Assembly (NCBI RefSeq): GCF_025175675.1
Contig: NZ_JANIOA010000003.1
Coordinates: forward strand, 62,001 to 126,000
From: Sedimenticola hydrogenitrophicus
GTDB taxonomy: Bacteria > Pseudomonadota > Gammaproteobacteria > Chromatiales > Chromatiaceae
Direction: 5' to 3'
DNA: 64,000 bases
Each line of letters opens with the position of its first letter. Positions within the stretch are counted from its first letter, which is position 1. The position numbers and the translations under genes are program-made. Of this stretch, positions 1 through 64,000 are shown in pieces. A model generated the notes under the pieces. That model did no database searches, had not been told where the DNA came from, and was given only the letters and a program-made list of their open reading frames with translations.

Positions 1-1130
1 ACCCCGTGGCGCTTGGCAAGCACCGCCAGTGATGCGATGGAGGCGTCCCACTGATATTTCGGGGCATGCGGATAGATGGTGGCCGTATCCAGTACTTTTC
101 CGGTGGCATCCACCACGGCCACCTTGACCCCGGTGCGCAGACCCGGGTCGAGCCCGAGAATCGGCAAGTTGCCTGCCGGGGCCGCCAACAACAGGTCATG
201 GAGATTGTGACCAAATACCTTGATAGCCTCCTCTTCCGCCGCCTCACGCAGGCGCATCTTCAGCTCCAGGTCAAGGTGGCTGAAAATCTTGACCCGCCAT
301 GCCCAGCGCACGCACTCTTTCAACCAGGCGTCCGCCGCACGCCCCTGATCCTCTACCCCCACCTGACGGGCGATGGTCATTTCACAGGGAGAGGTGCCCT
401 GGATAGCCTCATCAACAACCAGTTCCAGATTCAGCAGACTCTCGTTGCGCCCGCGAAACAGCGCCAATGCCCGATGGGACGGGATCTGGCGAATCGCTTC
501 GGCATACTCGAAGTAATCCTTGAACTTGGCCGCCTCCTGTTCCTTTCCCTTGACCACCTGAGACTTGACGACACCCTGATTCCAGAGGTAGTCGCGCAAT
601 GTGCCGAGCAGTTCCGCATTCTCAGCAAAGCGCTCCATGAGGATCTGCCGCGCCCCCTCAAGCACCGCCTTTTCATCGGCAAAACCGGCTTCCTGATCGA
701 TATATCCTGACGCCTCCGCCTGCGGATCGAGTGTCGGATCGGCGAGCAGTTTCAGTGCCAACGGCTCGATCCCGGCCTCCCGTGCGATCTGTGCCTTGGT
801 CCTTCTTTTGGGTCGGTAAGGCAGGTAGAGATCTTCCAGTCGGGTTTTGGTCTCGGCGGTGACAATATCCTTCTCCAGCGCCTCGGTCAGTTTGCCCTGT
901 TCGCGAATGCTGTTGAGCACGGTCGTACGCCGCTCCTCAAGTTCGCGCAGATAACCCAGGCGTTCTTCCAGATTCCGCAGTTGCGCATCGTCCAGGCCAC
1001 CGGTTTTCTCCTTCCTGTAGCGGGAGATGAATGGCACGGTTGCACCTTCATCCAGCAGCCCTACCGCGGCCATCACCTGGGGCATGGCCACACTCAACTC
1101 TTCGGCGATCTGACTAATAATTTTCTGCAT
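1..1130 (-). CDS. tex: Tex-type transcription accessory protein (N-terminal part; gene runs off the window)
   Basis: Reading leftward from the ATG at 1128-1130, the frame stays open to the window edge and encodes about 376 residues. The protein begins MQKIISQIAEELSV and contains the Tex signatures RYRKEKTGGLDD and EDLYLPYRPKRRTKA (N-terminal helical domain). It ends just inside the YqgF/RNase H-like domain (ILGLDPGLRTGVKVAVVD). Tex proteins are cytoplasmic nucleic-acid-binding factors linked to transcription; full proteins are about 770 residues and end with an S1 domain. The HhH and S1 parts therefore lie outside the window. There is no sign of damage in the visible part. The identification is firm; the precise role in this organism is not shown. 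Confidence 0.95.
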   Translation of the reverse strand, partial: MQKIISQIAEELSVAMPQVMAAVGLLDEGATVPFISRYRKEKTGGLDDAQLRNLEERLGYLRELEERRTTVLNSIREQGKLTEALEKDIVTAETKTRLEDLYLPYRPKRRTKAQIAREAGIEPLALKLLADPTLDPQAEASGYIDQEAGFADEKAVLEGARQILMERFAENAELLGTLRDYLWNQGVVKSQVVKGKEQEAAKFKDYFEYAEAIRQIPSHRALALFRGRNESLLNLELVVDEAIQGTSPCEMTIARQVGVEDQGRAADAWLKECVRWAWRVKIFSHLDLELKMRLREAAEEEAIKVFGHNLHDLLLAAPAGNLPILGLDPGLRTGVKVAVVDATGKVLDTATIYPHAPKYQWDASIASLAVLAKRHG

Positions 1131-1206
1131 CACAACTTACGATCTCGGTTATATGCTGTCGTCAGGCAGGCGTACAAAGCCGCTCCGGCCAGTCAGGGTT
1201 TTCGCG

Positions 1207-1273
1207 GCCCGTAGGGGCAGGCCCCTGTGCCTGCCCTTTGTCCGGGCAACCACGGGGGGTTGCCCCTACGGCC
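1207..1273. repeat. Intergenic palindromic repeat (CCGTAGGGGCA type)
   Basis: The arms CCGTAGGGGCA (1209-1219) and TGCCCCTACGG (1261-1271) are perfect complements. Inner arms read GGCCCCTGTGCCTGCCC and GGGCAACCACGGGGGG. The element lies in the tex upstream region (1131-1458), where no gene is apparent. It looks like a REP-type hairpin; no second copy was noticed in the window. Confidence 0.6.
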
Positions 1274-1382
1274 ATCCCTGGCCTCCGCGGCATAAGTCCA
1301 TCCCTGGACAAAACAGAGCCGGGCCAACTGGCTCGGCTCAATACAGTTTTCATTATGACGATGAATCGCTAATTGCCCATCC

Positions 1383-1437
1383 CAGGCACCTGTCGGACCT
1401 GGCCTCGCCAGGAGCGAAAATGCCCGCCAGGTGCCTG
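1383..1437. repeat. Inverted repeat downstream of the small ORF at 1459-1647
   Basis: CAGGCACCTG (1383-1392) and CAGGTGCCTG (1428-1437) form a perfect 10-bp inverted repeat with a 35-nt spacer that itself contains a small hairpin. It lies just beyond the stop codon of the minus-strand gene at 1459 and could form the 3' end of its transcript. It has no T-run on the minus strand, so a terminator role is only a guess. Confidence 0.4.
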
Positions 1438-1458
1438 AATAAAAGCAGCCGGTGGGAT

Positions 1459-1647
1459 TCAGACGCTGCAGCTATCCGTATAAACGGACATGATTGATTT
1501 GAGTTCGTCCAGCACCGCCTGTTGCGCCTCCGGCCTGAGGTGTGACAGTTCCGGCAAGGCCTGACCCTGCTCCAGCAACTGGATTTTACGCCGTACCTCC
1601 TGGCACCCGTTTCTACAAATGGCCTCTATACAGGCATCGATAGTCAT
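1459..1647 (-). CDS. Small conserved-looking hypothetical protein (62 aa)
   Basis: The frame extends upstream to 1776, but the part before residue MTIDACIEAICRNG looks non-coding, so I take the ATG at 1645-1647 (an ATG at 1654-1656 is the alternative). The product is a short soluble helical protein with two cysteines near the N-terminus (DAC, RNGC), a central Glu/Gln-rich helix (EVRRKIQLLEQGQ), and an end rich in Leu and Glu before YTDSC. No clear Shine-Dalgarno is visible. I do not recognise the family with certainty. It resembles in layout small cysteine-containing proteins found in sulfur-oxidising gammaproteobacteria, but I cannot test this. Confidence 0.5.
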   Translation of the reverse strand: MTIDACIEAICRNGCQEVRRKIQLLEQGQALPELSHLRPEAQQAVLDELKSIMSVYTDSCSV

Positions 1648-1843
1648 GTTCCGCATAGCGTCGTTAGCATTTAAAAATACTGCAGCAATTATATAGGAGA
1701 TTATTCGGCCCCTGCCAGGACTCTGTCCGGCCTGCATCTGACCGGCGTGAAACTCCCTGATACGCAGATCACGCAAAGTCTATGGAAATCATCGACTCTG
1801 CCCGGTTTTGTTCCTTTATCCCAGGCCCTGACCCGGCACAAAA

Positions 1844-1894
1844 TAGTGGTTCTCTTTTTGTTCTATCGATGCTAGGATAGAACCACTAGAGAAC
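1844..1894. promoter_or_regulatory. Nested inverted repeats (possible operator or small hairpin element)
   Basis: TAGTGGTTCT (1844-1853) pairs with AGAACCACTA (1879-1888), and GTTCTATC (1860-1867) pairs with GATAGAAC (1876-1883). The right arm therefore has two alternative left partners. A third GAGAAC follows at 1889-1894. The site sits between the two small ORFs at 1459-1647 and 1974-2144. It may be a regulator-binding site or a two-state RNA hairpin; nothing shows which. Confidence 0.35.
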
Positions 1895-1973
1895 AAGGAC
1901 TGTCCTGATGTGCGACCATCGCAGGGAGTGAACGTCGCAATTGCCCCCACAGTTGACCTATCAGGTGAGCACA

Positions 1974-2144
1974 ATGAGCTATAAAAACGGCTATATCATG
2001 CAGGATCAGGTTCGCAATCAGATACCCAGTTTGATGGCATGCAATCTAAGCAGGAAACCTTCCCGATCGGAATCGCGGTTGCACCTGGTTTCGGTCGCGG
2101 TGGTCACCTCGGTCTATTTCCTGGCCATGGCGATATCCGTCTAG
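1974..2144 (+). CDS. Possible small membrane peptide (56 aa), uncertain
   Basis: An ATG at 1974 is preceded by AGGTGAG at 1963-1969, a well-placed Shine-Dalgarno. The product begins MSYKNGYIMQDQVRNQ, is basic in the middle (SRKPSRSESR), and ends with a hydrophobic stretch (LVSVAVVTSVYFLAMAISV) that could be one membrane segment. No homologue is recognised. The good ribosome site and C-terminal segment argue for a real gene; the short length and repeat-rich surroundings argue against. Confidence 0.35.
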   Translation: MSYKNGYIMQDQVRNQIPSLMACNLSRKPSRSESRLHLVSVAVVTSVYFLAMAISV

Positions 2145-2212
2145 GAGTCTGTCGGGCGTGACCTATCCCATCCGTGTTCATCTGTGTGTATCCGTGGTTC
2201 GGCGCCGTCACA

Positions 2213-2291
2213 CTATGTAAGCCTTGCCGTAACGCCGAAGGCGGACGAAAAGACCAACAAGGCGAAATAGTTATTGAGTGACAGGCCCTAA
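2213..2291. repeat. Partial copy of the MITE seen at 55590-55750
   Basis: From TATGTAAG through ACGCCGAAGGCGGACG to the end GACAGGCCCTAA, the sequence matches the right half of the element at 55673-55750 with few changes. The matching left arm (GGGCCTG...) is absent, so this is a truncated copy. The rest of the 1648-2481 gap holds only the small ORF at 1974-2144, a short GC hairpin near 2293-2312 and the hairpin at 2391-2429. Confidence 0.75.
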
Positions 2292-2390
2292 GCCCCGGCT
2301 TTGCCGGAGGTAGTTAACCAGCGCAAGCTGCAGGTGAGGTGGCGGGTCGCCTGGAAAAAGGACCGTGAAATGCTGCCGCGGGACGCCAGC

Positions 2391-2429
2391 ATTATTTGAT
2401 CTGGAAGCGTGACTTCCAGATCAAATAAT
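2391..2429 (-). terminator. Perfect 17-bp hairpin downstream of ihfB
   Basis: ATTATTTGATCTGGAAG (2391-2407) and CTTCCAGATCAAATAAT (2413-2429) are exact complements around a 5-nt loop. It lies about 53 nt past the ihfB stop on the transcribed strand, so a 3'-end or terminator role is plausible. The stem is AT-rich at its base and is not followed by a clean U-run, so it could instead be a binding site or mobile-element remnant. Confidence 0.45.
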
Positions 2430-2481
2430 CCGGCAGATTAAGCAATCCGCCAGATTAAAAAATTCAGGGTGTATTTGTTGA

Positions 2482-2790
2482 TCAGCCGGTTATTTTGGAT
2501 CCGCCGGCGGCACTTTCATTCACCCGCTCACGTAGCTCCTTACCCGGTTTGAAATGTGGAACATACTTTCCGGCCAGCGCCACCGACGCACCGGTCTTCG
2601 GATTGCGTCCCTGTCTCGGCGGGCGAAAGTGCAGCGAGAAACTCCCAAAGCCCCGAATCTCAATGCGTTCCCCGGAGGCCAGGGTCTGACTCATCTGTTC
2701 CAACATGCATTTGATAGCCAACTCCACGTCACGGTAGGCAAGGTGGCTTTGTTCTTTTGCGATGACGTCAATCAATTCAGATTTTGTCAT
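2482..2790 (-). CDS. ihfB: Integration host factor, beta subunit
   Basis: This 102-residue protein of the HU/IHF family begins [14 protein letters not shown] and has the DNA-bending arm motif GRNPKTG at residues 61-67 after [16 protein letters not shown] is a heterodimer (IhfA/IhfB) that sharply bends DNA at specific sites and serves promoters (notably sigma-54 ones), recombination and nucleoid structure. Length and motif order are normal for IhfB. The gene follows rpsA by 79 nt on the same strand, the classical gammaproteobacterial order aroA-cmk-rpsA-ihfB. IHF would be relevant to the sigma-54/NtrC-type system at 53-64 kb, which is an inference. Confidence 0.95.
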
Positions 2791-2813
2791 TCTTTTTGAA
2801 TCCCCTTGATGAG

Positions 2814-2839
2814 GCCGGAACCCGTTTCCGGGTTCCGGC
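2814..2839 (-). other. GC-rich hairpin between rpsA and ihfB
   Basis: GCCGGAACCCG (2814-2824) pairs with CGGGTTCCGGC (2829-2839) around a 4-nt loop. It lies in the 79-nt spacer between rpsA and ihfB. With no U-run following on the minus strand it is more likely an RNA-processing or attenuating hairpin than a full terminator; it could let ihfB be expressed less than rpsA. Confidence 0.55.
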
Positions 2840-2869
2840 TACCAGATCAACTGCGTTTACCGCAACGGA

Positions 2870-4546
2870 TCACTTCTTGGATGCTTCGTCCATCTGTGCC
2901 TTCAGCATATCGCCAAGAGTAGCGGTACCTGTTGGAGCACTTGAATAGGACTTGATCGCCGCCTGCTCTTCAGCAAAGTCCTTCGCCTTGATAGAGAGGG
3001 TAATGGTGCGGTTCTTGCGGTCCACACCCAGGAAGCGGGCCTCGACTTCATCCCCTTCCTTCAGCTCGGAACGTGCATCTTCGATACGCTCCCTGGAGAT
3101 TTCCGAGCCACGGATGTAGCCCTCGATCCCCTCGGCCAGGGTAATGACCGCACCGCGCTTGTCCACTTCCTTCACTACACCCTTGACGATATCGCCTTTG
3201 GCATTATTTGCCAGGTAAGCGGAGAAGGGATCTTTGTCGAGCTGTTTAATGCCCAGGGAGATACGCTCACGTTCGGGATCAACCGAGAGGACAACCGTCT
3301 CCAGTTCCTGACCCTTCTTGTAGTCACGCACGCCCTCTTCACCAGCCTCATCCCAGGAGATATCCGACAGGTGAACCAGGCCATCGATACCACCGTCCAG
3401 TCCGATAAACACACCGAAGTCGGTGATCGACTTGATCTTGCCGGTGACGTGATCGCCCTTCTTGTGGGTCTCGGCAAACTCTTCCCAGGGGTTGTTCTTG
3501 CACTGTTTCATGCCCAGGGAGATACGCCGACGCTCCTCGTCGATATCAAGCACCATGACCTCGACTTCATCACCCAGCTGAACCAGCTTGGAAGGATGAA
3601 TGTTCTTATTGGTCCAATCCATCTCGGAGACGTGAACCAGGCCTTCGACACCCTCTTCGATCTCAACGAAGCAGCCGTAGTCGGCCAGGTTGGTCACCTT
3701 GCCGAAGAGACGGGTGTTCTCGGGATAACGACGCGCCAGATTGGTCCAGGGATCATCGCCCATCTGCTTCAGGCCGAGGGAGACACGCTGCTTGTCGCGG
3801 TCGAACTTGAGAACCTTGACGGCAATCTCTTCACCGATCTCAACCACCTCGGAGGGGTGTTTGACGCGTTTCCAGGCCATATCGGTAATGTGCAGCAGAC
3901 CATCGATGCCGCCGAGATCGACGAAGGCACCATAGTCGGTGAGATTCTTGACAATACCCTTGATCTCGATGCCTTCCTGCAGACTTTCCAGCAGCGCTTC
4001 ACGCTCGGCACTGTATTCGGTCTCGACCACCGCACGCCGTGAAACCACGACATTGTTACGACGCTGATCCAGCTTGATCACCTTGAATTCAAGATCCTTA
4101 CCTTCAAGGTAGGTGGTATCCCGAACCGGACGGACGTCCACCAGTGAACCGGGTAGGAAGGCACGAATCTCGCCGAGTTCGACGGTGAATCCGCCCTTAA
4201 CCTTGCCGTTGATACGGCCGGTGACATTCTCTTCCGCCTCGAACGCTGTTTCGAGGACCTTCCAGGCGTGATGGCGTTTGGCCTTTTCACGGGAAAGACG
4301 GGTCGCACCGAATCCATCTTCCACAGCGTCGAGAGCTACCTCGACCTGGTCACCCACGGAGACTTCGAGCTCTCCGTTCAGGTTCAGGAACTGGCTCCTG
4401 GGGATAACACCTTCAGATTTCAGTCCGGCATTGACTATCACGGCGTCATTGGTGATCTCCAGGACGGTACCAACGATGATGGCACCGGTGCGCAGCTGAG
4501 TTTGCGCGACGCTCTCTTCAAAAAGTTCAGCAAAGCTTTCGGTCAT
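2870..4546 (-). CDS. rpsA: 30S ribosomal protein S1
   Basis: This 558-residue protein begins [16 protein letters not shown] and contains six S1 repeats, seen as recurring [26 protein letters not shown] and [13 protein letters not shown] patterns, each followed by RVSLGLKQ- or RISLGIKQ-type ends. S1 binds mRNA on the 30S subunit and is needed to initiate translation on structured or weak leaders. Length matches the usual 557. The start is supported by AGGA a short distance upstream and by a hairpin in the leader (4560-4577). It lies between cmk and ihfB on one strand. Confidence 0.98.
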
Positions 4547-4559
4547 GGGTTAATAATCC

Positions 4560-4577
4560 TAATCGGCGAACCGATTA
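4560..4577 (-). promoter_or_regulatory. rpsA leader hairpin with UUCG tetraloop next to the ribosome site
   Basis: On the minus strand TAATCGG, loop TTCG, and CCGATTA form a 7-bp stem capped by a stable UUCG tetraloop. It is followed directly by GGATTATTAACCC and the rpsA ATG, so the stem abuts the Shine-Dalgarno GGA. In E. coli, rpsA mRNA is autoregulated by S1 through leader structure. The placement here suggests the same kind of control, which is inference. Confidence 0.55.
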
Positions 4578-4619
4578 AATATCGACCTGAATACATCACG
4601 GTCGACGTGGGTTGATGTT

Positions 4620-4644
4620 AAAAAAAACAGCCCTGTAACGGGCC
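4620..4644 (-). terminator. Candidate terminator/attenuator between cmk and rpsA
   Basis: On the minus strand GGCCC, GTTACA, GGGCT form a short GC stem followed by G and a run of eight T. It sits after the cmk stop and about 75-100 nt before the rpsA start, so cmk-aroA transcripts may end or be reduced here while rpsA has its own promoter in the 4578-4619 stretch. No convincing promoter boxes were picked. Confidence 0.55.
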
Positions 4645-4649
4645 ACCAG

Positions 4650-5315
4650 TTACTCGAGTTCCGGCAGGACCTGATAGACCCTTGCCAGCACCCGTTTCAG
4701 CACCTCATCAATGGAGAGTGCCGTTGAGTCCACGATCAACGCCCCATCAGGGGCCTTCAGTGGCGCCACACTGCGGTTCCGGTCCCGGTCATCCCGTTCG
4801 CGAATCTCCGCAATCAGACTCGTAAGGTTAGCACTTAAACCCTTCTCTATCAACTGCTTATATCGACGTTGCGCACGTTCCTCCGCGCTGGCATCGAGAA
4901 ATATCTTCACCTCCGCCGCGGGAAAAACCACGCTGCCCATATCCCTGCCATCGGCCACCAGTCCCGGCTCGACGGCACACGCCCGCTGCCAGGTCAGCAG
5001 CGTCTCGCGTACTTCAGGTAACGCGGCGACCTTCGAGGCGGCGTTGCCCGCCTGTTCGGTACGAATCGCCAGACTGACATCCTCGCCATCGAGCAGGACA
5101 CGTCCCTCACGGAACTCGATATTCATTTTGAGTGCCATCTGCGCCAATTGTTTCACATCATCGAAAGCGATTCCGGCCCGCTCTGCCGAGTATCCCAGCA
5201 ACCGGTAGAGCGCCCCGCTGTCGAGACAACGCCAGCCCAGTATCTCGGCGAGCCGGCTGGCAATGGTCCCCTTGCCGGAGCCGCTGGGCCCGTCGATGGT
5301 AATAACAGGTGCCAT
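4650..5315 (-). CDS. cmk: (d)CMP kinase (cytidylate kinase)
   Basis: This 221-residue NMP kinase has the P-loop GPSGSGKGT at residues 9-17, LDSGALYR in the substrate region, and ADGRDMGSVVFP at about 121-132, which binds the nucleotide monophosphate. It uses ATP to phosphorylate CMP and dCMP in the cytoplasm. The ATG at 5313-5315 directly abuts the aroA stop codon (5316-5318), so the two are probably co-translated. Length is normal for the bacterial enzyme. Confidence 0.97.
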   Translation of the reverse strand: MAPVITIDGPSGSGKGTIASRLAEILGWRCLDSGALYRLLGYSAERAGIAFDDVKQLAQMALKMNIEFREGRVLLDGEDVSLAIRTEQAGNAASKVAALPEVRETLLTWQRACAVEPGLVADGRDMGSVVFPAAEVKIFLDASAEERAQRRYKQLIEKGLSANLTSLIAEIRERDDRDRNRSVAPLKAPDGALIVDSTALSIDEVLKRVLARVYQVLPELE

Positions 5316-6641
5316 TCAGTTCTCCTTTTTGCCTTCTATGGCCAGGCCGGCGTTGGCGGCCAGTTCGGCGAATCCCGGGAATGAGGTGTTCACGTTACTG
5401 CAGTCATCGATCAAAATCTCACCCTCGGCACGTAGCGCGGCCATGGCAAACGCCATGGCGATCCGGTGATCACCATGACTGCCGACCCGGCCACCGTGGA
5501 TATTCCCGCCCTGAATCACGATCCCATCCGGCGTGGGCGTTGCACGTACCCCCAGCGCGGTCAGGCCATCGGCCATTACCTGGATCCGGTCGCTCTCCTT
5601 GACCCGAAGCTCTTCGGCCCCGGTCAGCACGGTCTCACCCTCGGCACAGGCGGCGGCGACAAACAGCGCCGGAAATTCGTCAATCGCCAGCGGCACCTGA
5701 TCCACCGGTATTCTGATGCCGCGCAGACCGGCAGAGCGTACCCGCAGGTCCGCCACCGGCTCCCCTCCCACATCCCGCCGGTTGAGGATCTCGATATCCG
5801 CGCCCATCAGGCGCAGGATATTGATCACCCCGTCCCGGGTCGGATTGATTCCCACGTGTTGCAGCAGGATATCCGAGCCGGGCGCGATACTGGCGCCGAC
5901 CAGGAAGAACGCCGCCGAGGAGATATCCGCCGGTATGTCGATGTCGCGGGCGGTCAGTGTTCCGCCGCCTTCGACGGAGACACTGGCCCCGGTGCGCTCA
6001 ACCGGGTAGCCGAAACCGCTGAGCATGCGCTCGGTGTGATCCCGGGTGGGGGCCGGTTCGGTGATCCGGGTGGTCCCTTCGGCATAGAGCCCGGCCAGCA
6101 GCAGGCAGGATTTGATCTGGGCGCTGGCCACCGGCAGCGGGTAATCGATCGCCTTCAGGCTTCCGACCGGATGGATCCGCAGTGGTGCAGTGCCCAGTTC
6201 GGTGGTCTCCACCCGCGCGCCCATGCGCTGCAGCGGATCGGTCACGCGGCGCATCGGCCGGGTCGACAGGGAACTGTCGCCGATCAGTGTCAGCTCCAGA
6301 CCCTGACCGGCCAGCAAGCCGGCCAGCAGGCGCATGGAGGTGCCTGAGTTTCCCAGGTCCAGCGGACCCGCCGGGGGCTGGAGGCCATGCATGCCCACTC
6401 CCTGAATGGTAACCGCCCCGGCTACCGGACCGGTGATATCCACCCCCAGGTCACGAAACGCCCGCAGGGTCGCCAGGCTGTCCTCACCCTCCAGAAAGCC
6501 TCTGATGCGGGTCGTTCCCTCCGCCAGCGAGCCGAGCATGATGGAACGGTGCGAGATCGATTTATCGCCCGGCACGCGCAGGGTGCCGCTCAGGCAGCCC
6601 CCCGGACGGACATGAAAAACCAGATTTTCGGCTGAACTCAA
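5316..6641 (-). CDS. aroA: EPSP synthase (3-phosphoshikimate 1-carboxyvinyltransferase), class II type
   Basis: The enzyme joins shikimate-3-phosphate and PEP in the sixth step of the shikimate pathway. I start it at a TTG (6639-6641): GGAG lies 6 nt upstream (6648-6651), and the product MSSAENLVFHVRPGG then has the normal length of 441 residues; an upstream start would add about 25 unlikely residues. All four sequence marks of class II (CP4-like) enzymes can be read: GDKS (from GDKSISHRS), SAQIKS, RDHTE and NPTR. The E. coli-type class I enzyme differs at these sites. It is directly followed by cmk with no gap. Confidence 0.95.
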   Translation of the reverse strand: MSSAENLVFHVRPGGCLSGTLRVPGDKSISHRSIMLGSLAEGTTRIRGFLEGEDSLATLRAFRDLGVDITGPVAGAVTIQGVGMHGLQPPAGPLDLGNSGTSMRLLAGLLAGQGLELTLIGDSSLSTRPMRRVTDPLQRMGARVETTELGTAPLRIHPVGSLKAIDYPLPVASAQIKSCLLLAGLYAEGTTRITEPAPTRDHTERMLSGFGYPVERTGASVSVEGGGTLTARDIDIPADISSAAFFLVGASIAPGSDILLQHVGINPTRDGVINILRLMGADIEILNRRDVGGEPVADLRVRSAGLRGIRIPVDQVPLAIDEFPALFVAAACAEGETVLTGAEELRVKESDRIQVMADGLTALGVRATPTPDGIVIQGGNIHGGRVGSHGDHRIAMAFAMAALRAEGEILIDDCSNVNTSFPGFAELAANAGLAIEGKKEN

Positions 6642-6791
6642 CGGAGTCTCCAGAATAGCGACAGGGAGGAAAAGGGCGCACAGCTTAGCCCCAAACGGGC
6701 CGCAAGTAAACACCAAACAACAATATGAAACAATGGGTTACCTTATTACCCCTCAGACTCAGCCATGACCAAATGCCTTTTATATAGCCGC

Positions 6792-6876
6792 AAGGAGTGG
6801 TGCAGGATGAGTGGTACAGGGATGTGCCGTTTATGGAGCCGAGGATGCCATGCACCGTTTACGGACCTAAGGATGG
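6792..6876 (+). repeat. Repeat family R1, degenerate tandem copies
   Basis: This carries GAGTGGTACAGGGATGTGCC followed by GGAGCCGAGGATGCCATG and a second half copy (CCGTTTACGGACCTAAGGATGG). Better copies are at 19458-19504, 21096-21141 and 37513-37560 (reverse). The family core GGTACAGGGATGTACC is a palindrome headed by GGAG. It lies between aroA and ligA with R2 (6910-7001) directly after it. Confidence 0.7.
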
Positions 6877-6909
6877 AATAAACGCAAACGGACACCCACC
6901 CGACCTTGA

Positions 6910-7001
6910 TGTAGGGTGCCGGTGAGCTCGCGAACCGCACCAAGCCTCACCGGGAACGGCAGCCGCCTTGATGCGGTTCGTGTTACTCACCGCATCCTAC
7001 A
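6910..7001 (+). repeat. Repeat family R2 (GTAG-headed REP-like palindrome pair)
   Basis: GTAGGGTGCCGGTGAGC ... CGAACCGCAC on the left is mirrored by GATGCGGTTCGTG ... ACTCACCGCATCCTAC on the right, ending 4 nt from the ligA stop codon. Other copies lie at 14183-14259 and 46390-46522, with a variant at 43859-43946. GTAG next to a palindrome is a known mark of REPs handled by RAYT transposases. It may also end the ligA transcript. Confidence 0.75.
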
Positions 7002-7004
7002 CCT

Positions 7005-9847
<2,843 letters not shown>

Positions 9848-9950
9848 TCGTTTACAGATTCACTGGAGTTGGTGTCGTGCGATTGATAGTACAGCGCCCC
9901 TGGCGTTTTTTGTACGCTTTTCGTCAATTCGGCAAGGCCCACGGGCGCGC

Positions 9951-12900
9951 CTACATGGCCGCCAGTGCGGCCGCCTCCGAGATATCCACCGAGACCAGGC
10001 GCGATACGCCCGGCTCATGCATGGTGACACCGGTAAGCTGGTTGGCGATCTCCATGGTGATCTTGTTATGGCTGATGAAGATGAACTGCACCTGCTCCGA
10101 CATGGACTTCACCAGTTCGCAGAAACGTCCCACATTGGCATCGTCCAGCGGCGCATCCACCTCGTCGAGCATACAGAACGGCGCCGGATTCAGTTCAAAG
10201 ATGGCGAACACCAGGGCCACCGCGGTGAGTGCCTTTTCGCCGCCCGACAGCAGATGGATGCTGGAATTGCGCTTGCCGGGCGGCCGCGCCATGACCGTGA
10301 CGCCGGTGTCCAGCAGGTCCTCCCCGGTCAGCTGCAGATAGGCGTGCCCGCCACCGAACAGGCGCGGAAACTTCTCCTGCAGGCCGATATTGACCTTGTC
10401 GAAGGTCTCCCTGAAGCGGGTGCGGGTCTCCCGGTCGATCTTGCGGATGGCATTCTCCAGGGTCTCCAGCGATTCGGTCACATCGGCATGCTGGGCGTCC
10501 AGGTAGTTCATCCGTTCGGACTGCTCCTGGTACTCATCGATGGCCGCCAGATTGATCGGGCCGAGGCGGCGAATGCGGGCATCCATCTGCTCCACCTGCT
10601 GCTGCCACGCCTCGATACCGGCCTCGCCCGGCAGTTCCAGGAACAGCTGTTCACGCTGGAAGCCGGTCTCCTTCAACTGCTCTTCCACGGTCTTGCAGCG
10701 GATCAGCACCTCCTGCCGCCCCATCCGCGCCTGATCCATAATGGTACGCTGACGCATCACCTCCTGTTCGCAGGCCGAACGTTCCTGCTCCAGCCGCCGG
10801 ACCCGGACATCGATCTCTTCCAGGGTGGCGCGCGCCCTGCCCAGCTCCGCCTCCACCTCGACCCGCAGGGCCAGTTGCCGTTCCAGGGCCTCGCCCTTCT
10901 CCAGCAGCGGCTCCTGCCCCTCTTCCAGGGCCTGCATCAGCTCCTCGCGACGCGTTGTCAGGTGCGCCAGCTGGCCCTGCATGCGCTCCAGACTCTGGGT
11001 CAGGGAGGCGTGGGAGCTGCGCATGGATTCAATCTGCAGGGCGACGGCATGGGCCTGGTTGCGCTGCCGGTGGGACTCCTCGCGGATCTCATTCAGGGTC
11101 CGGCTGAGGGTCTCCCGCTGCTGCACCAGCAGTTCCCGTCTTTCGCCCAGGGTCTCCATCTCGTCCAGGGCGGCGTGCAGTCGCGCCCGCGACAGCTCCA
11201 GCTCCTCCCGGTCCGCTTCGGCCTGCTCGCGCAGTTCATCCATCTCGCGCTGGATGGTTTCACCCCGGTGTTTCAGATGCTCGGCACGGGTGCGCTTGCC
11301 GGTCAGTTGCGAGCGCAGCTCGGAGAGTCCCCGGTTAACCTCGTTGAGCTGTTTCTGGGCCTGTTCCTTCTCCTGTTCCGCCGCATGCAGCCGCTCACGC
11401 CCCTCGGCCAGCGCCGCCGCGGCCTGCTCTGCCTGTGCCTCCAACTGGTCAATCCGCTCACCCAGCTGGCGGATCTCCTGTTCCCGCGCCAGCACACCGG
11501 AGGTCTCGTCCTCGCCCCGGCTCAGGCGCAACCAGTTGCGGCCCAGCCAGACGCCCTCCGGGGTGATTACCGATTCATCGGCTTGCAGGCTGCCGCGCAG
11601 GGCATAGGCCTGGGCCAGGTCGGCCGCCGTGCGCACCTTGCCCAGCAGCCCGGCCAGTGACCAGGGCGCCTGGACCCGGTGCAGCAGCGCATCGGCCGCG
11701 GCAGCCGGGGCCTCCCCGGTGATGCTGGTATCGAACAGGCTGAGGGCACCGCTCTCAAAGGTGTCCAGGACACCCTGCAGGTCGTTCAGTCCGGCACGGC
11801 AGACCGACTGCAGATGGAAGCCCAGAACGGTCTCCACCGCCCGCTGCCAGCCGGATTCCACCTCGATCTCCTGGGCCAGCCGGGAGGCCTTTCCCAGACC
11901 CTGGTCCTCCAGCCACTCGGTAACCGCGTGCTCCTGTTTGCCCAGGGCAGCCTGCTGCAGCGCCTCCAGCGAGGCGTGTCGGCCGCGTGCCGTCTGCAGT
12001 GCCGCGCGGGCCTCGTCCAGCAGCTGCCCGGTCTGCAGGTTGGCCTGGCGAATCGTGGTGATGCTGTCGGCCGCTGTGGTCAGATTCTCCTGCAGCAGCG
12101 TCGACTGCTCTTCGCGCTCCTGCTCCTGCAGCTCCAGGATCTGGATACTCTCCAGTAGCGGCTGGTCGTTGAGCCGTTCCAGCTCTTCCATGAAGCGTTC
12201 CAGCCGTTTCTGCGTCTGGCTGCCCTTGTCATCCAGGTGATTGATGCGGGTACGCTCGACCTGGGCGGTCTGGGCCGGTTCCGCCGCCTGGTGATTGAAG
12301 CGCTCCCACTCATTCTGCCAGGCCTGCATGGCCTGCTCGGCGTCCGCCAGCCGGGTGGCGGACTCCAGTTCTATCTCCCGCGCCTGTTCCAGCAGCGGTT
12401 CCTGCTCTTCCAGGCTGGCGTTCAGCTCTTCGAGGCGTGCCTCGTCCTGCTGGCGGTGGTCGCTGGACTCCTGCCACGCCTGCTCGGTCTGGTGCAGATC
12501 ATGTTCGAACTGGGCACGACTCTCCCTGGCGTACTGGATCGACTGCTCCAGGCGGGCGATCTCGCTGCCGACCGCATAGAAGCGCCCCTGCACCTCGTTG
12601 AAATTGTCATTGGCCTCGGTGTGACCGCTGCGATCCTTTTCAATCTCCGCTTCCAGACGCCGCTGCCGGGCGATGGCCGCCTCCAGGTCGGTCTCCTGCT
12701 CCAGGATCTCCTGGTCGCGGCGTTTGATGTCGTCATCCATACCGCGCCAGCGCAGGGCCAGCAGCTCGGCCTGCAGGCGCCGTTCCTGCTCCTTATACTC
12801 CTTGTAACGCTCGGCGGTATTGGCCTGGCGCTGCAGGTGCTGCAGCTGCTTGGCGATCTCCTCGCGCAGGTCGTTCAACCGGTCCAGGTTCTCCTTGGTG

Positions 12901-13457
12901 CGACGAATCCGGTTTTCGGTATCGCGCCGCCGCTCCTTGTATTTGGAGATGCCGGCCGCCTCCTCCAGGAAGGCGCGCAGGTCTTCCGGCCGTGCCTCGA
13001 TCAGCCGTGAGATCATGCCCTGTTCGATAATGGAGTAGCTGCGCGGACCGAGGCCGGTGCCAAGGAACAGGTCGGTGATGTCGCGCCGGCGGCAGCGCCC
13101 TCCGTTCATAAAGTAGTTCGACTGACCGTCGCGGGAGACCTGGCGCTTGACCGAGATGGTGCTGTACTGGGCATACTGGCCGCCGGCGGTGCCGTCGCTG
13201 TTGTCAAACACCAGCTCGATGCTGGCCGTGCCGACCGGCTTGCGGCTGGTGGAGCCGTTGAAGATCACATCCGCCATCGACTCGCCACGCAGCATCTTGG
13301 CGGAACTCTCCCCCATCACCCAGCGTACCGCATCGATCACGTTGGATTTGCCACAGCCATTCGGTCCCACAATGCCGACCAGATTGCTTGGTATATACAC
13401 GGTCGTCGGATCGACAAAGGATTTGAATCCGGCCAGTTTGATTTTCTCTAATCGCAT
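9951..13457 (-). CDS. smc: Chromosome segregation protein SMC
   Basis: This SMC ATPase compacts and helps segregate the chromosome with ScpA/ScpB. I start it at the ATG at 13455-13457 because the family begins MRLEKIKLAGFKSFVDPT; the frame extends 12 codons upstream to a GTG that adds atypical residues. From this start the protein has 1168 residues: Walker A GPNGCGKSN at 31-39, two long coiled-coil arms rich in Glu/Gln/Leu/Arg, a hinge near the middle (GWQRAVETVLGFHLQSVC), then the signature LLSGGEKALTAVALVF and Walker B FCMLDEVDAPLDD. zipA follows after 103 nt. No domain is missing. Confidence 0.97.
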   Translation of the reverse strand: MRLEKIKLAGFKSFVDPTTVYIPSNLVGIVGPNGCGKSNVIDAVRWVMGESSAKMLRGESMADVIFNGSTSRKPVGTASIELVFDNSDGTAGGQYAQYSTISVKRQVSRDGQSNYFMNGGRCRRRDITDLFLGTGLGPRSYSIIEQGMISRLIEARPEDLRAFLEEAAGISKYKERRRDTENRIRRTKENLDRLNDLREEIAKQLQHLQRQANTAERYKEYKEQERRLQAELLALRWRGMDDDIKRRDQEILEQETDLEAAIARQRRLEAEIEKDRSGHTEANDNFNEVQGRFYAVGSEIARLEQSIQYARESRAQFEHDLHQTEQAWQESSDHRQQDEARLEELNASLEEQEPLLEQAREIELESATRLADAEQAMQAWQNEWERFNHQAAEPAQTAQVERTRINHLDDKGSQTQKRLERFMEELERLNDQPLLESIQILELQEQEREEQSTLLQENLTTAADSITTIRQANLQTGQLLDEARAALQTARGRHASLEALQQAALGKQEHAVTEWLEDQGLGKASRLAQEIEVESGWQRAVETVLGFHLQSVCRAGLNDLQGVLDTFESGALSLFDTSITGEAPAAAADALLHRVQAPWSLAGLLGKVRTAADLAQAYALRGSLQADESVITPEGVWLGRNWLRLSRGEDETSGVLAREQEIRQLGERIDQLEAQAEQAAAALAEGRERLHAAEQEKEQAQKQLNEVNRGLSELRSQLTGKRTRAEHLKHRGETIQREMDELREQAEADREELELSRARLHAALDEMETLGERRELLVQQRETLSRTLNEIREESHRQRNQAHAVALQIESMRSSHASLTQSLERMQGQLAHLTTRREELMQALEEGQEPLLEKGEALERQLALRVEVEAELGRARATLEEIDVRVRRLEQERSACEQEVMRQRTIMDQARMGRQEVLIRCKTVEEQLKETGFQREQLFLELPGEAGIEAWQQQVEQMDARIRRLGPINLAAIDEYQEQSERMNYLDAQHADVTESLETLENAIRKIDRETRTRFRETFDKVNIGLQEKFPRLFGGGHAYLQLTGEDLLDTGVTVMARPPGKRNSSIHLLSGGEKALTAVALVFAIFELNPAPFCMLDEVDAPLDDANVGRFCELVKSMSEQVQFIFISHNKITMEIANQLTGVTMHEPGVSRLVSVDISEAAALAAM

Positions 13458-13546
13458 AGACTCGGTAACATACAGACAGGCGGCCTTGGGCACAAGCGAA
13501 CCGGGCCAGGTTATTTTACTTTAAGTAGTGTATTTATCTTATTGTT

Positions 13547-13577
13547 TATTAACTATAATTACTTGTAATAGTTAATA
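13547..13577. promoter_or_regulatory. 10-bp inverted repeat in the AT-rich smc/queF divergent region
   Basis: TATTAACTAT (13547-13556) and ATAGTTAATA (13568-13577) are exact complements with an 11-nt spacer. The surrounding 70 nt are strongly AT-rich in an otherwise GC-rich sequence. The position between divergent smc and queF suits an operator or a promoter region for either gene; no regulator can be named. Confidence 0.4.
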
Positions 13578-13603
13578 TTTATCCGGTCGGTGCGGGCGCT
13601 TGC

Positions 13604-13632
13604 TTCAGACCGGCCCGCAACTCCCGTATAAT
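13604..13632 (+). promoter_or_regulatory. Candidate sigma-70 promoter of queF
   Basis: TATAAT at 13627-13632 is a perfect -10 box. TTCAGA at 13604-13609 lies 17 nt upstream and matches the -35 consensus at four of six positions. The expected transcript would start near 13639, about 30 nt before the queF ATG. No preQ1 riboswitch fold was recognised in this short leader. Confidence 0.5.
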
Positions 13633-13668
13633 CGCCGAATTTCTTCCACAGATCGAGTAGATTCGCAC

Positions 13669-14058
13669 ATGCCAAGCCAACCCAGCAAGACCCTGGAAAC
13701 CTTCGACAATCCACAGCCGGACCGGGACTACACCATCCGCATCGAGGTGCCGGAGTTCACCTGTCTCTGCCCCAAGACCGGGCAACCCGATTTTGCCGAG
13801 CTCACCATCGAGTACATTGCCGATAAACTCTGCGTCGAGCTGAAGTCACTGAAGCTGTACGCCTGGTCATTCCGCGATGAGGGGGCGTTTCACGAGGCGG
13901 TGACCAACCGGATCCTGAGTGATCTGGTGGCGGCCACCCAGCCCCGCTTCATGCGCCTGACCGCCGACTTCAATGTACGTGGCGGTATCTATACCACGGT
14001 GGTAGCCGAACACCGGGCGGAAAACTGGCAGCCGCCGGTGCCGGTCACCCTGCCCTGA
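13669..14058 (+). CDS. queF: NADPH-dependent preQ0 reductase, short (type I) form
   Basis: QueF reduces 7-cyano-7-deazaguanine (preQ0) to preQ1 for queuosine in tRNA. The ATG at 13669 gives 129 residues, the short form. The catalytic motif CPKTGQPD has the nucleophilic Cys at 34 and the acid Asp at 41, and the QueF signature [13 protein letters not shown] with FHEA follows. The short length, with a single tunnel-fold domain, contrasts with the roughly 280-residue E. coli enzyme. It is divergent from smc and stands alone. Confidence 0.95.
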
Positions 14059-14134
14059 GCGAGTTTTCCAGGCCCTGTCCCAGTCATCTGCTGGTGTTGA
14101 TTTGGCTGGGCGAATCACCCGAAAAGTTTTATTC

Positions 14135-14161
14135 GCGTGGGCACAAAAAATGTGCCCACGC
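14135..14161. terminator. Strong hairpin between convergent queF and rdgC
   Basis: GCGTGGGCACA (14135-14145) and TGTGCCCACGC (14151-14161) form a perfect 11-bp stem with an A-rich loop. It lies 77 nt after queF, and on the minus strand it is followed by GAATAAAACTTTT, so it could end transcripts from either side. It lacks a strict U-run. Confidence 0.5.
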
Positions 14162-14182
14162 CACATATCCACAAGGGGCTTG

Positions 14183-14259
14183 TAGGATGCCGGTGAGCTT
14201 GCGAACCGCATCGATTCGGAGGCCAGCGAACGATGCGGTTCGTGCCTCACCGGCATCCC
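14183..14259 (+). repeat. Repeat family R2 copy
   Basis: GTAGGATGCCGGTGAGC ... GCGAACCGCATCG is mirrored by CGATGCGGTTCG ... CTCACCGGCATCC. This is the same GTAG-headed palindrome as at 6910-7001. It fills most of the queF-rdgC gap with the hairpin at 14135-14161. Confidence 0.75.
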
Positions 14260-14346
14260 TAAAACCGGTCATAGTGCGCTCCATGGTCATCATGATCCCA
14301 CAGGGCGGAGCGTGTCCGCCAAGATCACCTCGCAGTGGCCGACGGC

Positions 14347-15258
14347 TCAGGTCTCCTCGGCCAGCCCGCCGCAGGTCTCTACCAGCCGGGCGATGAAGCG
14401 CCGCAGCTCCAGGCTCATCAGGGCAAAATCCACATCGAAGCGGGTGGCGGCGTCCTCGGCCTCGGACGAAGCCGCCTCCTCCAGGATCAGATCGAGGAAC
14501 TTCAGGCGCTTGATCGACAGGTCATCGGACAGCACAAATCCCAGCCGCTCGCCCCACTCCAGGGCCAGTTTCACCACCTGCTTGCCGGCCTCCAGGTGGG
14601 TTCGCAGCTCATCACCTTCCAGGTCCTGCCGCTTGCAGCGGATGATCCCCCCCTCTTCGACCGTATCCCGCAGCTCGCACTCATCCTGAATCAGGAACTC
14701 CGCCGATGATTCGGAGCCGTTCAGCCAGGCGGTCATCATCGACGCCGGTGCCTGGGCCACATCCAGCGGCTTGGCCGGCAAGGTACCCAGCGTCTCGCGC
14801 AACAGGCTGACCAACTCCTCCGCCCGCTTGGCGCTGGAGGCATCCACCACCAGCCAGTTTGCTTCGGTGTCGATATAGGCGTAGTGGCGGGATGATTTGA
14901 CAAAGGCGCGCGGCAGCAGCTCGAAAATCAATTCATCCTTGAGTTCTTCGCGCTCCTTGCGCCGCACCTTGCGCGCCTCCGCCTCTTCGAGCGCGGCAAT
15001 CTTCTCGTCCAGCAGTTCGCGGACCACGGAGGCGGGAAGCAGTCGCTCTTCGCGCCGCGCGCAGATCATGATGCAGCCGTTTGCCGCATGGGTCAGCAAC
15101 TCCGCACCCCGGCCGAGTGGCGGTTGCCAGCCGAAGGAAGAGAGTTCGAGGCTGCCGCAATCCCTTGCCGCGCGTTCGGTCAGCTGTTCATGCAGTGCTT
15201 CGGGGGTCTGTTCGAAAGGGGTGAGGAGCTTGAAAATCTGGAGGTTCTTGAACCACAT
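14347..15258 (-). CDS. rdgC: Recombination-associated protein RdgC
   Basis: This 303-residue protein starts MWFKNLQIFKLLTPF, the characteristic RdgC N-terminus, and continues with GFVLSDDLSIKRLKFLDLILEEA near the C-terminus. RdgC forms a ring-shaped dimer that binds double-stranded DNA and restrains RecA-dependent recombination. The length equals that of the E. coli protein. It stands alone between queF and the AmmeMemoRadiSam radical SAM gene, with 86 nt to the latter's stop codon. Confidence 0.95.
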   Translation of the reverse strand: MWFKNLQIFKLLTPFEQTPEALHEQLTERAARDCGSLELSSFGWQPPLGRGAELLTHAANGCIMICARREERLLPASVVRELLDEKIAALEEAEARKVRRKEREELKDELIFELLPRAFVKSSRHYAYIDTEANWLVVDASSAKRAEELVSLLRETLGTLPAKPLDVAQAPASMMTAWLNGSESSAEFLIQDECELRDTVEEGGIIRCKRQDLEGDELRTHLEAGKQVVKLALEWGERLGFVLSDDLSIKRLKFLDLILEEAASSEAEDAATRFDVDFALMSLELRRFIARLVETCGGLAEET

Positions 15259-15344
15259 GCCGGTATAGTTTCCTGCAAAAAGCCGGCATTATCCCGGAAC
15301 CGGGCTCGCCTATCCAGCGTCAATCTTGTGATCTGCAGCCCTAA

Positions 15345-16436
15345 TCACCAATCGCCCATCCGCACCGGTACCCGTTTCGCACCCCAGCTTCCGGGGGTCT
15401 CCTCGAATACGCCCGGACAGGCGGTACCGCAGTACTCACAGTGACCATCCGCCGTGAGGTGCCACTCGCCCAGTTCGTACCAGTCACGCTCGATCAGCAG
15501 CTTGCCGCAACCGGTGCAGTAGGTGCTGCCGCCACTGGCGTCATGCACATTGCCGGTGTAGGCATAGTGCACCCCGTTACTCAGGGCGATCTCCCGGGCG
15601 CGCGTCAGGGTCTCCGGCGGGGTGGGCGGATGATCCAGCATCTTCCAGTCCGGATGGAAGGCGGAGAAGTGCATCGGCACGTCGGGGCCGAGATTCTCCA
15701 CCACCCAGCGGGTCATCTGGTTCAGCTCTTCGTCACTGTCGTTTTCTCCGGGGATCAGCAGGTTGGTCAGCTCGAACCAGACCCGGGTCTGCTCCTTCAG
15801 GTAGACCAGGGTGTCCAGTACCGGCTGCAGGTGGGCGCCGGTCAATTTGTGGTAGAACTTCTCGCTGAAGGATTTCAGATCGACATTGGCGGCATCCATG
15901 TGCTTGTAAAACTCCACCCGCGGTTCCGGCGAGATGTAGCCGGCCGTCACCGCGACGGCCTTGATTCCCAGTTCATGACAGGCGATCGCGGTATCCACGG
16001 CGTACTCCATGAAGATCACCGGATCGTTATAGGTAAAGGCGACACTGCGGCAGCCCAACCGACTGGCCCTGGCGGCGATATCCGCCGGCATGGCGGCATC
16101 GGCCAGGGTATCCATTTCGCGGGATTTGCTCATGTCCCAGTTCTGGCAGAACCGGCAGCTCAGGTTGCAGCCCGCCGTGCCGAATGACAGCACCGGGGTG
16201 CCCGGCAGATAGTGGTTCAGCGGCTTCTTCTCGATCGGATCGATACAGAAACCGCTGGAACGCCCATAGGTGGTGAGGACGATCTTGCCGTCATGACAGG
16301 CGCGCACGAAACAGAGTCCCTGCTGCCCCTCCTTGATTTTGCACTCACGCGGGCAGAGATCGCATTGCACCCGGGTCTCATCGACCCGATGCCAGTATTT
16401 GGTGGGATAATCAGTGATCGGTGCCGGCATTTTCAA
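15345..16436 (-). CDS. amrS: AmmeMemoRadiSam system radical SAM enzyme
   Basis: This 363-residue radical SAM protein has the 4Fe-4S cluster motif C90-N-L-S-C94-R-F-C97 after GTAG. Additional cysteine groups lie at the N-terminus (CDLCPRECKIKEGQQGLC) and C-terminus (CTGCG ... CEYCGTACPG), likely for further metal clusters or zinc. It belongs to the pyruvate formate-lyase-activating-enzyme-like group defined by co-occurrence with Memo and AMMECR1 proteins. Its substrate is not established. The two partner genes are at 19712-21068 on the other strand. It lies 68 nt downstream of a histidine kinase gene on the same strand and may share its transcript. Confidence 0.93.
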   Translation of the reverse strand: MKMPAPITDYPTKYWHRVDETRVQCDLCPRECKIKEGQQGLCFVRACHDGKIVLTTYGRSSGFCIDPIEKKPLNHYLPGTPVLSFGTAGCNLSCRFCQNWDMSKSREMDTLADAAMPADIAARASRLGCRSVAFTYNDPVIFMEYAVDTAIACHELGIKAVAVTAGYISPEPRVEFYKHMDAANVDLKSFSEKFYHKLTGAHLQPVLDTLVYLKEQTRVWFELTNLLIPGENDSDEELNQMTRWVVENLGPDVPMHFSAFHPDWKMLDHPPTPPETLTRAREIALSNGVHYAYTGNVHDASGGSTYCTGCGKLLIERDWYELGEWHLTADGHCEYCGTACPGVFEETPGSWGAKRVPVRMGDW

Positions 16437-16504
16437 CCTCCGCGATCTGAACCACGCTGTGGATGCAGACCCTCTATCAAAATCCTAGACCAATGGGGCA
16501 TTGA

Positions 16505-17956
16505 TCACCAGCTCTCCGCGACCGGTACCGCGCAACGTACCAGGGTCCCCCGGCCAGCGGCCGGGGAAATGCTGAGCCGGGCACCGATGCTATTCGCCCG
16601 ATAGCGCATGGTACGCAACCCCAGGCATTTCCCGTGGTCCCGCTCCGGGCCGATGCCGATCCCGTCGTCCTGCACACTCAACAACAGGCCGTCGGAGCCG
16701 CCCTCCAGACCGACCTCGATCCGTTGCGGCCGCCCGTGCCTGATGGCGTTGTGCAGCGCCTCCTGGGCGATGCGGTAGAGCTGCATCGCCACGGTGCTGT
16801 TCTCGACCCGTACCGGGCCCGCTTGCCGACAGCAACACGCGATGCCACTGCTGAGGCGGACCCGATCGGTGAGTTTGACCAGCGCGTCCACCAGCCCCTC
16901 GGGATCGAACTCGACCGGGATCAGATCGCGGGCGATGGCGCGGGTCTCTTCCAGTGCGGCCTGCAGATGTCCCCCCAGCTCCTGCAGATCCCCCGCCAGC
17001 TTATTCAGGCCACTGGCATCCAGCCGGTGCTGGATACTGCGCGCCAACATGGAGAGCGCGGTCAACTGCTGACCGAGACCATCGTGGATCTCGCGGCCGA
17101 TACGCTCCTGCTCGGCGGTGCTCGCTTCGATAATCCGCCGCTCCAACGATTTGCGTTCGCTGATATCACGGACGAAGGCAAACAGCAGACCCCCACCCCC
17201 GGGCGAGTAGGAGACGTTGATCTCCACCGGCCACACTTTGCCATCCCGGCTGCGATGGCGGGTTTCGAACAGATGGCAGCCCTGGTACACCACGGTCTCG
17301 ATATGTCTTTTTATCTCCTCCTGTGACTCCCGGGTTCCCAGGTCGGCAACCGTCATGCCGAGCAGCTCCTCCCGGTTGTAGCCCGAGCGGCTCACATAGG
17401 CATCATTGACGGCCAGCAGGCGGCCCTCCCTGTTCAGCATCCAGAAACCGTCCGCGGCGGTCTCGATCACCGCGCGGTAGCGTGCCTCCTGTTCGGCGAG
17501 CGCCGTTTCGCCCTGCTTGCGCGCCTGGATATCCTCCATGACCGCGATGAAGCAGGTCACTTTACCCCGCGCATCGCGTACCCCGGCGAGCGAAGTCCGC
17601 GCCCAGAAGGTCCGGCCGTCCTTGCAGCGGAAACGACTTTCCATACTGAAGCTGTCGATCCGGCCCTTGCGCACCCGATCGATCCAGCGCAATCCCTGTG
17701 TCACGTCCTCGGCAGGGGTCCACTCGGTGACGTGGCGGCCGCACAGCTCCGCCTCGCTATAACCGAGCATCCGTTGCAGCGCCCGGTTCACATGGGTGGG
17801 TTTACCCTCCGGGGAGACCCGGCAGATGCCGACCGGTGCCTGCTCGAACAGGGCGCGGAATCCCCCCTCGCTCTCGCACAGGCGTCGATTCTCCGCTTCC
17901 AGTGCGGCAATCCGCTGCCACGGGTCCGTCATGGAGGGCGGGTGCCGGTCAATCAT
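16505..17956 (-). CDS. PAS-PAS sensor histidine kinase, NarL-partner type
   Basis: This 483-residue cytoplasmic kinase has two PAS domains (about 25-135, with ALFEQAPVGICRVSPEG; about 150-265, with YRAVIETAADGFWMLNREG). A HisKA_3 dimerisation helix follows with the phospho-accepting His at about 291 (RIGREIHDGLGQQLTAL), then an HATPase domain (IAQEALHNAIRHG as N-box, VQDDGIGIG as G1). No membrane segment is seen, so the signal is probably internal. The gene follows its response regulator gene (18024-18695) by 67 nt and precedes the radical SAM gene. Confidence 0.92.
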   Translation of the reverse strand: MIDRHPPSMTDPWQRIAALEAENRRLCESEGGFRALFEQAPVGICRVSPEGKPTHVNRALQRMLGYSEAELCGRHVTEWTPAEDVTQGLRWIDRVRKGRIDSFSMESRFRCKDGRTFWARTSLAGVRDARGKVTCFIAVMEDIQARKQGETALAEQEARYRAVIETAADGFWMLNREGRLLAVNDAYVSRSGYNREELLGMTVADLGTRESQEEIKRHIETVVYQGCHLFETRHRSRDGKVWPVEINVSYSPGGGGLLFAFVRDISERKSLERRIIEASTAEQERIGREIHDGLGQQLTALSMLARSIQHRLDASGLNKLAGDLQELGGHLQAALEETRAIARDLIPVEFDPEGLVDALVKLTDRVRLSSGIACCCRQAGPVRVENSTVAMQLYRIAQEALHNAIRHGRPQRIEVGLEGGSDGLLLSVQDDGIGIGPERDHGKCLGLRTMRYRANSIGARLSISPAAGRGTLVRCAVPVAESW

Positions 17957-18023
17957 GGCCGATCATCGGATGGGACCGGCGCGGGGTTTTGATATGAGCA
18001 CCCGGATTGCCGCACATAACCGG

Positions 18024-18695
18024 TCAGTTGCGTTCCAGCGACCACTGGGTGGCGTAGCGTGACAATTCGGTGGCGGAGAGGAGTTTGAGCTTTTTCTTGA
18101 TCTTTTCCCGGTGACTCTCCACGGTCTTGACGCTGAGGTGCAGTTGCTCGGCGATCCGTGAGGTGCCGATGCCTTGGCCGATCAAGCTGAATACCTCCAG
18201 TTCACGGTCGGTGAGCGCCTCCACGGAACCCAGCTGAACGCCCCCCTCCGCCTGCAGTACGCGCTGGGTCATGGCATCGCTCAGGTAGATCTCCCCGCGC
18301 AGCACCTGGTGCACGGCGTCCACCACATGGTCGGTTGCCTCCTGCTTGTTGATGTAACCACGGGCGCCCGCTTTCAGAGCGCGTTCGGCGAACAGGGATT
18401 CGTCATGCATGGAACAGACCAGCAGACGCACCTCCGGCAGACGCGTGTGCAGATGTTTGACCAGTTCCAGGCCACTGCCCTCGGCCAGGGAGAGATCGAC
18501 AATCACCACGTCCGGTTGCTGGTCGGCTGCCAGGCGCATCGCATCCGTGAAACCGGACGCTTCGCCGCAGACCGCCAGGTCCGGCTCGTCGCCGATCAGT
18601 GCCCGGAAGCCGGCGCGCACCAGGGGGTGGTCGTCGACGATGAGAATCCGCGCCTGCCCTGCAGGTGGTATCAAGTCATTTTTTTTCATTGCCAT
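18024..18695 (-). CDS. NarL/FixJ-family response regulator
   Basis: This 223-residue regulator has a receiver domain with acidic pair DDH near residues 21-23, phospho-acceptor Asp67 (VVIVDLSL) and the conserved Lys in YINKQE. A LuxR-type helix-turn-helix follows at about 155-218 (LTDRELEVFSLIGQGIGTSRIAEQLHLSVKTVESHREKI in outline). It is probably phosphorylated by the kinase encoded directly downstream. Its targets are unknown; the adjacent PilZ and AmmeMemoRadiSam genes are the nearest candidates, which is inference. Confidence 0.93.
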   Translation of the reverse strand: MAMKKNDLIPPAGQARILIVDDHPLVRAGFRALIGDEPDLAVCGEASGFTDAMRLAADQQPDVVIVDLSLAEGSGLELVKHLHTRLPEVRLLVCSMHDESLFAERALKAGARGYINKQEATDHVVDAVHQVLRGEIYLSDAMTQRVLQAEGGVQLGSVEALTDRELEVFSLIGQGIGTSRIAEQLHLSVKTVESHREKIKKKLKLLSATELSRYATQWSLERN

Positions 18696-18794
18696 GATTG
18701 TCCACCGTAGCGTCCGGTTGCGCGTGATGTCCTATTCTAGAGACAGCCGATAAGCAGAAATACAGATATACATCAATAAATGTACGGTTAAGAT

Positions 18795-18848
18795 AATCCC
18801 CCGATCCATGAATGGGGGATTCCCCTATCGGGAGGGGCAGTTCTATTT
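18795..18848. promoter_or_regulatory. Two consecutive GC hairpins in the RR/PilZ divergent region
   Basis: AATCCCCC (18795-18802) pairs with GGGGGATT (18824-18831). Directly after it CCCC (18832-18835) pairs with GGGG (18844-18847). They lie in the 248-nt region between the divergent response regulator and PilZ genes and may be part of regulator binding or leader structure. Confidence 0.35.
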
Positions 18849-18943
18849 GCCAGAATAGGCTGACGCACCAGTTGCAAAGCTAGTGCCAGAAAAGGGCCCG
18901 GGGAACCCTCAAAAAGGAAGCACAATCATGGAGACGCTACCGT

Positions 18944-19342
18944 ATGGAACACCGCTATTGCCCGAGAATCAAGGAATCCCTCTCCGTCAGCCTTTGGCAT
19001 GGCGGAGAGTGGTGGGGAACCTACACCACTGAGAATATCAGTCTGGACGGGCTGTTTCTGCAGATCAGTCCGATGGACAAGCACGAGATCGTCAGGTTAC
19101 GGCGCAATCCGCTGGTAAAGATATGCGTGGAGTGCCTCGGCACCCGACACTGCATGTCGGCATTCGTGGTGCACCGCTCGGGGCAGGGCCTGGGACTGAT
19201 GCTGGCCCCGCCCGATACTGAATATACCAATACGTTCCTGAAGCTGCTTAACCGGCAATTGCAGTCGCTGACGCAGAATGGCGTACGCCATGGCAATCAG
19301 GATGACCACCCTCCACCCTCGATCAGCGGCAGTATCTGGTAA
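18944..19342 (+). CDS. PilZ-domain protein (c-di-GMP receptor candidate)
   Basis: This 132-residue, mostly single-domain protein has a PilZ-like pattern: basic N-terminal motif EHRYCPRIKESL, then TTENISLDGLFLQI, matching the family's [D/N]xSxxG motif, and a beta-rich middle. The RxxxR arm is imperfect (R at HRY and PRI), so c-di-GMP binding is likely but not certain. The ATG at 18944 is preceded by GGAG about 10 nt upstream; an ATG at 18928 is in another frame. It is divergent from the NarL-type pair. A c-di-GMP enzyme lies 22 kb away (40642-43767). Confidence 0.8.
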   Translation: MEHRYCPRIKESLSVSLWHGGEWWGTYTTENISLDGLFLQISPMDKHEIVRLRRNPLVKICVECLGTRHCMSAFVVHRSGQGLGLMLAPPDTEYTNTFLKLLNRQLQSLTQNGVRHGNQDDHPPPSISGSIW

Positions 19343-19380
19343 GGGCGATGATCGCTACGCCGAACCCGGTTCGGCCCTAA

Positions 19381-19594
19381 TTCTACTTTGTCAGATTAAT
19401 TCGGATCGGCTTCCTCAGGGCTTTCGGGGGGAAGGATTCCAAGACCGTCGGCGGCAGGAGGAGTGGTACAGGGATGTACCGTTCACGGAGCCGAGGATGC
19501 CATGCCGCCGCCGAGCCCCCAGGGATTATGGCGTGTCTTGAAATCCTTTCACCCGGAAGCTCTCCGCACAGCACCAGAATCTGACAAAGTAGAA
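19381..19594. mobile_element. 214-bp MITE-like element with 17-bp terminal inverted repeats and 4-bp target duplication
   Basis: TTCTACTTTGTCAGATT (19381-19397) and AATCTGACAAAGTAGAA (19578-19594) are exact complements. CTAA occurs just outside both ends (19377-19380 and 19595-19598), which looks like a target-site duplication. Subterminal parts also pair loosely (CGGCTTCC / GGAAGCTC). An R1 repeat sits in the centre. No transposase frame is present, so it would be non-autonomous. It fills most of the PilZ-amrB gap. Confidence 0.75.
19458..19504 (+). repeat. Repeat family R1 copy nested in a MITE
   Basis: GAGGAGTGGTACAGGGATGT and the following ACCGTTCACGGAGCCGAGG match the copies at 21096 and 37513. 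It is framed by GTCGGCGGC / GCCGCCGCCGA arms in the centre of the element at 19381-19594, suggesting it inserted there or is carried by it. Confidence 0.7.
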
Positions 19595-19711
19595 CTAAGC
19601 GCATCCAGGTGTCTGTCGGGCGCCGCCTGTAGCCGGGTCACCTGACTGCTATATTTTAATGAGTGAAACATCGGCTGTTTTTCCTGCCGATAAGAACCAG
19701 GACCCGCACGC

Positions 19712-20500
19712 ATGAACAGGATCAAATCACCCGCCGTGGCCGGCCTCTTCTATCCGGCAGAGGCCGCGGTACTTCATCAACAGATCGAGCAATACCTCGC
19801 CGCGGCTGCCGGCGGGCCCGAGCCCGCACCCAAGGCGCTGATCGCCCCCCATGCCGGCTATATCTACTCCGGTCCGGTTGCCGGCAGCGCCTATGCCAGG
19901 CTGAAACTGGCCGCCTCGCGGATCACCCGGGTGATACTCCTGGCACCGTCACACCGGGTCGCCTTCGCGGGTATAGCCTACAGCTCGGCCAGCCAATTCC
20001 AGACCCCGTTGGGGCTGATTCCGGTCGACCGTGGCGCCCTGGATGAACTGAACGGACTGGAGTCTCTGCAGTTGAATGATCCGGCCTTCCAGGAAGAGCA
20101 CAGTATCGAGGTCCATCTGCCGTTCCTGCAGGAGACGCTGGAGCGGTTCAGCATCGTCCCCCTGCTGGTAGGCGATGCCACTGCCGAGCAGGTGGCGGAG
20201 ATCATCGAACGGCTCTGGGGTGGCGACGAGAGCCTGATCGTCATCAGCTCGGACCTCAGCCACTACCTGGATTACGCCAGTGCAGCGGCGATGGACCGGG
20301 AGACCTCCCAGGCCATTGAGGCGTTGCGTCCGGAAGACCTCACCTATCACAGTGCCTGTGGCAGAACCCCGGTGAGCGGCCTGCTGCTGGTGGCGAAAAA
20401 ACATGGCCTGAAGGCCCGCACGATCGACCTGCGCAATTCGGGAGATACCGCCGGCTCCCGGGACCGGGTAGTTGGATACGGGGCCTATGTCTTCTCCTGA
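19712..20500 (+). CDS. amrB: AmmeMemoRadiSam system protein B (Memo-like)
   Basis: This 262-residue Memo-family protein begins MNRIKSPAVAGLFYPA and has the conserved family histidines in IAPHAGYIYSGPVAGSAY (His47), EEHSIEVHLPFLQ and ISSDLSHYLDY. The fold is related to non-haem iron/zinc extradiol dioxygenases; the biochemical reaction is not established. The next gene (AMMECR1 family) overlaps it by 14 nt, so the two are coupled. The radical SAM partner is 3.3 kb away on the opposite strand. Confidence 0.93.
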   Translation: MNRIKSPAVAGLFYPAEAAVLHQQIEQYLAAAAGGPEPAPKALIAPHAGYIYSGPVAGSAYARLKLAASRITRVILLAPSHRVAFAGIAYSSASQFQTPLGLIPVDRGALDELNGLESLQLNDPAFQEEHSIEVHLPFLQETLERFSIVPLLVGDATAEQVAEIIERLWGGDESLIVISSDLSHYLDYASAAAMDRETSQAIEALRPEDLTYHSACGRTPVSGLLLVAKKHGLKARTIDLRNSGDTAGSRDRVVGYGAYVFS

Positions 20501-21068
20501 TACCGACACCCCCCCACTCTGCGATAAAGACAGGAAAACGCTCCTGTGGCTTGCCGAACAATCCATCCGCTACGGATTGCAGCATCATCACCCGCTGCCG
20601 GTGGACAGCGCCGCCTACCCACCCCCGCTGCAGGAGCCGCGTGCCTCCTTCGTCACCCTGCTGTTGCAGGGACAGCTGCGCGGCTGCATAGGCCACCTGG
20701 AGGCGACCCAGGCGACCGTTCTGGATGTGGCGGCCAACGCCTACTCGGCGGCGTTTGATGACCCGCGGTTTACTGCGCTCTGCGCCGCCGAACTGCCCCA
20801 ACTGGAGATCCATATCTCCCTGTTGACGCCGGCATACCCGCTGACCGTCGCCTCCGAGGAGGAGCTGATCGGCATGCTGCACCCTGGGGAAGACGGCCTC
20901 ATCCTGGAGGAGGATCTGCATCGCGGCACCTTTCTTCCGTCCGTATGGAGACAGCTGCCGGAGCCACGGGAATTCGTCAGACAACTGAAGCTCAAGGCCG
21001 GCCTGCCGGCCGGTTACTGGTCGGAAAAAATGCGCGTCTCGCGCTACACCACCGAATCCTTTCCCTGA
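20487..21068 (+). CDS. amrA: AmmeMemoRadiSam system protein A (AMMECR1 family)
   Basis: This AMMECR1-domain protein has the family core LRGCIGHLEATQ and VAANAYSAAFDDPRF, then LEIHISLLTPAYPL and ends with GYWSEKMRVSRYTTESF. I take the ATG at 20487 (193 residues, MSSPDTDTPPLCDKD); a TTG at 20472 would lengthen it by five residues. It overlaps amrB by 14 nt. The human homologue is linked to a contiguous gene syndrome, but the molecular function of the family is unknown. It is expected to work with amrB and amrS. Confidence 0.93.
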   Translation: MSSPDTDTPPLCDKDRKTLLWLAEQSIRYGLQHHHPLPVDSAAYPPPLQEPRASFVTLLLQGQLRGCIGHLEATQATVLDVAANAYSAAFDDPRFTALCAAELPQLEIHISLLTPAYPLTVASEEELIGMLHPGEDGLILEEDLHRGTFLPSVWRQLPEPREFVRQLKLKAGLPAGYWSEKMRVSRYTTESFP

Positions 21069-21095
21069 TGCCCTGCGCCGGCAGTAGCCATGGTG

Positions 21096-21141
21096 AGGAG
21101 TGGTACAGGGATGTACCGTTTACGGACCTGAGGATGGCATG
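21096..21141 (+). repeat. Repeat family R1 copy
   Basis: GAGGAGTGGTACAGGGATGT, then ACCGTTTACGGACCTGAGG and ATGGCATG, is the cleanest copy of the family. It lies between the convergent amrA and pentapeptide-repeat genes, where it may also act as a transcription-end hairpin through GGTACAGGGATGTACC. Confidence 0.75.
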
Positions 21142-21205
21142 CGCTGTCGCTTATCCACCCTACGTCTGTTGCCTCTTCGCGGTTGAAGTCGCCGCGTGGC
21201 GGAGG

Positions 21206-22126
21206 TTATTTTCCGACCCGGCAGACTCCGACCGATCCCGGCAGGCACTGCGCGCCGTCGATCCAGATGGCGTTATCCAGGCGCACCTGCTGCAGTTTCG
21301 CGCCGCCGAAATTGGCACCCGTGAGATCGGCAAAACTGAGATCCGCCTCGCTCAGGTCCGCATAGGAGAGATCGGCGTTTCTCAGGGAGGCCCCCTTCAT
21401 CAGGGCACGCTTCAGTTCCGCATAGCTCAGGTCGGACCCGGACAGATCGACATATTGCATGTCACTGTCATTCAGTTTACTGCCCGACAGTCCGGCCTGA
21501 CGGAGCAGGCTATTGTTCAGCAGCGCGCGATCCAGCTCGGCGGCACCCAGCTGTACACCTTCCAGTTTACAGTTACGCCAGTTGACCCCGGGGACCGGTT
21601 GGGCGCTGCAGTCCGGATCAGGGATCGGCTCAGGCGCCCCCAGATAGAGCCCAAAACCAACCGCCAGCACCACCAGGGCACCGACCACTCCCATGGCGGT
21701 CACGGGCAACGGCTTTTTACGCCGCCGCTCAAGCAGATCGGTCTTGGCCTGGCGATGGTGCTGCATGATTTCCAGTTCAGCCTGGCGACGCTCGCCCTTT
21801 CTGCGCTTTTTGAATTCCGCATCATCGCCGCTGACTCTGCGCTCACGGCCATTGCGCTCATCCTCGCGCAGACGCGATGCGATCAGCAGATCCGTTTCAC
21901 CATTCGCCAGCGCCTTCCTGATTTCCGGGGGGATAACCTCCGGTACCTGGGAGACGGGACGCCACTGTTTCCGGTCGTTGCTTACCTGATCCTCCAGGGT
22001 GACCCGCCCGAGCAGGACGAAACGCCGCACGCCGCCACAGGGGTAGGGCCCCTTGATCTGGCCATTACGGCGGATATACCAGAGGTTCCGCTTTTGCGAT
22101 TCGATCTCTTTATCTGTCTCTGTCAT
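21206..22126 (-). CDS. Membrane protein with GYF-like N-terminus and pentapeptide repeats
   Basis: Starting at the ATG at 22124-22126 (MTETDKEIES), the protein has 306 residues. Near the N-terminus WYIRRNGQIKGPYPC resembles a GYF_2 peptide-binding domain (about 13-62). A basic charged segment follows (KKRRKGERRQAE). One membrane helix (TAMGVVGALVVLAVGFGLYL, about 140-160) comes next, then a C-terminal run of A(D/N)LxxA pentapeptide repeats (LRNADLSYADLSEADLSFAD in part, about 225-275). The repeats should form a right-handed beta-helix, probably periplasmic. No function can be assigned; GYF_2 plus pentapeptide suggests a scaffold. It has a GA-rich ribosome site. Confidence 0.8.
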   Translation of the reverse strand: MTETDKEIESQKRNLWYIRRNGQIKGPYPCGGVRRFVLLGRVTLEDQVSNDRKQWRPVSQVPEVIPPEIRKALANGETDLLIASRLREDERNGRERRVSGDDAEFKKRRKGERRQAELEIMQHHRQAKTDLLERRRKKPLPVTAMGVVGALVVLAVGFGLYLGAPEPIPDPDCSAQPVPGVNWRNCKLEGVQLGAAELDRALLNNSLLRQAGLSGSKLNDSDMQYVDLSGSDLSYAELKRALMKGASLRNADLSYADLSEADLSFADLTGANFGGAKLQQVRLDNAIWIDGAQCLPGSVGVCRVGK

Positions 22127-22170
22127 AGGGTCTCTGCACTGCCGATCGCCGATACACGCGGTTCCAGACA

Positions 22171-22374
22171 AACTACTCAGCCGGTCTGTGAGTGATTGGC
22201 CTGCCTTGTTGGCCGATCTTGATGGCGCCTCGAATCCGGCCCTTTTTTCAGATCAAGCCTGCCCTTGTTTGAGCGAAGCGAGTTTGGGCAGGCGCTGAAA
22301 ATGGGGCCGGATTCGAGGAGACAAGCCATCGTGTGAGGCCGGCAAGGCAGGCCAATCACCCCGTGAGTATTTAC
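22171..22374. mobile_element. Repeat family R4, copy 1 (about 205-bp MITE, core inverted relative to its tails)
   Basis: The core runs from TGATTGGCCTGCCTTG to CAAGGCAGGCCAATCA and contains a central hairpin (GCCTGCCC / GGGCAGGC). The left tail reads AACTACTCAGCCGGTCTGTG and the right tail CCCGTGAGTATTTAC. The copies at 30676-30881 and 51834-52030 have the same core orientation but these tail types on opposite sides. It occupies the region between the divergent pentapeptide and sulfurtransferase genes. Confidence 0.85.
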
Positions 22375-22392
22375 CGTACAGGAACCTATGCA

Positions 22393-23301
22393 ATGAAAAC
22401 AAAGCCCTTCCGCCCCTTCTACCTGTTACTGGTACTGTTATTCTGTGTGGCGTCGCCACTACTGGCCGGCCAGCCGCTGGTGGATGGGGCCTGGCTGGCC
22501 GGCAATCTGGGCAAGCCGGATCTGCTGGTGCTGGATCTGCAACCGCCGCCCGCCTACCAGAAATTCCATGTCCCCGGCGCCGTCCACAGCAACTACGCCG
22601 ACTGGCGCAAATCCGATGCCAAGGGAACCCCGCAGATGCTGCCGCCGGTGGCGGCACTGGAACAGCTCATCGGCGGCCTGGGCATCGATAACCAAACCCG
22701 GGTGGTGCTGGTGGTGACCGGACGCGGTGCCGGCGAACTGGCCTCCGCCACCCGGGTCTACTGGACGCTCAAGGCCCTGGGCCATGATGCCGTCTCCATC
22801 CTCGATGGCGGTCTCATCGCCTATGCCCAGGAGCGCAGCCACCCGCTGGAAAGCCAGCCCAACCCACCGGTCAAAAAAACCTTCAAGGCGCAACCCCGCA
22901 CGGAGTACCTGGTCACGGCCGATCAGGTCAACGCCGCGCTGGGCAGTGTCACCCTGATCGACAACCGCAGTGTCGGCGAGTACCTGGGGCTGCGCAGCGA
23001 CCCCAAGGCACGCCCCGGCACCTTGCCCGGGGCGCTGAACCTGCCCTTCGACTGGCTCACCGTCAACGGCGGGGCGAGCTTCCACAGCCCAGAAAACCTG
23101 CAACGCATCTATCAGGCCGCCGGGGTGCCGTTGCAGGGTGAACAGATCTCCTTCTGCCATACCGGCCACCGCACCTCACTGGCCTGGTTCGTCTCCCATG
23201 AACTGCTGGGCAACGACCAGGCGCGTCTCTATGACGGCTCCACCGCCGAGTGGGCGCCGAATCCGGCCCTGCCGATGGAGCAGAAGATCCGGCTCGATTA
23301 G
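22393..23301 (+). CDS. Periplasmic sulfurtransferase with two rhodanese domains
   Basis: From the ATG at 22393 the product has 302 residues with a signal peptide (MKTKPFRPFYLLLVLLFCVA, cleavage near LLAGQ). The first rhodanese domain (about 30-150) has no catalytic cysteine (VLVVTGRGAGE). The second (about 175-290) has the active loop CHTGHR with Cys255. The layout matches thiosulfate or 3-mercaptopyruvate sulfurtransferases exported to the periplasm. It probably transfers sulfane sulfur, fitting a sulfur-metabolising host; the true substrate is not shown. It stands alone between an R4 element and an EamA transporter. Confidence 0.88.
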   Translation: MKTKPFRPFYLLLVLLFCVASPLLAGQPLVDGAWLAGNLGKPDLLVLDLQPPPAYQKFHVPGAVHSNYADWRKSDAKGTPQMLPPVAALEQLIGGLGIDNQTRVVLVVTGRGAGELASATRVYWTLKALGHDAVSILDGGLIAYAQERSHPLESQPNPPVKKTFKAQPRTEYLVTADQVNAALGSVTLIDNRSVGEYLGLRSDPKARPGTLPGALNLPFDWLTVNGGASFHSPENLQRIYQAAGVPLQGEQISFCHTGHRTSLAWFVSHELLGNDQARLYDGSTAEWAPNPALPMEQKIRLD

Positions 23302-23304
23302 GCC

Positions 23305-23394
23305 CACTTTTTCAGATTGCCTCGGAGCGGCTTCCTCCCACCCGAAAGCTAGCCGCCCCATATCGGAAACAGCGGCGGAGTCCGACAAAGTCGA
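23305..23394. repeat. Degenerate relative of the MITE at 19381-19594
   Basis: CACTTTTTCAGATT then CGGAGCGGCTTCCTC on the left, and GAGTCCGACAAAGTCGA on the right, resemble the ends of the element at 19381-19594 (ACTTTGTCAGATT, CGGATCGGCTTCCTC, TCTGACAAAGTAGA). The middle is much shorter. It lies between the sulfurtransferase and EamA genes. Confidence 0.55.
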
Positions 23395-23406
23395 CAGGAT
23401 AATCCG

Positions 23407-24270
23407 ATGACCCAAACAGCCGATCTGAAGACCCTGTCACTCACCGCGCTGACCATGCTGGCCTTTGCCGCCAACTCCCTGCTGTGCCGCCTGGCCCTGG
23501 GGGAACAGGCCATTGACGCGGCCAGCTTCACCACGGTGCGGCTGGCATCGGGGGCGTTGATGCTGTGGCTGATCGTGCGCTGGCGCGGCGGCCCGGCAAA
23601 CGGCACCCAGTCCAGCGACTGGCTGGCTGCCGGCATGCTGTTTCTCTACGCCGCCGCATTCTCCTTCGCCTACCTCACGCTGAGCGCCGGCACCGGCGCC
23701 CTGGTCCTGTTCGGCGTGGTCCAGCTGACCATGTTTTTCGCCGGCCTGCGCGCTGGCGAATCCTTCCCGGCCATGGCCTGGGTCGGGCTGACCCTGGCCA
23801 TGGCCGGACTGGTCTATCTGGTCTCACCCGGGGTGACCGCGCCGGAGCCGGCCGGCGCGCTGCTGATGGGCCTGGCGGGCATCGGCTGGGGCATCTACTC
23901 GCTGCGTGGACGCGGCGTGGCCAACCCGCTGCACGCCACCGCCCGCAATTTTCTGCTGGCGGTACCCCTGGGGCTGCTGCTGAGCCTGCTGTTTCTTGAC
24001 CGGTTCCATTTCAGTAGCCACGGCCTGGCGATTGCCGTCGCCTCCGGTGCCATCGCCTCCGGCCTCGGCTACGTGCTCTGGTACGCGGCGTTACGCGGAC
24101 TGAGCGCCACCAGCGCCGCCACGGTACAGCTCTCGGTACCGGTGATCGCCGCCTTTGGCGGCGTGCTGCTGCTCTCGGAGGCGGTCACCCCGCGCCTGCT
24201 GATCGCCTCCATCGCCATTCTTGGCGGCATTGCCATCGTGCTCACCCGGCGCCGCCCCGCACCGGCCTGA
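23407..24270 (+). CDS. EamA/DMT-family inner-membrane transporter
   Basis: This 287-residue, very hydrophobic protein has about ten predicted membrane helices in two homologous halves, the EamA layout. The N-terminal half begins LTALTMLAFAANSLLCRLAL and the C-terminal half ends ATVQLSVPVIAAFGGVLLLSEAVTPRLL, both typical of drug/metabolite transporters. Substrates in this family (amino acids, metabolites, nucleobases) cannot be told from sequence. The gene starts with ATG at 23407. The next gene, a response regulator, begins 83 nt downstream and need not be related. Confidence 0.88.
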   Translation: MTQTADLKTLSLTALTMLAFAANSLLCRLALGEQAIDAASFTTVRLASGALMLWLIVRWRGGPANGTQSSDWLAAGMLFLYAAAFSFAYLTLSAGTGALVLFGVVQLTMFFAGLRAGESFPAMAWVGLTLAMAGLVYLVSPGVTAPEPAGALLMGLAGIGWGIYSLRGRGVANPLHATARNFLLAVPLGLLLSLLFLDRFHFSSHGLAIAVASGAIASGLGYVLWYAALRGLSATSAATVQLSVPVIAAFGGVLLLSEAVTPRLLIASIAILGGIAIVLTRRRPAPA

Positions 24271-24353
24271 CGGACCGGGGCACGCCCACCCCGCCCCTTG
24301 CAGTTTCCCGGCCCACTGCCTATACATTGGCTAATGTCAGCTGCCGGTTTGCC

Positions 24354-25076
24354 ATGATGGGTGAGCGCGAGACCCTCTTAGTCGTGGACGACGACACCCA
24401 GGTACGGGAGATGTTGGTCGACTATCTCTCCAGCCAGGGCTATCGGGTGCTCGGGGCGGCCGACGGCGAGTCGATGCGCGCCCTGCTGCAATCGGAGACC
24501 CCGGCCCTGGTGCTGCTGGATATCACCCTGCCCGGCGAGGATGGGCTCAGCCTGGCCCGCTACCTGCGCGAGCGTCACGATACCGGGATCATCATGGTCA
24601 CCGCCTCGGGAGAGGTGATCGATCGCATCATCGGCCTGGAGATCGGTGCCGACGACTATGTCGCCAAACCGTTCGATACCCGGGAACTGCTGGCCCGCAT
24701 CAAGAGCGTGTTGCGTCGCGCCCGGCCGGCCGTCGCCCCGACAGTACCGGCCGCTGAACCGGAGCAGATTCGCATTGGCCCCTGTCGCCTGCATCTCGAC
24801 TCCCGGCGCCTGTTTGACGCGGACGGGATGGAGATCGCCCTCACCAGCATGGAGTTCGACCTGCTGAGGATTTTCGGTACCCGACCCAACCGGGTGCTGA
24901 GCCGCGACCAGATCCTCAACCTGACCCAGAACCGCGACTGGGACCCCTACGATCGCAGCATCGACATCCGCATTGCACGGTTGCGCCGCAAGATCGAACC
25001 CGACCCAAGCAAACCCCAGGTGATTCGCACCGTGCGCGGCGCGGGCTATATGTTTGTTCCCACCGCTGCCGTTTGA
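24354..25076 (+). CDS. OmpR/PhoB-family response regulator
   Basis: I use the ATG at 24354 (240 residues, MMGERETLLVVDDDTQ); a TTG at 24327 is possible. The receiver domain has the acidic pair DDD after LLVV, the phospho-acceptor Asp in ALVLLDITLPGEDGL, and Lys in YVAKPFDTREL. A winged-helix DNA-binding domain occupies about 140-238 (TSMEFDLLRIFGTRPNRVLSRDQIL, SIDIRIARLRRKIEPD). A PAS/GAF hybrid kinase gene begins 172 nt downstream on the same strand and is the likely partner. Confidence 0.92.
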   Translation: MMGERETLLVVDDDTQVREMLVDYLSSQGYRVLGAADGESMRALLQSETPALVLLDITLPGEDGLSLARYLRERHDTGIIMVTASGEVIDRIIGLEIGADDYVAKPFDTRELLARIKSVLRRARPAVAPTVPAAEPEQIRIGPCRLHLDSRRLFDADGMEIALTSMEFDLLRIFGTRPNRVLSRDQILNLTQNRDWDPYDRSIDIRIARLRRKIEPDPSKPQVIRTVRGAGYMFVPTAAV

Positions 25077-25248
25077 ATCTCCGGCCTAAACGCCTTGCGC
25101 CAGGGTGACGCGGCCATGGCCGGTCGTTGCCGGCCGCCCGGGTTACCGTTGGGTTTCGATTGTTTCAGTTTTGTATCGGCGATCAGCGTCCGGACCGTTG
25201 CACGCTAAACTTATCCGGAAACCGTCAGGTGCATTGAAGGAGACGCAG

Positions 25249-28200
25249 GTGGAATCCTATAAGATCGTGTATAGCGCCGCCGATCCGGCGGGCGAATCCT
25301 TCATCGTCCAGCTGCTTCGCAACTCCAACCTGATCATCGCCCTGCGCGACCCCCAGGGGTATTTTCTGCGGGTCAGCAAGCGGCTCGAACGTATCTTCGC
25401 CGCCGCCGGCATCCAGCCCCTGGGCAAGACGGTGTTTGACGTGCTGCCGCCGGAGCTCGCCGAGCAGATCCATCTGCATGATCAACAGGTGCTGGCTAGC
25501 GGGCGACATTCCGAAACCGAGGAACAGCTGATTACCGGGGGGATACGCCGCACCTACCTCACCTCACGTATACCCCTGTTTGATGGCGACGGAAAAATTA
25601 ATGCCCTCTGTACCATCGCCACCGACATCACCACCCGCAAGCGCACCGAGGACGCGTTGAGTAACGCCGCACTGGCGGTGTCGGGTGCCAAACGCAGCGA
25701 GGTCTTCGAACAGCTGGTGAAATATCTCGCCGTGACACTCGACACGGAATTTGCATTCATCGCCCGGTTGCGCAGCGGGCAGCCGGGGAGCGCCCGCATT
25801 ATCGCCGCCTATCTGCGCGGCGGTTTCTTCTATGATGTGGAGTATGCGCTGGCCGGGACACCCTGTGAAAAGGTCTTCGGCAAGCACTTCGAGTTCATTC
25901 CCCGCGATCTGCAGCGACGGTTTCCCGCCGACCGGATGATGCGCGAATTCGACTTCGAGAGTTATGCCGCCTATCCCCTGTATGGCTCCGACGGCAGCCC
26001 CCTGGGACTGATCGGCGTGGCCCACGACAAGGCACTCAGCGACCGGCAGGTGACCGAGTCCATGTTACGGATCTACTCGGTACGGGCTGCCGCGGAGATC
26101 GAGCGTCAGCGCAGCGATCGGGCATTGCGCATCTCGGAGGCCAACTATAGAGAGATTTTCGAAAACAGCGAAGACGCCATCTTCATTCATGATTTTGCTA
26201 CCGGAGCCATTGTCGACGTCAATCCCAAGGCCTGCGCCAACTATGGTTACAGCCGCGCAGAGATGCGGCAGATCGATATCGGCATGCTCAGCTCCGGCGA
26301 ACCGCCGTATACCCCGGAAGATGCCCTGCGTCTGATTGAGTGCGCCAGACGGAATGAGACGGTACGTTTCGAATGGCACCGGCGCAACAAGGACGGCAGC
26401 CTGCACTGGGATGATGTGGTGCTGAAACCGGCGGTGCTTGCCGGGCAGCGACGCATTCTCGCCTTTTCACGGGATGTATCGGAACACAAGCAGGCACTGG
26501 AGGCGCTGCGCGCCAGCGAAGAGCAGTACCGCGCCATTTTTAATGCCTCGGTGGACGGGGTCACGCTGTGGAGCGCGGAGGGGCAGCTGGTGGATGTCAA
26601 TCCGGTCTTCATGCGGATGTACGGCTATTCGAAAGAAGAACTGCTGGCGCTCGATCCACGCCTGCTGATTCATCCCAACCATCGCCAGGAGTTCGATCGA
26701 TTTATCGAAACGGTAAAAGCCGACAAGCCGTTTCATGTCGTCACCATCAACCGGCGCAAGAACGGCACGCTGTTTGACGTGGAGGTCAACGGTGTGCCGA
26801 TGGAGTATCAAGGCCAACCGCATCTGCTGGCCTTTGTACGCGATATCTCGGAACGCAAGCTGCGCGAAGACGCGCTGCGCGCCAGCGAGGAGCAGTATCG
26901 CGCCATTTTCAAGGCATCCGCTGACGGCATGGTGTTGTACAGTTCTCAAGGCCGCATCGTCGACATCAATCCGGCCTTCGTCAACCTCTACGGCTACTCC
27001 AAACAGGAGCTCCTCAATATGGATCCGCACCAGCGCTTTCACCCGGATGCCCACCCGGTACTGGAGCGTTTTATCAGCCGCGTGCGCAGCGGCTGGTATG
27101 CAGAACCGGCCAATGCCGGCAAGGACCATATAGAAGAGACCCGCGAGATCACCAAGGACGGACGGGTCCTGGACATGGAGGCCCATCTAGTGGCCATGGA
27201 TTATCAAGGCACGCCCCATGTACTGGCGATCAAACGCGACATCACCGAGCGGAAACTGCGCGAGGCGGCAATACGCAAGAGTGAGGACCGGCTGCGCGCC
27301 ACCGTGGAGGCGGCACTGGACTGCATCATCAGTATGGATTCCCAGGGCCGCATCATCGAGTTCAACCCGGCAGCGGAGCGCTGCTTCGGCCATCCGCGTG
27401 CGCAAGTCATCGGCAAACCGCTGGCGGAACTGCTGATCCCGCCGGCCCACCGCGAGGCGCACCAGCGGGGGCTGCAGCGCTACTGGGAATCCGGTGGCGG
27501 ACCGTTTCTGGGTCGGCGGGTCGAGGTCAACGCGCTGCGCGCCGACGGCAGCGAATTCCCCGCCGAACTGGCCATCGCGGTCGCCCAGGGAGCGGATGGG
27601 GATATTTTTGTCGGCTACCTGCGCGACATCACCGAGCAGCGCAAGGCCGAAGCCGACCGTTCCCGGCTCGAACAACAACTGCGTCAGGCGCAAAAGATGG
27701 AGGCCATCGGGCATCTCACCGGCGGCATCGCCCACGATTTCAACAACATTCTCACCAGCATTCTCGGCTACGCGCAGATCGGCATGGAGCACGCCGCACC
27801 GGCCGGCGACGAGAAACTGGGGAAATATCTGCGGCAGATTCTCACCGCCGGGGAACGGGCACGCGATCTGATCCGCCAGATGCTCACCTTCAGCCGCGGC
27901 CAGCGCGGGGAACCACGCCCGTTGGCGCTGCCGCGCCTGGTCGAGGAGTCGGTCAATCTGTTCCGCTCCACCTTCCCGTCGTCGGTGCGCATCCATATCA
28001 ACGCCGACACCGGGGTGGCACCGGTGATGATCGATCCGATTCAATTCGAACAGGTGCTGATGAATCTCTGTATCAATGCCCGCGATGCCATGCAGGGCGT
28101 CGGCGAGATCAGCATCGGCATCAGCCAGCGGTTGGAACACCACGCGATCTGCGCCTCGTGCCGCCAGGACCTGCAGGGACGGTTTGTCGAGCTGGCGGTC

Positions 28201-28830
28201 GCCGACACCGGACCCGGTATCTCCGCGGAGGTGCTGGAGCGGATGTTCGAGCCCTTTTTCACCACCAAGGAGGTGGGCCAGGGCAGCGGGATGGGCCTGT
28301 CGACCACCCACGGTATCGTCCACGACCACGGCGGCCACCTGATGGTGGAGAACAGGCCCGAGGGCGGGATGCGGTTTCGCGTACTGTTCCCTGCCGCAAC
28401 TGGCGCGATCCCCAATCCCGCCGCCGACGCTGAGGATGCGGACGAAGCGGCCACCCGGGGCCTGCGGGGCAAGGTAATGGTGGTCGATGACGAAGCGAGC
28501 GTGCGGGAGTTCATGCGCGAGCTGTTGGAAATCCGCGGACTCGATGTCACCGAGGTCCGCGATGGGGTCCAGGCGCTGCATCTGCTCCAGGACGACAACC
28601 TGGGCTGCGATCTGGTGATCACCGATCAGATCATGCCGCAAATGACCGGCATGGAACTCGCCTACCGGCTCAAGGCCACCCGTCCGGGCCTGCCGGTCAT
28701 ACTGTTCAGCGGTTTCAGCGACATCCTGACGGGAAAAACGCCTGCCGAATTGGGGGTGGACGGTCTGCTCAACAAACCGGTCGATCAGCGTGAGCTGTTG
28801 GAGATGATCCAGGAAATACTGCAGCACTAA
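25249..28830 (+). CDS. Large cytoplasmic hybrid histidine kinase: PAS-GAF-(PAS)x4-HisKA-HATPase-REC
   Basis: I start it at a GTG (25249) because AGGAG lies 6 nt upstream (25238-25242); the frame is open further upstream but without a ribosome site. The 1193 residues contain PAS (about 15-130), GAF (about 140-290) and four more PAS domains (about 297, 423, 546 and 678 onward). HisKA follows with His829 (GGIAHDFNNILTSILGYAQ), then HATPase (VADTGPGIS, GQGSGMGLSTTHGIV) and a C-terminal receiver with Asp1126 (DLVITDQIMP). PAS 3 and 4 open with the same EEQYRAIF(N/K)AS block, pointing to duplication. No membrane segment is evident. Signal unknown. Confidence 0.92.
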   Translation: MESYKIVYSAADPAGESFIVQLLRNSNLIIALRDPQGYFLRVSKRLERIFAAAGIQPLGKTVFDVLPPELAEQIHLHDQQVLASGRHSETEEQLITGGIRRTYLTSRIPLFDGDGKINALCTIATDITTRKRTEDALSNAALAVSGAKRSEVFEQLVKYLAVTLDTEFAFIARLRSGQPGSARIIAAYLRGGFFYDVEYALAGTPCEKVFGKHFEFIPRDLQRRFPADRMMREFDFESYAAYPLYGSDGSPLGLIGVAHDKALSDRQVTESMLRIYSVRAAAEIERQRSDRALRISEANYREIFENSEDAIFIHDFATGAIVDVNPKACANYGYSRAEMRQIDIGMLSSGEPPYTPEDALRLIECARRNETVRFEWHRRNKDGSLHWDDVVLKPAVLAGQRRILAFSRDVSEHKQALEALRASEEQYRAIFNASVDGVTLWSAEGQLVDVNPVFMRMYGYSKEELLALDPRLLIHPNHRQEFDRFIETVKADKPFHVVTINRRKNGTLFDVEVNGVPMEYQGQPHLLAFVRDISERKLREDALRASEEQYRAIFKASADGMVLYSSQGRIVDINPAFVNLYGYSKQELLNMDPHQRFHPDAHPVLERFISRVRSGWYAEPANAGKDHIEETREITKDGRVLDMEAHLVAMDYQGTPHVLAIKRDITERKLREAAIRKSEDRLRATVEAALDCIISMDSQGRIIEFNPAAERCFGHPRAQVIGKPLAELLIPPAHREAHQRGLQRYWESGGGPFLGRRVEVNALRADGSEFPAELAIAVAQGADGDIFVGYLRDITEQRKAEADRSRLEQQLRQAQKMEAIGHLTGGIAHDFNNILTSILGYAQIGMEHAAPAGDEKLGKYLRQILTAGERARDLIRQMLTFSRGQRGEPRPLALPRLVEESVNLFRSTFPSSVRIHINADTGVAPVMIDPIQFEQVLMNLCINARDAMQGVGEISIGISQRLEHHAICASCRQDLQGRFVELAVADTGPGISAEVLERMFEPFFTTKEVGQGSGMGLSTTHGIVHDHGGHLMVENRPEGGMRFRVLFPAATGAIPNPAADAEDADEAATRGLRGKVMVVDDEASVREFMRELLEIRGLDVTEVRDGVQALHLLQDDNLGCDLVITDQIMPQMTGMELAYRLKATRPGLPVILFSGFSDILTGKTPAELGVDGLLNKPVDQRELLEMIQEILQH

Positions 28831-28869
28831 GGGCCCGCGCTGCGACAGCGGCGGCGTCGCCTGGCATAG

Positions 28870-28908
28870 CGAAGCAAGACGGGAGGCAGCGCCTCCCGTC
28901 TTGCTTCG
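28870..28908. terminator. Strong bidirectional hairpin between convergent genes
   Basis: GAAGCAAGACGGGAGGC (28871-28887) and GCCTCCCGTCTTGCTTC (28891-28907) form a perfect 17-bp stem with a 3-nt loop, extended by one more pair. It lies 40 nt after the hybrid kinase and 31 nt from the stop of the convergent diiron gene, so it can end both transcripts. Confidence 0.75.
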
Positions 28909-28938
28909 TCCGGGTGCCCGGCACCCGGCAAACCGCTC

Positions 28939-29877
28939 TCAGCCCATGATACCGGCCAACGCCTCGCCGATGCGTTGCATCTGCGCCTCGCTGATCAGGC
29001 TACCCAGCCTGGCGGCGAATCGCGGATGCTGCACGCCGGAGACGATGTACTGCCAGCGGTACGCCTTGAGCACGGTATCCTCGATACGTTGCCGCTGGTC
29101 AGCGCTGAACATACGACCGCTGACAGCGACAAAATATTCCGTGTCGGCCTTTGACTGCATCTGCAGGATGCCGTCTACGGCCCCCACCAGCGCGATCAGA
29201 TCGGTCACCGCCTGGTCACGCTCGGCCGCGCTCAGCTTGTCATCCTCGCGTTGCCACTCCAGCTCATCGAGGGTCGCATGCTGGGCCTCCTCCATCCAGT
29301 GATAGCGGAACACATCCTTGAACAGGCCATCGACCTGCTGCACCGGATCGATGCTCTCCCGATAATGCGCCTGCACGAAGATTTCGATGTGGCAGGTCAG
29401 CGCCAGCACCGACCAGGTGGACTTGCTCAGCACCGCCCCGGCGACATCGTTCGGTTGCGGCCGGTAGGAGTAGCCCGCGGGCATACCCCGTCCCACCATC
29501 CGCTCGATGCGGCGGAACAGCTCCTGGTGCTTCAGCTCTTCATTGCTGAAACGGACCAGCGCCTCCAGGGCCGTCTGGTCACCCAGCCAGTGATCACGGC
29601 TAACCTCCAGTACCTTGGCGCTGATGAAGCGTTCCACCAAGCCGAAGGTGTTGGCGTAGGTTCGCCCCTGCACCTGGGTCATGAAGCGCTTCTCGTCCTC
29701 GCCCAGAAATTCCAGCTCATCGACCTTCGACAGGGTATCCGGCAGGAAGCGCTTGGAAAAATCGAATTCGCGTCCGCGAATCACATCATTATCGATATCC
29801 CAATAGACCTTTTTCGATGCCGCGATACACTGCGCATAACGCCCGTTTTCAATCTGTTCTGCCACTGCGGTTTCCAT
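28939..29877 (-). CDS. Ferritin-like diiron protein of unknown function
   Basis: The ATG at 29875-29877 is preceded by AGGAG with a 7-nt spacer and gives 312 residues (METAVAEQIENGRYAQ). The protein is helical and has two ExxH motifs: NEELKHQELFRRIE (about residue 110) and MEEAQHATLDELEW (about 200), with acidic partners in LVERFISAKVLEVSRDHW. This pattern suggests a carboxylate-bridged diiron site in a four-helix bundle, as in AurF-type oxygenases and ferritin-like proteins. I recognise no close characterised homologue, so oxygenase, peroxidase or storage roles are all open. It stands alone, divergent from nothing obvious. Confidence 0.75.
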   Translation of the reverse strand: METAVAEQIENGRYAQCIAASKKVYWDIDNDVIRGREFDFSKRFLPDTLSKVDELEFLGEDEKRFMTQVQGRTYANTFGLVERFISAKVLEVSRDHWLGDQTALEALVRFSNEELKHQELFRRIERMVGRGMPAGYSYRPQPNDVAGAVLSKSTWSVLALTCHIEIFVQAHYRESIDPVQQVDGLFKDVFRYHWMEEAQHATLDELEWQREDDKLSAAERDQAVTDLIALVGAVDGILQMQSKADTEYFVAVSGRMFSADQRQRIEDTVLKAYRWQYIVSGVQHPRFAARLGSLISEAQMQRIGEALAGIMG

Positions 29878-30117
29878 GATGGATCTCCTTGTCACTCGAT
29901 TATGGGCCTTCGCCCGTTTACAGATTCAGCGAGGAACAGGTTAACGCCGTGACGTTTCCGGCCGGTTGATATTGAGTTGTCGCTTTGTATCGTTATGTTT
30001 CCGGCATGGCGCTCCGGTCAGCGGCGCCGATGGCCTGGATCTCTACACTCTGTTGCCCCAGTGGCTGCACCCGCGATAATGGTTTGGTCGGCCCATAACC
30101 GGGTAATCGGCGTCGGC

Positions 30118-30612
30118 TCAGAAGCCGGGTGTAGAGGAATCGTATTGCTCGATGAAGCGCTCGATCATCCGCGCGGAGACCGCACCGGCCTGCCTGGCAA
30201 CCACCTTGCCCCGGGGCGAGATCAGGAACGAGGTGGGGAATCCGGACAGCGGGCCCAGCGCGGTCCGCGGTGAAGGGGTCGAGGTCCAGACGGGATAATT
30301 GATGCCCTGCTCGCGCATGAAGGTGGCCAGGGTCTCCGGGTCAAACCCCTCCTGGTTGACGCCGACGACCAGCGCATCCCTGTCTTGGTGTCGCGCATGG
30401 AAACGGGCCAGTTCGGGGATCTCCTCCAGGCAGGGCGCGCACCAGGTGGCCCAGTAGTTGACCAGCACCCACTTGTCCCGGAATTCGCCAAAATGGCGCT
30501 CGTTTCCCTGCAGGTCGTGGAACCTCGGCTCGGCCGCCTGGCCGGCGAGCGGCAACAGCAGGCCGGCCAGCAGCATGCGGGCACGGCGAAAAATACCTCT
30601 GACACGTCTCAT
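30118..30612 (-). CDS. Periplasmic TlpA-like thioredoxin
   Basis: Using the second of two adjacent ATGs gives 164 residues with a basic signal peptide (MRRVRGIFRRARMLLAGLLLPL, cleavage near GQAAEP). A redoxin/TlpA fold follows with the redox pair W57-C58-A-P-C61 and GFPTSFLISPRGKVV containing the cis-Pro. It is probably a periplasmic thiol reductant that receives electrons from a DsbD/CcdA-type membrane protein. One such protein is encoded in the neighbouring operon (32622-33374). The repeat at 30676-30881 separates it from tonB; before that insertion it probably sat directly behind tonB. Confidence 0.88.
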   Translation of the reverse strand: MRRVRGIFRRARMLLAGLLLPLAGQAAEPRFHDLQGNERHFGEFRDKWVLVNYWATWCAPCLEEIPELARFHARHQDRDALVVGVNQEGFDPETLATFMREQGINYPVWTSTPSPRTALGPLSGFPTSFLISPRGKVVARQAGAVSARMIERFIEQYDSSTPGF

Positions 30613-30675
30613 CACTCAAGCCTCCGAGTTCGGTTCCAAACGCCGGGCCGCCCCTCCCCCTTCATAGCGACAGCG

Positions 30676-30881
30676 TCACTACTCACGGGGTGATTGGTCT
30701 GCCTTGTTGGCCAATCTTGATGGCGCCTCGAATCCGGTCCCTTTTTCAGATTCAAGCCTGCCCTTGTTTGAGCGAAGCGAGTTTGGGCAGGCGCTGAAAA
30801 TGGGGCCGGATTCGAGGGGATAAGCCATCGTGTGAGGCCGGCAAGGCAGACCAATCACTTACCGACCGGATAAGTAGTTAC
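30676..30881. mobile_element. Repeat family R4, copy 2, inserted in the 3' end of tonB with a 9-bp target duplication
   Basis: The element starts TCACTACTCACGGGGTGATT and ends CCGGATAAGTAGTTAC. GCGACAGCG stands immediately outside on both sides (30667-30675 and 30882-30890), a clear target-site duplication. The core matches the copies at 22171-22374 and 51834-52030, including the central GCCTGCCC/GGGCAGGC hairpin. It encodes no transposase. Its right end supplies the last six codons and stop of tonB. Confidence 0.9.
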
Positions 30882-31563
30882 GCGACAGCGAATATTTCAG
30901 GTTGAAACCCAGCCGCACCGGCAGCGCCAGGGCCGCCGGCAACTCGGGCAGCGGCAGCGCCTGCTGCAGGGCGCGCCGGGTCGCCTTGTTGAGCAGGTTG
31001 TGCTCGCCCTCAACCCGCAGGTCATCGATCCGGCCATTCGCCGACAGGGTGAAACTCACCTGGACCAGCCCCTCGATACCGCGCTTTCGCGCCGGCAGCG
31101 GATAGTGTTTGTATTTCTCGATATGCCGCAACAGCCGGGCGATGTAGTGCTCCCGCAACGCGGACGGATCGGGCCGGTCCGCGACGGTCGGTGCCGGCGG
31201 CGCAGACCGGGCGGGCGGCGCCGCGTCCGCTGGGACACTCTCGACCAGCCGTGCCCGTTCCGCTGGCGGCTCCGGCTCCGCTTCAGGTTTGGGCTTCGGC
31301 TTCGGTTTTGGCTTCGGCTTCGGCTCGGGTTTCGGCTCGGGTTTCGGTTCTGGTTCTGGCTCGGGCTCGGGCTCGGCCGCCACCGGTTCCACAGCCGACT
31401 CCGCTGAGGCGAAACGGATTCTGACCGTGGTGGGCTCGGGCAGCGCGGAGTTCTCCGGGGCGCTGATCACCTGGCTCCGCCAGATATCCCCAAACACCAG
31501 GAAATGGATCAGCAGGGAACCGGCAATAGCCAGCAGCCGCCAGTTGATATCCCCCGCGATCAC
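30859..31563 (-). CDS. tonB: TonB energy transducer
   Basis: This 234-residue protein starts at GTG (31561-31563) and overlaps the exbD stop by 4 nt. It has one N-terminal membrane anchor (WRLLAIAGSLLIHFLVF, about 8-24), a long Pro-rich EPEP/KPEP/KPKP spacer (about 65-100) that spans the periplasm, and a TonB C-terminal domain (YPLPARKRGIEGLVQVSFTL, about 150-228) that binds TonB boxes of receptors. With ExbBD it transmits proton-motive force. The last residues NYLSGR come from the end of an inserted repeat; without it the frame would read ...KYSLSL and stop. Confidence 0.92.
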   Translation of the reverse strand: MIAGDINWRLLAIAGSLLIHFLVFGDIWRSQVISAPENSALPEPTTVRIRFASAESAVEPVAAEPEPEPEPEPKPEPKPEPKPKPKPKPKPKPEAEPEPPAERARLVESVPADAAPPARSAPPAPTVADRPDPSALREHYIARLLRHIEKYKHYPLPARKRGIEGLVQVSFTLSANGRIDDLRVEGEHNLLNKATRRALQQALPLPELPAALALPVRLGFNLKYSLSRNYLSGR

Positions 31564-31961
31564 GGCTTCTCGGTCTGGATATCCAGGGCCTCCGCGCCGG
31601 CCAGGCGGGCGGCATCGATAATCTGTACCGCCTGGCCGAAATCCGCCTGCCGGTCCCCCTTCAGCCGCACAAACTGCTTCCCGAGCGAGTGCAGCGCACC
31701 GCGCAGTACCTCCGCAAGCTCCGCCATGTCGGTGGCGATTCCGTCCACCAGCAGCCGCCCGTCCGGCGCCAGGGTCACCGTGACGTAGCGCTCATCCGGC
31801 AGCGGATCGCTGCTGCTCGCTTGCGGCAAGCGGATATCGATTCGCTCCTCCTCGATGAAGTGGGCGGTCAGCATGAAGAACACCAGCAGCAGGAACACGA
31901 TATCAATCAGCGGGGTCAGGTTGAGCACACCGCTGGAGTGGCGCCGCGGCTCATACGCCAT
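31560..31961 (-). CDS. exbD: ExbD/TolR-family biopolymer transport protein
   Basis: Starting at the ATG at 31959-31961 (MAYEPRRHSSGVLNLTPLID) gives 133 residues and an 11-nt overlap with exbB. One membrane segment (LIDIVFLLLVFFMLTAHF) carries the conserved Asp needed for proton movement, followed by a periplasmic ExbD domain (FVRLKGDRQADFGQAVQIID). It works with ExbB and TonB in the inner membrane. An upstream start (32006) is possible but would run deep into exbB. Confidence 0.93.
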   Translation of the reverse strand: MAYEPRRHSSGVLNLTPLIDIVFLLLVFFMLTAHFIEEERIDIRLPQASSSDPLPDERYVTVTLAPDGRLLVDGIATDMAELAEVLRGALHSLGKQFVRLKGDRQADFGQAVQIIDAARLAGAEALDIQTEKP

Positions 31962-32625
31962 CGGTGATGCCTTCCCAGCGATGCGGCTGTTCGCTGCTGG
32001 TTGCACCCGGCAACGCCTCGCCGCGGCGCTCCAGCAGCAGCGCGATGACCCGCTCCATGGACTGGTTGCGTCGCTCCACCGCGCCTTCCAGGAAATGCAG
32101 CAGGATCAGCAGCGGTATCGCCACCGCCAGCCCCACACCGGTGGTGATCATCGCCTCCCAGATGCCCCCGGCCAGCGCCTGGGCATCCACCTTGCCGCCC
32201 GCCTGCTCGATCACCATGAAGGCCTTGATCATGCCGGTGATGGTGCCGAGCAGTCCGAGCAGAGGCGCCGTGTTGCCGAGGATGCCCAGGGTGCGCAGGC
32301 CGAACTCCATCCGCTGCAACTCCTGGCCGCGTACGCGATTGCCGACGCTGCGCAGGTCGTCCACACCCTGGGCGTCGGCGAGCACGACCGCCTCGACGAT
32401 CCGCGACTCGGGCCCTTGTCCGGCATCCGCGGCCACCCGATTCGCCACCAGTTCCGCCGGCTGTTCGAGCAGCCGTGGCAGCCGCTCCCGCAGCGGCCGC
32501 GGCAGGCCGCGCTGGCGCAGGAACAGCAGTGTCCGTTCCAGCACGATGGCCAGTCCAACGGCCGAGTAGGCGACCAGCACCCAGACCACCGGCCCGCCCC
32601 GGGTCAACAGTTCACTCATATTCAT
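31951..32625 (-). CDS. exbB: ExbB/TolQ-family proton channel protein
   Basis: The ATG at 32623-32625 (MNMSELLTRGGPVVWVLVA) overlaps the preceding gene's stop by 4 nt and gives 224 residues. Three membrane helices are visible: PVVWVLVAYSAVGLAIVLER, TAPLLGLLGTITGMIKAF, and EAMITTGVGLAVAIPLLILL, the last two with the ExbB/TolQ signature. It forms the pentameric channel that powers TonB. The acidic/Arg-rich cytosolic loop is of normal size. Confidence 0.93.
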   Translation of the reverse strand: MNMSELLTRGGPVVWVLVAYSAVGLAIVLERTLLFLRQRGLPRPLRERLPRLLEQPAELVANRVAADAGQGPESRIVEAVVLADAQGVDDLRSVGNRVRGQELQRMEFGLRTLGILGNTAPLLGLLGTITGMIKAFMVIEQAGGKVDAQALAGGIWEAMITTGVGLAVAIPLLILLHFLEGAVERRNQSMERVIALLLERRGEALPGATSSEQPHRWEGITDGV

Positions 32626-33374
32626 GGTGCGATCCACCCCAATGCCGTGCCCATGCCCATCAGCAACAGCAGGCCGACGCTGGCATGCTCCAGCGCGCTG
32701 CCCCAGCGATTCATGTGCTGTGTCAGCTGTTGACTGAAATGCGCCACCCCGAGGGCAAAGACCAGGGAGGGCACCAGTACCGCGCCGCTGCCGAAACCGA
32801 AGCCGAGCAGCAGGCCGGCCGACGCGCTGCCGCTGGTCGCCGCCGCCAGGATGACGGTAGTCAGCGGCGCGCAGGGATTGAGCGCCATGCCCGTCCCCAT
32901 GAGGAACAGCCCGCCGGGGAGCAACGCCTGTGCCTGTCCGGATGCCGCCCCGAGGGACGCCCCGGTTGCCACCCCGTTTGTCATCCGGATTTCCGGCGGT
33001 GCGACCCGGGTCGGGCCGGCGCTCGCCGGGTGGGCGACGCACCCTCCCCCGCGGCGCCGGCGGCGCCACAACAGGGAGAGCGCCACCGCCACGGTGGCCG
33101 CCCCCAGCAGCCAGCGCACCCAGGGGGCGGCGATCCACTCCTGCACGATCAGGCCGAGCAGGCCGGAGCCGCCCCCCAGCAGGGTGTAGCCGCTCAGGCG
33201 CCCGGCGGTGAACGGCAGCAGGATACGCCAGGCGTTACGCGGCCCGCTGCCGGTGGCCACGAACACCGGCCCCAGGTAGGGCAGACAGGCGATATTGCAC
33301 GGCCCGGCACCGAACCCCAGGCCGAGCAGCAGCACGGCGCCGAAGCTGAGCACCACCGGCTCCAGGGGCATCAT
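32622..33374 (-). CDS. DsbD/CcdA-like transmembrane protein (TauE/SafE-annotated family)
   Basis: This 250-residue protein has about six membrane helices in two halves. Each half has a cysteine-proline motif in a helix: GPCNIACLPYLGPV (about residue 25) and ALNPCAPLTTVILAA (about 165). These resemble the PC motifs by which DsbD/CcdA/ScsB move thiol electrons across the membrane. Families of this type are often labelled sulfite exporter TauE/SafE, but the cysteines favour electron or metal handling. It overlaps both neighbours by 4 nt (polyferredoxin upstream, exbB downstream), so it belongs to the TonB operon. Substrate unknown. Confidence 0.8.
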   Translation of the reverse strand: MMPLEPVVLSFGAVLLLGLGFGAGPCNIACLPYLGPVFVATGSGPRNAWRILLPFTAGRLSGYTLLGGGSGLLGLIVQEWIAAPWVRWLLGAATVAVALSLLWRRRRRGGGCVAHPASAGPTRVAPPEIRMTNGVATGASLGAASGQAQALLPGGLFLMGTGMALNPCAPLTTVILAAATSGSASAGLLLGFGFGSGAVLVPSLVFALGVAHFSQQLTQHMNRWGSALEHASVGLLLLMGMGTALGWIAP

Positions 33375-34423
33375 GAGCCGCTCTCCCGGCGCGGTTTTTT
33401 CGCCGCCAGCAGGGCGCGCAGGTTGCCCTTCTCCCAGGCACCCTGCGCCTTCTTGCGCTGCTTGAAGTAGTGCGAATCGGCCCGGAACAGCGGTAACCCG
33501 GCGTACTTGAGTTGCAACACCCCCCGGTCAGGGCAAAACTCCACGCAACGACCGCACAGGGTGCAATCCTCGAAGGTGACATCCCGCTGCTCCATCTCGG
33601 TGTGGATCTCGCGGATATCCATCGGACAGGCCTTGGCGCAGAACCCGCATTTGCCGCAGCGTGGCGAGGCCTGCTTGACCAGCCGTAGCAGGCCGAGCTT
33701 CCTGAACACGGCATGCAGCGCCAGCATGGGGCAAACACGGCAAAACGGCTGGCGCAACGTCAGCGCCAGGGCCACCATCAGCCCGAACAGGAAGTCCGCG
33801 ATCAGCGAGAGGATGAGGGTCGTGGTGCTCGCCGTATCCACCACCAGCTCGCTGCTGTCGCCGTTGGCCAGGGTGGTGAGGAGACGGCTGGGGCAGATCC
33901 TGCAGTAGGGGTCCCCCAGGTCGTGATTGAGGTAGCCCAGGCCGGTCAGTAGCGGAAAACCGAACACCAGCAGACCGAGGATCGCCCATTTCACCGGTCG
34001 CATGCGCTGCACCACGCCGGGTGCCAGCGACTCGCTGCGCCGCAGCCCCAGTTTCTGTCCGGCGATCTGCAGCAGCTCCTGAAAGGTGCCGAGCGGACAG
34101 ATCCAGCCGCAGAACGCCTTGTTCAGCACCACGAAAAAGAGCAGGAAGGTACCCAGGGTGATCAGCGTCGGCAGCAGCCCCTGGAGAATCTCCCCGCCCG
34201 CACTGATCACCGGCCCGAGGCGGTGGTCCATCTGGTGCTGAAACGGGATCAGGGCGCAGATATCGGCACCGTTCATGTCGAAGGCGCAGCTCAGGGCCGG
34301 CAGCGCGCCGCTGAGTTTGTCGGCCAGGTAGAAGGTGCCCAGGGTGCTGCCATAGACCAGCAGCAGGAAGGCGCCGAGCTGGACCAGCTTGCGAATCACC
34401 GAGACATTTTTCAGCGGGTTCAT
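33371..34423 (-). CDS. Membrane polyferredoxin (NapH/CcoG-like 4Fe-4S protein)
   Basis: This 350-residue protein has about four to five membrane helices. Helix-adjacent cysteine motifs are CGWICPLGTFQELL, CRICPSRLLTT and CRVCPMLALH. Two classical 4Fe-4S motifs lie near the C-terminus: CGKCGFCAKACPMD and CTLCGRCVEFCPDRG. The pattern is that of NapH/NosR/CcoG-type inner-membrane ferredoxins that pass quinol or cytosolic electrons toward the periplasm. It overlaps the genes on either side by 4 nt (ATGA). Its place in a TonB operon suggests reductive handling of the imported metal or complex, which is inference. Confidence 0.85.
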   Translation of the reverse strand: MNPLKNVSVIRKLVQLGAFLLLVYGSTLGTFYLADKLSGALPALSCAFDMNGADICALIPFQHQMDHRLGPVISAGGEILQGLLPTLITLGTFLLFFVVLNKAFCGWICPLGTFQELLQIAGQKLGLRRSESLAPGVVQRMRPVKWAILGLLVFGFPLLTGLGYLNHDLGDPYCRICPSRLLTTLANGDSSELVVDTASTTTLILSLIADFLFGLMVALALTLRQPFCRVCPMLALHAVFRKLGLLRLVKQASPRCGKCGFCAKACPMDIREIHTEMEQRDVTFEDCTLCGRCVEFCPDRGVLQLKYAGLPLFRADSHYFKQRKKAQGAWEKGNLRALLAAKKPRRESGS

Positions 34424-35250
34424 TTCGCACCCCCTTTCCGGTCACGCGAGAGCCGGCCGCTCAACAGGCCGCCGAAGGCGAAACCGACACCGGCCACGGC
34501 AAGGCCCCAGCCCTGCGACTGCCAGTGCTCTGGCGAGACCCGGTACGCCGCAGTCAGGGCGCTTTGGTAGCGGACGCCCCCGGTCTGGTACTCCGTGGCA
34601 ATGCTGAGTTCGGCGCTGCGTCGGTCCCGCTCACCGGGAACCATGTCGGGAAAATCGTCCGGTATGCGCAACACCACGCGTCCGTCGCCATCGGAAATCC
34701 CGTGCAGGGAGGTGCCGTTGCTGGTGGTCAGCTCGACCGGATGGCCGGGCAGCACCCGGTCCCGGTAACGCACGATGAATCCCGCCTCGGCCCGGGCGTA
34801 GTAGCGATGATGTTCCCGGGGTATCGGATCCGGCACGATCTCCAGTGGGGTCTTGATGGCCGCGGCAAGCTTGCCCGGGCTCTCCCCGCTGGGCTTGCCC
34901 CGCAGGTACTCGTAGCGCACGATGGCCTCCCGCACGTTGCACCAGTCACGCTCCACCACGACGGCGTGGTAGTTATCCACCCCGGTTGGCGGAATGCTGA
35001 CCATGCCCATTTTCGGCACCAGTTCACGCCGGCTCAGATCGGGCTTCCAGAGCGTGACCAGCGCGCCCTCCGCGTTGGACAGCGCGAGTTTTTTGGGCCC
35101 GCGCCCGTGTTGCATGGCCGGAACTGGCGGCTTGTTCGCTTCGGTGCCGGCGGGGACTCCGGTTTGCGCGCCGGCCGGCGCCGGACCGGTGGCAGCGAAC
35201 AGCAGTAGCGAAAAGAGCCAAGTGGCTGGACGACAATTGAAGCTGATCAT
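34420..35250 (-). CDS. Periplasmic protein with Ig-like segment and C-terminal anchor, unknown function
   Basis: The 276 residues begin with a signal peptide (WLFSLLLFAATGPAPAGAQ). The middle includes VRYRDRVLPGHPVELTTSNG and ISDGDGRVVLRIPDDFPD, a beta-sandwich-like pattern reminiscent of DUF4198-type periplasmic proteins found with metal uptake genes. A C-terminal hydrophobic helix (WGLAVAGVGFAFGGLLSGRL) and a basic tail would anchor it in the inner membrane. It starts 12 nt after the TonB-dependent receptor stop and overlaps the polyferredoxin by 4 nt. The family link is tentative. Confidence 0.7.
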   Translation of the reverse strand: MISFNCRPATWLFSLLLFAATGPAPAGAQTGVPAGTEANKPPVPAMQHGRGPKKLALSNAEGALVTLWKPDLSRRELVPKMGMVSIPPTGVDNYHAVVVERDWCNVREAIVRYEYLRGKPSGESPGKLAAAIKTPLEIVPDPIPREHHRYYARAEAGFIVRYRDRVLPGHPVELTTSNGTSLHGISDGDGRVVLRIPDDFPDMVPGERDRRSAELSIATEYQTGGVRYQSALTAAYRVSPEHWQSQGWGLAVAGVGFAFGGLLSGRLSRDRKGGAK

Positions 35251-35262
35251 TCGACGCTCCGC

Positions 35263-37434
35263 TCAAAAGCTGTAGGTGTAGGTAAGCATGGCGGCGCGTG
35301 GCGCCCCGGCGTAATAGGTCTTGGTGCCGCTGGTGTCCTTCTTCACCTCGGTGGCGTAACGCTTGTCGAACAGGTTGTCCACGTTCAGCGAGACGCTGTG
35401 GGGGCTCGATGCGTAGCCCAGCATCAGGCTGGTGAGGAAGTCGTAGCCGTCATACTTCTCCGTGTTGGCGTTGTCCATGTAATAACTCCCCCAGCTGTCG
35501 GCCTGCAGACGCGCCCGGAAGCCCGATGGGTGGTCGTAGTCCAGACTCAGGCTGAACTGGTGATTGGGCACGAACGGGGTCTGGTTGCCCGAACGGTCCA
35601 CCGCGGTCAGGGTGGCGCCGCTGCGCACCAGCTCCTCGAACTCCTCGAACCGGTAGTCGCTGTAGGCGTAGTTGGCGCCCAGCCAGAGATGCCGGCCCAA
35701 GGCCAGCTTGCCGCTCAGTTCGAGGCCCTTTTTCAGCGTCGCTCCCGCATTCTGGAACTCGCTCTCGCCGCTGGGCTGGAGCACCGAGACGATCTCGTCG
35801 CTGACGCGGGTTTGGTAGAGCGACAGATCGAGGCTCCACGCCCGGGCCCGCGCCTTGAGTCCCACCTCCAGGTTGCGGGCGTTGGCCGCGTCCAGGTCCG
35901 GGTTGCTCTGGATCTCCGATTCCGACGGCACCTGGCCGGACTGCGCCAGCATGCCGTAGAGGCTGAAGGTGTCGTTCAGGGCATAGCTGAGCCCGAGCTT
36001 GGGGGAGAACAGGTCAAAGGTGGTGTCGGTCCGGGTGGTCACCGGAGCCGCAAAGGTGTCGTAGCTCCTGGTGCCCCAGTCGTATTCTCCATAGGCAATC
36101 TCTTCGATATCGAAATTCATCCGGTCGAAGCGGAAACCGGCATCGATGGTCAGCCGATCGTTCGGTCGCAGCGTCTCCTGCAGGAACAGGCCGTACAGGG
36201 TGTTGGCGGCGTCCTCGGTGGAGAGCAGGTCACCCTTGCGGTCGGAGAGGGTGCGGACGATCCGGTTGACCGGCGGCGTGGGTCCGGGGGGATCAAACAG
36301 GGTCGTGGTGAGATCCGCGTATTGGTACTTCTCCGCCCCGTCGGTCTTGTCCAGGCGCGCGGTCACGCCGCCCACCAGGGTACTGTCGCCCCACAGCCGG
36401 TGGCTGTAGGCGAATTCCAGGTCGCTGCCGAACACGTTGGTGCCGGGGTTGTCGTTGATCGCGCCGGTGACCGGATGGTAGTGGTCCCAGCGGTTGAAAT
36501 AGACGCGCGGTTTGAACACCAGGTCGCCGAACGCCTGCTCAAAGCGACTGTTGAAGAACCAGATGGTGGAGTAGCGCCCGCTGTGCTGCCACTGGCTGCT
36601 GGTATCGCGCTGCTTGCCGCTGTCGCGGTACGCCTCGAACTCGCTCTCGGTCAACGAGGCGGGCAGTTGCAGGTCCGCCCGGGAGTAGCTCAGCTCGGTC
36701 TCCAGCGTCGCGCCGCCATCCAGCAGCAGACCGTGCTTCAGGCTCAACTGCTGGGTATCGAATTCGTTCCACTCGCGCCAGCTGTTTTCGGCGGTCCGAT
36801 GGGAGCCGGTCAGCAGCACGCTGTTGCTGTCGTTCAGCTCCTGGCTGTAGCGGAAATGCAGGTTCTCCTGCCCCGCCTCGCCGACGCCGATCTTGACCCG
36901 GTTGCCGTCCACATCGAATACCGACTTGGAGATGATCTGGATGGTGCCGCCGGCCGAACCGCTGCCATACAGCGACCCGGGCCCCTTGGTAATCTCGATG
37001 CGCTCGATATCCTGGGTGTCGATGAAATCGAAGCGCGAAAAACTGTCGGGGTCGGTCATCGGCACGCCGTCGCGCAGGACCATGATCTCCCGCACGCCGT
37101 AATTGGCCTTCTGTCCGGCACCGCGGATGATCAGGCGCGCGTCATAGCCACCGTTTTTCGATTCGATCAGCACCCCGGGGGTGCCTTGGATCGCATCCTT
37201 GATGTTCTGCATCTGTTCGGCATCGATGCGCCTGGTGTCGATCACGCTGATCGCCGCCGGCACCTCCCGGGTGCCGCGGGCAATCCGCGAGGCGGTGACA
37301 CTGATGGTGTCGACCGACTCGGCGGACACCGGCTCCGCCTCTACGGCATCCTCCGCCAGCAGAGCCGGGCTGATAATCAATAGGGAAGTGGCGAGAGTTG
37401 TTCTGATGACACTGTTATATTTATTAAGATGCAT
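35263..37434 (-). CDS. TonB-dependent outer-membrane receptor
   Basis: The ATG at 37432-37434 opens a signal peptide (MHLNKYNSVIRTTLATSLL ... LLAEDA) and a 723-residue receptor. VDTISVTASRIARG at the N-terminus looks like a TonB box region. The plug domain contains PGVLIESKNGGYDARLIIRG and ERIEITKGPGSLYGSGSAGG. The 22-strand barrel ends with the terminal aromatic YTYSF. It brings a scarce ligand (metal chelate, cobalamin or similar) across the outer membrane. It heads the operon that also holds exbB, exbD and tonB. No Fur box or riboswitch was recognised upstream, so the ligand is unknown. Confidence 0.93.
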   Translation of the reverse strand: MHLNKYNSVIRTTLATSLLIISPALLAEDAVEAEPVSAESVDTISVTASRIARGTREVPAAISVIDTRRIDAEQMQNIKDAIQGTPGVLIESKNGGYDARLIIRGAGQKANYGVREIMVLRDGVPMTDPDSFSRFDFIDTQDIERIEITKGPGSLYGSGSAGGTIQIISKSVFDVDGNRVKIGVGEAGQENLHFRYSQELNDSNSVLLTGSHRTAENSWREWNEFDTQQLSLKHGLLLDGGATLETELSYSRADLQLPASLTESEFEAYRDSGKQRDTSSQWQHSGRYSTIWFFNSRFEQAFGDLVFKPRVYFNRWDHYHPVTGAINDNPGTNVFGSDLEFAYSHRLWGDSTLVGGVTARLDKTDGAEKYQYADLTTTLFDPPGPTPPVNRIVRTLSDRKGDLLSTEDAANTLYGLFLQETLRPNDRLTIDAGFRFDRMNFDIEEIAYGEYDWGTRSYDTFAAPVTTRTDTTFDLFSPKLGLSYALNDTFSLYGMLAQSGQVPSESEIQSNPDLDAANARNLEVGLKARARAWSLDLSLYQTRVSDEIVSVLQPSGESEFQNAGATLKKGLELSGKLALGRHLWLGANYAYSDYRFEEFEELVRSGATLTAVDRSGNQTPFVPNHQFSLSLDYDHPSGFRARLQADSWGSYYMDNANTEKYDGYDFLTSLMLGYASSPHSVSLNVDNLFDKRYATEVKKDTSGTKTYYAGAPRAAMLTYTYSF

Positions 37435-37512
37435 AACTGCTTTGCAACCTGTCAGTCTGGACAAAAGGAGAGGCCGGCAAACGTGTTGTCCCCGGCAGCG
37501 CCGCTCCCGGCC

Positions 37513-37560
37513 ATTGCATCCCCGGCTCCGTAGACGGTACTTCCCTGTACCACTCCTCAT
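37513..37560 (-). repeat. Repeat family R1 copy, reverse orientation
   Basis: Read on the minus strand: ATGAGGAGTGGTACAGGGAA, GTACCGTCTACGGAGCCG, GGGATGCAATG. It lies 79 nt upstream of the receptor start, in the leader of the TonB operon. The rest of the 37435-38200 gap holds a short TCCA/TGGA palindrome near 37580, an AT-rich patch at 37725-37742 that may contain the operon promoter, and the MITE at 37962-38127. Confidence 0.7.
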
Positions 37561-37961
37561 GGCTTTCGCGACATACGTCCATCCCTGGACATACGGACGC
37601 CAGTAACCGGCGACGGTAAAAATCCCTTGGGATTGGAGCGGTAGAATGGTATCCCCGCCGCCGCGAAATGTTCAGGGCCAGGCGACCGCCCGAGAGAGGC
37701 AACCATACAGATAAGCGTTGTTATTCAATAAGTTAATAAATACCGACGAGCCGGACCAGACGATCAGCTGGGCGAAACAACACAATTTGTGCGTTAATTG
37801 CCCCAGTAAATCGGACCAGGCCGGCAACGCACAGCCGCCCAACAGCGCCGCCACAGGTCCAATCCACCCGGATCAGGCGGATCCCGGAACGGGGGGAACG
37901 GCAAACCCGCCTTTCTAACAGGCGTCTATCAAGTTGTTCCGCACTTCAGCCGTTACACTGG

Positions 37962-38127
37962 TTAGGGCTCGCGCAAGAATAATTTCGCAGTACCGAGGGC
38001 GTAACTGGGCCACGCTGGCAAGGCACGCTTTGCAGGCAATGGCTGTTCCCTTGCCAAAAAGCGTAACGCCGCCAGCGGGGTCCAGTGGCGACCGAATACC
38101 GAAACTTATTTTTGCGCGAGCCCTTAA
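37962..38127. mobile_element. 166-bp MITE-like element with TTAGGGCTCGCGC ends
   Basis: TTAGGGCTCGCGCAAGAATA (37962-37981) is mirrored by CTTATTTTTGCGCGAGCCCT followed by TAA (38105-38127). The body carries inner paired segments (GCAAGGCACGC / CCTTGCC) but no frame for a transposase. GGGCTC at the tips recalls ISL3-type ends, which is only a resemblance. It lies 73 nt before the dual binding-protein gene. Confidence 0.75.
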
Positions 38128-38200
38128 CGAGGCCGGCATGGATTGCCGCTATTTCGGCAAGTGACGCGCACTTGAATCCATGCGACAAAAGGTATCGTTC

Positions 38201-40630
38201 ATGACTACCCGCCATTTCCGGTTATCCGTTTGGCTGCGCTTTCTGGGGATGTGGCTGGGGATGTGGCTGGGAACCTGGCTGGCCGGCTCAATGGTCTCGG
38301 CCGCCACCCCACCCGCCGATTTCACCGGTACCGAGATCACTGTCGGGGTACAAGACGTTTCGGCCATCGGTGCTCCGGCAAAGGCCCATGCCCTTACTTG
38401 GCAGGCGCGCACCGGCGGGCGGGCGTGGGTGATACAGAAGCCCTTCGGCAAGCTGTTTGAAGCCTACCTGGAATCCCTGACCGCCACGGAGCCGGTGTAT
38501 GACGTGATCCTCTACGCCCCGGCCTGGGCGGGCGATTTCGCACCCTATCTCAGGGAGCTGCCGCGCAGCATCTCCGGGCACGAGAGCCTCGACGACATCC
38601 ACCCCACCTACCGCGAACGGCTGATGACCTGGAACGACAGGTGGATCGCTGTGACCATCGATGGCGACCTGTTCAGCGGCTATTACCGCAAGGATCTGTT
38701 TGCCGATCCCGCCCACCGGGCACAGTTCCGCGCCCGCTACGGCTACGAGCTGGCGCCGCCGGACACCTGGGGGCAGTACCGGGACATCGCCGAGTTTTTC
38801 ACCGGGCGCCAGGACGCCGACGGCAGACCGCTGTACGGCACCGCCGAGGCCTTCGCCAGCGGCGGCCAGCAGTTCTGGAATGTGTTCAGCCGGGCCTCGG
38901 CCTATACCAACCCGCCGACCTTCCCCGGCGCCCAGTTCTTCGACCCGGACACCATGCAGGCGCAGATCGACAGCCCCGGCTGGGTGCGGGCGGTACGGGA
39001 GTATCTTGAGATCCGCACCTTCTGTCCGCCGGACAGCCGCGACCAGGGCATCGTCGAGGCGCGCCGGGCATTCCTCTCCGGGCAGACGGCGATGATCCTG
39101 GACTGGGGCGATACCGCCCAATTGGCCAACGACCCCGAACTCTCCCGCATCAGGGGGCAGGTGGGATATTTCGTGCTGCCCGGTACCCGGCAGGTCTGGA
39201 ACGGCCGGGACTGGCGCTGGGAGCGGACGGACGAGGTCCACAAGGCCCCCTTCCTCGCCTTCGGCGGCTGGGTGGCCAGCGTGCCGGCCAACAGCCGCCA
39301 CCCCGAAGCGGCCTGGGACTACATCCTGTGGCTGGGCAGTGCGGAGAACTCGCTGCATGACGTGGTCACCGCCGGCACCGGCATCAACCCCTACCGGCTG
39401 ACCCACTTCAGCGAGATCGACACCTGGAACCGGGCCTTTCCCCAGGGCGCGGCTTCTGAATACCTGGAGGTGCTGCGCACCAGCCTGGACTCGCCTCATG
39501 TTGCATCGGACCTGCGTCTGCCCGGCTTCCATCGGTACACGGCGGCACTCGACGCGGGGCTGGCGCAACTGCTGCGCGGCGAGGTCGAGGTCGAGGTCGA
39601 GGTCGAGGTCGAGGCGACGTTGCGCCGGGTCGCCGAGGCGTGGGAAGGCATAACCGACAGCCTGGGCCGCAAGCGCCAACTCGCCCTCTACCGTACCGCC
39701 ATGGGGCTGGACCCGCAGCCGGCCGGCCCCCGCCCTGGTGGCGGCCGGGGCAAACAGCAGCTGGTCATCGGTTTCTCCCAGGCCACCACCACCGAGCCGT
39801 GGCGGCGGCTGTTCAATAAGGAGCTGCGCGAGGAGGCGGCGCGCCACCCGGAGATCAAGCTACTGGTGCGCGACGGCATGGACCGGGCCGACAAGCAGGC
39901 CGCCGACGTGATCGAACTGATCGACCAGCGGGTGGACGCCCTCCTCATCTCACCGAAGGTGGCCGAGGCCCTGACACCGGCGGTGAACCGCGCCTTCAAT
40001 GCCGGTATCCCGGTGTTCGTGCTGGATCGTGACGTCTCCAGCGACCGCTACACCCAGTTCATTGGTGGTGACAACCTGGCGATCGGCCGGGCAGCGGGCC
40101 GCTACGCGGTGCGGCTGCTCGGCGGCACCGGAAATGCCAAGGGGCAGTTGGTGGAGATCTGGGGCGGCATGGCCTCCACTCCGGCCCACGAGCGGCACCA
40201 GGGATTCATGGAGATCGTCGGACCCGAACCCGGCATCCGCATCCTCAACCCTCCTCAGGATGGCGACTGGAAACAGGACCTGGGCTACGACCTCATGGCC
40301 GAGGCGCTGACCCACTATCCGAAGATCGATCTGGTCTACGCCCACAACGATCCCATGGCCCACGGCGCCCACCTGGCGGCACGCGAGGTGGGGCGTGAAC
40401 AGGAGATTTTCTTTCTTGGCATCGACGGCATCCCGGCGGAGGGGGTGCGCTGGGTGAAAGAGGGCAAGCTGACCGCCACCTTCCTCTACAAGCCCCCGGG
40501 CGAAGAGGGGGTGCGGCAGGCACTGCGCTACCTGGGCGGCGAGGCGGTGCCAGCCCGGCTCACCCTGCCGACCCTGACCATCGACCGCGGCAACGCGAAC
40601 CAGATCCTGCAGCGCCACGGACTGGATTAG
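38201..40630 (+). CDS. Fusion of two periplasmic binding proteins (SBP_bac_1-like + LacI/ribose-binding-like)
   Basis: I start at the ATG at 38201, 8 nt after AAAGG; an ATG at 38180 lacks a ribosome site. The 809 residues begin with a signal peptide whose core holds three GMWL/GTWL units. Domain 1 (about 45-455) is like sugar-ABC solute-binding proteins (YFVLPGTRQVWNG, AFGGWVASVPANSRHPEAAWDYILWL). A linker of five Glu-Val pairs follows (461-472). Domain 2 (about 517-800) is a type I binding fold (LVIGFSQATTTEPWRRLFNK, VDALLISPKVAEALTPAVN, VYAHNDPMAHGAHLA, FFLGIDGIPAEGVRWVKEG). No ABC permease is nearby. The membrane GGDEF-EAL gene starts 11 nt downstream, so the pair is probably a sensor of two ligands. 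Confidence 0.85.
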   Translation: MTTRHFRLSVWLRFLGMWLGMWLGTWLAGSMVSAATPPADFTGTEITVGVQDVSAIGAPAKAHALTWQARTGGRAWVIQKPFGKLFEAYLESLTATEPVYDVILYAPAWAGDFAPYLRELPRSISGHESLDDIHPTYRERLMTWNDRWIAVTIDGDLFSGYYRKDLFADPAHRAQFRARYGYELAPPDTWGQYRDIAEFFTGRQDADGRPLYGTAEAFASGGQQFWNVFSRASAYTNPPTFPGAQFFDPDTMQAQIDSPGWVRAVREYLEIRTFCPPDSRDQGIVEARRAFLSGQTAMILDWGDTAQLANDPELSRIRGQVGYFVLPGTRQVWNGRDWRWERTDEVHKAPFLAFGGWVASVPANSRHPEAAWDYILWLGSAENSLHDVVTAGTGINPYRLTHFSEIDTWNRAFPQGAASEYLEVLRTSLDSPHVASDLRLPGFHRYTAALDAGLAQLLRGEVEVEVEVEVEATLRRVAEAWEGITDSLGRKRQLALYRTAMGLDPQPAGPRPGGGRGKQQLVIGFSQATTTEPWRRLFNKELREEAARHPEIKLLVRDGMDRADKQAADVIELIDQRVDALLISPKVAEALTPAVNRAFNAGIPVFVLDRDVSSDRYTQFIGGDNLAIGRAAGRYAVRLLGGTGNAKGQLVEIWGGMASTPAHERHQGFMEIVGPEPGIRILNPPQDGDWKQDLGYDLMAEALTHYPKIDLVYAHNDPMAHGAHLAAREVGREQEIFFLGIDGIPAEGVRWVKEGKLTATFLYKPPGEEGVRQALRYLGGEAVPARLTLPTLTIDRGNANQILQRHGLD
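39581..39616 (+). repeat. Hexanucleotide microsatellite (GAGGTC)5-GAGGCG
   Basis: Five perfect GAGGTC units and one variant encode (Glu-Val)5-Glu-Ala between the two binding domains of the protein at 38201-40630. Because the unit is six bases, copy-number change would alter linker length without shifting frame. Confidence 0.9.
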
Positions 40631-40641
40631 GGGGATAGGCG

Positions 40642-43600
40642 ATGCGACTGCTGGATCGCCTGCTGAATACACGCACCCTCGGCGGCGCCGCCCTCAAGCG
40701 CCGCCTGGGCATCGCCTTCATCGGCGTGGCTACCATCCTGGCGGCCGCGGTGGGCACCGCGCTCTACACCCACGGTCGGATGGCCGGATCGGTACAGCGC
40801 ACCAGCGGCGAACTGCTTCCCGAGCTGCTGGCAACCCTGCGCCTGTCCGAACGCAGCGCCCAGCTGACGGCGGCGGCCCCGCTGCTGAGTGGCACCACCA
40901 GCGGGGAGGAGCTGGCCGGCATCGACCGCCACCTGCGACAACTGCTGGTGGACCTGGAGCAACAGCTGAACCGGCTTAGCGCAGGCACCCGGGAATCGGT
41001 TACCGGCCGCATACGCGACCAGGTGCAACTGATGCGCCAGGCCCTGCTGGAGCTGACCGCGGCCCATGCCGAGCGGATCGAGCTGCGACTGCGGCAACAG
41101 GGGGAACTGGTACGGCTGCAGCGGGCGCACAGCGAGCTGATCGACACCGTGAGCCCGGTGGTGTACGGCGTCAGTTCCCTGAACCAGCTGTTCGCGCGGC
41201 GCTTCGAACGCCGCTTCCAGGCCAGCCTCAGCCGCCTGCTGGAGCGGGAGCAGCCGCTGATCCAGGGGCTGATCGAGCTCATCCCCCTGACCACCGGCGA
41301 CGGCGCCCCGCCCGGGCGCCGGGAGGCGTTGCGCCGGTTACTTGAGCGGCTGCACCCGCTGCTTGGCGAAGAGTGGCGACAGTTGAGCGAAACCGGTCTG
41401 GCGCTCCTGCAGCGGGACGACAGCCTGCCCGCGGAATGGCAGCAGCTGCACCTTCTGGCCGAAAACGCCCTCACAGCGACGCAGGAGGCGCATGCCGAGG
41501 CGTTGCAGGACATCGCCGTGGAACTCAGCGGCTCCCCCGCGCGGCTGGTGGAGAACACCACCCGAGAACTGGGCGTGGCGATCGACATCAAGTCGGAGGG
41601 CAACCTGCTGTTCGCCCTGCTGAGCGCGGTAAAGGATGTGACGGCGGTAAACGAACTGGTGATTCTGGAGGAGCGCTACAACCGCTCCCTGGAGACCTTC
41701 CAGAATGCCACCCGAGCGTTCAGCCATATCCCCCTGGCGCAACGCAATCCGGTGCTGGCGGACAACGTGCAACGTATCGCCGGCTACCTGCCCCAAGCCA
41801 GGGAAAGCGACCAGAACCCGTTCCGCCTGCGCCACCGGGAGCTGGAGCTGGAACGGCGTATCAGCCAGCTGCTGAACACCCAGCGCGAACTGACCGCGCG
41901 CCTGACCGGGCTGACCCAGGAGCTGGTGGAGCGCATGCAGGGCGAGACCGGCCAGCTGTCGCGCGAGGTGGAGCGCAACCGCACCACCAGCAGCTGGATC
42001 CTGTACTCTGTCGGCCTGGTGGGCCTGCTGCTGATCAAGCTGATCGCCCTGATCACCATCCAGGCGCTGCAGCGGCGTGAACAGGCGTTGCGCCAGGCGG
42101 CGATCGTGTTCGAAAACACCAACGAGGGTATCCTGATCACCGACGACGCCGCCAACATCCAGGCGGTCAATCCCGCCTTCAGCGAGATCAGCGGCTACAA
42201 GCCGGACGAGGTAATCGGCCGGAACCCGCGCATGTTCAAGGCCGACCACCAGTCACCCACGGTGTACGAGCACATGTGGCAGAGTCTCAAAGAGAGCGGC
42301 CATTGGCAGGGCGAGGTGTTCAACCAGCGCAAGGATGGCGAGCCCTATCCAGAGTGGCTCACCATCAGCAGCGTGAAAAACGAGGCCGGGCGGGTCAGCC
42401 ACTATGTCGGTGTGTTCTCCGACATCAGCGCCATCAAGGAGACCCAGGCGCGCATCTACCACCTGGCGCACCACGACCCGCTCACCGACCTGCCCAACCG
42501 CATGATGCTCAACGACCGGCTCGCTCATGCCATGGAGCGGGCACAACGCGAGGCGCATCGCATCGCCGTGTTGTTCCTCGATCTGGACCGTTTCAAGAAC
42601 ATCAACGACACCCTCGGCCACGGTGTCGGTGACGAGGTGTTGCGCAAGGTCGCGGAGCGGCTGGCGCAGAGCGTGCGCGCGCAGGATACGGTTGCCCGGC
42701 TGGGCGGCGACGAGTTCATGGTGATAATGGAAGGGGTGCACCATTTGCAGGAGGTGAGCCTGGTGGCGCAGAAGCTGTTGGAGGTGCTGGCCCGGGAGAT
42801 CGTCATCGAAAAGCGTCGCTTCTTCCTCAGTGCCAGTATCGGCATCAGCCTCTACCCGGACGACGGCAACAGTGTCGACGAGCTGATCAAGAACGCCGAC
42901 ACCGCCATGTACCGCGCCAAGGAGCACGGCAGGAATGGCTTCCACTTCTACACCTCGGAGATGACCGCCACCGCCATCGAGCACTACGCCCTGGAGAACA
43001 GCCTGCGCCAGGGCTTGGAGCGTCAGGAGTTCGAGCTGCACTACCAGCCCCAGTGTGATCTCCTGAGCGGACGCATCACCGGCCTGGAGGCACTGCTGCG
43101 CTGGACCCACCCCGACTGGGGAACGGTCGGCCCGGACCGCTTCATCCCCATCGCCGAGGATGCGGGACTCATTCTCCCCCTCGGCGAGTGGGTCCTGCGC
43201 ACCGCCTGCAGACAGGCGCGTACCTGGCTCGATGCCGGCCTGCTGGACGGCCGCGTGGCGGTCAACCTGTCCGGTCAGCAGATCACCCGCGGCGATCTGG
43301 AACAGGTGGTTACCCGGGTCCTGGCAGAAACCGGCCTGCCGGCCGACCACCTGGAACTGGAGGTGACCGAGGGTTTCATCATGCATCAGCCGGAACAGAC
43401 CGTACGCATGCTCGACAACCTGCGCGCCATGGGCGTCAGCCTGGCGATTGACGATTTCGGCACCGGCCACTCCTCCCTCAGTTATCTGAAGCGACTGCCG
43501 ATCCACCTGCTGAAGATCGACCGCTCCTTCGTGCGCGACCTGGCAGTGGATCCCAACGACGAGGCGATCGCGCGGGCCATCATCGCCATGGGACAAGCCC

Positions 43601-43767
43601 TCGGCCTGCGCGTCATTGCCGAGGGCGTCGAAGAACAGCGTCAGGCCGACATCCTGACCGAGGCCGGCTGCGATCAGGTCCAGGGGTACTTCTACGCCCG
43701 CCCCGTGCCGGCGGAGCAGATCCCGGCCCTGCTGGCGGAAAAATACCTGGGGCGCGAATACACATAG
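40642..43767 (+). CDS. Membrane sensor with PAS, GGDEF and EAL domains (bifunctional c-di-GMP enzyme candidate)
   Basis: The 1041 residues have a membrane helix at about 23-42 (LGIAFIGVATILAAAVGTAL) and a long, mostly helical periplasmic region (about 45-445), similar in layout to TorS-type sensors. A second helix lies at about 450-472 (WILYSVGLVGLLLIKLIALI), then PAS (about 485-600), GGDEF with intact GGDEF at 688-692, and EAL with intact EAL at 816-818 plus DDFGTG. Both enzyme sites look active, so it may make or break c-di-GMP depending on signal. It follows the dual binding-protein gene by 11 nt; a ligand-loaded binding protein docking on the periplasmic domain, as TorT does on TorS, is my inference. 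Confidence 0.92.
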   Translation: MRLLDRLLNTRTLGGAALKRRLGIAFIGVATILAAAVGTALYTHGRMAGSVQRTSGELLPELLATLRLSERSAQLTAAAPLLSGTTSGEELAGIDRHLRQLLVDLEQQLNRLSAGTRESVTGRIRDQVQLMRQALLELTAAHAERIELRLRQQGELVRLQRAHSELIDTVSPVVYGVSSLNQLFARRFERRFQASLSRLLEREQPLIQGLIELIPLTTGDGAPPGRREALRRLLERLHPLLGEEWRQLSETGLALLQRDDSLPAEWQQLHLLAENALTATQEAHAEALQDIAVELSGSPARLVENTTRELGVAIDIKSEGNLLFALLSAVKDVTAVNELVILEERYNRSLETFQNATRAFSHIPLAQRNPVLADNVQRIAGYLPQARESDQNPFRLRHRELELERRISQLLNTQRELTARLTGLTQELVERMQGETGQLSREVERNRTTSSWILYSVGLVGLLLIKLIALITIQALQRREQALRQAAIVFENTNEGILITDDAANIQAVNPAFSEISGYKPDEVIGRNPRMFKADHQSPTVYEHMWQSLKESGHWQGEVFNQRKDGEPYPEWLTISSVKNEAGRVSHYVGVFSDISAIKETQARIYHLAHHDPLTDLPNRMMLNDRLAHAMERAQREAHRIAVLFLDLDRFKNINDTLGHGVGDEVLRKVAERLAQSVRAQDTVARLGGDEFMVIMEGVHHLQEVSLVAQKLLEVLAREIVIEKRRFFLSASIGISLYPDDGNSVDELIKNADTAMYRAKEHGRNGFHFYTSEMTATAIEHYALENSLRQGLERQEFELHYQPQCDLLSGRITGLEALLRWTHPDWGTVGPDRFIPIAEDAGLILPLGEWVLRTACRQARTWLDAGLLDGRVAVNLSGQQITRGDLEQVVTRVLAETGLPADHLELEVTEGFIMHQPEQTVRMLDNLRAMGVSLAIDDFGTGHSSLSYLKRLPIHLLKIDRSFVRDLAVDPNDEAIARAIIAMGQALGLRVIAEGVEEQRQADILTEAGCDQVQGYFYARPVPAEQIPALLAEKYLGREYT

Positions 43768-43858
43768 CCTGGGATACTCAGTCGCGTAGGGTGGGTACTT
43801 CGTCCGTGCCCACCTTTTTGCCCGGTGCCGCACCGCCCGCGCGGGTACAAAAAAAGCC

Positions 43859-43946
43859 CGTAGGTTGGGGTGAGGAACGAACCCCAACATCATCACGCAC
43901 ATCCATGAACCCCCGTTGGGGTTCGCAAGCTCACCCCAACCTACGA
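43859..43946. repeat. Repeat family R2 variant (GTAGGTTGGGGTGAG type)
   Basis: CGTAGGTTGGGGTGAG ... GAACCCCAAC is mirrored by GTTGGGGTTCGC ... CTCACCCCAACCTACG. The layout equals the other R2 elements, with GGGG replacing TGCGG, so it is a sequence variant with preserved pairing. It lies between the GGDEF-EAL and amidotransferase genes. Confidence 0.75.
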
Positions 43947-44049
43947 ACCTGGGCGTGAAGAAAAACAGGTGGGTAGATGGCCAGCCAGCCTGTTGATACA
44001 CTGATGAGACTCCAGGAGCTTGTATCCTGGCCCACAAGTAACCGAAGCC

Positions 44050-44766
44050 ATGAAACCGCTACTCATCGTCAGTCACGTCGCCTGCAGCCGTCCCGGTTAT
44101 CTGTGTGACTACCTGGACCGGCAGTCCGTGGCCTATCGGCGCTTCAGCATCGAATCCGGCGAAGCGCTGCCCTCTCCCGACGAACTGTCCGGACTGGTGC
44201 TGCTGGGCGCCCCGGTGAGCGTCAACAGCGACCAGCACTGGATCGAGCAGGAGTTGGGGCTGATCCGCGACTGCGCCGCGCGCGCGATACCGGTGTTCGG
44301 CATCTGCTTCGGCGGCCAGTTGATCAGCAAGGCGTTCGGCGGTGAGGTGTTCGCCGCCCCCGCGATGCAGATCGGCTGGCACCCGATCACCATCACCGAG
44401 CAGACCCGGCACCTGTTCAACGGCACCCCGGTGCCGGAACACTTCAGCGCCTTCGAGTGGCACGAGGAGAGCTTCACCCTGCCCGCCGGCGCCGTGCCCC
44501 TGTTCAACGGCGACTGCATCGGCAACCAGGGCTTCCTGCATCGCGGCTGCCTGGCGGTCCAGTTCCACCCCGAGGTCACCGAGGAGATCATCCACGAGTG
44601 GGTGGCCCGCTACGAGGCCTGTGTCGGCAAGCCGACCGTCTGCGTACAGGACCCGCAGGAGATTCTGCTGGACCTGCCGCTGAAACTCGCCGCCATGCGC
44701 CAGATGGCCGACAACCTGTTCGACTGGTGGCTTGGCCAGGTGGGCCTGACGAACAATTCTCGATAA
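44050..44766 (+). CDS. Class I glutamine amidotransferase-like protein
   Basis: This 238-residue GATase1 protein (start at the ATG at 44050, MKPLLIVSHVACSRPG) has the catalytic triad residues Cys86 in GICFGGQ, His173 and Glu175 in QFHPEV. It resembles stand-alone GMP-synthase-like amidotransferases (YfeJ/GuaA-N type) that hydrolyse glutamine or gamma-glutamyl compounds. No synthetase partner is adjacent, so the acceptor is unknown. It lies between two palindromic repeats and is on the same strand as the aminotransferase downstream. Confidence 0.85.
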   Translation: MKPLLIVSHVACSRPGYLCDYLDRQSVAYRRFSIESGEALPSPDELSGLVLLGAPVSVNSDQHWIEQELGLIRDCAARAIPVFGICFGGQLISKAFGGEVFAAPAMQIGWHPITITEQTRHLFNGTPVPEHFSAFEWHEESFTLPAGAVPLFNGDCIGNQGFLHRGCLAVQFHPEVTEEIIHEWVARYEACVGKPTVCVQDPQEILLDLPLKLAAMRQMADNLFDWWLGQVGLTNNSR

Positions 44767-44807
44767 ACGACACAGACACTTCTTCCCGGCGGTGCGCACC
44801 GCAGGAC

Positions 44808-44884
44808 AGGGGTCGGAGTCAAATTTGATCAAGGAAACGGAGCATTTGATACGACAATATCCATCAAATTTGACTCCGACCCCG
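44808..44884. repeat. Repeat family R3 (GGGGTCGGAGTC palindrome), copy 1
   Basis: A 21-bp arm starting GGGGTCGGAGTCAAATTT (44809-44829) has an exact complement ending AAATTTGACTCCGACCCC (44863-44883). Other copies are at 55395-55490 and 60601-60669, where the outer 12 bases are kept but the inner ones differ. Such elements often accompany REP-associated transposases. Confidence 0.85.
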
Positions 44885-45013
44885 ATAGGAATCTTCCAAC
44901 GGGGCGCGACAGACCGGCAGTTTCGGTTAGAATGCGGCTTTGCCGCGCCTGCAACAGGCCTGTCTTCCGACGGCGGCTTACCCAATCAGTGATAACCAGT
45001 CAGGACTACAGCT

Positions 45014-46192
45014 ATGCAATTTCGCTCCTTCAACCCCCCCGTTCGCACCCTGATGGGCCCCGGCCCCTCCGATGTCCACCCGCGCATCCTGGAGGCCATG
45101 TCCCGGCCCACCATCGGCCACCTGGACCCCGCCTTCGTGCAGATGATGGAGGAGGTGAAGGCACTGCTGCAGTACGCCTTCCAGACCAAAAACGAGCTGA
45201 CCATGCCGGTCTCCGCCCCCGGCTCCGCCGGCATGGAGACCTGTTTCGCCAACCTGGTGGAACCGGGTGACCAGGTAATCGTCTGCCAGAACGGCGTCTT
45301 CGGCGGGCGCATGAAGGAGAACGTGGAGCGCTGCGGCGGTAGCGCGATCATGGTGGAGGACACCTGGGGCGAGGCGATCGATCCGAACAAGCTGGAGGAG
45401 GCCCTGAAGGCCAACCCGGAGGCGCGCATCGTCGCCTTCGTCCAGGCCGAGACCTCCACCGGCGCCCAATCGGACGCCGAGACCCTGGTGAAACTGGCCC
45501 ACCAGTACGACTGCCTGACTATCGTGGATGCGGTCACCTCCCTGGGTGGCACCCCGGTCAAGGTGGATGAGTGGGGTATCGACGCCATCTACTCCGGCAC
45601 CCAGAAGTGCCTCTCCTGCACCCCGGGCCTGTCTCCGGTCAGCTTCGGCGAGCGCGCCCTGGAGAAGATCCGCAACCGCAAGCAGAAGGTACAGAGCTGG
45701 TTCATGGACCTGAACCTGGTGATGGGCTACTGGGGCAGCGGCGCCAAGCGCGCCTACCACCACACCGCGCCGATCAACGCCCTGTATGGTCTGCACGAGG
45801 CGCTGCTGATGCTCAGGGAGGAGGGACTGGAGAATGCCTGGCGGCGGCACATGAACAACCACCTGGCGCTGCGCGCCCGTCTGGAGGCGCTGGGTCTGAC
45901 CTTCATCGTCAACGAGGCGGACCGCCTGCCCCAGCTCAACGCCGTCTCCATTCCGGCGGGTATCGATGACGCCGAGGTGCGCAACCGCCTGCTCAATGAG
46001 TACAACCTGGAGATCGGCGCCGGCCTCGGTGCCCTGGCGGGCAAGGTGTGGCGCATCGGCCTGATGGGTCACGCCAGCCGCGCGGAGAACATCCTGCTCT
46101 GCGCCGGCGCCCTGGAGACCATCCTCTCCGACCTGGGCGCCGACACCGGCCGGGCGGCCCCCCAGGCCGCCCTGGAGGAGGTGCTGGCCTGA
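45014..46192 (+). CDS. Class V PLP aminotransferase, serine/alanine-glyoxylate type
   Basis: The 392-residue enzyme has the family opening [20 protein letters not shown], the cofactor region [15 protein letters not shown], and the PLP-binding Lys198 in [16 protein letters not shown]. It most likely moves an amino group from serine or alanine to glyoxylate, giving glycine. That fits the glyoxylate-shunt genes 0.4-5 kb downstream; which donor it prefers cannot be read. AGGA lies shortly before the ATG. The stop is followed by a transposase remnant, so the natural 3' flank has been disturbed. Confidence 0.9.
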
Positions 46193-46215
46193 CCGCCACG
46201 CCCGTTGCTGCGGTT

Positions 46216-46392
46216 CGCTACGCCCATCACACCGACTATATCCATTGGAACCCGGTAAAACATGGCTGGGTACCACGGGTTTCCGATTGGCCATACTCGA
46301 GCTTCCATCGCCATGTCGAGAAAGGAGTGTATCCCATCGACTGGGCAGGCAGTTCATTGGATGAAATGGAGACAGGGGAAGCTTATGAATGA
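46216..46392 (+). pseudogene. C-terminal remnant of a REP-associated (Y1-type) transposase
   Basis: The frame reads [16 protein letters not shown] then [20 protein letters not shown], the well-known C-terminal block of RAYT/TnpA_REP proteins (usual form [22 protein letters not shown]). The catalytic HUH and Tyr region is missing and the frame runs back into the aminotransferase gene in another phase, so only about 59 codons remain. GTAG-type R2 palindromes lie immediately downstream. This is a decayed source of the repeats, or a relative of it. Confidence 0.85.
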
Positions 46393-46522
46393 TGCGGTTC
46401 GCACCACTCACCGCATCCTACGACATCGGCGGCGATACACCCCGATGTAGGGTGCCGGTAAGCGCGGCGAGCCGCGTCAACCGCACCACGTAGGGTGCCG
46501 GTGAGCTTGCGAACCGCACCAA
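46390..46522. repeat. Repeat family R2 cluster next to the transposase remnant
   Basis: GATGCGGTTCGCACCACTCA with CCGCATCCTACG, then GTAGGGTGCCGGTAAGC and GTAGGGTGCCGGTGAGC with GCGAACCGCACC, make two and a half palindrome units. They fill the rest of the aminotransferase-aceK gap (46193-46555). Confidence 0.75.
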
Positions 46523-46555
46523 CCGCCCTCCACGCCAGCGCTCGCGTGGCAAACC

Positions 46556-48310
46556 TCAAGCCGTGGCCGTGCTCTTCTCGAACGCTTCGCGATACTGGTT
46601 GATAAAGCGGATATCCTGCGAATAGGGGAATACGTCGGCGTGGATGCCGCGGCCGATCTCCTGCTGGCGTTCGCGCCAGTAGTGGGCGTCGAACAGCTCC
46701 GGGTGCAGCTCCAGCAGGGTCTTGCGGATCAGCGGACTGGCGCTGAGGAAGGTGAGGAACTCCTCGGGAAACACATCGGCCTCCCCCACCGAGTACCAGG
46801 GCTCACTGCTCATCTCGTCCTCGGGGGTGCGCGGTGGCGGGATCTGGCGGAAATTGCACTCGGTCATCTTGCAGATCTCGTCATAATCGTAAAACACCAC
46901 CTTGCCCTGGTGGGTGACGCCGAAGTTCTTGAACAGCAGGTCGCCGGGGAAGATATTGGCCGCCATCAGCTGCTTCACCGCCAGCCCCCAGTCGTCGAGC
47001 ATGTTGCGTACTGTCTCCGCTGATCCCTCCGCCAGGCAGATATCCAGCGGGGTCATGCGGTGCTCGATATAGAGGTGGTTGATGATCAGCTTGTCGCCGT
47101 CCCGCTCCAACTGGGACGGGATTGATGCCTCCAGCTCCGCCAGCAGCTCCGGGTCGATGCGATCCCGCGGAAAGGCGGTCTTGGAAAACTCCAGGGTATC
47201 CGCCATGCGCCCCACCCGGTCGTGCAGCTTGACCTGCAGGTAGCGCTGCTTCACCTGGGCGTGGGTAATGTTCTTCTGCGGCGCGAAGCGGTCGCGGATC
47301 ACCTTGAAGACGAACGGATAGGAGGGGAGCGTGAACACCATCATCACCAGTCCACGCACGCCCGGCGCTACGATAAAGCGGTCGTTGCTGTTGTTCAGAT
47401 GGCGCAGCAGGTCGCGGTAGAACTCGTTCTTCGCCTGCTTGTGGAAACCGATGCTCATGTAGAGCTCGGCGAGCGGCTTGTTGGGCATGATGCTCTGCAA
47501 AAAACTGACCGTGGCCGCCGGAATCGAGTTGTTGGCCATGAAATAGGCGCGGGCGAAGCTGAACAGCGCCTCCACCTCCTCGTGGCTGGTGAGCAGGCTG
47601 TCGACAAAGATGGTGCCGCGATAGTTCAGCAGCGGCAGCACCAGCGGCCGCACCCCCTCGCTGCTCACCACCCGGCCGATCAGGTAGGCCGCCTTGTTGC
47701 GATAGAACGGGGCCTCCAGTACGTCGATGCGCAGCCCGTCATCCGCCAACTGGCCGAAGGGGGAACGGGTGCGGAAGGCGTGGGCGACATGCTGGATATC
47801 GCGCTCCATATCCTGATAGGGGATGCGGAAATAGAAGCCGGAGAGGATCTCCCGCAGACAGGTCTCCAGGCCGCCGTCCTTGAGATGAAAGGACATGAAC
47901 ACCCGGTCGCGCCGGGTCAGTTCCTCCCGGTCCACCCCGGACTCGATAAAGATCTTGTCATTATCAAAATACTGGCGGGCGAACATCTTGCAGAAGACCG
48001 AGTTGTAGAAGGTCTCGGCCAGTTCCGGGCGCCGGTAGTTGACCAGGAACTGCTGATACTGGGTCTTCACCCGCTGCCACAGGGCATCATCCACCTGGGA
48101 GACATCGAAGGTGGAGCGCACCTTATCGATCGCCTCCTGCACCCGTCGGTCATAGAAACTGATCCGGTCCACCGAGGCCTGCCGGATCGCCTCCCAGTCA
48201 GCCTGCTCGTAACTCTGGCGCACTTGGCGGGTGATCTCCTGAAAAAAGGAGAAGTGGCGTTCGAAGCCGGTAAAAATGGTGCGGGCAAGCTGCTGTGCCA
48301 GATCTGTCAT
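46556..48310 (-). CDS. aceK: Isocitrate dehydrogenase kinase/phosphatase
   Basis: The 584 residues match AceK over the whole length: FYNSVFCKMFARQYFDND, GVRGLVMMVFTLPSYPFVFKVIRD, HLYIEHRMTPLDICLAEG and GVTHQGKVVFYDYDEICKMTEC. AceK phosphorylates and dephosphorylates isocitrate dehydrogenase and so sends isocitrate into the glyoxylate shunt. In E. coli it is the third gene of aceBAK; here it is divergent from aceB-aceA across a 408-nt gap, so its level can be set separately. No domain is missing. Confidence 0.96.
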   Translation of the reverse strand: MTDLAQQLARTIFTGFERHFSFFQEITRQVRQSYEQADWEAIRQASVDRISFYDRRVQEAIDKVRSTFDVSQVDDALWQRVKTQYQQFLVNYRRPELAETFYNSVFCKMFARQYFDNDKIFIESGVDREELTRRDRVFMSFHLKDGGLETCLREILSGFYFRIPYQDMERDIQHVAHAFRTRSPFGQLADDGLRIDVLEAPFYRNKAAYLIGRVVSSEGVRPLVLPLLNYRGTIFVDSLLTSHEEVEALFSFARAYFMANNSIPAATVSFLQSIMPNKPLAELYMSIGFHKQAKNEFYRDLLRHLNNSNDRFIVAPGVRGLVMMVFTLPSYPFVFKVIRDRFAPQKNITHAQVKQRYLQVKLHDRVGRMADTLEFSKTAFPRDRIDPELLAELEASIPSQLERDGDKLIINHLYIEHRMTPLDICLAEGSAETVRNMLDDWGLAVKQLMAANIFPGDLLFKNFGVTHQGKVVFYDYDEICKMTECNFRQIPPPRTPEDEMSSEPWYSVGEADVFPEEFLTFLSASPLIRKTLLELHPELFDAHYWRERQQEIGRGIHADVFPYSQDIRFINQYREAFEKSTATA

Positions 48311-48718
48311 GTACCCATACTCCTGGAAACGCGGTCTCGGATCAATTTGATATAAATATAGCTTTCAAATTCAATACATTAACTTATCAGCCCCCCGATC
48401 CATGAAAAAACCGCGCCGCCAGGGGTAGCGCCCCGACGCCCAACCTGCCCGGTCAAGCCCGACAGACTCTCGGGTAAATCACTCTATTGCCGATCTGAAA
48501 GAGAGATTGCATGGTGGTTACGGTTTTATTACTACCCTATTTTCTTCCGCATCGCAGCATAAAGAATTTCAATACAAACTATTAAAGTATTTATGGTTCT
48601 TAATAGTTCACAATTGCGTATGCTCTATGCCGTTCCAACCATCTATTTGCTTGTTATTTCTAAGGTTTTACCTGATTCCTTGGGTATTTCCCTAATAAGC
48701 ATCAGGGGAGATACCACC
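48311..48718. other. AT-rich divergent control region between aceK and aceB
   Basis: This stretch contains no gene that I can support. From about 48500 to 48690 it is clearly AT-rich compared with its surroundings and probably holds the aceB promoter. No convincing -35/-10 pair, IclR site or hairpin was identified. An open frame runs through it into aceB from 48593 but has no ribosome site. The last bases carry AGGGGAG 8 nt before the aceB ATG. Confidence 0.5.
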
Positions 48719-50350
<1,632 letters not shown>

Positions 50351-50446
50351 GACAACCGTATAGCCAAAACCGTTGGTCCCCTGCCACCCGGCGGGAGGAT
50401 TGAACGGAGGAGGTTCGATGAGAGCAATACTGAAGGAGATTGTGAT

Positions 50447-51757
<1,311 letters not shown>

Positions 51758-51778
51758 GCGACTTTCATGACAGCGTGA

Positions 51779-51811
51779 CCGGCCACTCCCGCAAGGGTGT
51801 GGCCGTTTTTA
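51779..51811 (+). terminator. Rho-independent terminator of aceA
   Basis: CCGGCCACTCCC, loop GCAA, GGGTGTGGCCG form a stem with one mismatch, followed by TTTTTA. It lies 22 nt after the aceA stop codon. Confidence 0.8.
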
Positions 51812-51833
51812 CTTAGGAATTGGGTAACTACTC

Positions 51834-52030
51834 ACGATGTGATTGGCCTGCCTTGTTGGCCGATCTTGATGGCGCCTCGAATCCGGTCCCTTTTTCAGAT
51901 TCAAGCCTGTCCTTGTTTGAGCGAAGCGAGTTTGGGCAGGCGCTGAAAAAGGGGCCGGATTCGAGGAAGCAAGCCATCATGTGAGGCCGGCAAGGCAGGA
52001 CAATCACTTACAGACCGAGTGAGTAATTAC
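51834..52030. mobile_element. Repeat family R4, copy 3, abutting the rraA ribosome site
   Basis: It starts GTAACTACTCACGATGTGAT and ends GAGTGAGTAATTAC. The core (TGATTGGCCTGCCTTG ... CAAGGCAGGACAATCA) equals the other two copies. Tails are arranged as in copy 2. No clear target duplication was found. The right end is directly followed by CAGGAGGAG, the rraA Shine-Dalgarno. Confidence 0.88.
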
Positions 52031-52045
52031 CAGGAGGAGAAAAAC

Positions 52046-52540
52046 ATGACCCAAGCGCCAACCACCTTGGAAAAAACCGCCGACATCTACGACCAGTTCG
52101 AGCAGCAGATACAGGTTTGCGAACCGATCTTTCGGGATTACGGCGGCAAGCGTCGCTTCAGCGGCCCAATCGCAACCCTCAAATGCCATGAGGACAACTC
52201 ACTGGTCGGGCAGCGGCTGGGCGAGCCTGGCAACGGCCGGGTACTGGTGGTCGATGCCGGCGGCTCGCTGCGCTGCGCCATGCTGGGCGATATCCTGGCG
52301 CAAAAAGGGGTCGATAATGGCTGGAACGGGGTAGTGATGTACGGCTGTATCCGCGATGCATGCGATATTGCCGAGATGTCCCTGGGGGTCAAGGCGCTGG
52401 CCACTATACCGAAAAAGAGTATCAAAAAAGGCGCCGGCGAATCGGACCTGACGGTCACCTTCGCCCAGGTCGCCTTCAAACCCGGCGACTGGCTGTATGC
52501 CGATGAAGACGGGGTAGTGGTGCTGCCGGCCGGGGCGTGA
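52046..52540 (+). CDS. rraA: RraA-family protein (regulator of RNase E activity type)
   Basis: With the ATG at 52046, 7 nt after AGGAGGAG, the protein has 164 residues. The RraA core is clear: GPIATLKCHEDNSLV, GRVLVVDAGGSLRCAMLGD, NGWNGVVMYGCIRDACDI, and PGDWLYADEDGVVVLP. In E. coli RraA is a ring-forming trimer that binds and inhibits RNase E; related proteins are oxaloacetate/HMG aldolases, a possible alternative given the adjacent glyoxylate genes. The strong ribosome site lies flush against an R4 repeat, so transcription must start in or before that repeat. Confidence 0.9.
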   Translation: MTQAPTTLEKTADIYDQFEQQIQVCEPIFRDYGGKRRFSGPIATLKCHEDNSLVGQRLGEPGNGRVLVVDAGGSLRCAMLGDILAQKGVDNGWNGVVMYGCIRDACDIAEMSLGVKALATIPKKSIKKGAGESDLTVTFAQVAFKPGDWLYADEDGVVVLPAGA

Positions 52541-52727
52541 CCACGCAGCCACCGCCAGGCATACTGCGAAGGGTTTTTGACCCGACCAGCCGTCAAGTCT
52601 GGTCAGGGAGAGCGACCTTCAGACAACCCTCTAGCAACTTCAATCCTGACACACTACACTTGCCCTACCTGTTCAACAGGCGGACTGCCGCGGCGGTCCG
52701 CTACCCTATCGCAACAAGAGATCCGCA

Positions 52728-53516
52728 ATGCCGCGACACCCCAGGGCGCTGAAGGGAATTCAGGCCATTGCACTGGCCTTCTCGCTGGCCTTCTCTCTTT
52801 ATCCCCTGACCGGGGAGAGCACCCCCGCAACGGGGCATGCCAGGAGCGTGACCGACAACCCGACCATCGCCCTGGTAACGGCCCACCTGCTGCCCTACAG
52901 CATCCAGGAGGGGCGGGAGCAAGGGTTCATGGTGGAGCTGGTGCGGGAGATCGAGCGGCGCCTGGGGAGCAACCGGCCGGTGCGCTTCCTGCCCTGGTCA
53001 CGGGCGATCCGCAACACCCGCCTGTCGCCGAATCACGTCATCTTCCCCCTCACCCGCACCCCCGAACGGGAGCCTCATTTCGACTGGGCCATTGAGGTGG
53101 CACCGATTCACCTGGTATTCGTCACCCTGAACGGCCGGCGCCTGGACCTGGCCCAAGCGCGCCGGCTCAGCGCCATCGCCGTGCAGCAGGACACCCCGTT
53201 CGAGCAGTATCTGCGGCAGCAGGGGTTCACCAACCTGGTGGTCACCTCCAGCGCCGCGCCGATCCCGATCCGCATGCTGCGGGCCGGCCGGGTACAGGCC
53301 TGGTTCACCGCCCGTGACCTGGCCGCCTACTCGCTACGCGAGCAGTTCGTCACGGAACCCATCAGCTACAGCGACCCCATCACCTCGGGTAGCGTCTATA
53401 TCGCCCTCTCCCGGGAGTTCCCGGCCGCGCTTCGGCAGGACTACCGGGACACTTTCAACGCCATGCAGCAGGACGGCACCTACCGGCGCATCATGGATCG
53501 TTACCTGCGCAACTGA
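52728..53516 (+). CDS. Periplasmic amino-acid-type binding protein (SBP_bac_3)
   Basis: The 262 residues start with a signal peptide (IQAIALAFSLAFSLYPLTGE). A type II binding fold follows: TIALVTAHLLPYSIQEGREQGFMVEL, FLPWSRAIRNTRLSPNHVIFPLTRTPERE, and a C-terminal FNAMQQDGTYRRIMDRYL. Proteins of this single-gene type often act as orphan sensors or as lone parts of polar amino-acid systems. No permease or ATPase is adjacent. A terminator follows at 53541-53571, so it is a separate unit from the aromatic cluster. Confidence 0.85.
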   Translation: MPRHPRALKGIQAIALAFSLAFSLYPLTGESTPATGHARSVTDNPTIALVTAHLLPYSIQEGREQGFMVELVREIERRLGSNRPVRFLPWSRAIRNTRLSPNHVIFPLTRTPEREPHFDWAIEVAPIHLVFVTLNGRRLDLAQARRLSAIAVQQDTPFEQYLRQQGFTNLVVTSSAAPIPIRMLRAGRVQAWFTARDLAAYSLREQFVTEPISYSDPITSGSVYIALSREFPAALRQDYRDTFNAMQQDGTYRRIMDRYLRN

Positions 53517-53540
53517 TTCCCATCCGCCAATCGCGCCATC

Positions 53541-53571
53541 GGCGTTTCTTTACACCGAAAGCGCTTTTTTT
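53541..53571 (+). terminator. Rho-independent terminator after the SBP gene
   Basis: GCGTTTC (53542-53548) pairs with GAAAGCGC (53557-53564, one bulged G), followed directly by seven T. It lies 25 nt past the stop codon at 53516. Confidence 0.7.
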
Positions 53572-53692
53572 ACACCAGACCCCCGATTGAACTCCCGCAG
53601 GTCCCGCCGCCGGCTCGACTCGGCGACGATTTTTCATCGCTATATCATGAACTTGTCAACAATATTCCAAAATCCGCCGCAACCGCACCAGA

Positions 53693-53709
53693 TTGGCACA
53701 ACCCTTGTA
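53693..53709 (+). promoter_or_regulatory. Candidate sigma-54 promoter of the aromatic CoA ligase
   Basis: TTGGCACAACCCTTGTA has a perfect -24 part (TTGGCAC), correct spacing, and a -12 part TTGT instead of the consensus TTGC. It lies about 100 nt before the CoA ligase ATG. An NtrC-type activator with the sigma-54 contact motif is encoded in the same cluster (62663 onward), and ihfB is present in the window. Confidence 0.55.
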
Positions 53710-53807
53710 ACCATATGGTGATAAACCGGTCGCCCCTGCCGCTGGTGGAATAACACCTACACTCCACAGACCGGAAGTCTATCCCTATTCAGTGACGGAG
53801 AGATGCA

Positions 53808-55370
53808 ATGCCGCTTGAACTCGATTTGGAACTCGATTTGCCTGGGACCTTCAATGCCGCGGACTATTTTGTGGACAGAAATGTACGCGAGGGCCGGGGC
53901 GACAAGGTCGCTGTGCGCTGCGGCGACAGCCGCCTCAGCTATGCCGAGATCCAGGCGGGCGTCAACCGCTTCGGCAACACCCTGGACAGTCTCGGGGTGC
54001 GCATGGAGGAGCGCGTCGCCCTGCTGATGCTGGACACCGGCCTCTATCCCCAGGCGTTCTTCGGCACGATCAAGCTGGGCGCCGTTCCAGTCTGCCTCAA
54101 CACCCTGATGCGCCCCAAGGACTACGAATACTTCCTTAACGACAGCCGCGCCCGGGTACTGGTGATCGACGCCCACCTGTTGCCGAGCCTGGAGCCGATC
54201 CGCGGCAAGCTGCACTTCGTCGAGCACGTGATCGTGGTTAACGGCGAGGCGCCGGCCGGGGACCTGGCCCTCGACGACCTGTGGGCGGACCAGCCGGAGC
54301 AGCTGGAGGCCGCCCCCACCACCCCGGACGACGCCTGTTTCTGGCTCTACAGCTCCGGCTCCACCGGACAGCCCAAGGGCACCGTGCACCTGCAGCGCGA
54401 CATGGTCTACTCCTGCGAGACCTACGGCAAGCAGGTGCTGGGGGTGAAGGAGGGGGATGTCTGCTTCTCCGCCGCCAAGCTGTTTTTCGCCTACGGCCTG
54501 GGCAACGGGCTCTACTTCCCGTTCAGCGTCGGCGCCACTGCGATCTATCTCCCGGAGCGGCCCACCCCGGAGGCGGTCTACCGCACCATCCAGGAGCAGC
54601 GGCCGACCATTTTCTACGGTGTGCCCACCCTGTACGCCTCGATGCTGGAGGCCGAGGGGTCGCTGGAAGGCGTGCGCATCTGCGTCTCCGCCGGCGAGGC
54701 GCTGCCGGCCGACATCCTGAAACGCTGGCGCGAACGCTTCGGCGTCGACATCCTCGACGGCATCGGCTCCACCGAGCTGGTGCACATCTTCATCTCCAAC
54801 TACCCGGGCGATATCAACCCCGGCAGCACCGGGCGGCTGGTGCCCGGCCATGAAGCGAAGATCGTTGATGAAAACATGCAAGAGGTGCCTCAGGGCGAGG
54901 TCGGCACCTTGCTGGTCAACAGCGGCAGCGCCGCCGCTTATTACTGGAACAAGCGGGAGAAGACCCGCCAGACCATGCTCGGCCCCTGGCTCAATACCGG
55001 CGACAAGTTCTTCATGGATGAGCAGGGGCTGTACTTCTACGCCGGGCGCACCGACGACATGCTCAAGGTGGGCGGCATCTGGCTCTCGCCGATCGAGGTC
55101 GAGGCCTGCATCATCTCCCACCCGGCGGTGCTGGAGTGCGCCGTGGTGGCCGCCACCGACGCGGAGGACCTGGTCAAACCCAAGGCCTACGTGGTGCTCA
55201 AGAGCGGCCAGCAGGAGAGCGACCAGCTGGCCGAGGAGATCAAGCTGTATGTGAAGAACACCCTCGCCCCCTACAAATACCCGCGCTGGCTGGAGTTCAT
55301 CGACGAACTGCCGAAGACCGCCACCGGCAAGATCAAGCGCTTCGAGCTGAGAAAGCTGGGGGACTCGTAA
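53808..55370 (+). CDS. Benzoate-CoA ligase family protein
   Basis: This AMP-forming ligase of 520 residues would activate benzoate, hydroxybenzoate or a related aromatic acid with ATP and CoA. The P-loop YSSGSTGQPKGTVHL is at about 179-193. AKLFFAYGLGNGLYFPF and GIGSTELVHIFISN are typical of the benzoate-CoA ligase subgroup. GRTDDMLKVGGIWLSP is the hinge, and the catalytic Lys508 is in TATGKIKRF. The N-terminus carries a short tandem repeat (LELDLELDLP). It heads the cluster with an ABC importer and two-component genes. Exact substrate cannot be told from sequence. Confidence 0.9.
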   Translation: MPLELDLELDLPGTFNAADYFVDRNVREGRGDKVAVRCGDSRLSYAEIQAGVNRFGNTLDSLGVRMEERVALLMLDTGLYPQAFFGTIKLGAVPVCLNTLMRPKDYEYFLNDSRARVLVIDAHLLPSLEPIRGKLHFVEHVIVVNGEAPAGDLALDDLWADQPEQLEAAPTTPDDACFWLYSSGSTGQPKGTVHLQRDMVYSCETYGKQVLGVKEGDVCFSAAKLFFAYGLGNGLYFPFSVGATAIYLPERPTPEAVYRTIQEQRPTIFYGVPTLYASMLEAEGSLEGVRICVSAGEALPADILKRWRERFGVDILDGIGSTELVHIFISNYPGDINPGSTGRLVPGHEAKIVDENMQEVPQGEVGTLLVNSGSAAAYYWNKREKTRQTMLGPWLNTGDKFFMDEQGLYFYAGRTDDMLKVGGIWLSPIEVEACIISHPAVLECAVVAATDAEDLVKPKAYVVLKSGQQESDQLAEEIKLYVKNTLAPYKYPRWLEFIDELPKTATGKIKRFELRKLGDS

Positions 55371-55394
55371 CTTACCGATGATTTCGGGTCAGAT

Positions 55395-55490
55395 AGGGGT
55401 AGGAGTCAAGCGGTCAGGTAGGGGTCGGAGTCAAGCCATGCCATGGCAGAGTAAAAAGGTAAATGGCCGAGTGGCTTGACTCCGACCCCT
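55395..55490. repeat. Repeat family R3, copy 2 (with an extra half unit)
   Basis: GGGGTCGGAGTCAAGCCA (55421-55438) is mirrored by TGGCTTGACTCCGACCCC (55472-55489). A partial unit AGGGGTAGGAGTCAAG precedes it at 55395-55410. It lies in the 399-nt gap between the CoA ligase and the binding-protein gene, together with the MITE at 55590-55750. Confidence 0.85.
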
Positions 55491-55589
55491 GTGGATTAAC
55501 AAGCACTGAACACACCGCGTGACAGGACGTTTCCGGAACCACTCCGGCACGTCAAACACAAGCACAAAAGCCACTTTTGCGCTGATGAT

Positions 55590-55750
55590 AAGGGCCTGGA
55601 AAGAAATAACGGTCACAGATTGCGCCGGATTTTCGTTTGCCTTCAAGGCACGGCAAGGCGCGCATAGTCGTTCTATGTAAGTCTTGCCGTAACGCCGAAG
55701 GCGGACGAAAAGACCAGCAAGATGGACCGTTATTTATTGACAGGCCCTAA
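55590..55750. mobile_element. 161-bp MITE with GGGCCTG terminal inverted repeats
   Basis: AAGGGCCTGGAAAGAAATAA then CGGTC (55590-55614) is mirrored by GACCGTTATTTATTGACAGG then CCCTAA (55725-55750), with 5 mismatches near the middle of the arms. Inner segments CGTTTGCCTTCAAGGCACGG and CCGTAACGCCGAAGGCGGAC also pair. A truncated copy is at 2213-2291. It ends 19 nt before the binding-protein ATG. Confidence 0.8.
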
Positions 55751-55769
55751 CCATAGAGAGGAGAAGCAG

Positions 55770-56981
55770 ATGAGCGATCAGAAAAAACCCGGCATCAGCC
55801 GGCGCGACATTATCAAGGGCGGCGCGGCGGCCGCCGGGCTGGTGACAGCCTCCAGCCTCATCCCCACCCGGTTTGCCATCGGCAACACCGCCAAGGTGAA
55901 GGTGGGCATCCTGCTGCCCTATACCGGCACCTACGCCAAGCTCGGCAGCAACATCAAGGACGCCCTGCAGTTGCGCATCAACGAGGCCGGCGGCAAGCTG
56001 GGCGGACGCGAGGTGGAGTATATCAATATCGACAGCGAGGCGGCGCCCCCCAAGGCCCCCGAGCTGACCAACAAGCTGCTGAAGAAGGAGCAGGTGGACT
56101 TCCTCATCGGGCCGGTTCACTCGGTGGTGGGCATGGCGATGGTCAAGCTGGCGCGCAACGCCGACGTGATCGCGGTGATCCCCAACGCCGGCGCCAATGG
56201 CCTGACCGGCTCGCTGTGCGCGCCCAACATCTTCCGCACCTCCTTCTCCAGCTACCAGCCCGGCTTCCCGGGCGGCACGGCGATGCTGGAGGACGGTCAC
56301 AAGAACGTGGTGCTGATGTACTGGAACTACGGCTTCGGCAAGGAGACCGCGGCGGCCTTCAAGGAGTCTTTCCTGGCCGGCGGCGGCAACATCGTCAAGG
56401 AGATCCCCACCCCCTTCCCCAAGGTGGAGTTCCAGGCCTACCTGACCGAGGTGGCGGCGCTGAAACCGGATGCGGTGTTCACCTTCTACGCCGGCGGCGG
56501 CGCGGTAAAATTCGTCAAGGACTACGCCGCGGCGGGCCTGCACAAGAGCATCCCGCTGTACGGGGCCGGCTTCCTCACCGAGGGGGTCACCGGCGCCCAG
56601 GGCGAGGCCGCCGAGGGTATCCGCACCACCCTGCACTATGCCGACACCCTGGATCTGCCGGCCAACATCCGCTTCCGCGAGGCGTTCCTCAAGACCACCG
56701 GCAACCAGGCGGACGTGTATGCGGTACAGGGCTATGACGCCGGCGATCTGCTGGTGCAGGGCATGGCCGCGGTGGAGGGCGATGTCCGCGCCAAGGCGGA
56801 GATGATCAAGGCGATGGAGAGCGCCACCATCGACAGCCCGCGCGGCAAGTTCACCTTCTCCAAGGCACACAACCCGATCCAGGACATCTACCTGCGGGAA
56901 GTGGTCAACGGCCAGAACCAGGTGATCCGTACCGTGCAGAAGGCGGTGGAGGACCCGGCCGAGGGGTGCAAGATGGGCTGA
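55770..56981 (+). CDS. Branched-chain-type ABC binding protein, Tat-exported
   Basis: The ATG at 55770 follows GAGAGGAG and gives 404 residues. The N-terminus has a twin-arginine signal (GISRRDIIKGGAAAAGLV), so it is exported folded. The type I binding fold follows: VKVGILLPYTGTYAKLGSNIKDALQLR, DFLIGPVHSVVGMAMV, FYAGGGAVKFVKDYAAAG. It belongs to the HAAT (Leu/Ile/Val) family whose members also bind aromatic acids such as benzoates. Next to a benzoate-type CoA ligase it likely captures an aromatic acid, which is inference. Confidence 0.9.
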   Translation: MSDQKKPGISRRDIIKGGAAAAGLVTASSLIPTRFAIGNTAKVKVGILLPYTGTYAKLGSNIKDALQLRINEAGGKLGGREVEYINIDSEAAPPKAPELTNKLLKKEQVDFLIGPVHSVVGMAMVKLARNADVIAVIPNAGANGLTGSLCAPNIFRTSFSSYQPGFPGGTAMLEDGHKNVVLMYWNYGFGKETAAAFKESFLAGGGNIVKEIPTPFPKVEFQAYLTEVAALKPDAVFTFYAGGGAVKFVKDYAAAGLHKSIPLYGAGFLTEGVTGAQGEAAEGIRTTLHYADTLDLPANIRFREAFLKTTGNQADVYAVQGYDAGDLLVQGMAAVEGDVRAKAEMIKAMESATIDSPRGKFTFSKAHNPIQDIYLREVVNGQNQVIRTVQKAVEDPAEGCKMG

Positions 56982-57064
56982 TTGGCCTCGAGTCGGTAAC
57001 CCGATGCCTGGCGGCAACCACTGCCGCCAGGCATGTTCCACCTCCCCTAACCACCAGAGGCCCC

Positions 57065-57931
57065 ATGGAGATCTCTTTCTATCTCATCCAGCTGCTGAAC
57101 GGGATTCAGTACGGCTTCCTGCTGTTTCTCATGGCCAGCGGACTGACCCTGATCTTCGGTATCATGGGGATCATCAACCTGGCCCACGGCGCCTTCTACA
57201 TGATCGGCGCCTATCTCTGTTACTGGCTGACCGGTATCACCGGCAACCTGTTCACCGGCATCCTGCTGGCGATCCCGCTGAGCATCCTGTTCGGTTACGC
57301 GGTCGAACGACTGGCCATCTCCTATCTGTACCGGCGCGACCACCTCTACCAGGTGCTGCTCACTTACGCGCTGATCCTGATCGCCAATGAACTGCAGAGC
57401 ATCTTCTGGGGCAACGATGTGCACAGCGTGCCGATCCCCGAGCTGCTGCGCGGCTCGATCCAGCTGACCGCGAACCAGGCCTACCCGGTCTACCGACTAT
57501 TCATCTCCGGCGCCTGCATCACCCTGGCGGTGGCCATGTACTGGGTGATCCAAAAGACCCGCCTGGGCATGACCATCCGCGCCGGTGCCAGCAACCGCGA
57601 GATGGTGCAGGCCCTGGGCATCAACATCAACTGGCTGTTCGCCATCGTCTTCAGCCTGGGTGCCACCCTGGCCGCCTTTGCCGGCATGCTGGCGGCGCCG
57701 GTGAACAGCGTCTATCCGGGCATCGGCGACAACATCCTGATCATCTCCTTCGTGGTGGTGGTGATCGGCGGCATCGGCTCCATCAAGGGGGCGTTTATCG
57801 GTGCCCTGCTGATCGGCCTGGCCGACACCTTCGGCAAGGTGCTGTTACCTGAGATGGCAAGCATGGTGGTCTACGCCCTGATGGCCGCGGTTCTGTTCTG
57901 GCGCCCGCAGGGGCTGTTCGGCAAGGTCTAG
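57065..57931 (+). CDS. LivH-type ABC permease
   Basis: The 289-residue inner-membrane protein has about eight helices and the LivH opening FYLIQLLNGIQYGFLLFLMASGLTLIFGIMGIINLAHGAFYMIGAY (read in parts). A later conserved block is GASNREMVQALGININW. It forms the translocation channel with the LivM-type partner 22 nt downstream. I use the ATG at 57065 with AGAGG upstream; an in-frame start at 56966 would overlap the binding-protein gene. Confidence 0.92.
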   Translation: MEISFYLIQLLNGIQYGFLLFLMASGLTLIFGIMGIINLAHGAFYMIGAYLCYWLTGITGNLFTGILLAIPLSILFGYAVERLAISYLYRRDHLYQVLLTYALILIANELQSIFWGNDVHSVPIPELLRGSIQLTANQAYPVYRLFISGACITLAVAMYWVIQKTRLGMTIRAGASNREMVQALGININWLFAIVFSLGATLAAFAGMLAAPVNSVYPGIGDNILIISFVVVVIGGIGSIKGAFIGALLIGLADTFGKVLLPEMASMVVYALMAAVLFWRPQGLFGKV

Positions 57932-57953
57932 TGCTCCGTCAACGAGGTCATCC

Positions 57954-58937
57954 ATGCATACCGTTACCCGCCCCATTATTGTTTTTCTCTGCCTCTGTCT
58001 GCTGCTGTTGCTGCTGTTCCCGGTGGTCGGCAGCTCGTTCTACACCGGCCTGGTAACCAAGATCATGATCCTCTCGATCTTCACCATCAGCCTGGATCTG
58101 CTGATCGGCTTCACCGGCCTGGTGAGTTTCGGCCACGCCGCCTTTTTCGGCATCGGCGCCTATCTGCTGGCAATCCTGTTCGGCAATCTGGAGCAGATCA
58201 ACTACTGGTGGTCACTGACCCTGACCCTGTCGCTGACCGGAGTGGCCGCCTTGCTGGTGGGCTGGCTCTGCATCCGCACCTCCGGCGTCTACTTCATCAT
58301 GCTGACCCTGGCCTTTGCCCAGATGTTCTTCTACTTCTTCTTCGAGTCGCCCCATTTCGGCGGGGATGACGGCATCTTCATGCTCAACAAGCCGCAGATC
58401 ACCCTAGCCACCCGGCAACTGGTGGATCTGGACAACGAGCACCACTTCTACTACTTCGTGCTGGCCTGGCTGGTGGGGGTCTACCTGTTCCTCAGCATGA
58501 TCCTGCGCGCCCCGTTCGGCCATGTGCTGATCGCCATCAAGGCCAACGAGCAACGGGTCCGGGCACTCGGCTACTCCACCCCCCACTACAAACTGGTCAG
58601 CTTCGTCATCGCCGGCACCATCGCCGGGCTGGCGGGCTTCCTGGAGGCGGCGCACACCAACTTCGTCACCCCCGCCTACCTGGGCTGGCACGAGTCGGGC
58701 ATGGCCATCATGATGGTCATCCTCGGTGGCATGGGGACCCTGTTCGGGCCGGTGATCGGCACCTTCATCGTGGTGCTGCTGCAGGATTTCCTGCCCGAGT
58801 TCACCGAACACTGGAAGCTGATCATGGGCGCCATCATCATCTTTGTGGTGCTGTTCCTGCCCAACGGTATCGCCGGACTCATTTTCAGCATCAGCAACCG
58901 CTTCTCCTCCAGAGCGCCCGGCGGGAGGGAGGGATAA
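57954..58937 (+). CDS. LivM-type ABC permease
   Basis: The 327-residue inner-membrane protein has about ten helices and LivM blocks SLDLLIGFTGLVSFGHAAFFGIGAYL (in parts), VYFIMLTLAFAQMFFYFF, IKANEQRVRALGYSTPHYKLVSFVIAG and GGMGTLFGPVIGTFIV. It pairs with the LivH-type protein upstream. GAGG precedes the ATG. The LivG-type ATPase starts 2 nt after its stop codon. Confidence 0.92.
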   Translation: MHTVTRPIIVFLCLCLLLLLLFPVVGSSFYTGLVTKIMILSIFTISLDLLIGFTGLVSFGHAAFFGIGAYLLAILFGNLEQINYWWSLTLTLSLTGVAALLVGWLCIRTSGVYFIMLTLAFAQMFFYFFFESPHFGGDDGIFMLNKPQITLATRQLVDLDNEHHFYYFVLAWLVGVYLFLSMILRAPFGHVLIAIKANEQRVRALGYSTPHYKLVSFVIAGTIAGLAGFLEAAHTNFVTPAYLGWHESGMAIMMVILGGMGTLFGPVIGTFIVVLLQDFLPEFTEHWKLIMGAIIIFVVLFLPNGIAGLIFSISNRFSSRAPGGREG

Positions 58938-58939
58938 CC

Positions 58940-59701
58940 ATGCCTGAGATCATTCTGCGCACCGAGCACCTGTGCAAAAATTTCGGCGGCCTCAAGGCGA
59001 CCGACGATGTCTCGCTGGAGTTCGAGCGCGGCAAGGTGCACGCCATTCTCGGTCCCAATGGTGCCGGCAAGACCACCCTGATCAACCTGCTCTCCGGCGA
59101 ACTGCAGCCGAGCAGCGGGCGCATCAGTTTCAAGGGCTATGACATCACCGATGCGCGGCCGGAGAAGATCTCGCGGATCGGCATCGGCCGCAGCTTCCAG
59201 AAGACCAATATCCTGCCGGGATTCTCCTGTTTCCAGAACTGCTGGATCGGCGCCCAGTCCTGCCTGATCACCTCGATGCGCTTCTTCCGCCCGGCCAGGC
59301 ACCTGCGCATGGTGCACCGGCGGGCCGATCACGCGCTGCAGCTGTGCGGTCTCGCCGGCAAGCGCAACCAGATCGCCGGCACCATGAGTTACGGCGAGCA
59401 GCGCCAGCTGGAGATCGCCATGATGCTGGCCACCGAGCCGGAACTGCTGCTGCTGGATGAGCCTTTGGCCGGCATGGGGAGCGAGGAGTCGCAACAGGTG
59501 ACCGCGCTGCTCAGGGAGCTGGCCAGAGAGCAGACCCTGATCCTGATCGAGCACGACATGGACGCGGTGTTCTCACTGGCCGACCGGATCACGGTGATGG
59601 TGGACGGGGCCGAACTGGAGACCGGCAGCGTCGAACAGATACGCAACAGTCAGGCGGTACAGGACGCCTATCTCGGCCATGCCGACGAGGAGGTGGCATG
59701 A
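58940..59701 (+). CDS. LivG-type ABC ATPase
   Basis: The 253 residues hold Walker A GPNGAGKTT (about 36-44), the signature MSYGEQRQLEIAMMLA, Walker B LLLLDEPLAGM and the switch His in LIEHDMDAVF. It drives the importer from the cytoplasm together with the LivF-type ATPase. GGAGGGAGGGATAACC precedes the ATG. Its stop codon lies at the left edge of the inverted repeat element that separates it from the next gene. Confidence 0.94.
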   Translation: MPEIILRTEHLCKNFGGLKATDDVSLEFERGKVHAILGPNGAGKTTLINLLSGELQPSSGRISFKGYDITDARPEKISRIGIGRSFQKTNILPGFSCFQNCWIGAQSCLITSMRFFRPARHLRMVHRRADHALQLCGLAGKRNQIAGTMSYGEQRQLEIAMMLATEPELLLLDEPLAGMGSEESQQVTALLRELAREQTLILIEHDMDAVFSLADRITVMVDGAELETGSVEQIRNSQAVQDAYLGHADEEVA

Positions 59702-59829
59702 TCCTGAAAACCTCGGTTAACCGCTACACACAGGATCAAAGCTCATGTTATTGATCGCATTTCCAGCCACGTCCAGCTTCACGTTGGCGGTGCGCACACT
59801 CCGCCGCATCCAACCGAGGTTTTCAGGAT
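59701..59829. mobile_element. 129-bp inverted-repeat element between the livG- and livF-type genes
   Basis: ATCCTGAAAACCTCGGTT (59701-59718) and AACCGAGGTTTTCAGGAT (59812-59829) are exact 18-bp complements. The left arm begins on the last base of the livG-type stop codon and the right arm ends on the second base of the livF-type ATG. Such genes are normally nearly adjacent, so a small mobile element probably inserted here. It also supplies the GAGG that may serve as ribosome site. Confidence 0.75.
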
Positions 59830-60553
59830 GAACACAGGCTCCACAACACCGCTGCTGCAGGCCGAGGGGCTGCACACCTATTACGGCGACAGCCATATCC
59901 TGCGCGGTATCGACCTCCGTATCGAGGCGGGGGAGACGGTCAGTCTGATGGGACGCAACGGCATGGGCAAGACCACCACCCTGCGCTCGCTGATCGGCCT
60001 GACGCCGCCGCGGGAGGGACGCATCCGCATCCGCGGCCGGGAGGCCACCCGGCTCAAACCGCACCAGATCATCCGTCAGGGGATCGCCTTCGTACCCGAG
60101 GACCGCGGCATCTTCCCCAACCTGAGCGTGCTGGAGAACCTCACCATGGCGGCGCGCAGCGGCCCGGACGGTCGCGACGAATGGACCCTGAAGCGGGTCC
60201 TGGAGCTGTTTCCGCGCCTCGGCCAGCGGCTCACCCACATGGGTAACCAGCTCTCCGGCGGCGAGCAGCAGATGCTGACCATCGCCCGCGCCCTGATGAC
60301 CAACCCGGATCTGATCATCCTCGACGAGGCCACCGAGGGACTGGCGCCGCTGATCCGCCTGGAGATCTGGGTGGTGATTCGCCATATCAAGTCGACCGGG
60401 ATCGCCTCCATCATCGTCGACAAGGACATCAACGCCCTGCTGCCGATCTGCGACCGCAACTACATCATCAGCAAAGGCGAGGTGGTGTATCACGGTCGCT
60501 CGCGGGAGCTGATGGAGAATCCCGAGCTGCACAAGCAGTACCTGGGGGTGTGA
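59828..60553 (+). CDS. LivF-type ABC ATPase
   Basis: The 241 residues hold Walker A GRNGMGKTTT (about 42-51), signature LSGGEQQMLTIARALM, Walker B DLIILDEATEGLAP, and the LivF-like PEDRGIFPNLSVLENL. It is the second ATPase of the importer. The ATG at 59828 overlaps the right arm of the inverted-repeat element upstream, and GAGG inside that arm sits 8 nt before it. Translation may thus depend on the inserted sequence. Confidence 0.93.
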   Translation: MNTGSTTPLLQAEGLHTYYGDSHILRGIDLRIEAGETVSLMGRNGMGKTTTLRSLIGLTPPREGRIRIRGREATRLKPHQIIRQGIAFVPEDRGIFPNLSVLENLTMAARSGPDGRDEWTLKRVLELFPRLGQRLTHMGNQLSGGEQQMLTIARALMTNPDLIILDEATEGLAPLIRLEIWVVIRHIKSTGIASIIVDKDINALLPICDRNYIISKGEVVYHGRSRELMENPELHKQYLGV

Positions 60554-60600
60554 ACCAAGGGCCGGCGGCGCGTGTGATGCGGTTCGTTTCACTCGAAAAA

Positions 60601-60669
60601 GGGGTCGGAGTCGGGCCGTGCACCGGCCGGGGTATTGCCGAATCGCCAGGACGGCCCGACTCCGACCCC
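60601..60669. repeat. Repeat family R3, copy 3
   Basis: GGGGTCGGAGTCGGGCCGT (60601-60619) is mirrored by ACGGCCCGACTCCGACCCC (60651-60669), a perfect 19-bp stem. The outer 12 bases equal those of copies 1 and 2; the inner ones are unique but still pair. It follows the transporter genes and may end their transcript. Confidence 0.85.
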
Positions 60670-60797
60670 TGGCGATCCCCGGGCGTAGCGTTCAAACAAG
60701 TACCTGGAGGTGATCAAGCGGCCGACCCCAGGCGAATAGCTTGGAAGCGGTTAGCTGGCGCGGCAAAAAACAATCTGTGTAGAATGGCGGTACCGCT

Positions 60798-62666
60798 ATG
60801 CACCCGATCAGCCGACTCTTCTCCACCATCACCCTGCGCAAGCCGTTCTGGCTGTGGGTGGCCATCTGCCTGCTGGTGGGGGTCAGCACCGCCGCCCTGA
60901 TCGGCATCCTGCAGACCACCAATGCAGTCCGCCAGGAGGCGCAGCAGCGCTTCTTCGAACAGTACAACCACCAGCAGCTGATCCTGGCCGAGCAGGCGGC
61001 CCACTCCATCGAGGAGACCTTCGCCACCTTCCGCCGCAACCTGAGCCTGGTGGCCAGCCTGTTCGAGGAGGACGGGGTCACCCGGGAGCGGGCGCAACTG
61101 CTGAGTGGCAGCCTGGTGCGGATGTACGAGAGCCTGCAGGAGACCGATATCATCGACCTGGTGGTGTTCGACGAGTCGGGCACGGTGGTCGCCATCAGCC
61201 CCGCCGATGAATACACCCTGGGGCGCAATTACGCCTGGCGCAACTACTTCCGCTGGGCGCGGGACGAGGGCCGGCCGGGCAAGATGTACCTGTCGCCCTT
61301 CATGCGCCTGGAAGGGGGACAGAACCGGGGCGACAAGGCGCTGATCGTGGCCCAGGGGATCTACAGCAGCCGCGGCACCTTCAACGGCGTCGCCATGTTC
61401 ACCCTGAACTTCGACAAGCTGGCCCAGCGCCAGGTACTGTCGGTCACCATCGGCGAACACGGCTTTGCCTGGCTGGTGGACAACAATCAGCAGTCGGTGC
61501 TGGTGGACCCGCTGGGCCGGGTCACCGACAAAGGCTTCGAGGAGACCTTCCTGCCGCGCTGGCCGAAACTCTACAACCTGCTGCTCTCCATGCAGGATGG
61601 CCAACCGGGGACCGGCAGCTACGATTTCGTCGACCCGGCGGATCCCAACAAGTCGGTCAGCAAGCTGGTAGGCTATCAGCCGGTGCGCATCGAGGACCGC
61701 CTTTGGACCCTCGGCGTGGCCACCCCGACCCGGGAGGTGGAGGCCCTGCTCTCCTCCTTCATGCAGCAGCAGAAGCGCTACTCCGGCACCCTGGTGGTGA
61801 TCATTTTCACCGGCACCTTCATCCTGCTCAGCGCCCTGCTCTCGTGGAACCACATCCTGGCGATCCAGGTGGACCGCCGCACCCAGGACCTGGCCGACGC
61901 GCGCGGGCGGCTGGAGTCGACCTTTGACGAACTGCTCTCGTCGCAGAAACTGGCCGCGGTCGGCCACCTGGCGCTCGGCCTGGCCCACGAGATCCGCAAT
62001 CCCCTCTCGGCCATCCGCATGAACATCCAGATGATTCGCAAGCGCACCCGGCCGGAGGGGCCGCTGCAGGAGCATTTCAGCATTGTCGAGGAGGAGATTC
62101 TGCGCCTCAACCGGCTGGTCAACGATGTTATGGATTTCGCCCGCGCCCGCCCCCTGCGACTGGAACAGACCAGCCTCAACCCGATCATCCAGCGGGTGAT
62201 GCAGCTGTTCGCCCAGCGCTTCAGGGAGGCCGGGATCCGCACCGAACTGCAGCTCAGGGAGGAACTCACAGTGGTCTGTGACCCGGAGCAGATCGAGCAG
62301 GTGATCCTGAACCTGGTCTCCAATGCCATCGAGGCGCTGGAGGAGTGCGACGGTTTCCGCGAACTGACCCTGATCCTGCGCCGCCACCGCCCCTTCCTGT
62401 CACTGCAGGTGATCGATAACGGCCAGGGGATCGCCGCTGCCGACGTGGACAAGATTTTCGACCCCTTCTACACCACCAAGGTCTCCGGTGGCGGCCTGGG
62501 GCTGCCGACCCTGCAGGGTATCGTGCTGCGCCACCAGGGGAGCATCACCGTGGATAGCGCACCCGGCGAGAAGACCTGCTTTACCCTGTTGTTGCCCCTG
62601 GATGGCCCACATGAGCGTGGTCCACATGAGCATGGCCCACGCGAGCAAAACGAGACTGTGAGATGA
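60798..62666 (+). CDS. Membrane sensor histidine kinase with periplasmic Cache domain
   Basis: The 622 residues have a membrane helix at about 17-38 (FWLWVAICLLVGVSTAALIGIL) and a periplasmic dCache-like region (about 40-325, with VVFDESGTVVAISPADEYTLGRNYAWRNYF read in parts). A second helix lies at about 329-351, then HisKA with His397 (LAHEIRNPLSAIRMN) and HATPase (VILNLVSNAIEAL, VIDNGQGI, GGGLGLPTLQGI). Cache domains bind small molecules such as organic acids, so an aromatic acid is a plausible signal. The NtrC-type regulator gene overlaps its stop by 4 nt, identifying the partner. Confidence 0.92.
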   Translation: MHPISRLFSTITLRKPFWLWVAICLLVGVSTAALIGILQTTNAVRQEAQQRFFEQYNHQQLILAEQAAHSIEETFATFRRNLSLVASLFEEDGVTRERAQLLSGSLVRMYESLQETDIIDLVVFDESGTVVAISPADEYTLGRNYAWRNYFRWARDEGRPGKMYLSPFMRLEGGQNRGDKALIVAQGIYSSRGTFNGVAMFTLNFDKLAQRQVLSVTIGEHGFAWLVDNNQQSVLVDPLGRVTDKGFEETFLPRWPKLYNLLLSMQDGQPGTGSYDFVDPADPNKSVSKLVGYQPVRIEDRLWTLGVATPTREVEALLSSFMQQQKRYSGTLVVIIFTGTFILLSALLSWNHILAIQVDRRTQDLADARGRLESTFDELLSSQKLAAVGHLALGLAHEIRNPLSAIRMNIQMIRKRTRPEGPLQEHFSIVEEEILRLNRLVNDVMDFARARPLRLEQTSLNPIIQRVMQLFAQRFREAGIRTELQLREELTVVCDPEQIEQVILNLVSNAIEALEECDGFRELTLILRRHRPFLSLQVIDNGQGIAAADVDKIFDPFYTTKVSGGGLGLPTLQGIVLRHQGSITVDSAPGEKTCFTLLLPLDGPHERGPHEHGPREQNETVR

Positions 62667-64000
62667 AAAAAGCCCTGATAGTGGACGATGACCGCGCTAT
62701 CCGCCGCACCCTGGAACTGCACCTGATCGAGGAGGGTTTCGAGGTGCTGACGGCGGAGGACGGCCTGCGCGGCGTGGAGCTGGCGCTGCAGGAACCGGTG
62801 GATATGGTGCTGCTCGACCTGCGGCTGCCGAAACTGGACGGTTTCGAGGCGCTGCAGCAGATCAAGCGCAAGAAGCCGGGCCTGCCGGTGGTGATGATCA
62901 CCGCCTATGACGATATGCATACCGCCATCGAGGCGATCCGGCTGGGGGCCATCGATCACCTGGGCAAACCGCTGGATCTGGACCAACTGGACGAGGTGAT
63001 CACCAAGATCAGCGACATGGCCAGCCTGGCGAAGAGCGGCATTCCCTTCTGCGACACCACCGAGTGCGCCTTTCAGCCCAACGTCATCGTCGGCCGCAGC
63101 AAGAGCATGAAGGCGGTCTACAAGACCATCGGTGCGGTGGCCGACAACCGCGCCTCGGTACTGCTGTATGGCGAGAGCGGCACCGGCAAGGAGATGGTGG
63201 CCCGGGCGATCCATTTCAACGGCCAGTACCGCAACCACCCGTTCATCCCCCTGGTCTGCTCCTCGCTCGCCCCCAACGTCCTGGAGAGCGAGCTGTTCGG
63301 GCACGAAAAGGGGGCCTTCACCGGCGCCATCAAGCAGAAGCTGGGCAAGTTCGAACTGGCCCAGGGCGGTACCCTGTTCCTGGATGAGATCTCGGAGATC
63401 TCGCCGGACATCCAGCTCAAGCTGCTGCGCTTCCTGCAGGAGCGTGAATTTGAACGGGTGGGCGGCAATGAGACCATCAAGGCCGATGTGCGCATCATCA
63501 CCGCCAGCAACAAGGACCTGGCGGCCCTGGTCAGTCAGGGCGCGTTCCGCCAGGATCTCTACTACCGGCTCAAGGTGGTGACCATCGAGCTGCCCACCCT
63601 GCGCGAGCGCCAGGAGGATATCCCGCTGCTGGTGCAGTATTTCCTGGAGAAGATCCGCCGCGAGCTGGGGCGCTCGGTGGAGATGATCCCGGAAGAGACC
63701 ATGCAGCAGTTGAAGCGTTACCCCTGGCCGGGCAATGTGCGCGAACTGGAAAACGCCCTGCGCCGGGCGGTGCTGCTCTCCCCCAGTGACATCCTGCTGC
63801 CGGAGACCCTGCAGCTGGAGGAGAGTTCACCGCAGAAACGGCTGCCGCTGCTGATCAAGAGTATCCAGGAGGTGGAGAAGGAGCACATCGAAAACATCCT
63901 CCACTTTACCGGTTATGAAAAGAAACGGGCGGCGCAGATCCTGAACATATCCCGGCCCACGCTGAATGCCCGGATCCGGAGTTACGGTATCGAGGTGCCC
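62663..64000 (+). CDS. NtrC-family sigma-54-dependent response regulator (3' end cut by window)
   Basis: The ATG at 62663 overlaps the kinase stop (ATGA). The visible 446 residues comprise a receiver domain with Asp52 (MVLLDLRLPKLDG) and a AAA+ domain with Walker A GESGTGKE at 170-177, the sigma-54 contact motif GAFTGA at 217-222, GTLFLDEI and RQDLYYRLKV. A Fis-type helix-turn-helix follows near the end (KKRAAQILNISRPTLNARI). Only a few C-terminal residues are likely missing. It should activate sigma-54 promoters; the candidate at 53693-53709 before the CoA ligase is the obvious target. Confidence 0.93.
   Translation, partial: MKKALIVDDDRAIRRTLELHLIEEGFEVLTAEDGLRGVELALQEPVDMVLLDLRLPKLDGFEALQQIKRKKPGLPVVMITAYDDMHTAIEAIRLGAIDHLGKPLDLDQLDEVITKISDMASLAKSGIPFCDTTECAFQPNVIVGRSKSMKAVYKTIGAVADNRASVLLYGESGTGKEMVARAIHFNGQYRNHPFIPLVCSSLAPNVLESELFGHEKGAFTGAIKQKLGKFELAQGGTLFLDEISEISPDIQLKLLRFLQEREFERVGGNETIKADVRIITASNKDLAALVSQGAFRQDLYYRLKVVTIELPTLRERQEDIPLLVQYFLEKIRRELGRSVEMIPEETMQQLKRYPWPGNVRELENALRRAVLLSPSDILLPETLQLEESSPQKRLPLLIKSIQEVEKEHIENILHFTGYEKKRAAQILNISRPTLNARIRSYGIEVP

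Follow-up and report, generated by a model that had tools for sequence, protein, structure and literature searches.

A fused pair of sugar-type binding proteins beside a TorS-like GGDEF-EAL protein in Sedimenticola hydrogenitrophicus: a candidate c-di-GMP receptor

The window analyzed here is a stretch of 64,000 nucleotides from Sedimenticola hydrogenitrophicus (contig NZ_JANIOA010000003.1, positions 62,001 to 126,000 of the forward strand). It carries two adjacent genes, both on the plus strand, as are the parts of their products given below. The first is an open reading frame (ORF) at 38201-40630, with a stop-free translation of 809 amino acids. Its product, P0001, is a fused double solute-binding protein (SBP). 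A second in-frame ATG of this ORF is located at 38180. By our reading, the start at 38201 is favored because AAAAGG sits before it. The chain seems to be exported, judging from a putative Sec-type signal peptide recognized by eye (residues about 1-35, 38201-38305; predicted helix at 9-28, low pLDDT). A TonB-dependent receptor gene adjoins the fusion gene on the opposite strand (35263-37560).

The N half of the fusion (residues about 41-501, 38321-39703) is an SBP of the CUT1/MalE type. The C half (residues about 520-809, 39758-40627) is of the TorT/BT1754/RbsB-like type. Pfam assigns SBP_bac_1 to residues 67-383 (44.4 bits, cut-off 26) and Peripla_BP_4 to residues 523-781 (151.2 bits, cut-off 35.1). 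The AlphaFold2 model of the chain has a mean pLDDT of 91.2. With this model, Foldseek found BT1754 (2x7x, TM 0.90 by target length) and the SBP_bac_1-type chain 5iai (TM 0.88). Query ranges are absent from the Foldseek table, and the matches were placed by sequence: 2x7x on residues 523-801 and 5iai on the N half. Both halves are predicted as complete two-lobe binding-protein folds. A P/G-rich linker joins them (residues about 501-519, 39701-39757), with 4 of its 19 positions identical in five fusions.

The fusion stop ends at 40630 and the ATG of the second gene is at 40642, leaving a gap of 11 bases. This gene (40642-43767) encodes P0002, a membrane protein of 1041 amino acids. A hydropathy scan places two transmembrane (TM) helices at residues 22-40 and 453-471. 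Between them lies a periplasmic, all-helical, TorS-like sensor domain (residues about 41-452, 40762-41997). It is followed by the Pfam domains PAS (residues about 490-596, 42109-42429), GGDEF (609-765, 42466-42936) and EAL (786-1021, 42997-43704). The GGDEF domain has both the RLGGDEF motif and the RxxD I-site (RAQD) intact. The EAL domain presents EALLRW, VNLS, LEVTE, DDFGTG, LKIDRSFV, AEGVE and QGY. A first-pass annotation of this DNA had read the locus as two SBP folds in one chain, followed 11 bases later by a membrane protein with intact GGDEF and EAL motifs, and with no transporter nearby. Profiles, model, hydropathy and motif reading bear out this description, and neither half proved to be anything other than a binding protein. 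Likewise, no sugar ABC permease or ATPase gene was found among 20 of the other ORFs of the window, scanned with Pfam.

The sensor resembles TorS in sequence and in predicted fold. A profile built from eight sensors, in which the L065 row ends at about residue 326 (cut by a false TM call), matches residues 4-150 of Escherichia coli TorS with 49.6 bits. Against the Pfam TorS sensor PF21689 (cut-off 27), kinases with the same sensor pass (L030, 38.3 bits; L103, 33.8). The sensors of P0002 (22.3), L029 (21.2) and L104 (26.9) miss it. Foldseek matched the P0002 sensor to TorS structures 3o1i, 3o1j and 3o1h (E 1.8e-5 to 5.5e-5, TM 0.71-0.73 by target length), the best being 3o1i (E 1.8e-5, TM 0.73). 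This likeness is one of topology, with an rmsd of about 10-11 A. The top match, above TorS, is the chemoreceptor McpZ (8f7n, E 6e-6).

We compared the pair with related loci (L numbers) in other genomes. All five intact fusions (this one, L028, L029, L065 and L066) are followed by a sensor-PAS-GGDEF-EAL gene on the same strand, 11-66 bases away, and the sensors of these loci are just 28-33% identical to that of P0002. The GGDEF motif, the I-site and, by alignment, the catalytic EAL residues are retained in all five. An exact-string search missed some EAL motifs in L028, L029 and L065, where the alignment shows the catalytic residues present with neighboring substitutions. In L067, both the fusion gene and the enzyme gene are decayed. 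L103 represents an unfused form with four genes: an N-type SBP gene, a C-type SBP gene overlapping it by 4 bp, a TorS-like histidine kinase and a REC-GGDEF protein. There, the second SBP is a separate protein, and its signal peptide occupies the position of the fusion linker. This locus reaches the same output as the fusion pair by another route, and its two adjacent SBP genes suggest a receptor that might read two sugars together. So the pairing of fusion and enzyme is real, and the coupling read from a single genome in the first pass holds elsewhere; the two genes do co-occur. Like SBP-coupled c-di-GMP receptors of the NspS-MbaA kind, the pair joins the gene of an exported SBP (signal read by eye) to that of a membrane enzyme with GGDEF and EAL, and the pairing recurs across genomes; L131 and L132, though, have a sensor with no SBP gene beside it. 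The fusion system is rare and patchy. At E 1e-45, no match was found in the 8 other genomes of the genus examined.

Both halves were placed in trees of 18 N and 24 C rows, a selection of the loci that omits, for example, L031, L032, L035, L042 and L111. Fused and split N halves form one clade (support 100/99). The C halves with a TorS-like partner also form one clade (100/99), beside the SBPs of ABC transporters. From these sequences, the C half belongs to a signaling clade adjoining sugar-ABC binding proteins. It is a distant relative of TorT (22.8% identity over 281 residues, E 9e-7, a one-sequence comparison), and the NCBIfam TorT equivalog gives 28.1 bits on the fusion, under its cut-off of 310.

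The reading that we favor, with some reserve, is a two-protein c-di-GMP receptor with a tethered double sugar-type SBP as its input, similar to TorT-TorS and NspS-MbaA. The exported chain would bear two sugar-type Venus-flytrap (VFT) modules on a short linker. The pocket of the C half would close on a monosaccharide, and this half would dock on the helical sensor as TorT does on TorS. The linker would keep the N half, a sugar binder of the CUT1 type, at the receptor as a second input, which probably touches the sensor separately, in its enlarged middle part. Occupancy of the SBPs would shift the sensor dimer and TM2. Through PAS, this shift would tip the GGDEF/EAL pair toward synthesis or breakdown of c-di-GMP, in the way that NspS switches MbaA. 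We infer the docking, the ligand classes, the binding by both pockets and the direction of the switch; the use of both pockets is proposed because conserved residues are retained in both halves.

An enlargement of the sensor for the second SBP is a possibility. Between the TM helices, the sensors of dual-SBP loci measure 409-434 residues. Most single-SBP sensors have 268-298, with two of 160 and 166, and L104 has 343. As a rule, however, the idea is broken by the long sensors of L030, with the C half only (439), and of L131 (425) and L132 (415), without an adjacent SBP. Alignment A3, made before the structure prediction, leaves out L032 (a masked run read as X).

A further reading is more tentative, and we rate it as less likely than not. 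The pair would be a true two-ligand receptor, as the first-pass annotation suggested for the chain. Two VFT families of a single exported chain, docked at two sites on one enlarged TorS-like sensor, would combine two sugars into a joint answer, by coincidence or by priority, expressed as the c-di-GMP level. The fusion would stem from two neighboring SBP genes, each of which probably came from a sugar ABC transporter. The output of the sensor would have been exchanged between a kinase plus REC-GGDEF and a built-in GGDEF-EAL. Histidine-kinase output is present in the relatives L030, L103 and L104, and GGDEF-EAL takes its place in P0002.

Alternatively, only one half might sense, with the C half as a TorT-like docking sensor and the N half as a structural extension, or the reverse. 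Each half does occur alone: L030 and L104, the latter with a shorter sensor, pair the C half with a TorS-like kinase; in 7 of 10 loci, a lone C-type SBP precedes a GGDEF-EAL protein; and L031-L033, L035, L071 and L072 have an N-type SBP together with a hybrid kinase. The sensor family can do without the N half, because the long sensor occurs with no adjacent SBP (L131, with GGDEF-EAL, and L132, a hybrid kinase) and TorS-like sensors occur with the C half alone. Nevertheless, the residues conserved in unfused relatives are kept in both halves. Of 225 cells at positions with 90% conservation or more among 13 unfused relatives, the N half retains 209, and the C half retains 119 of 120 against 14 unfused relatives (both counts without a control). 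Besides, the adjacent, overlapping genes of L103 are hard to square with a filler role. We consider a single input unlikely.

In another alternative, which we hold to be quite improbable, both pockets serve one sugar or related monosaccharides with different affinity, giving a wider range without two-ligand logic. ABC-type relatives of both halves occur in clusters with mutarotase- or fuconolactonase-like enzymes: the N-type ones near RbsD/FucU mutarotases or fuconolactonase-like enzymes in L107, L108, L135 and L136, and a C-type one in L049. However, all of these matches are below the NCBIfam cut-offs. L-fucose, which such neighbors would indicate, was set aside with them. Fructose for both halves was suggested by FruB-like fructose-PTS genes adjoining N-type sensors in L031, L032, L033 and L035, and by the kinship of the C half with BT1754, to which it is identical at the eight candidate pocket residues. 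It was dropped because the FruB query matches just the EI part in this genome (38-39%), without the EIIA-HPr part, and ABC-type relatives are in other kinds of cluster. The closest C-type ABC proteins also differ in their surroundings, with L137 near threonate/erythronate genes and L138 without sugar enzymes nearby. Gene neighborhoods disagree on the sugar, despite the match of the candidate pocket residues of the C half to the fructose sensor.

It is very hard to believe that the genes are chance neighbors, with the fusion serving a distant transporter and the GGDEF-EAL protein sensing alone: the orphan sensors L131 and L132 and the ABC-transporter SBPs close to both halves would allow it, but the same kind of partner at such short distance in every intact fusion despite divergent sensors, the joint decay in L067 and the TorS-like fold of the sensor stand against it.

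Returning to the two-protein receptor, the first-pass annotation had compared it with TorT-TorS and knew of no described system with this architecture. The comparison is fair, since both parts are distantly homologous by Foldseek, the TorS profile and the match of the C half to TorT. Both systems combine a Peripla_BP-type protein with an all-helical sensor. In E. coli, however, one SBP reports TMAO to a histidine kinase. Here, a second SBP is fused in front, the output is GGDEF-EAL, and the sensor exceeds most of the measured single-SBP sensors by about 120 residues. The claim of novelty stood in part. Among the PubMed Central open-licence matches listed, judged by title and start of abstract (bioRxiv and subscription journals are outside this set), no paper described a fusion of two SBPs that acts on a c-di-GMP enzyme. 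Its elements are known separately. BvgS-type kinases carry two VFT domains of a single family within the kinase chain, whereas the fusion joins two families in one chain. Among sensor proteins, BvgS is listed as "double VFT" (PMC8534201).

In NspS-MbaA, from Vibrio cholerae and also Sinorhizobium meliloti, a periplasmic SBP works with a membrane GGDEF-EAL enzyme and switches it (PMC8967002, PMC9993111), the same type of partnership as that proposed for P0001 and P0002. The first-pass annotation had overlooked this precedent. That system has a single polyamine-type SBP, in contrast to the two fused sugar-type SBPs and the TorS-like helical sensor. SBP_bac_1 and Peripla_BP_4 domains, with sugar-type nearest structures, set the fusion apart from NspS orthologs. 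Likewise, ArtI-STM1987 of Salmonella is a membrane diguanylate cyclase together with the binding protein that it needs to sense its ligand (PMC8846402), but with one arginine SBP and a dCACHE sensor. BT1754 of Bacteroides thetaiotaomicron, the nearest relative of the C half with a solved structure, uses the SBP fold in signaling and binds monomeric fructose (PMC3404733). It is a lone SBP within a kinase chain with a transcription output, in contrast to a separate double-SBP chain acting on c-di-GMP. In this same genome, L037 has a C-type SBP gene, whose product shares 33% identity with the C half, and after it a gene for a membrane PAS-GGDEF-EAL protein. The sensor of that protein is shorter (287 residues) and is not matched significantly by the profile of dual-SBP sensors. 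Such single-SBP pairs are frequent in the bacterial family.

Networks of c-di-GMP contain many receptors with unknown signals. In the present case, one receptor appears to take its input from two sugar-type SBP families, and its signals could be screened directly because each family has solved relatives. The series of split (L103), fused (five genomes), C-only (L030, L104) and SBP-less forms (L131, L132) is a natural experiment. It bears on how binding proteins come to be recruited to a receptor, fused there and lost from it, and on how one sensor can integrate two inputs.

The ORFs of the relatives were picked greedily by length, with possible errors where the DNA is GC-rich. In L031, L045, L068 and L115, a longer ORF masks the SBP frame, which is known from sequence matches only. 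The tree row of L041 is marked as a histidine kinase, and Pfam agrees. A scan for promoters and terminators gave nothing usable: no site looked like a promoter, and the minus strand had two terminator-like sites, where shuffled sequence had 3.7 on average. Finally, a Peripla_BP_6 protein is encoded elsewhere in the window, at 55722-56981.

The double binding protein (38201-40630, forward strand, 809 residues) carries two Pfam domains above their cut-offs. SBP_bac_1 covers residues 67-383 (44.4 bits; cut-off 26), and Peripla_BP_4 covers residues 523-781 (151.2 bits; cut-off 35.1). Its AlphaFold2 model, built on a 30-row alignment, has a mean pLDDT of 91.2. In the PDB, Foldseek matches this model to BT1754 (2x7x; E 1.3e-25, TM 0.90 by target length) and to the SBP_bac_1-type proteins 5iai, 4rya, and 6dtq (E 2.7e-22 to 5.3e-21, TM 0.77-0.88). 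Sequence comparison assigns BT1754 to the C half and the SBP_bac_1-type trio to the N half. Together, the Pfam and model-based matches indicate that each half is a whole binding protein, in agreement with the first-pass annotation, which read two different binding-protein folds in one chain. A P/G-rich linker of about 20 residues joins them. Within the N half, a perfect tandem repeat of the 6-base unit CGAGGT (39580-39614, 5.8 copies) encodes (VE)n. The other four fusions show a gap of at least 6 residues at this site, possibly a length-variable spot.

To compare the halves with their unfused relatives, we took the columns in which those relatives are at least 90% conserved. Across the five fusions, the residue is retained in 209 of 225 such cells for the N half and 119 of 120 for the C half; these are raw, uncontrolled counts, and the fusions are related to one another. 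W534, D609, R610, R665, W690, N716, D742, and Y763 of the C half are identical in the aligned BT1754. We assume their sugar-pocket role from the contacts of E. coli RbsB. The ABC-type relatives carry these motifs as well. Therefore, these candidate pocket motifs do not discriminate fructose from other sugars.

The enzyme gene (40642-43767, forward strand, 1041 residues) begins 11 bases after the fusion gene. Hydropathy places transmembrane helices at residues 22-40 and 453-471, which bracket about 410 periplasmic residues, and Pfam identifies PAS, GGDEF, and EAL domains. Together, GGDEF and EAL domains make and break c-di-GMP. The GGDEF and EAL motifs earlier described as intact are indeed present (RLGGDEF and all seven EAL motifs sought), as is the I-site RAQD. 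In an alignment, all five fusion partners have the catalytic EAL residues.

The sensor domain scores 22.3 bits against the Pfam TorS sensor model, below the cut-off of 27. Among the related sensors scanned, those of loci L030 (38.3) and L103 (33.8) exceed it; L104 (26.9) and L029 (21.2) do not. A profile of eight related sensors matches E. coli TorS with 49.6 bits over residues 4-150, and the remaining TorS has no significant alignment. The predicted domain is all-helical (pLDDT 83). Its top Foldseek match is McpZ (8f7n, E 6e-6), followed by TorS (3o1i, 3o1j, and 3o1h; E 1.8e-5 to 5.5e-5, TM 0.71-0.73 by target length); superposition on the TorS structures gives an rmsd of about 10-11 Å. Aligned with TorT of E. 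coli over 281 residues, the C half is 22.8% identical. By these profile, fold, and sequence matches, TorT-TorS is distantly related to some of the components here, and the comparison, previously offered as a precedent for docking, goes beyond analogy.

Full-length fusions were found in 3 genomes of the family sample (n = 146), 4 of the order sample (n = 210), 2 of the class sample (n = 369), and 1 of the genomes sampled from one other family (n = 24). The samples overlap, and S. hydrogenitrophicus is included in the first three. The total is five: S. hydrogenitrophicus, G083 (L028), G119 (L029), G511 (L065), and G362 (L066). The 8 other genomes of the genus in the list show no match at E 1e-45, which makes the distribution patchy. 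Among 72,556 plasmid records, none matches 80% of the fusion at a single site at E 1e-40.

The pairing noted in one genome holds across the others. In all five, a TorS-like sensor-PAS-GGDEF-EAL gene directly follows the fusion gene, on the same strand and 11-66 bases away; the enzymes of L029 and L065 have an extra GAF domain. In genome G179 (L067), both genes are split into short frames, side by side. It means that they decayed together.

The halves also exist as separate genes. Genome G585 (L103), the only one among 48 of its order with both halves at E 1e-45, encodes proteins of 501 and 320 residues, 60% (N) and 65% (C) identical to the fused halves. The two genes overlap by 4 bases; a gene for a TorS-like histidine kinase comes next, and then one for a REC-GGDEF protein. 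Locus L104 (G679) lacks N; it combines the C protein with a TorS-like hybrid kinase and a GGDEF gene. Locus L030 (G046) pairs the C protein with a TorS-like kinase; N is absent from the remaining ~730 bases of that contig. Finally, L131 (GGDEF-EAL) and L132 (hybrid kinase) present a long TorS-like sensor without an adjoining binding-protein gene; either the partner was lost or sensing is direct. In the N tree, fused and split halves form one clade (100/99). In the C tree, a single clade (100/99), adjacent to ABC-type binding proteins, unites the halves that have a TorS-like partner. With the forks within these clades open, the fusion may have arisen once or more than once.

Unfused relatives of the C half (31-34% identical) were mapped at 10 loci. 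A GGDEF-EAL membrane protein follows in seven (L036-L039 and L045-L047; the L045 binding protein is known from a sequence match), including L037, in the same genome as the fusion. A hybrid kinase adjoins in two (L040 and L041), and the tenth, L043, looks like a transporter cluster. In L031-L033, L035, L071, and L072, relatives of the N half (46-50% identical) lie beside or close to a hybrid kinase. A FruB-type EIIA-HPr-EI protein is confirmed in L031-L033 and L035, the loci scanned for it; PfkB and OprB were scanned in L032 only. From gene content, these six loci are candidate fructose-sensing two-component systems beside FruB-type PTS genes. The kinases of L031-L033 and L035 share both ends of the sensor with the sensors paired with two binding proteins, and about 125 middle residues are missing.

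By analogy with TorT, the C half would most likely dock on the sensor, with the N half most likely a second input tethered to it. The second transmembrane helix and the PAS domain would pass the change on to GGDEF and EAL. According to a review (PMC8534201), a piston-like movement has been reported for TorS, and the direction of MbaA is set by NspS occupancy (PMC8967002). Receptors for c-di-GMP signaling switched by a binding protein are a known kind, and the first pass overlooked NspS-MbaA. The variant with two binding-protein families fused in one chain and an enlarged TorS-like sensor, in split and fused forms, was not found in the literature among the matches listed.

Just upstream of the fusion gene, an element of ~161 bases (37964-38124) with 22-base inverted ends looks like a MITE. 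At least 40 copies, 92-100% identical, are present in the genome (54 rows, of which 14 repeat the same sites in the opposite orientation; 40 of 137 candidates were scored). A perfect 16-base inverted repeat (43859-43945; CGTAGGTTGGGGTGAG / CTCACCCCAACCTACG, 55 bases between) lies downstream of the enzyme gene and looks like a dispersed repeat. A TonB-dependent receptor (35263-37560) and the genes at 30862-34423 (TonB- and ExbD-like, separated by genes for a 4Fe-4S protein and a DsbD-like one) are maybe a metal-uptake cluster. At 46556-51757, AceK, malate synthase, and isocitrate lyase adjoin in an ordinary glyoxylate-shunt cluster.
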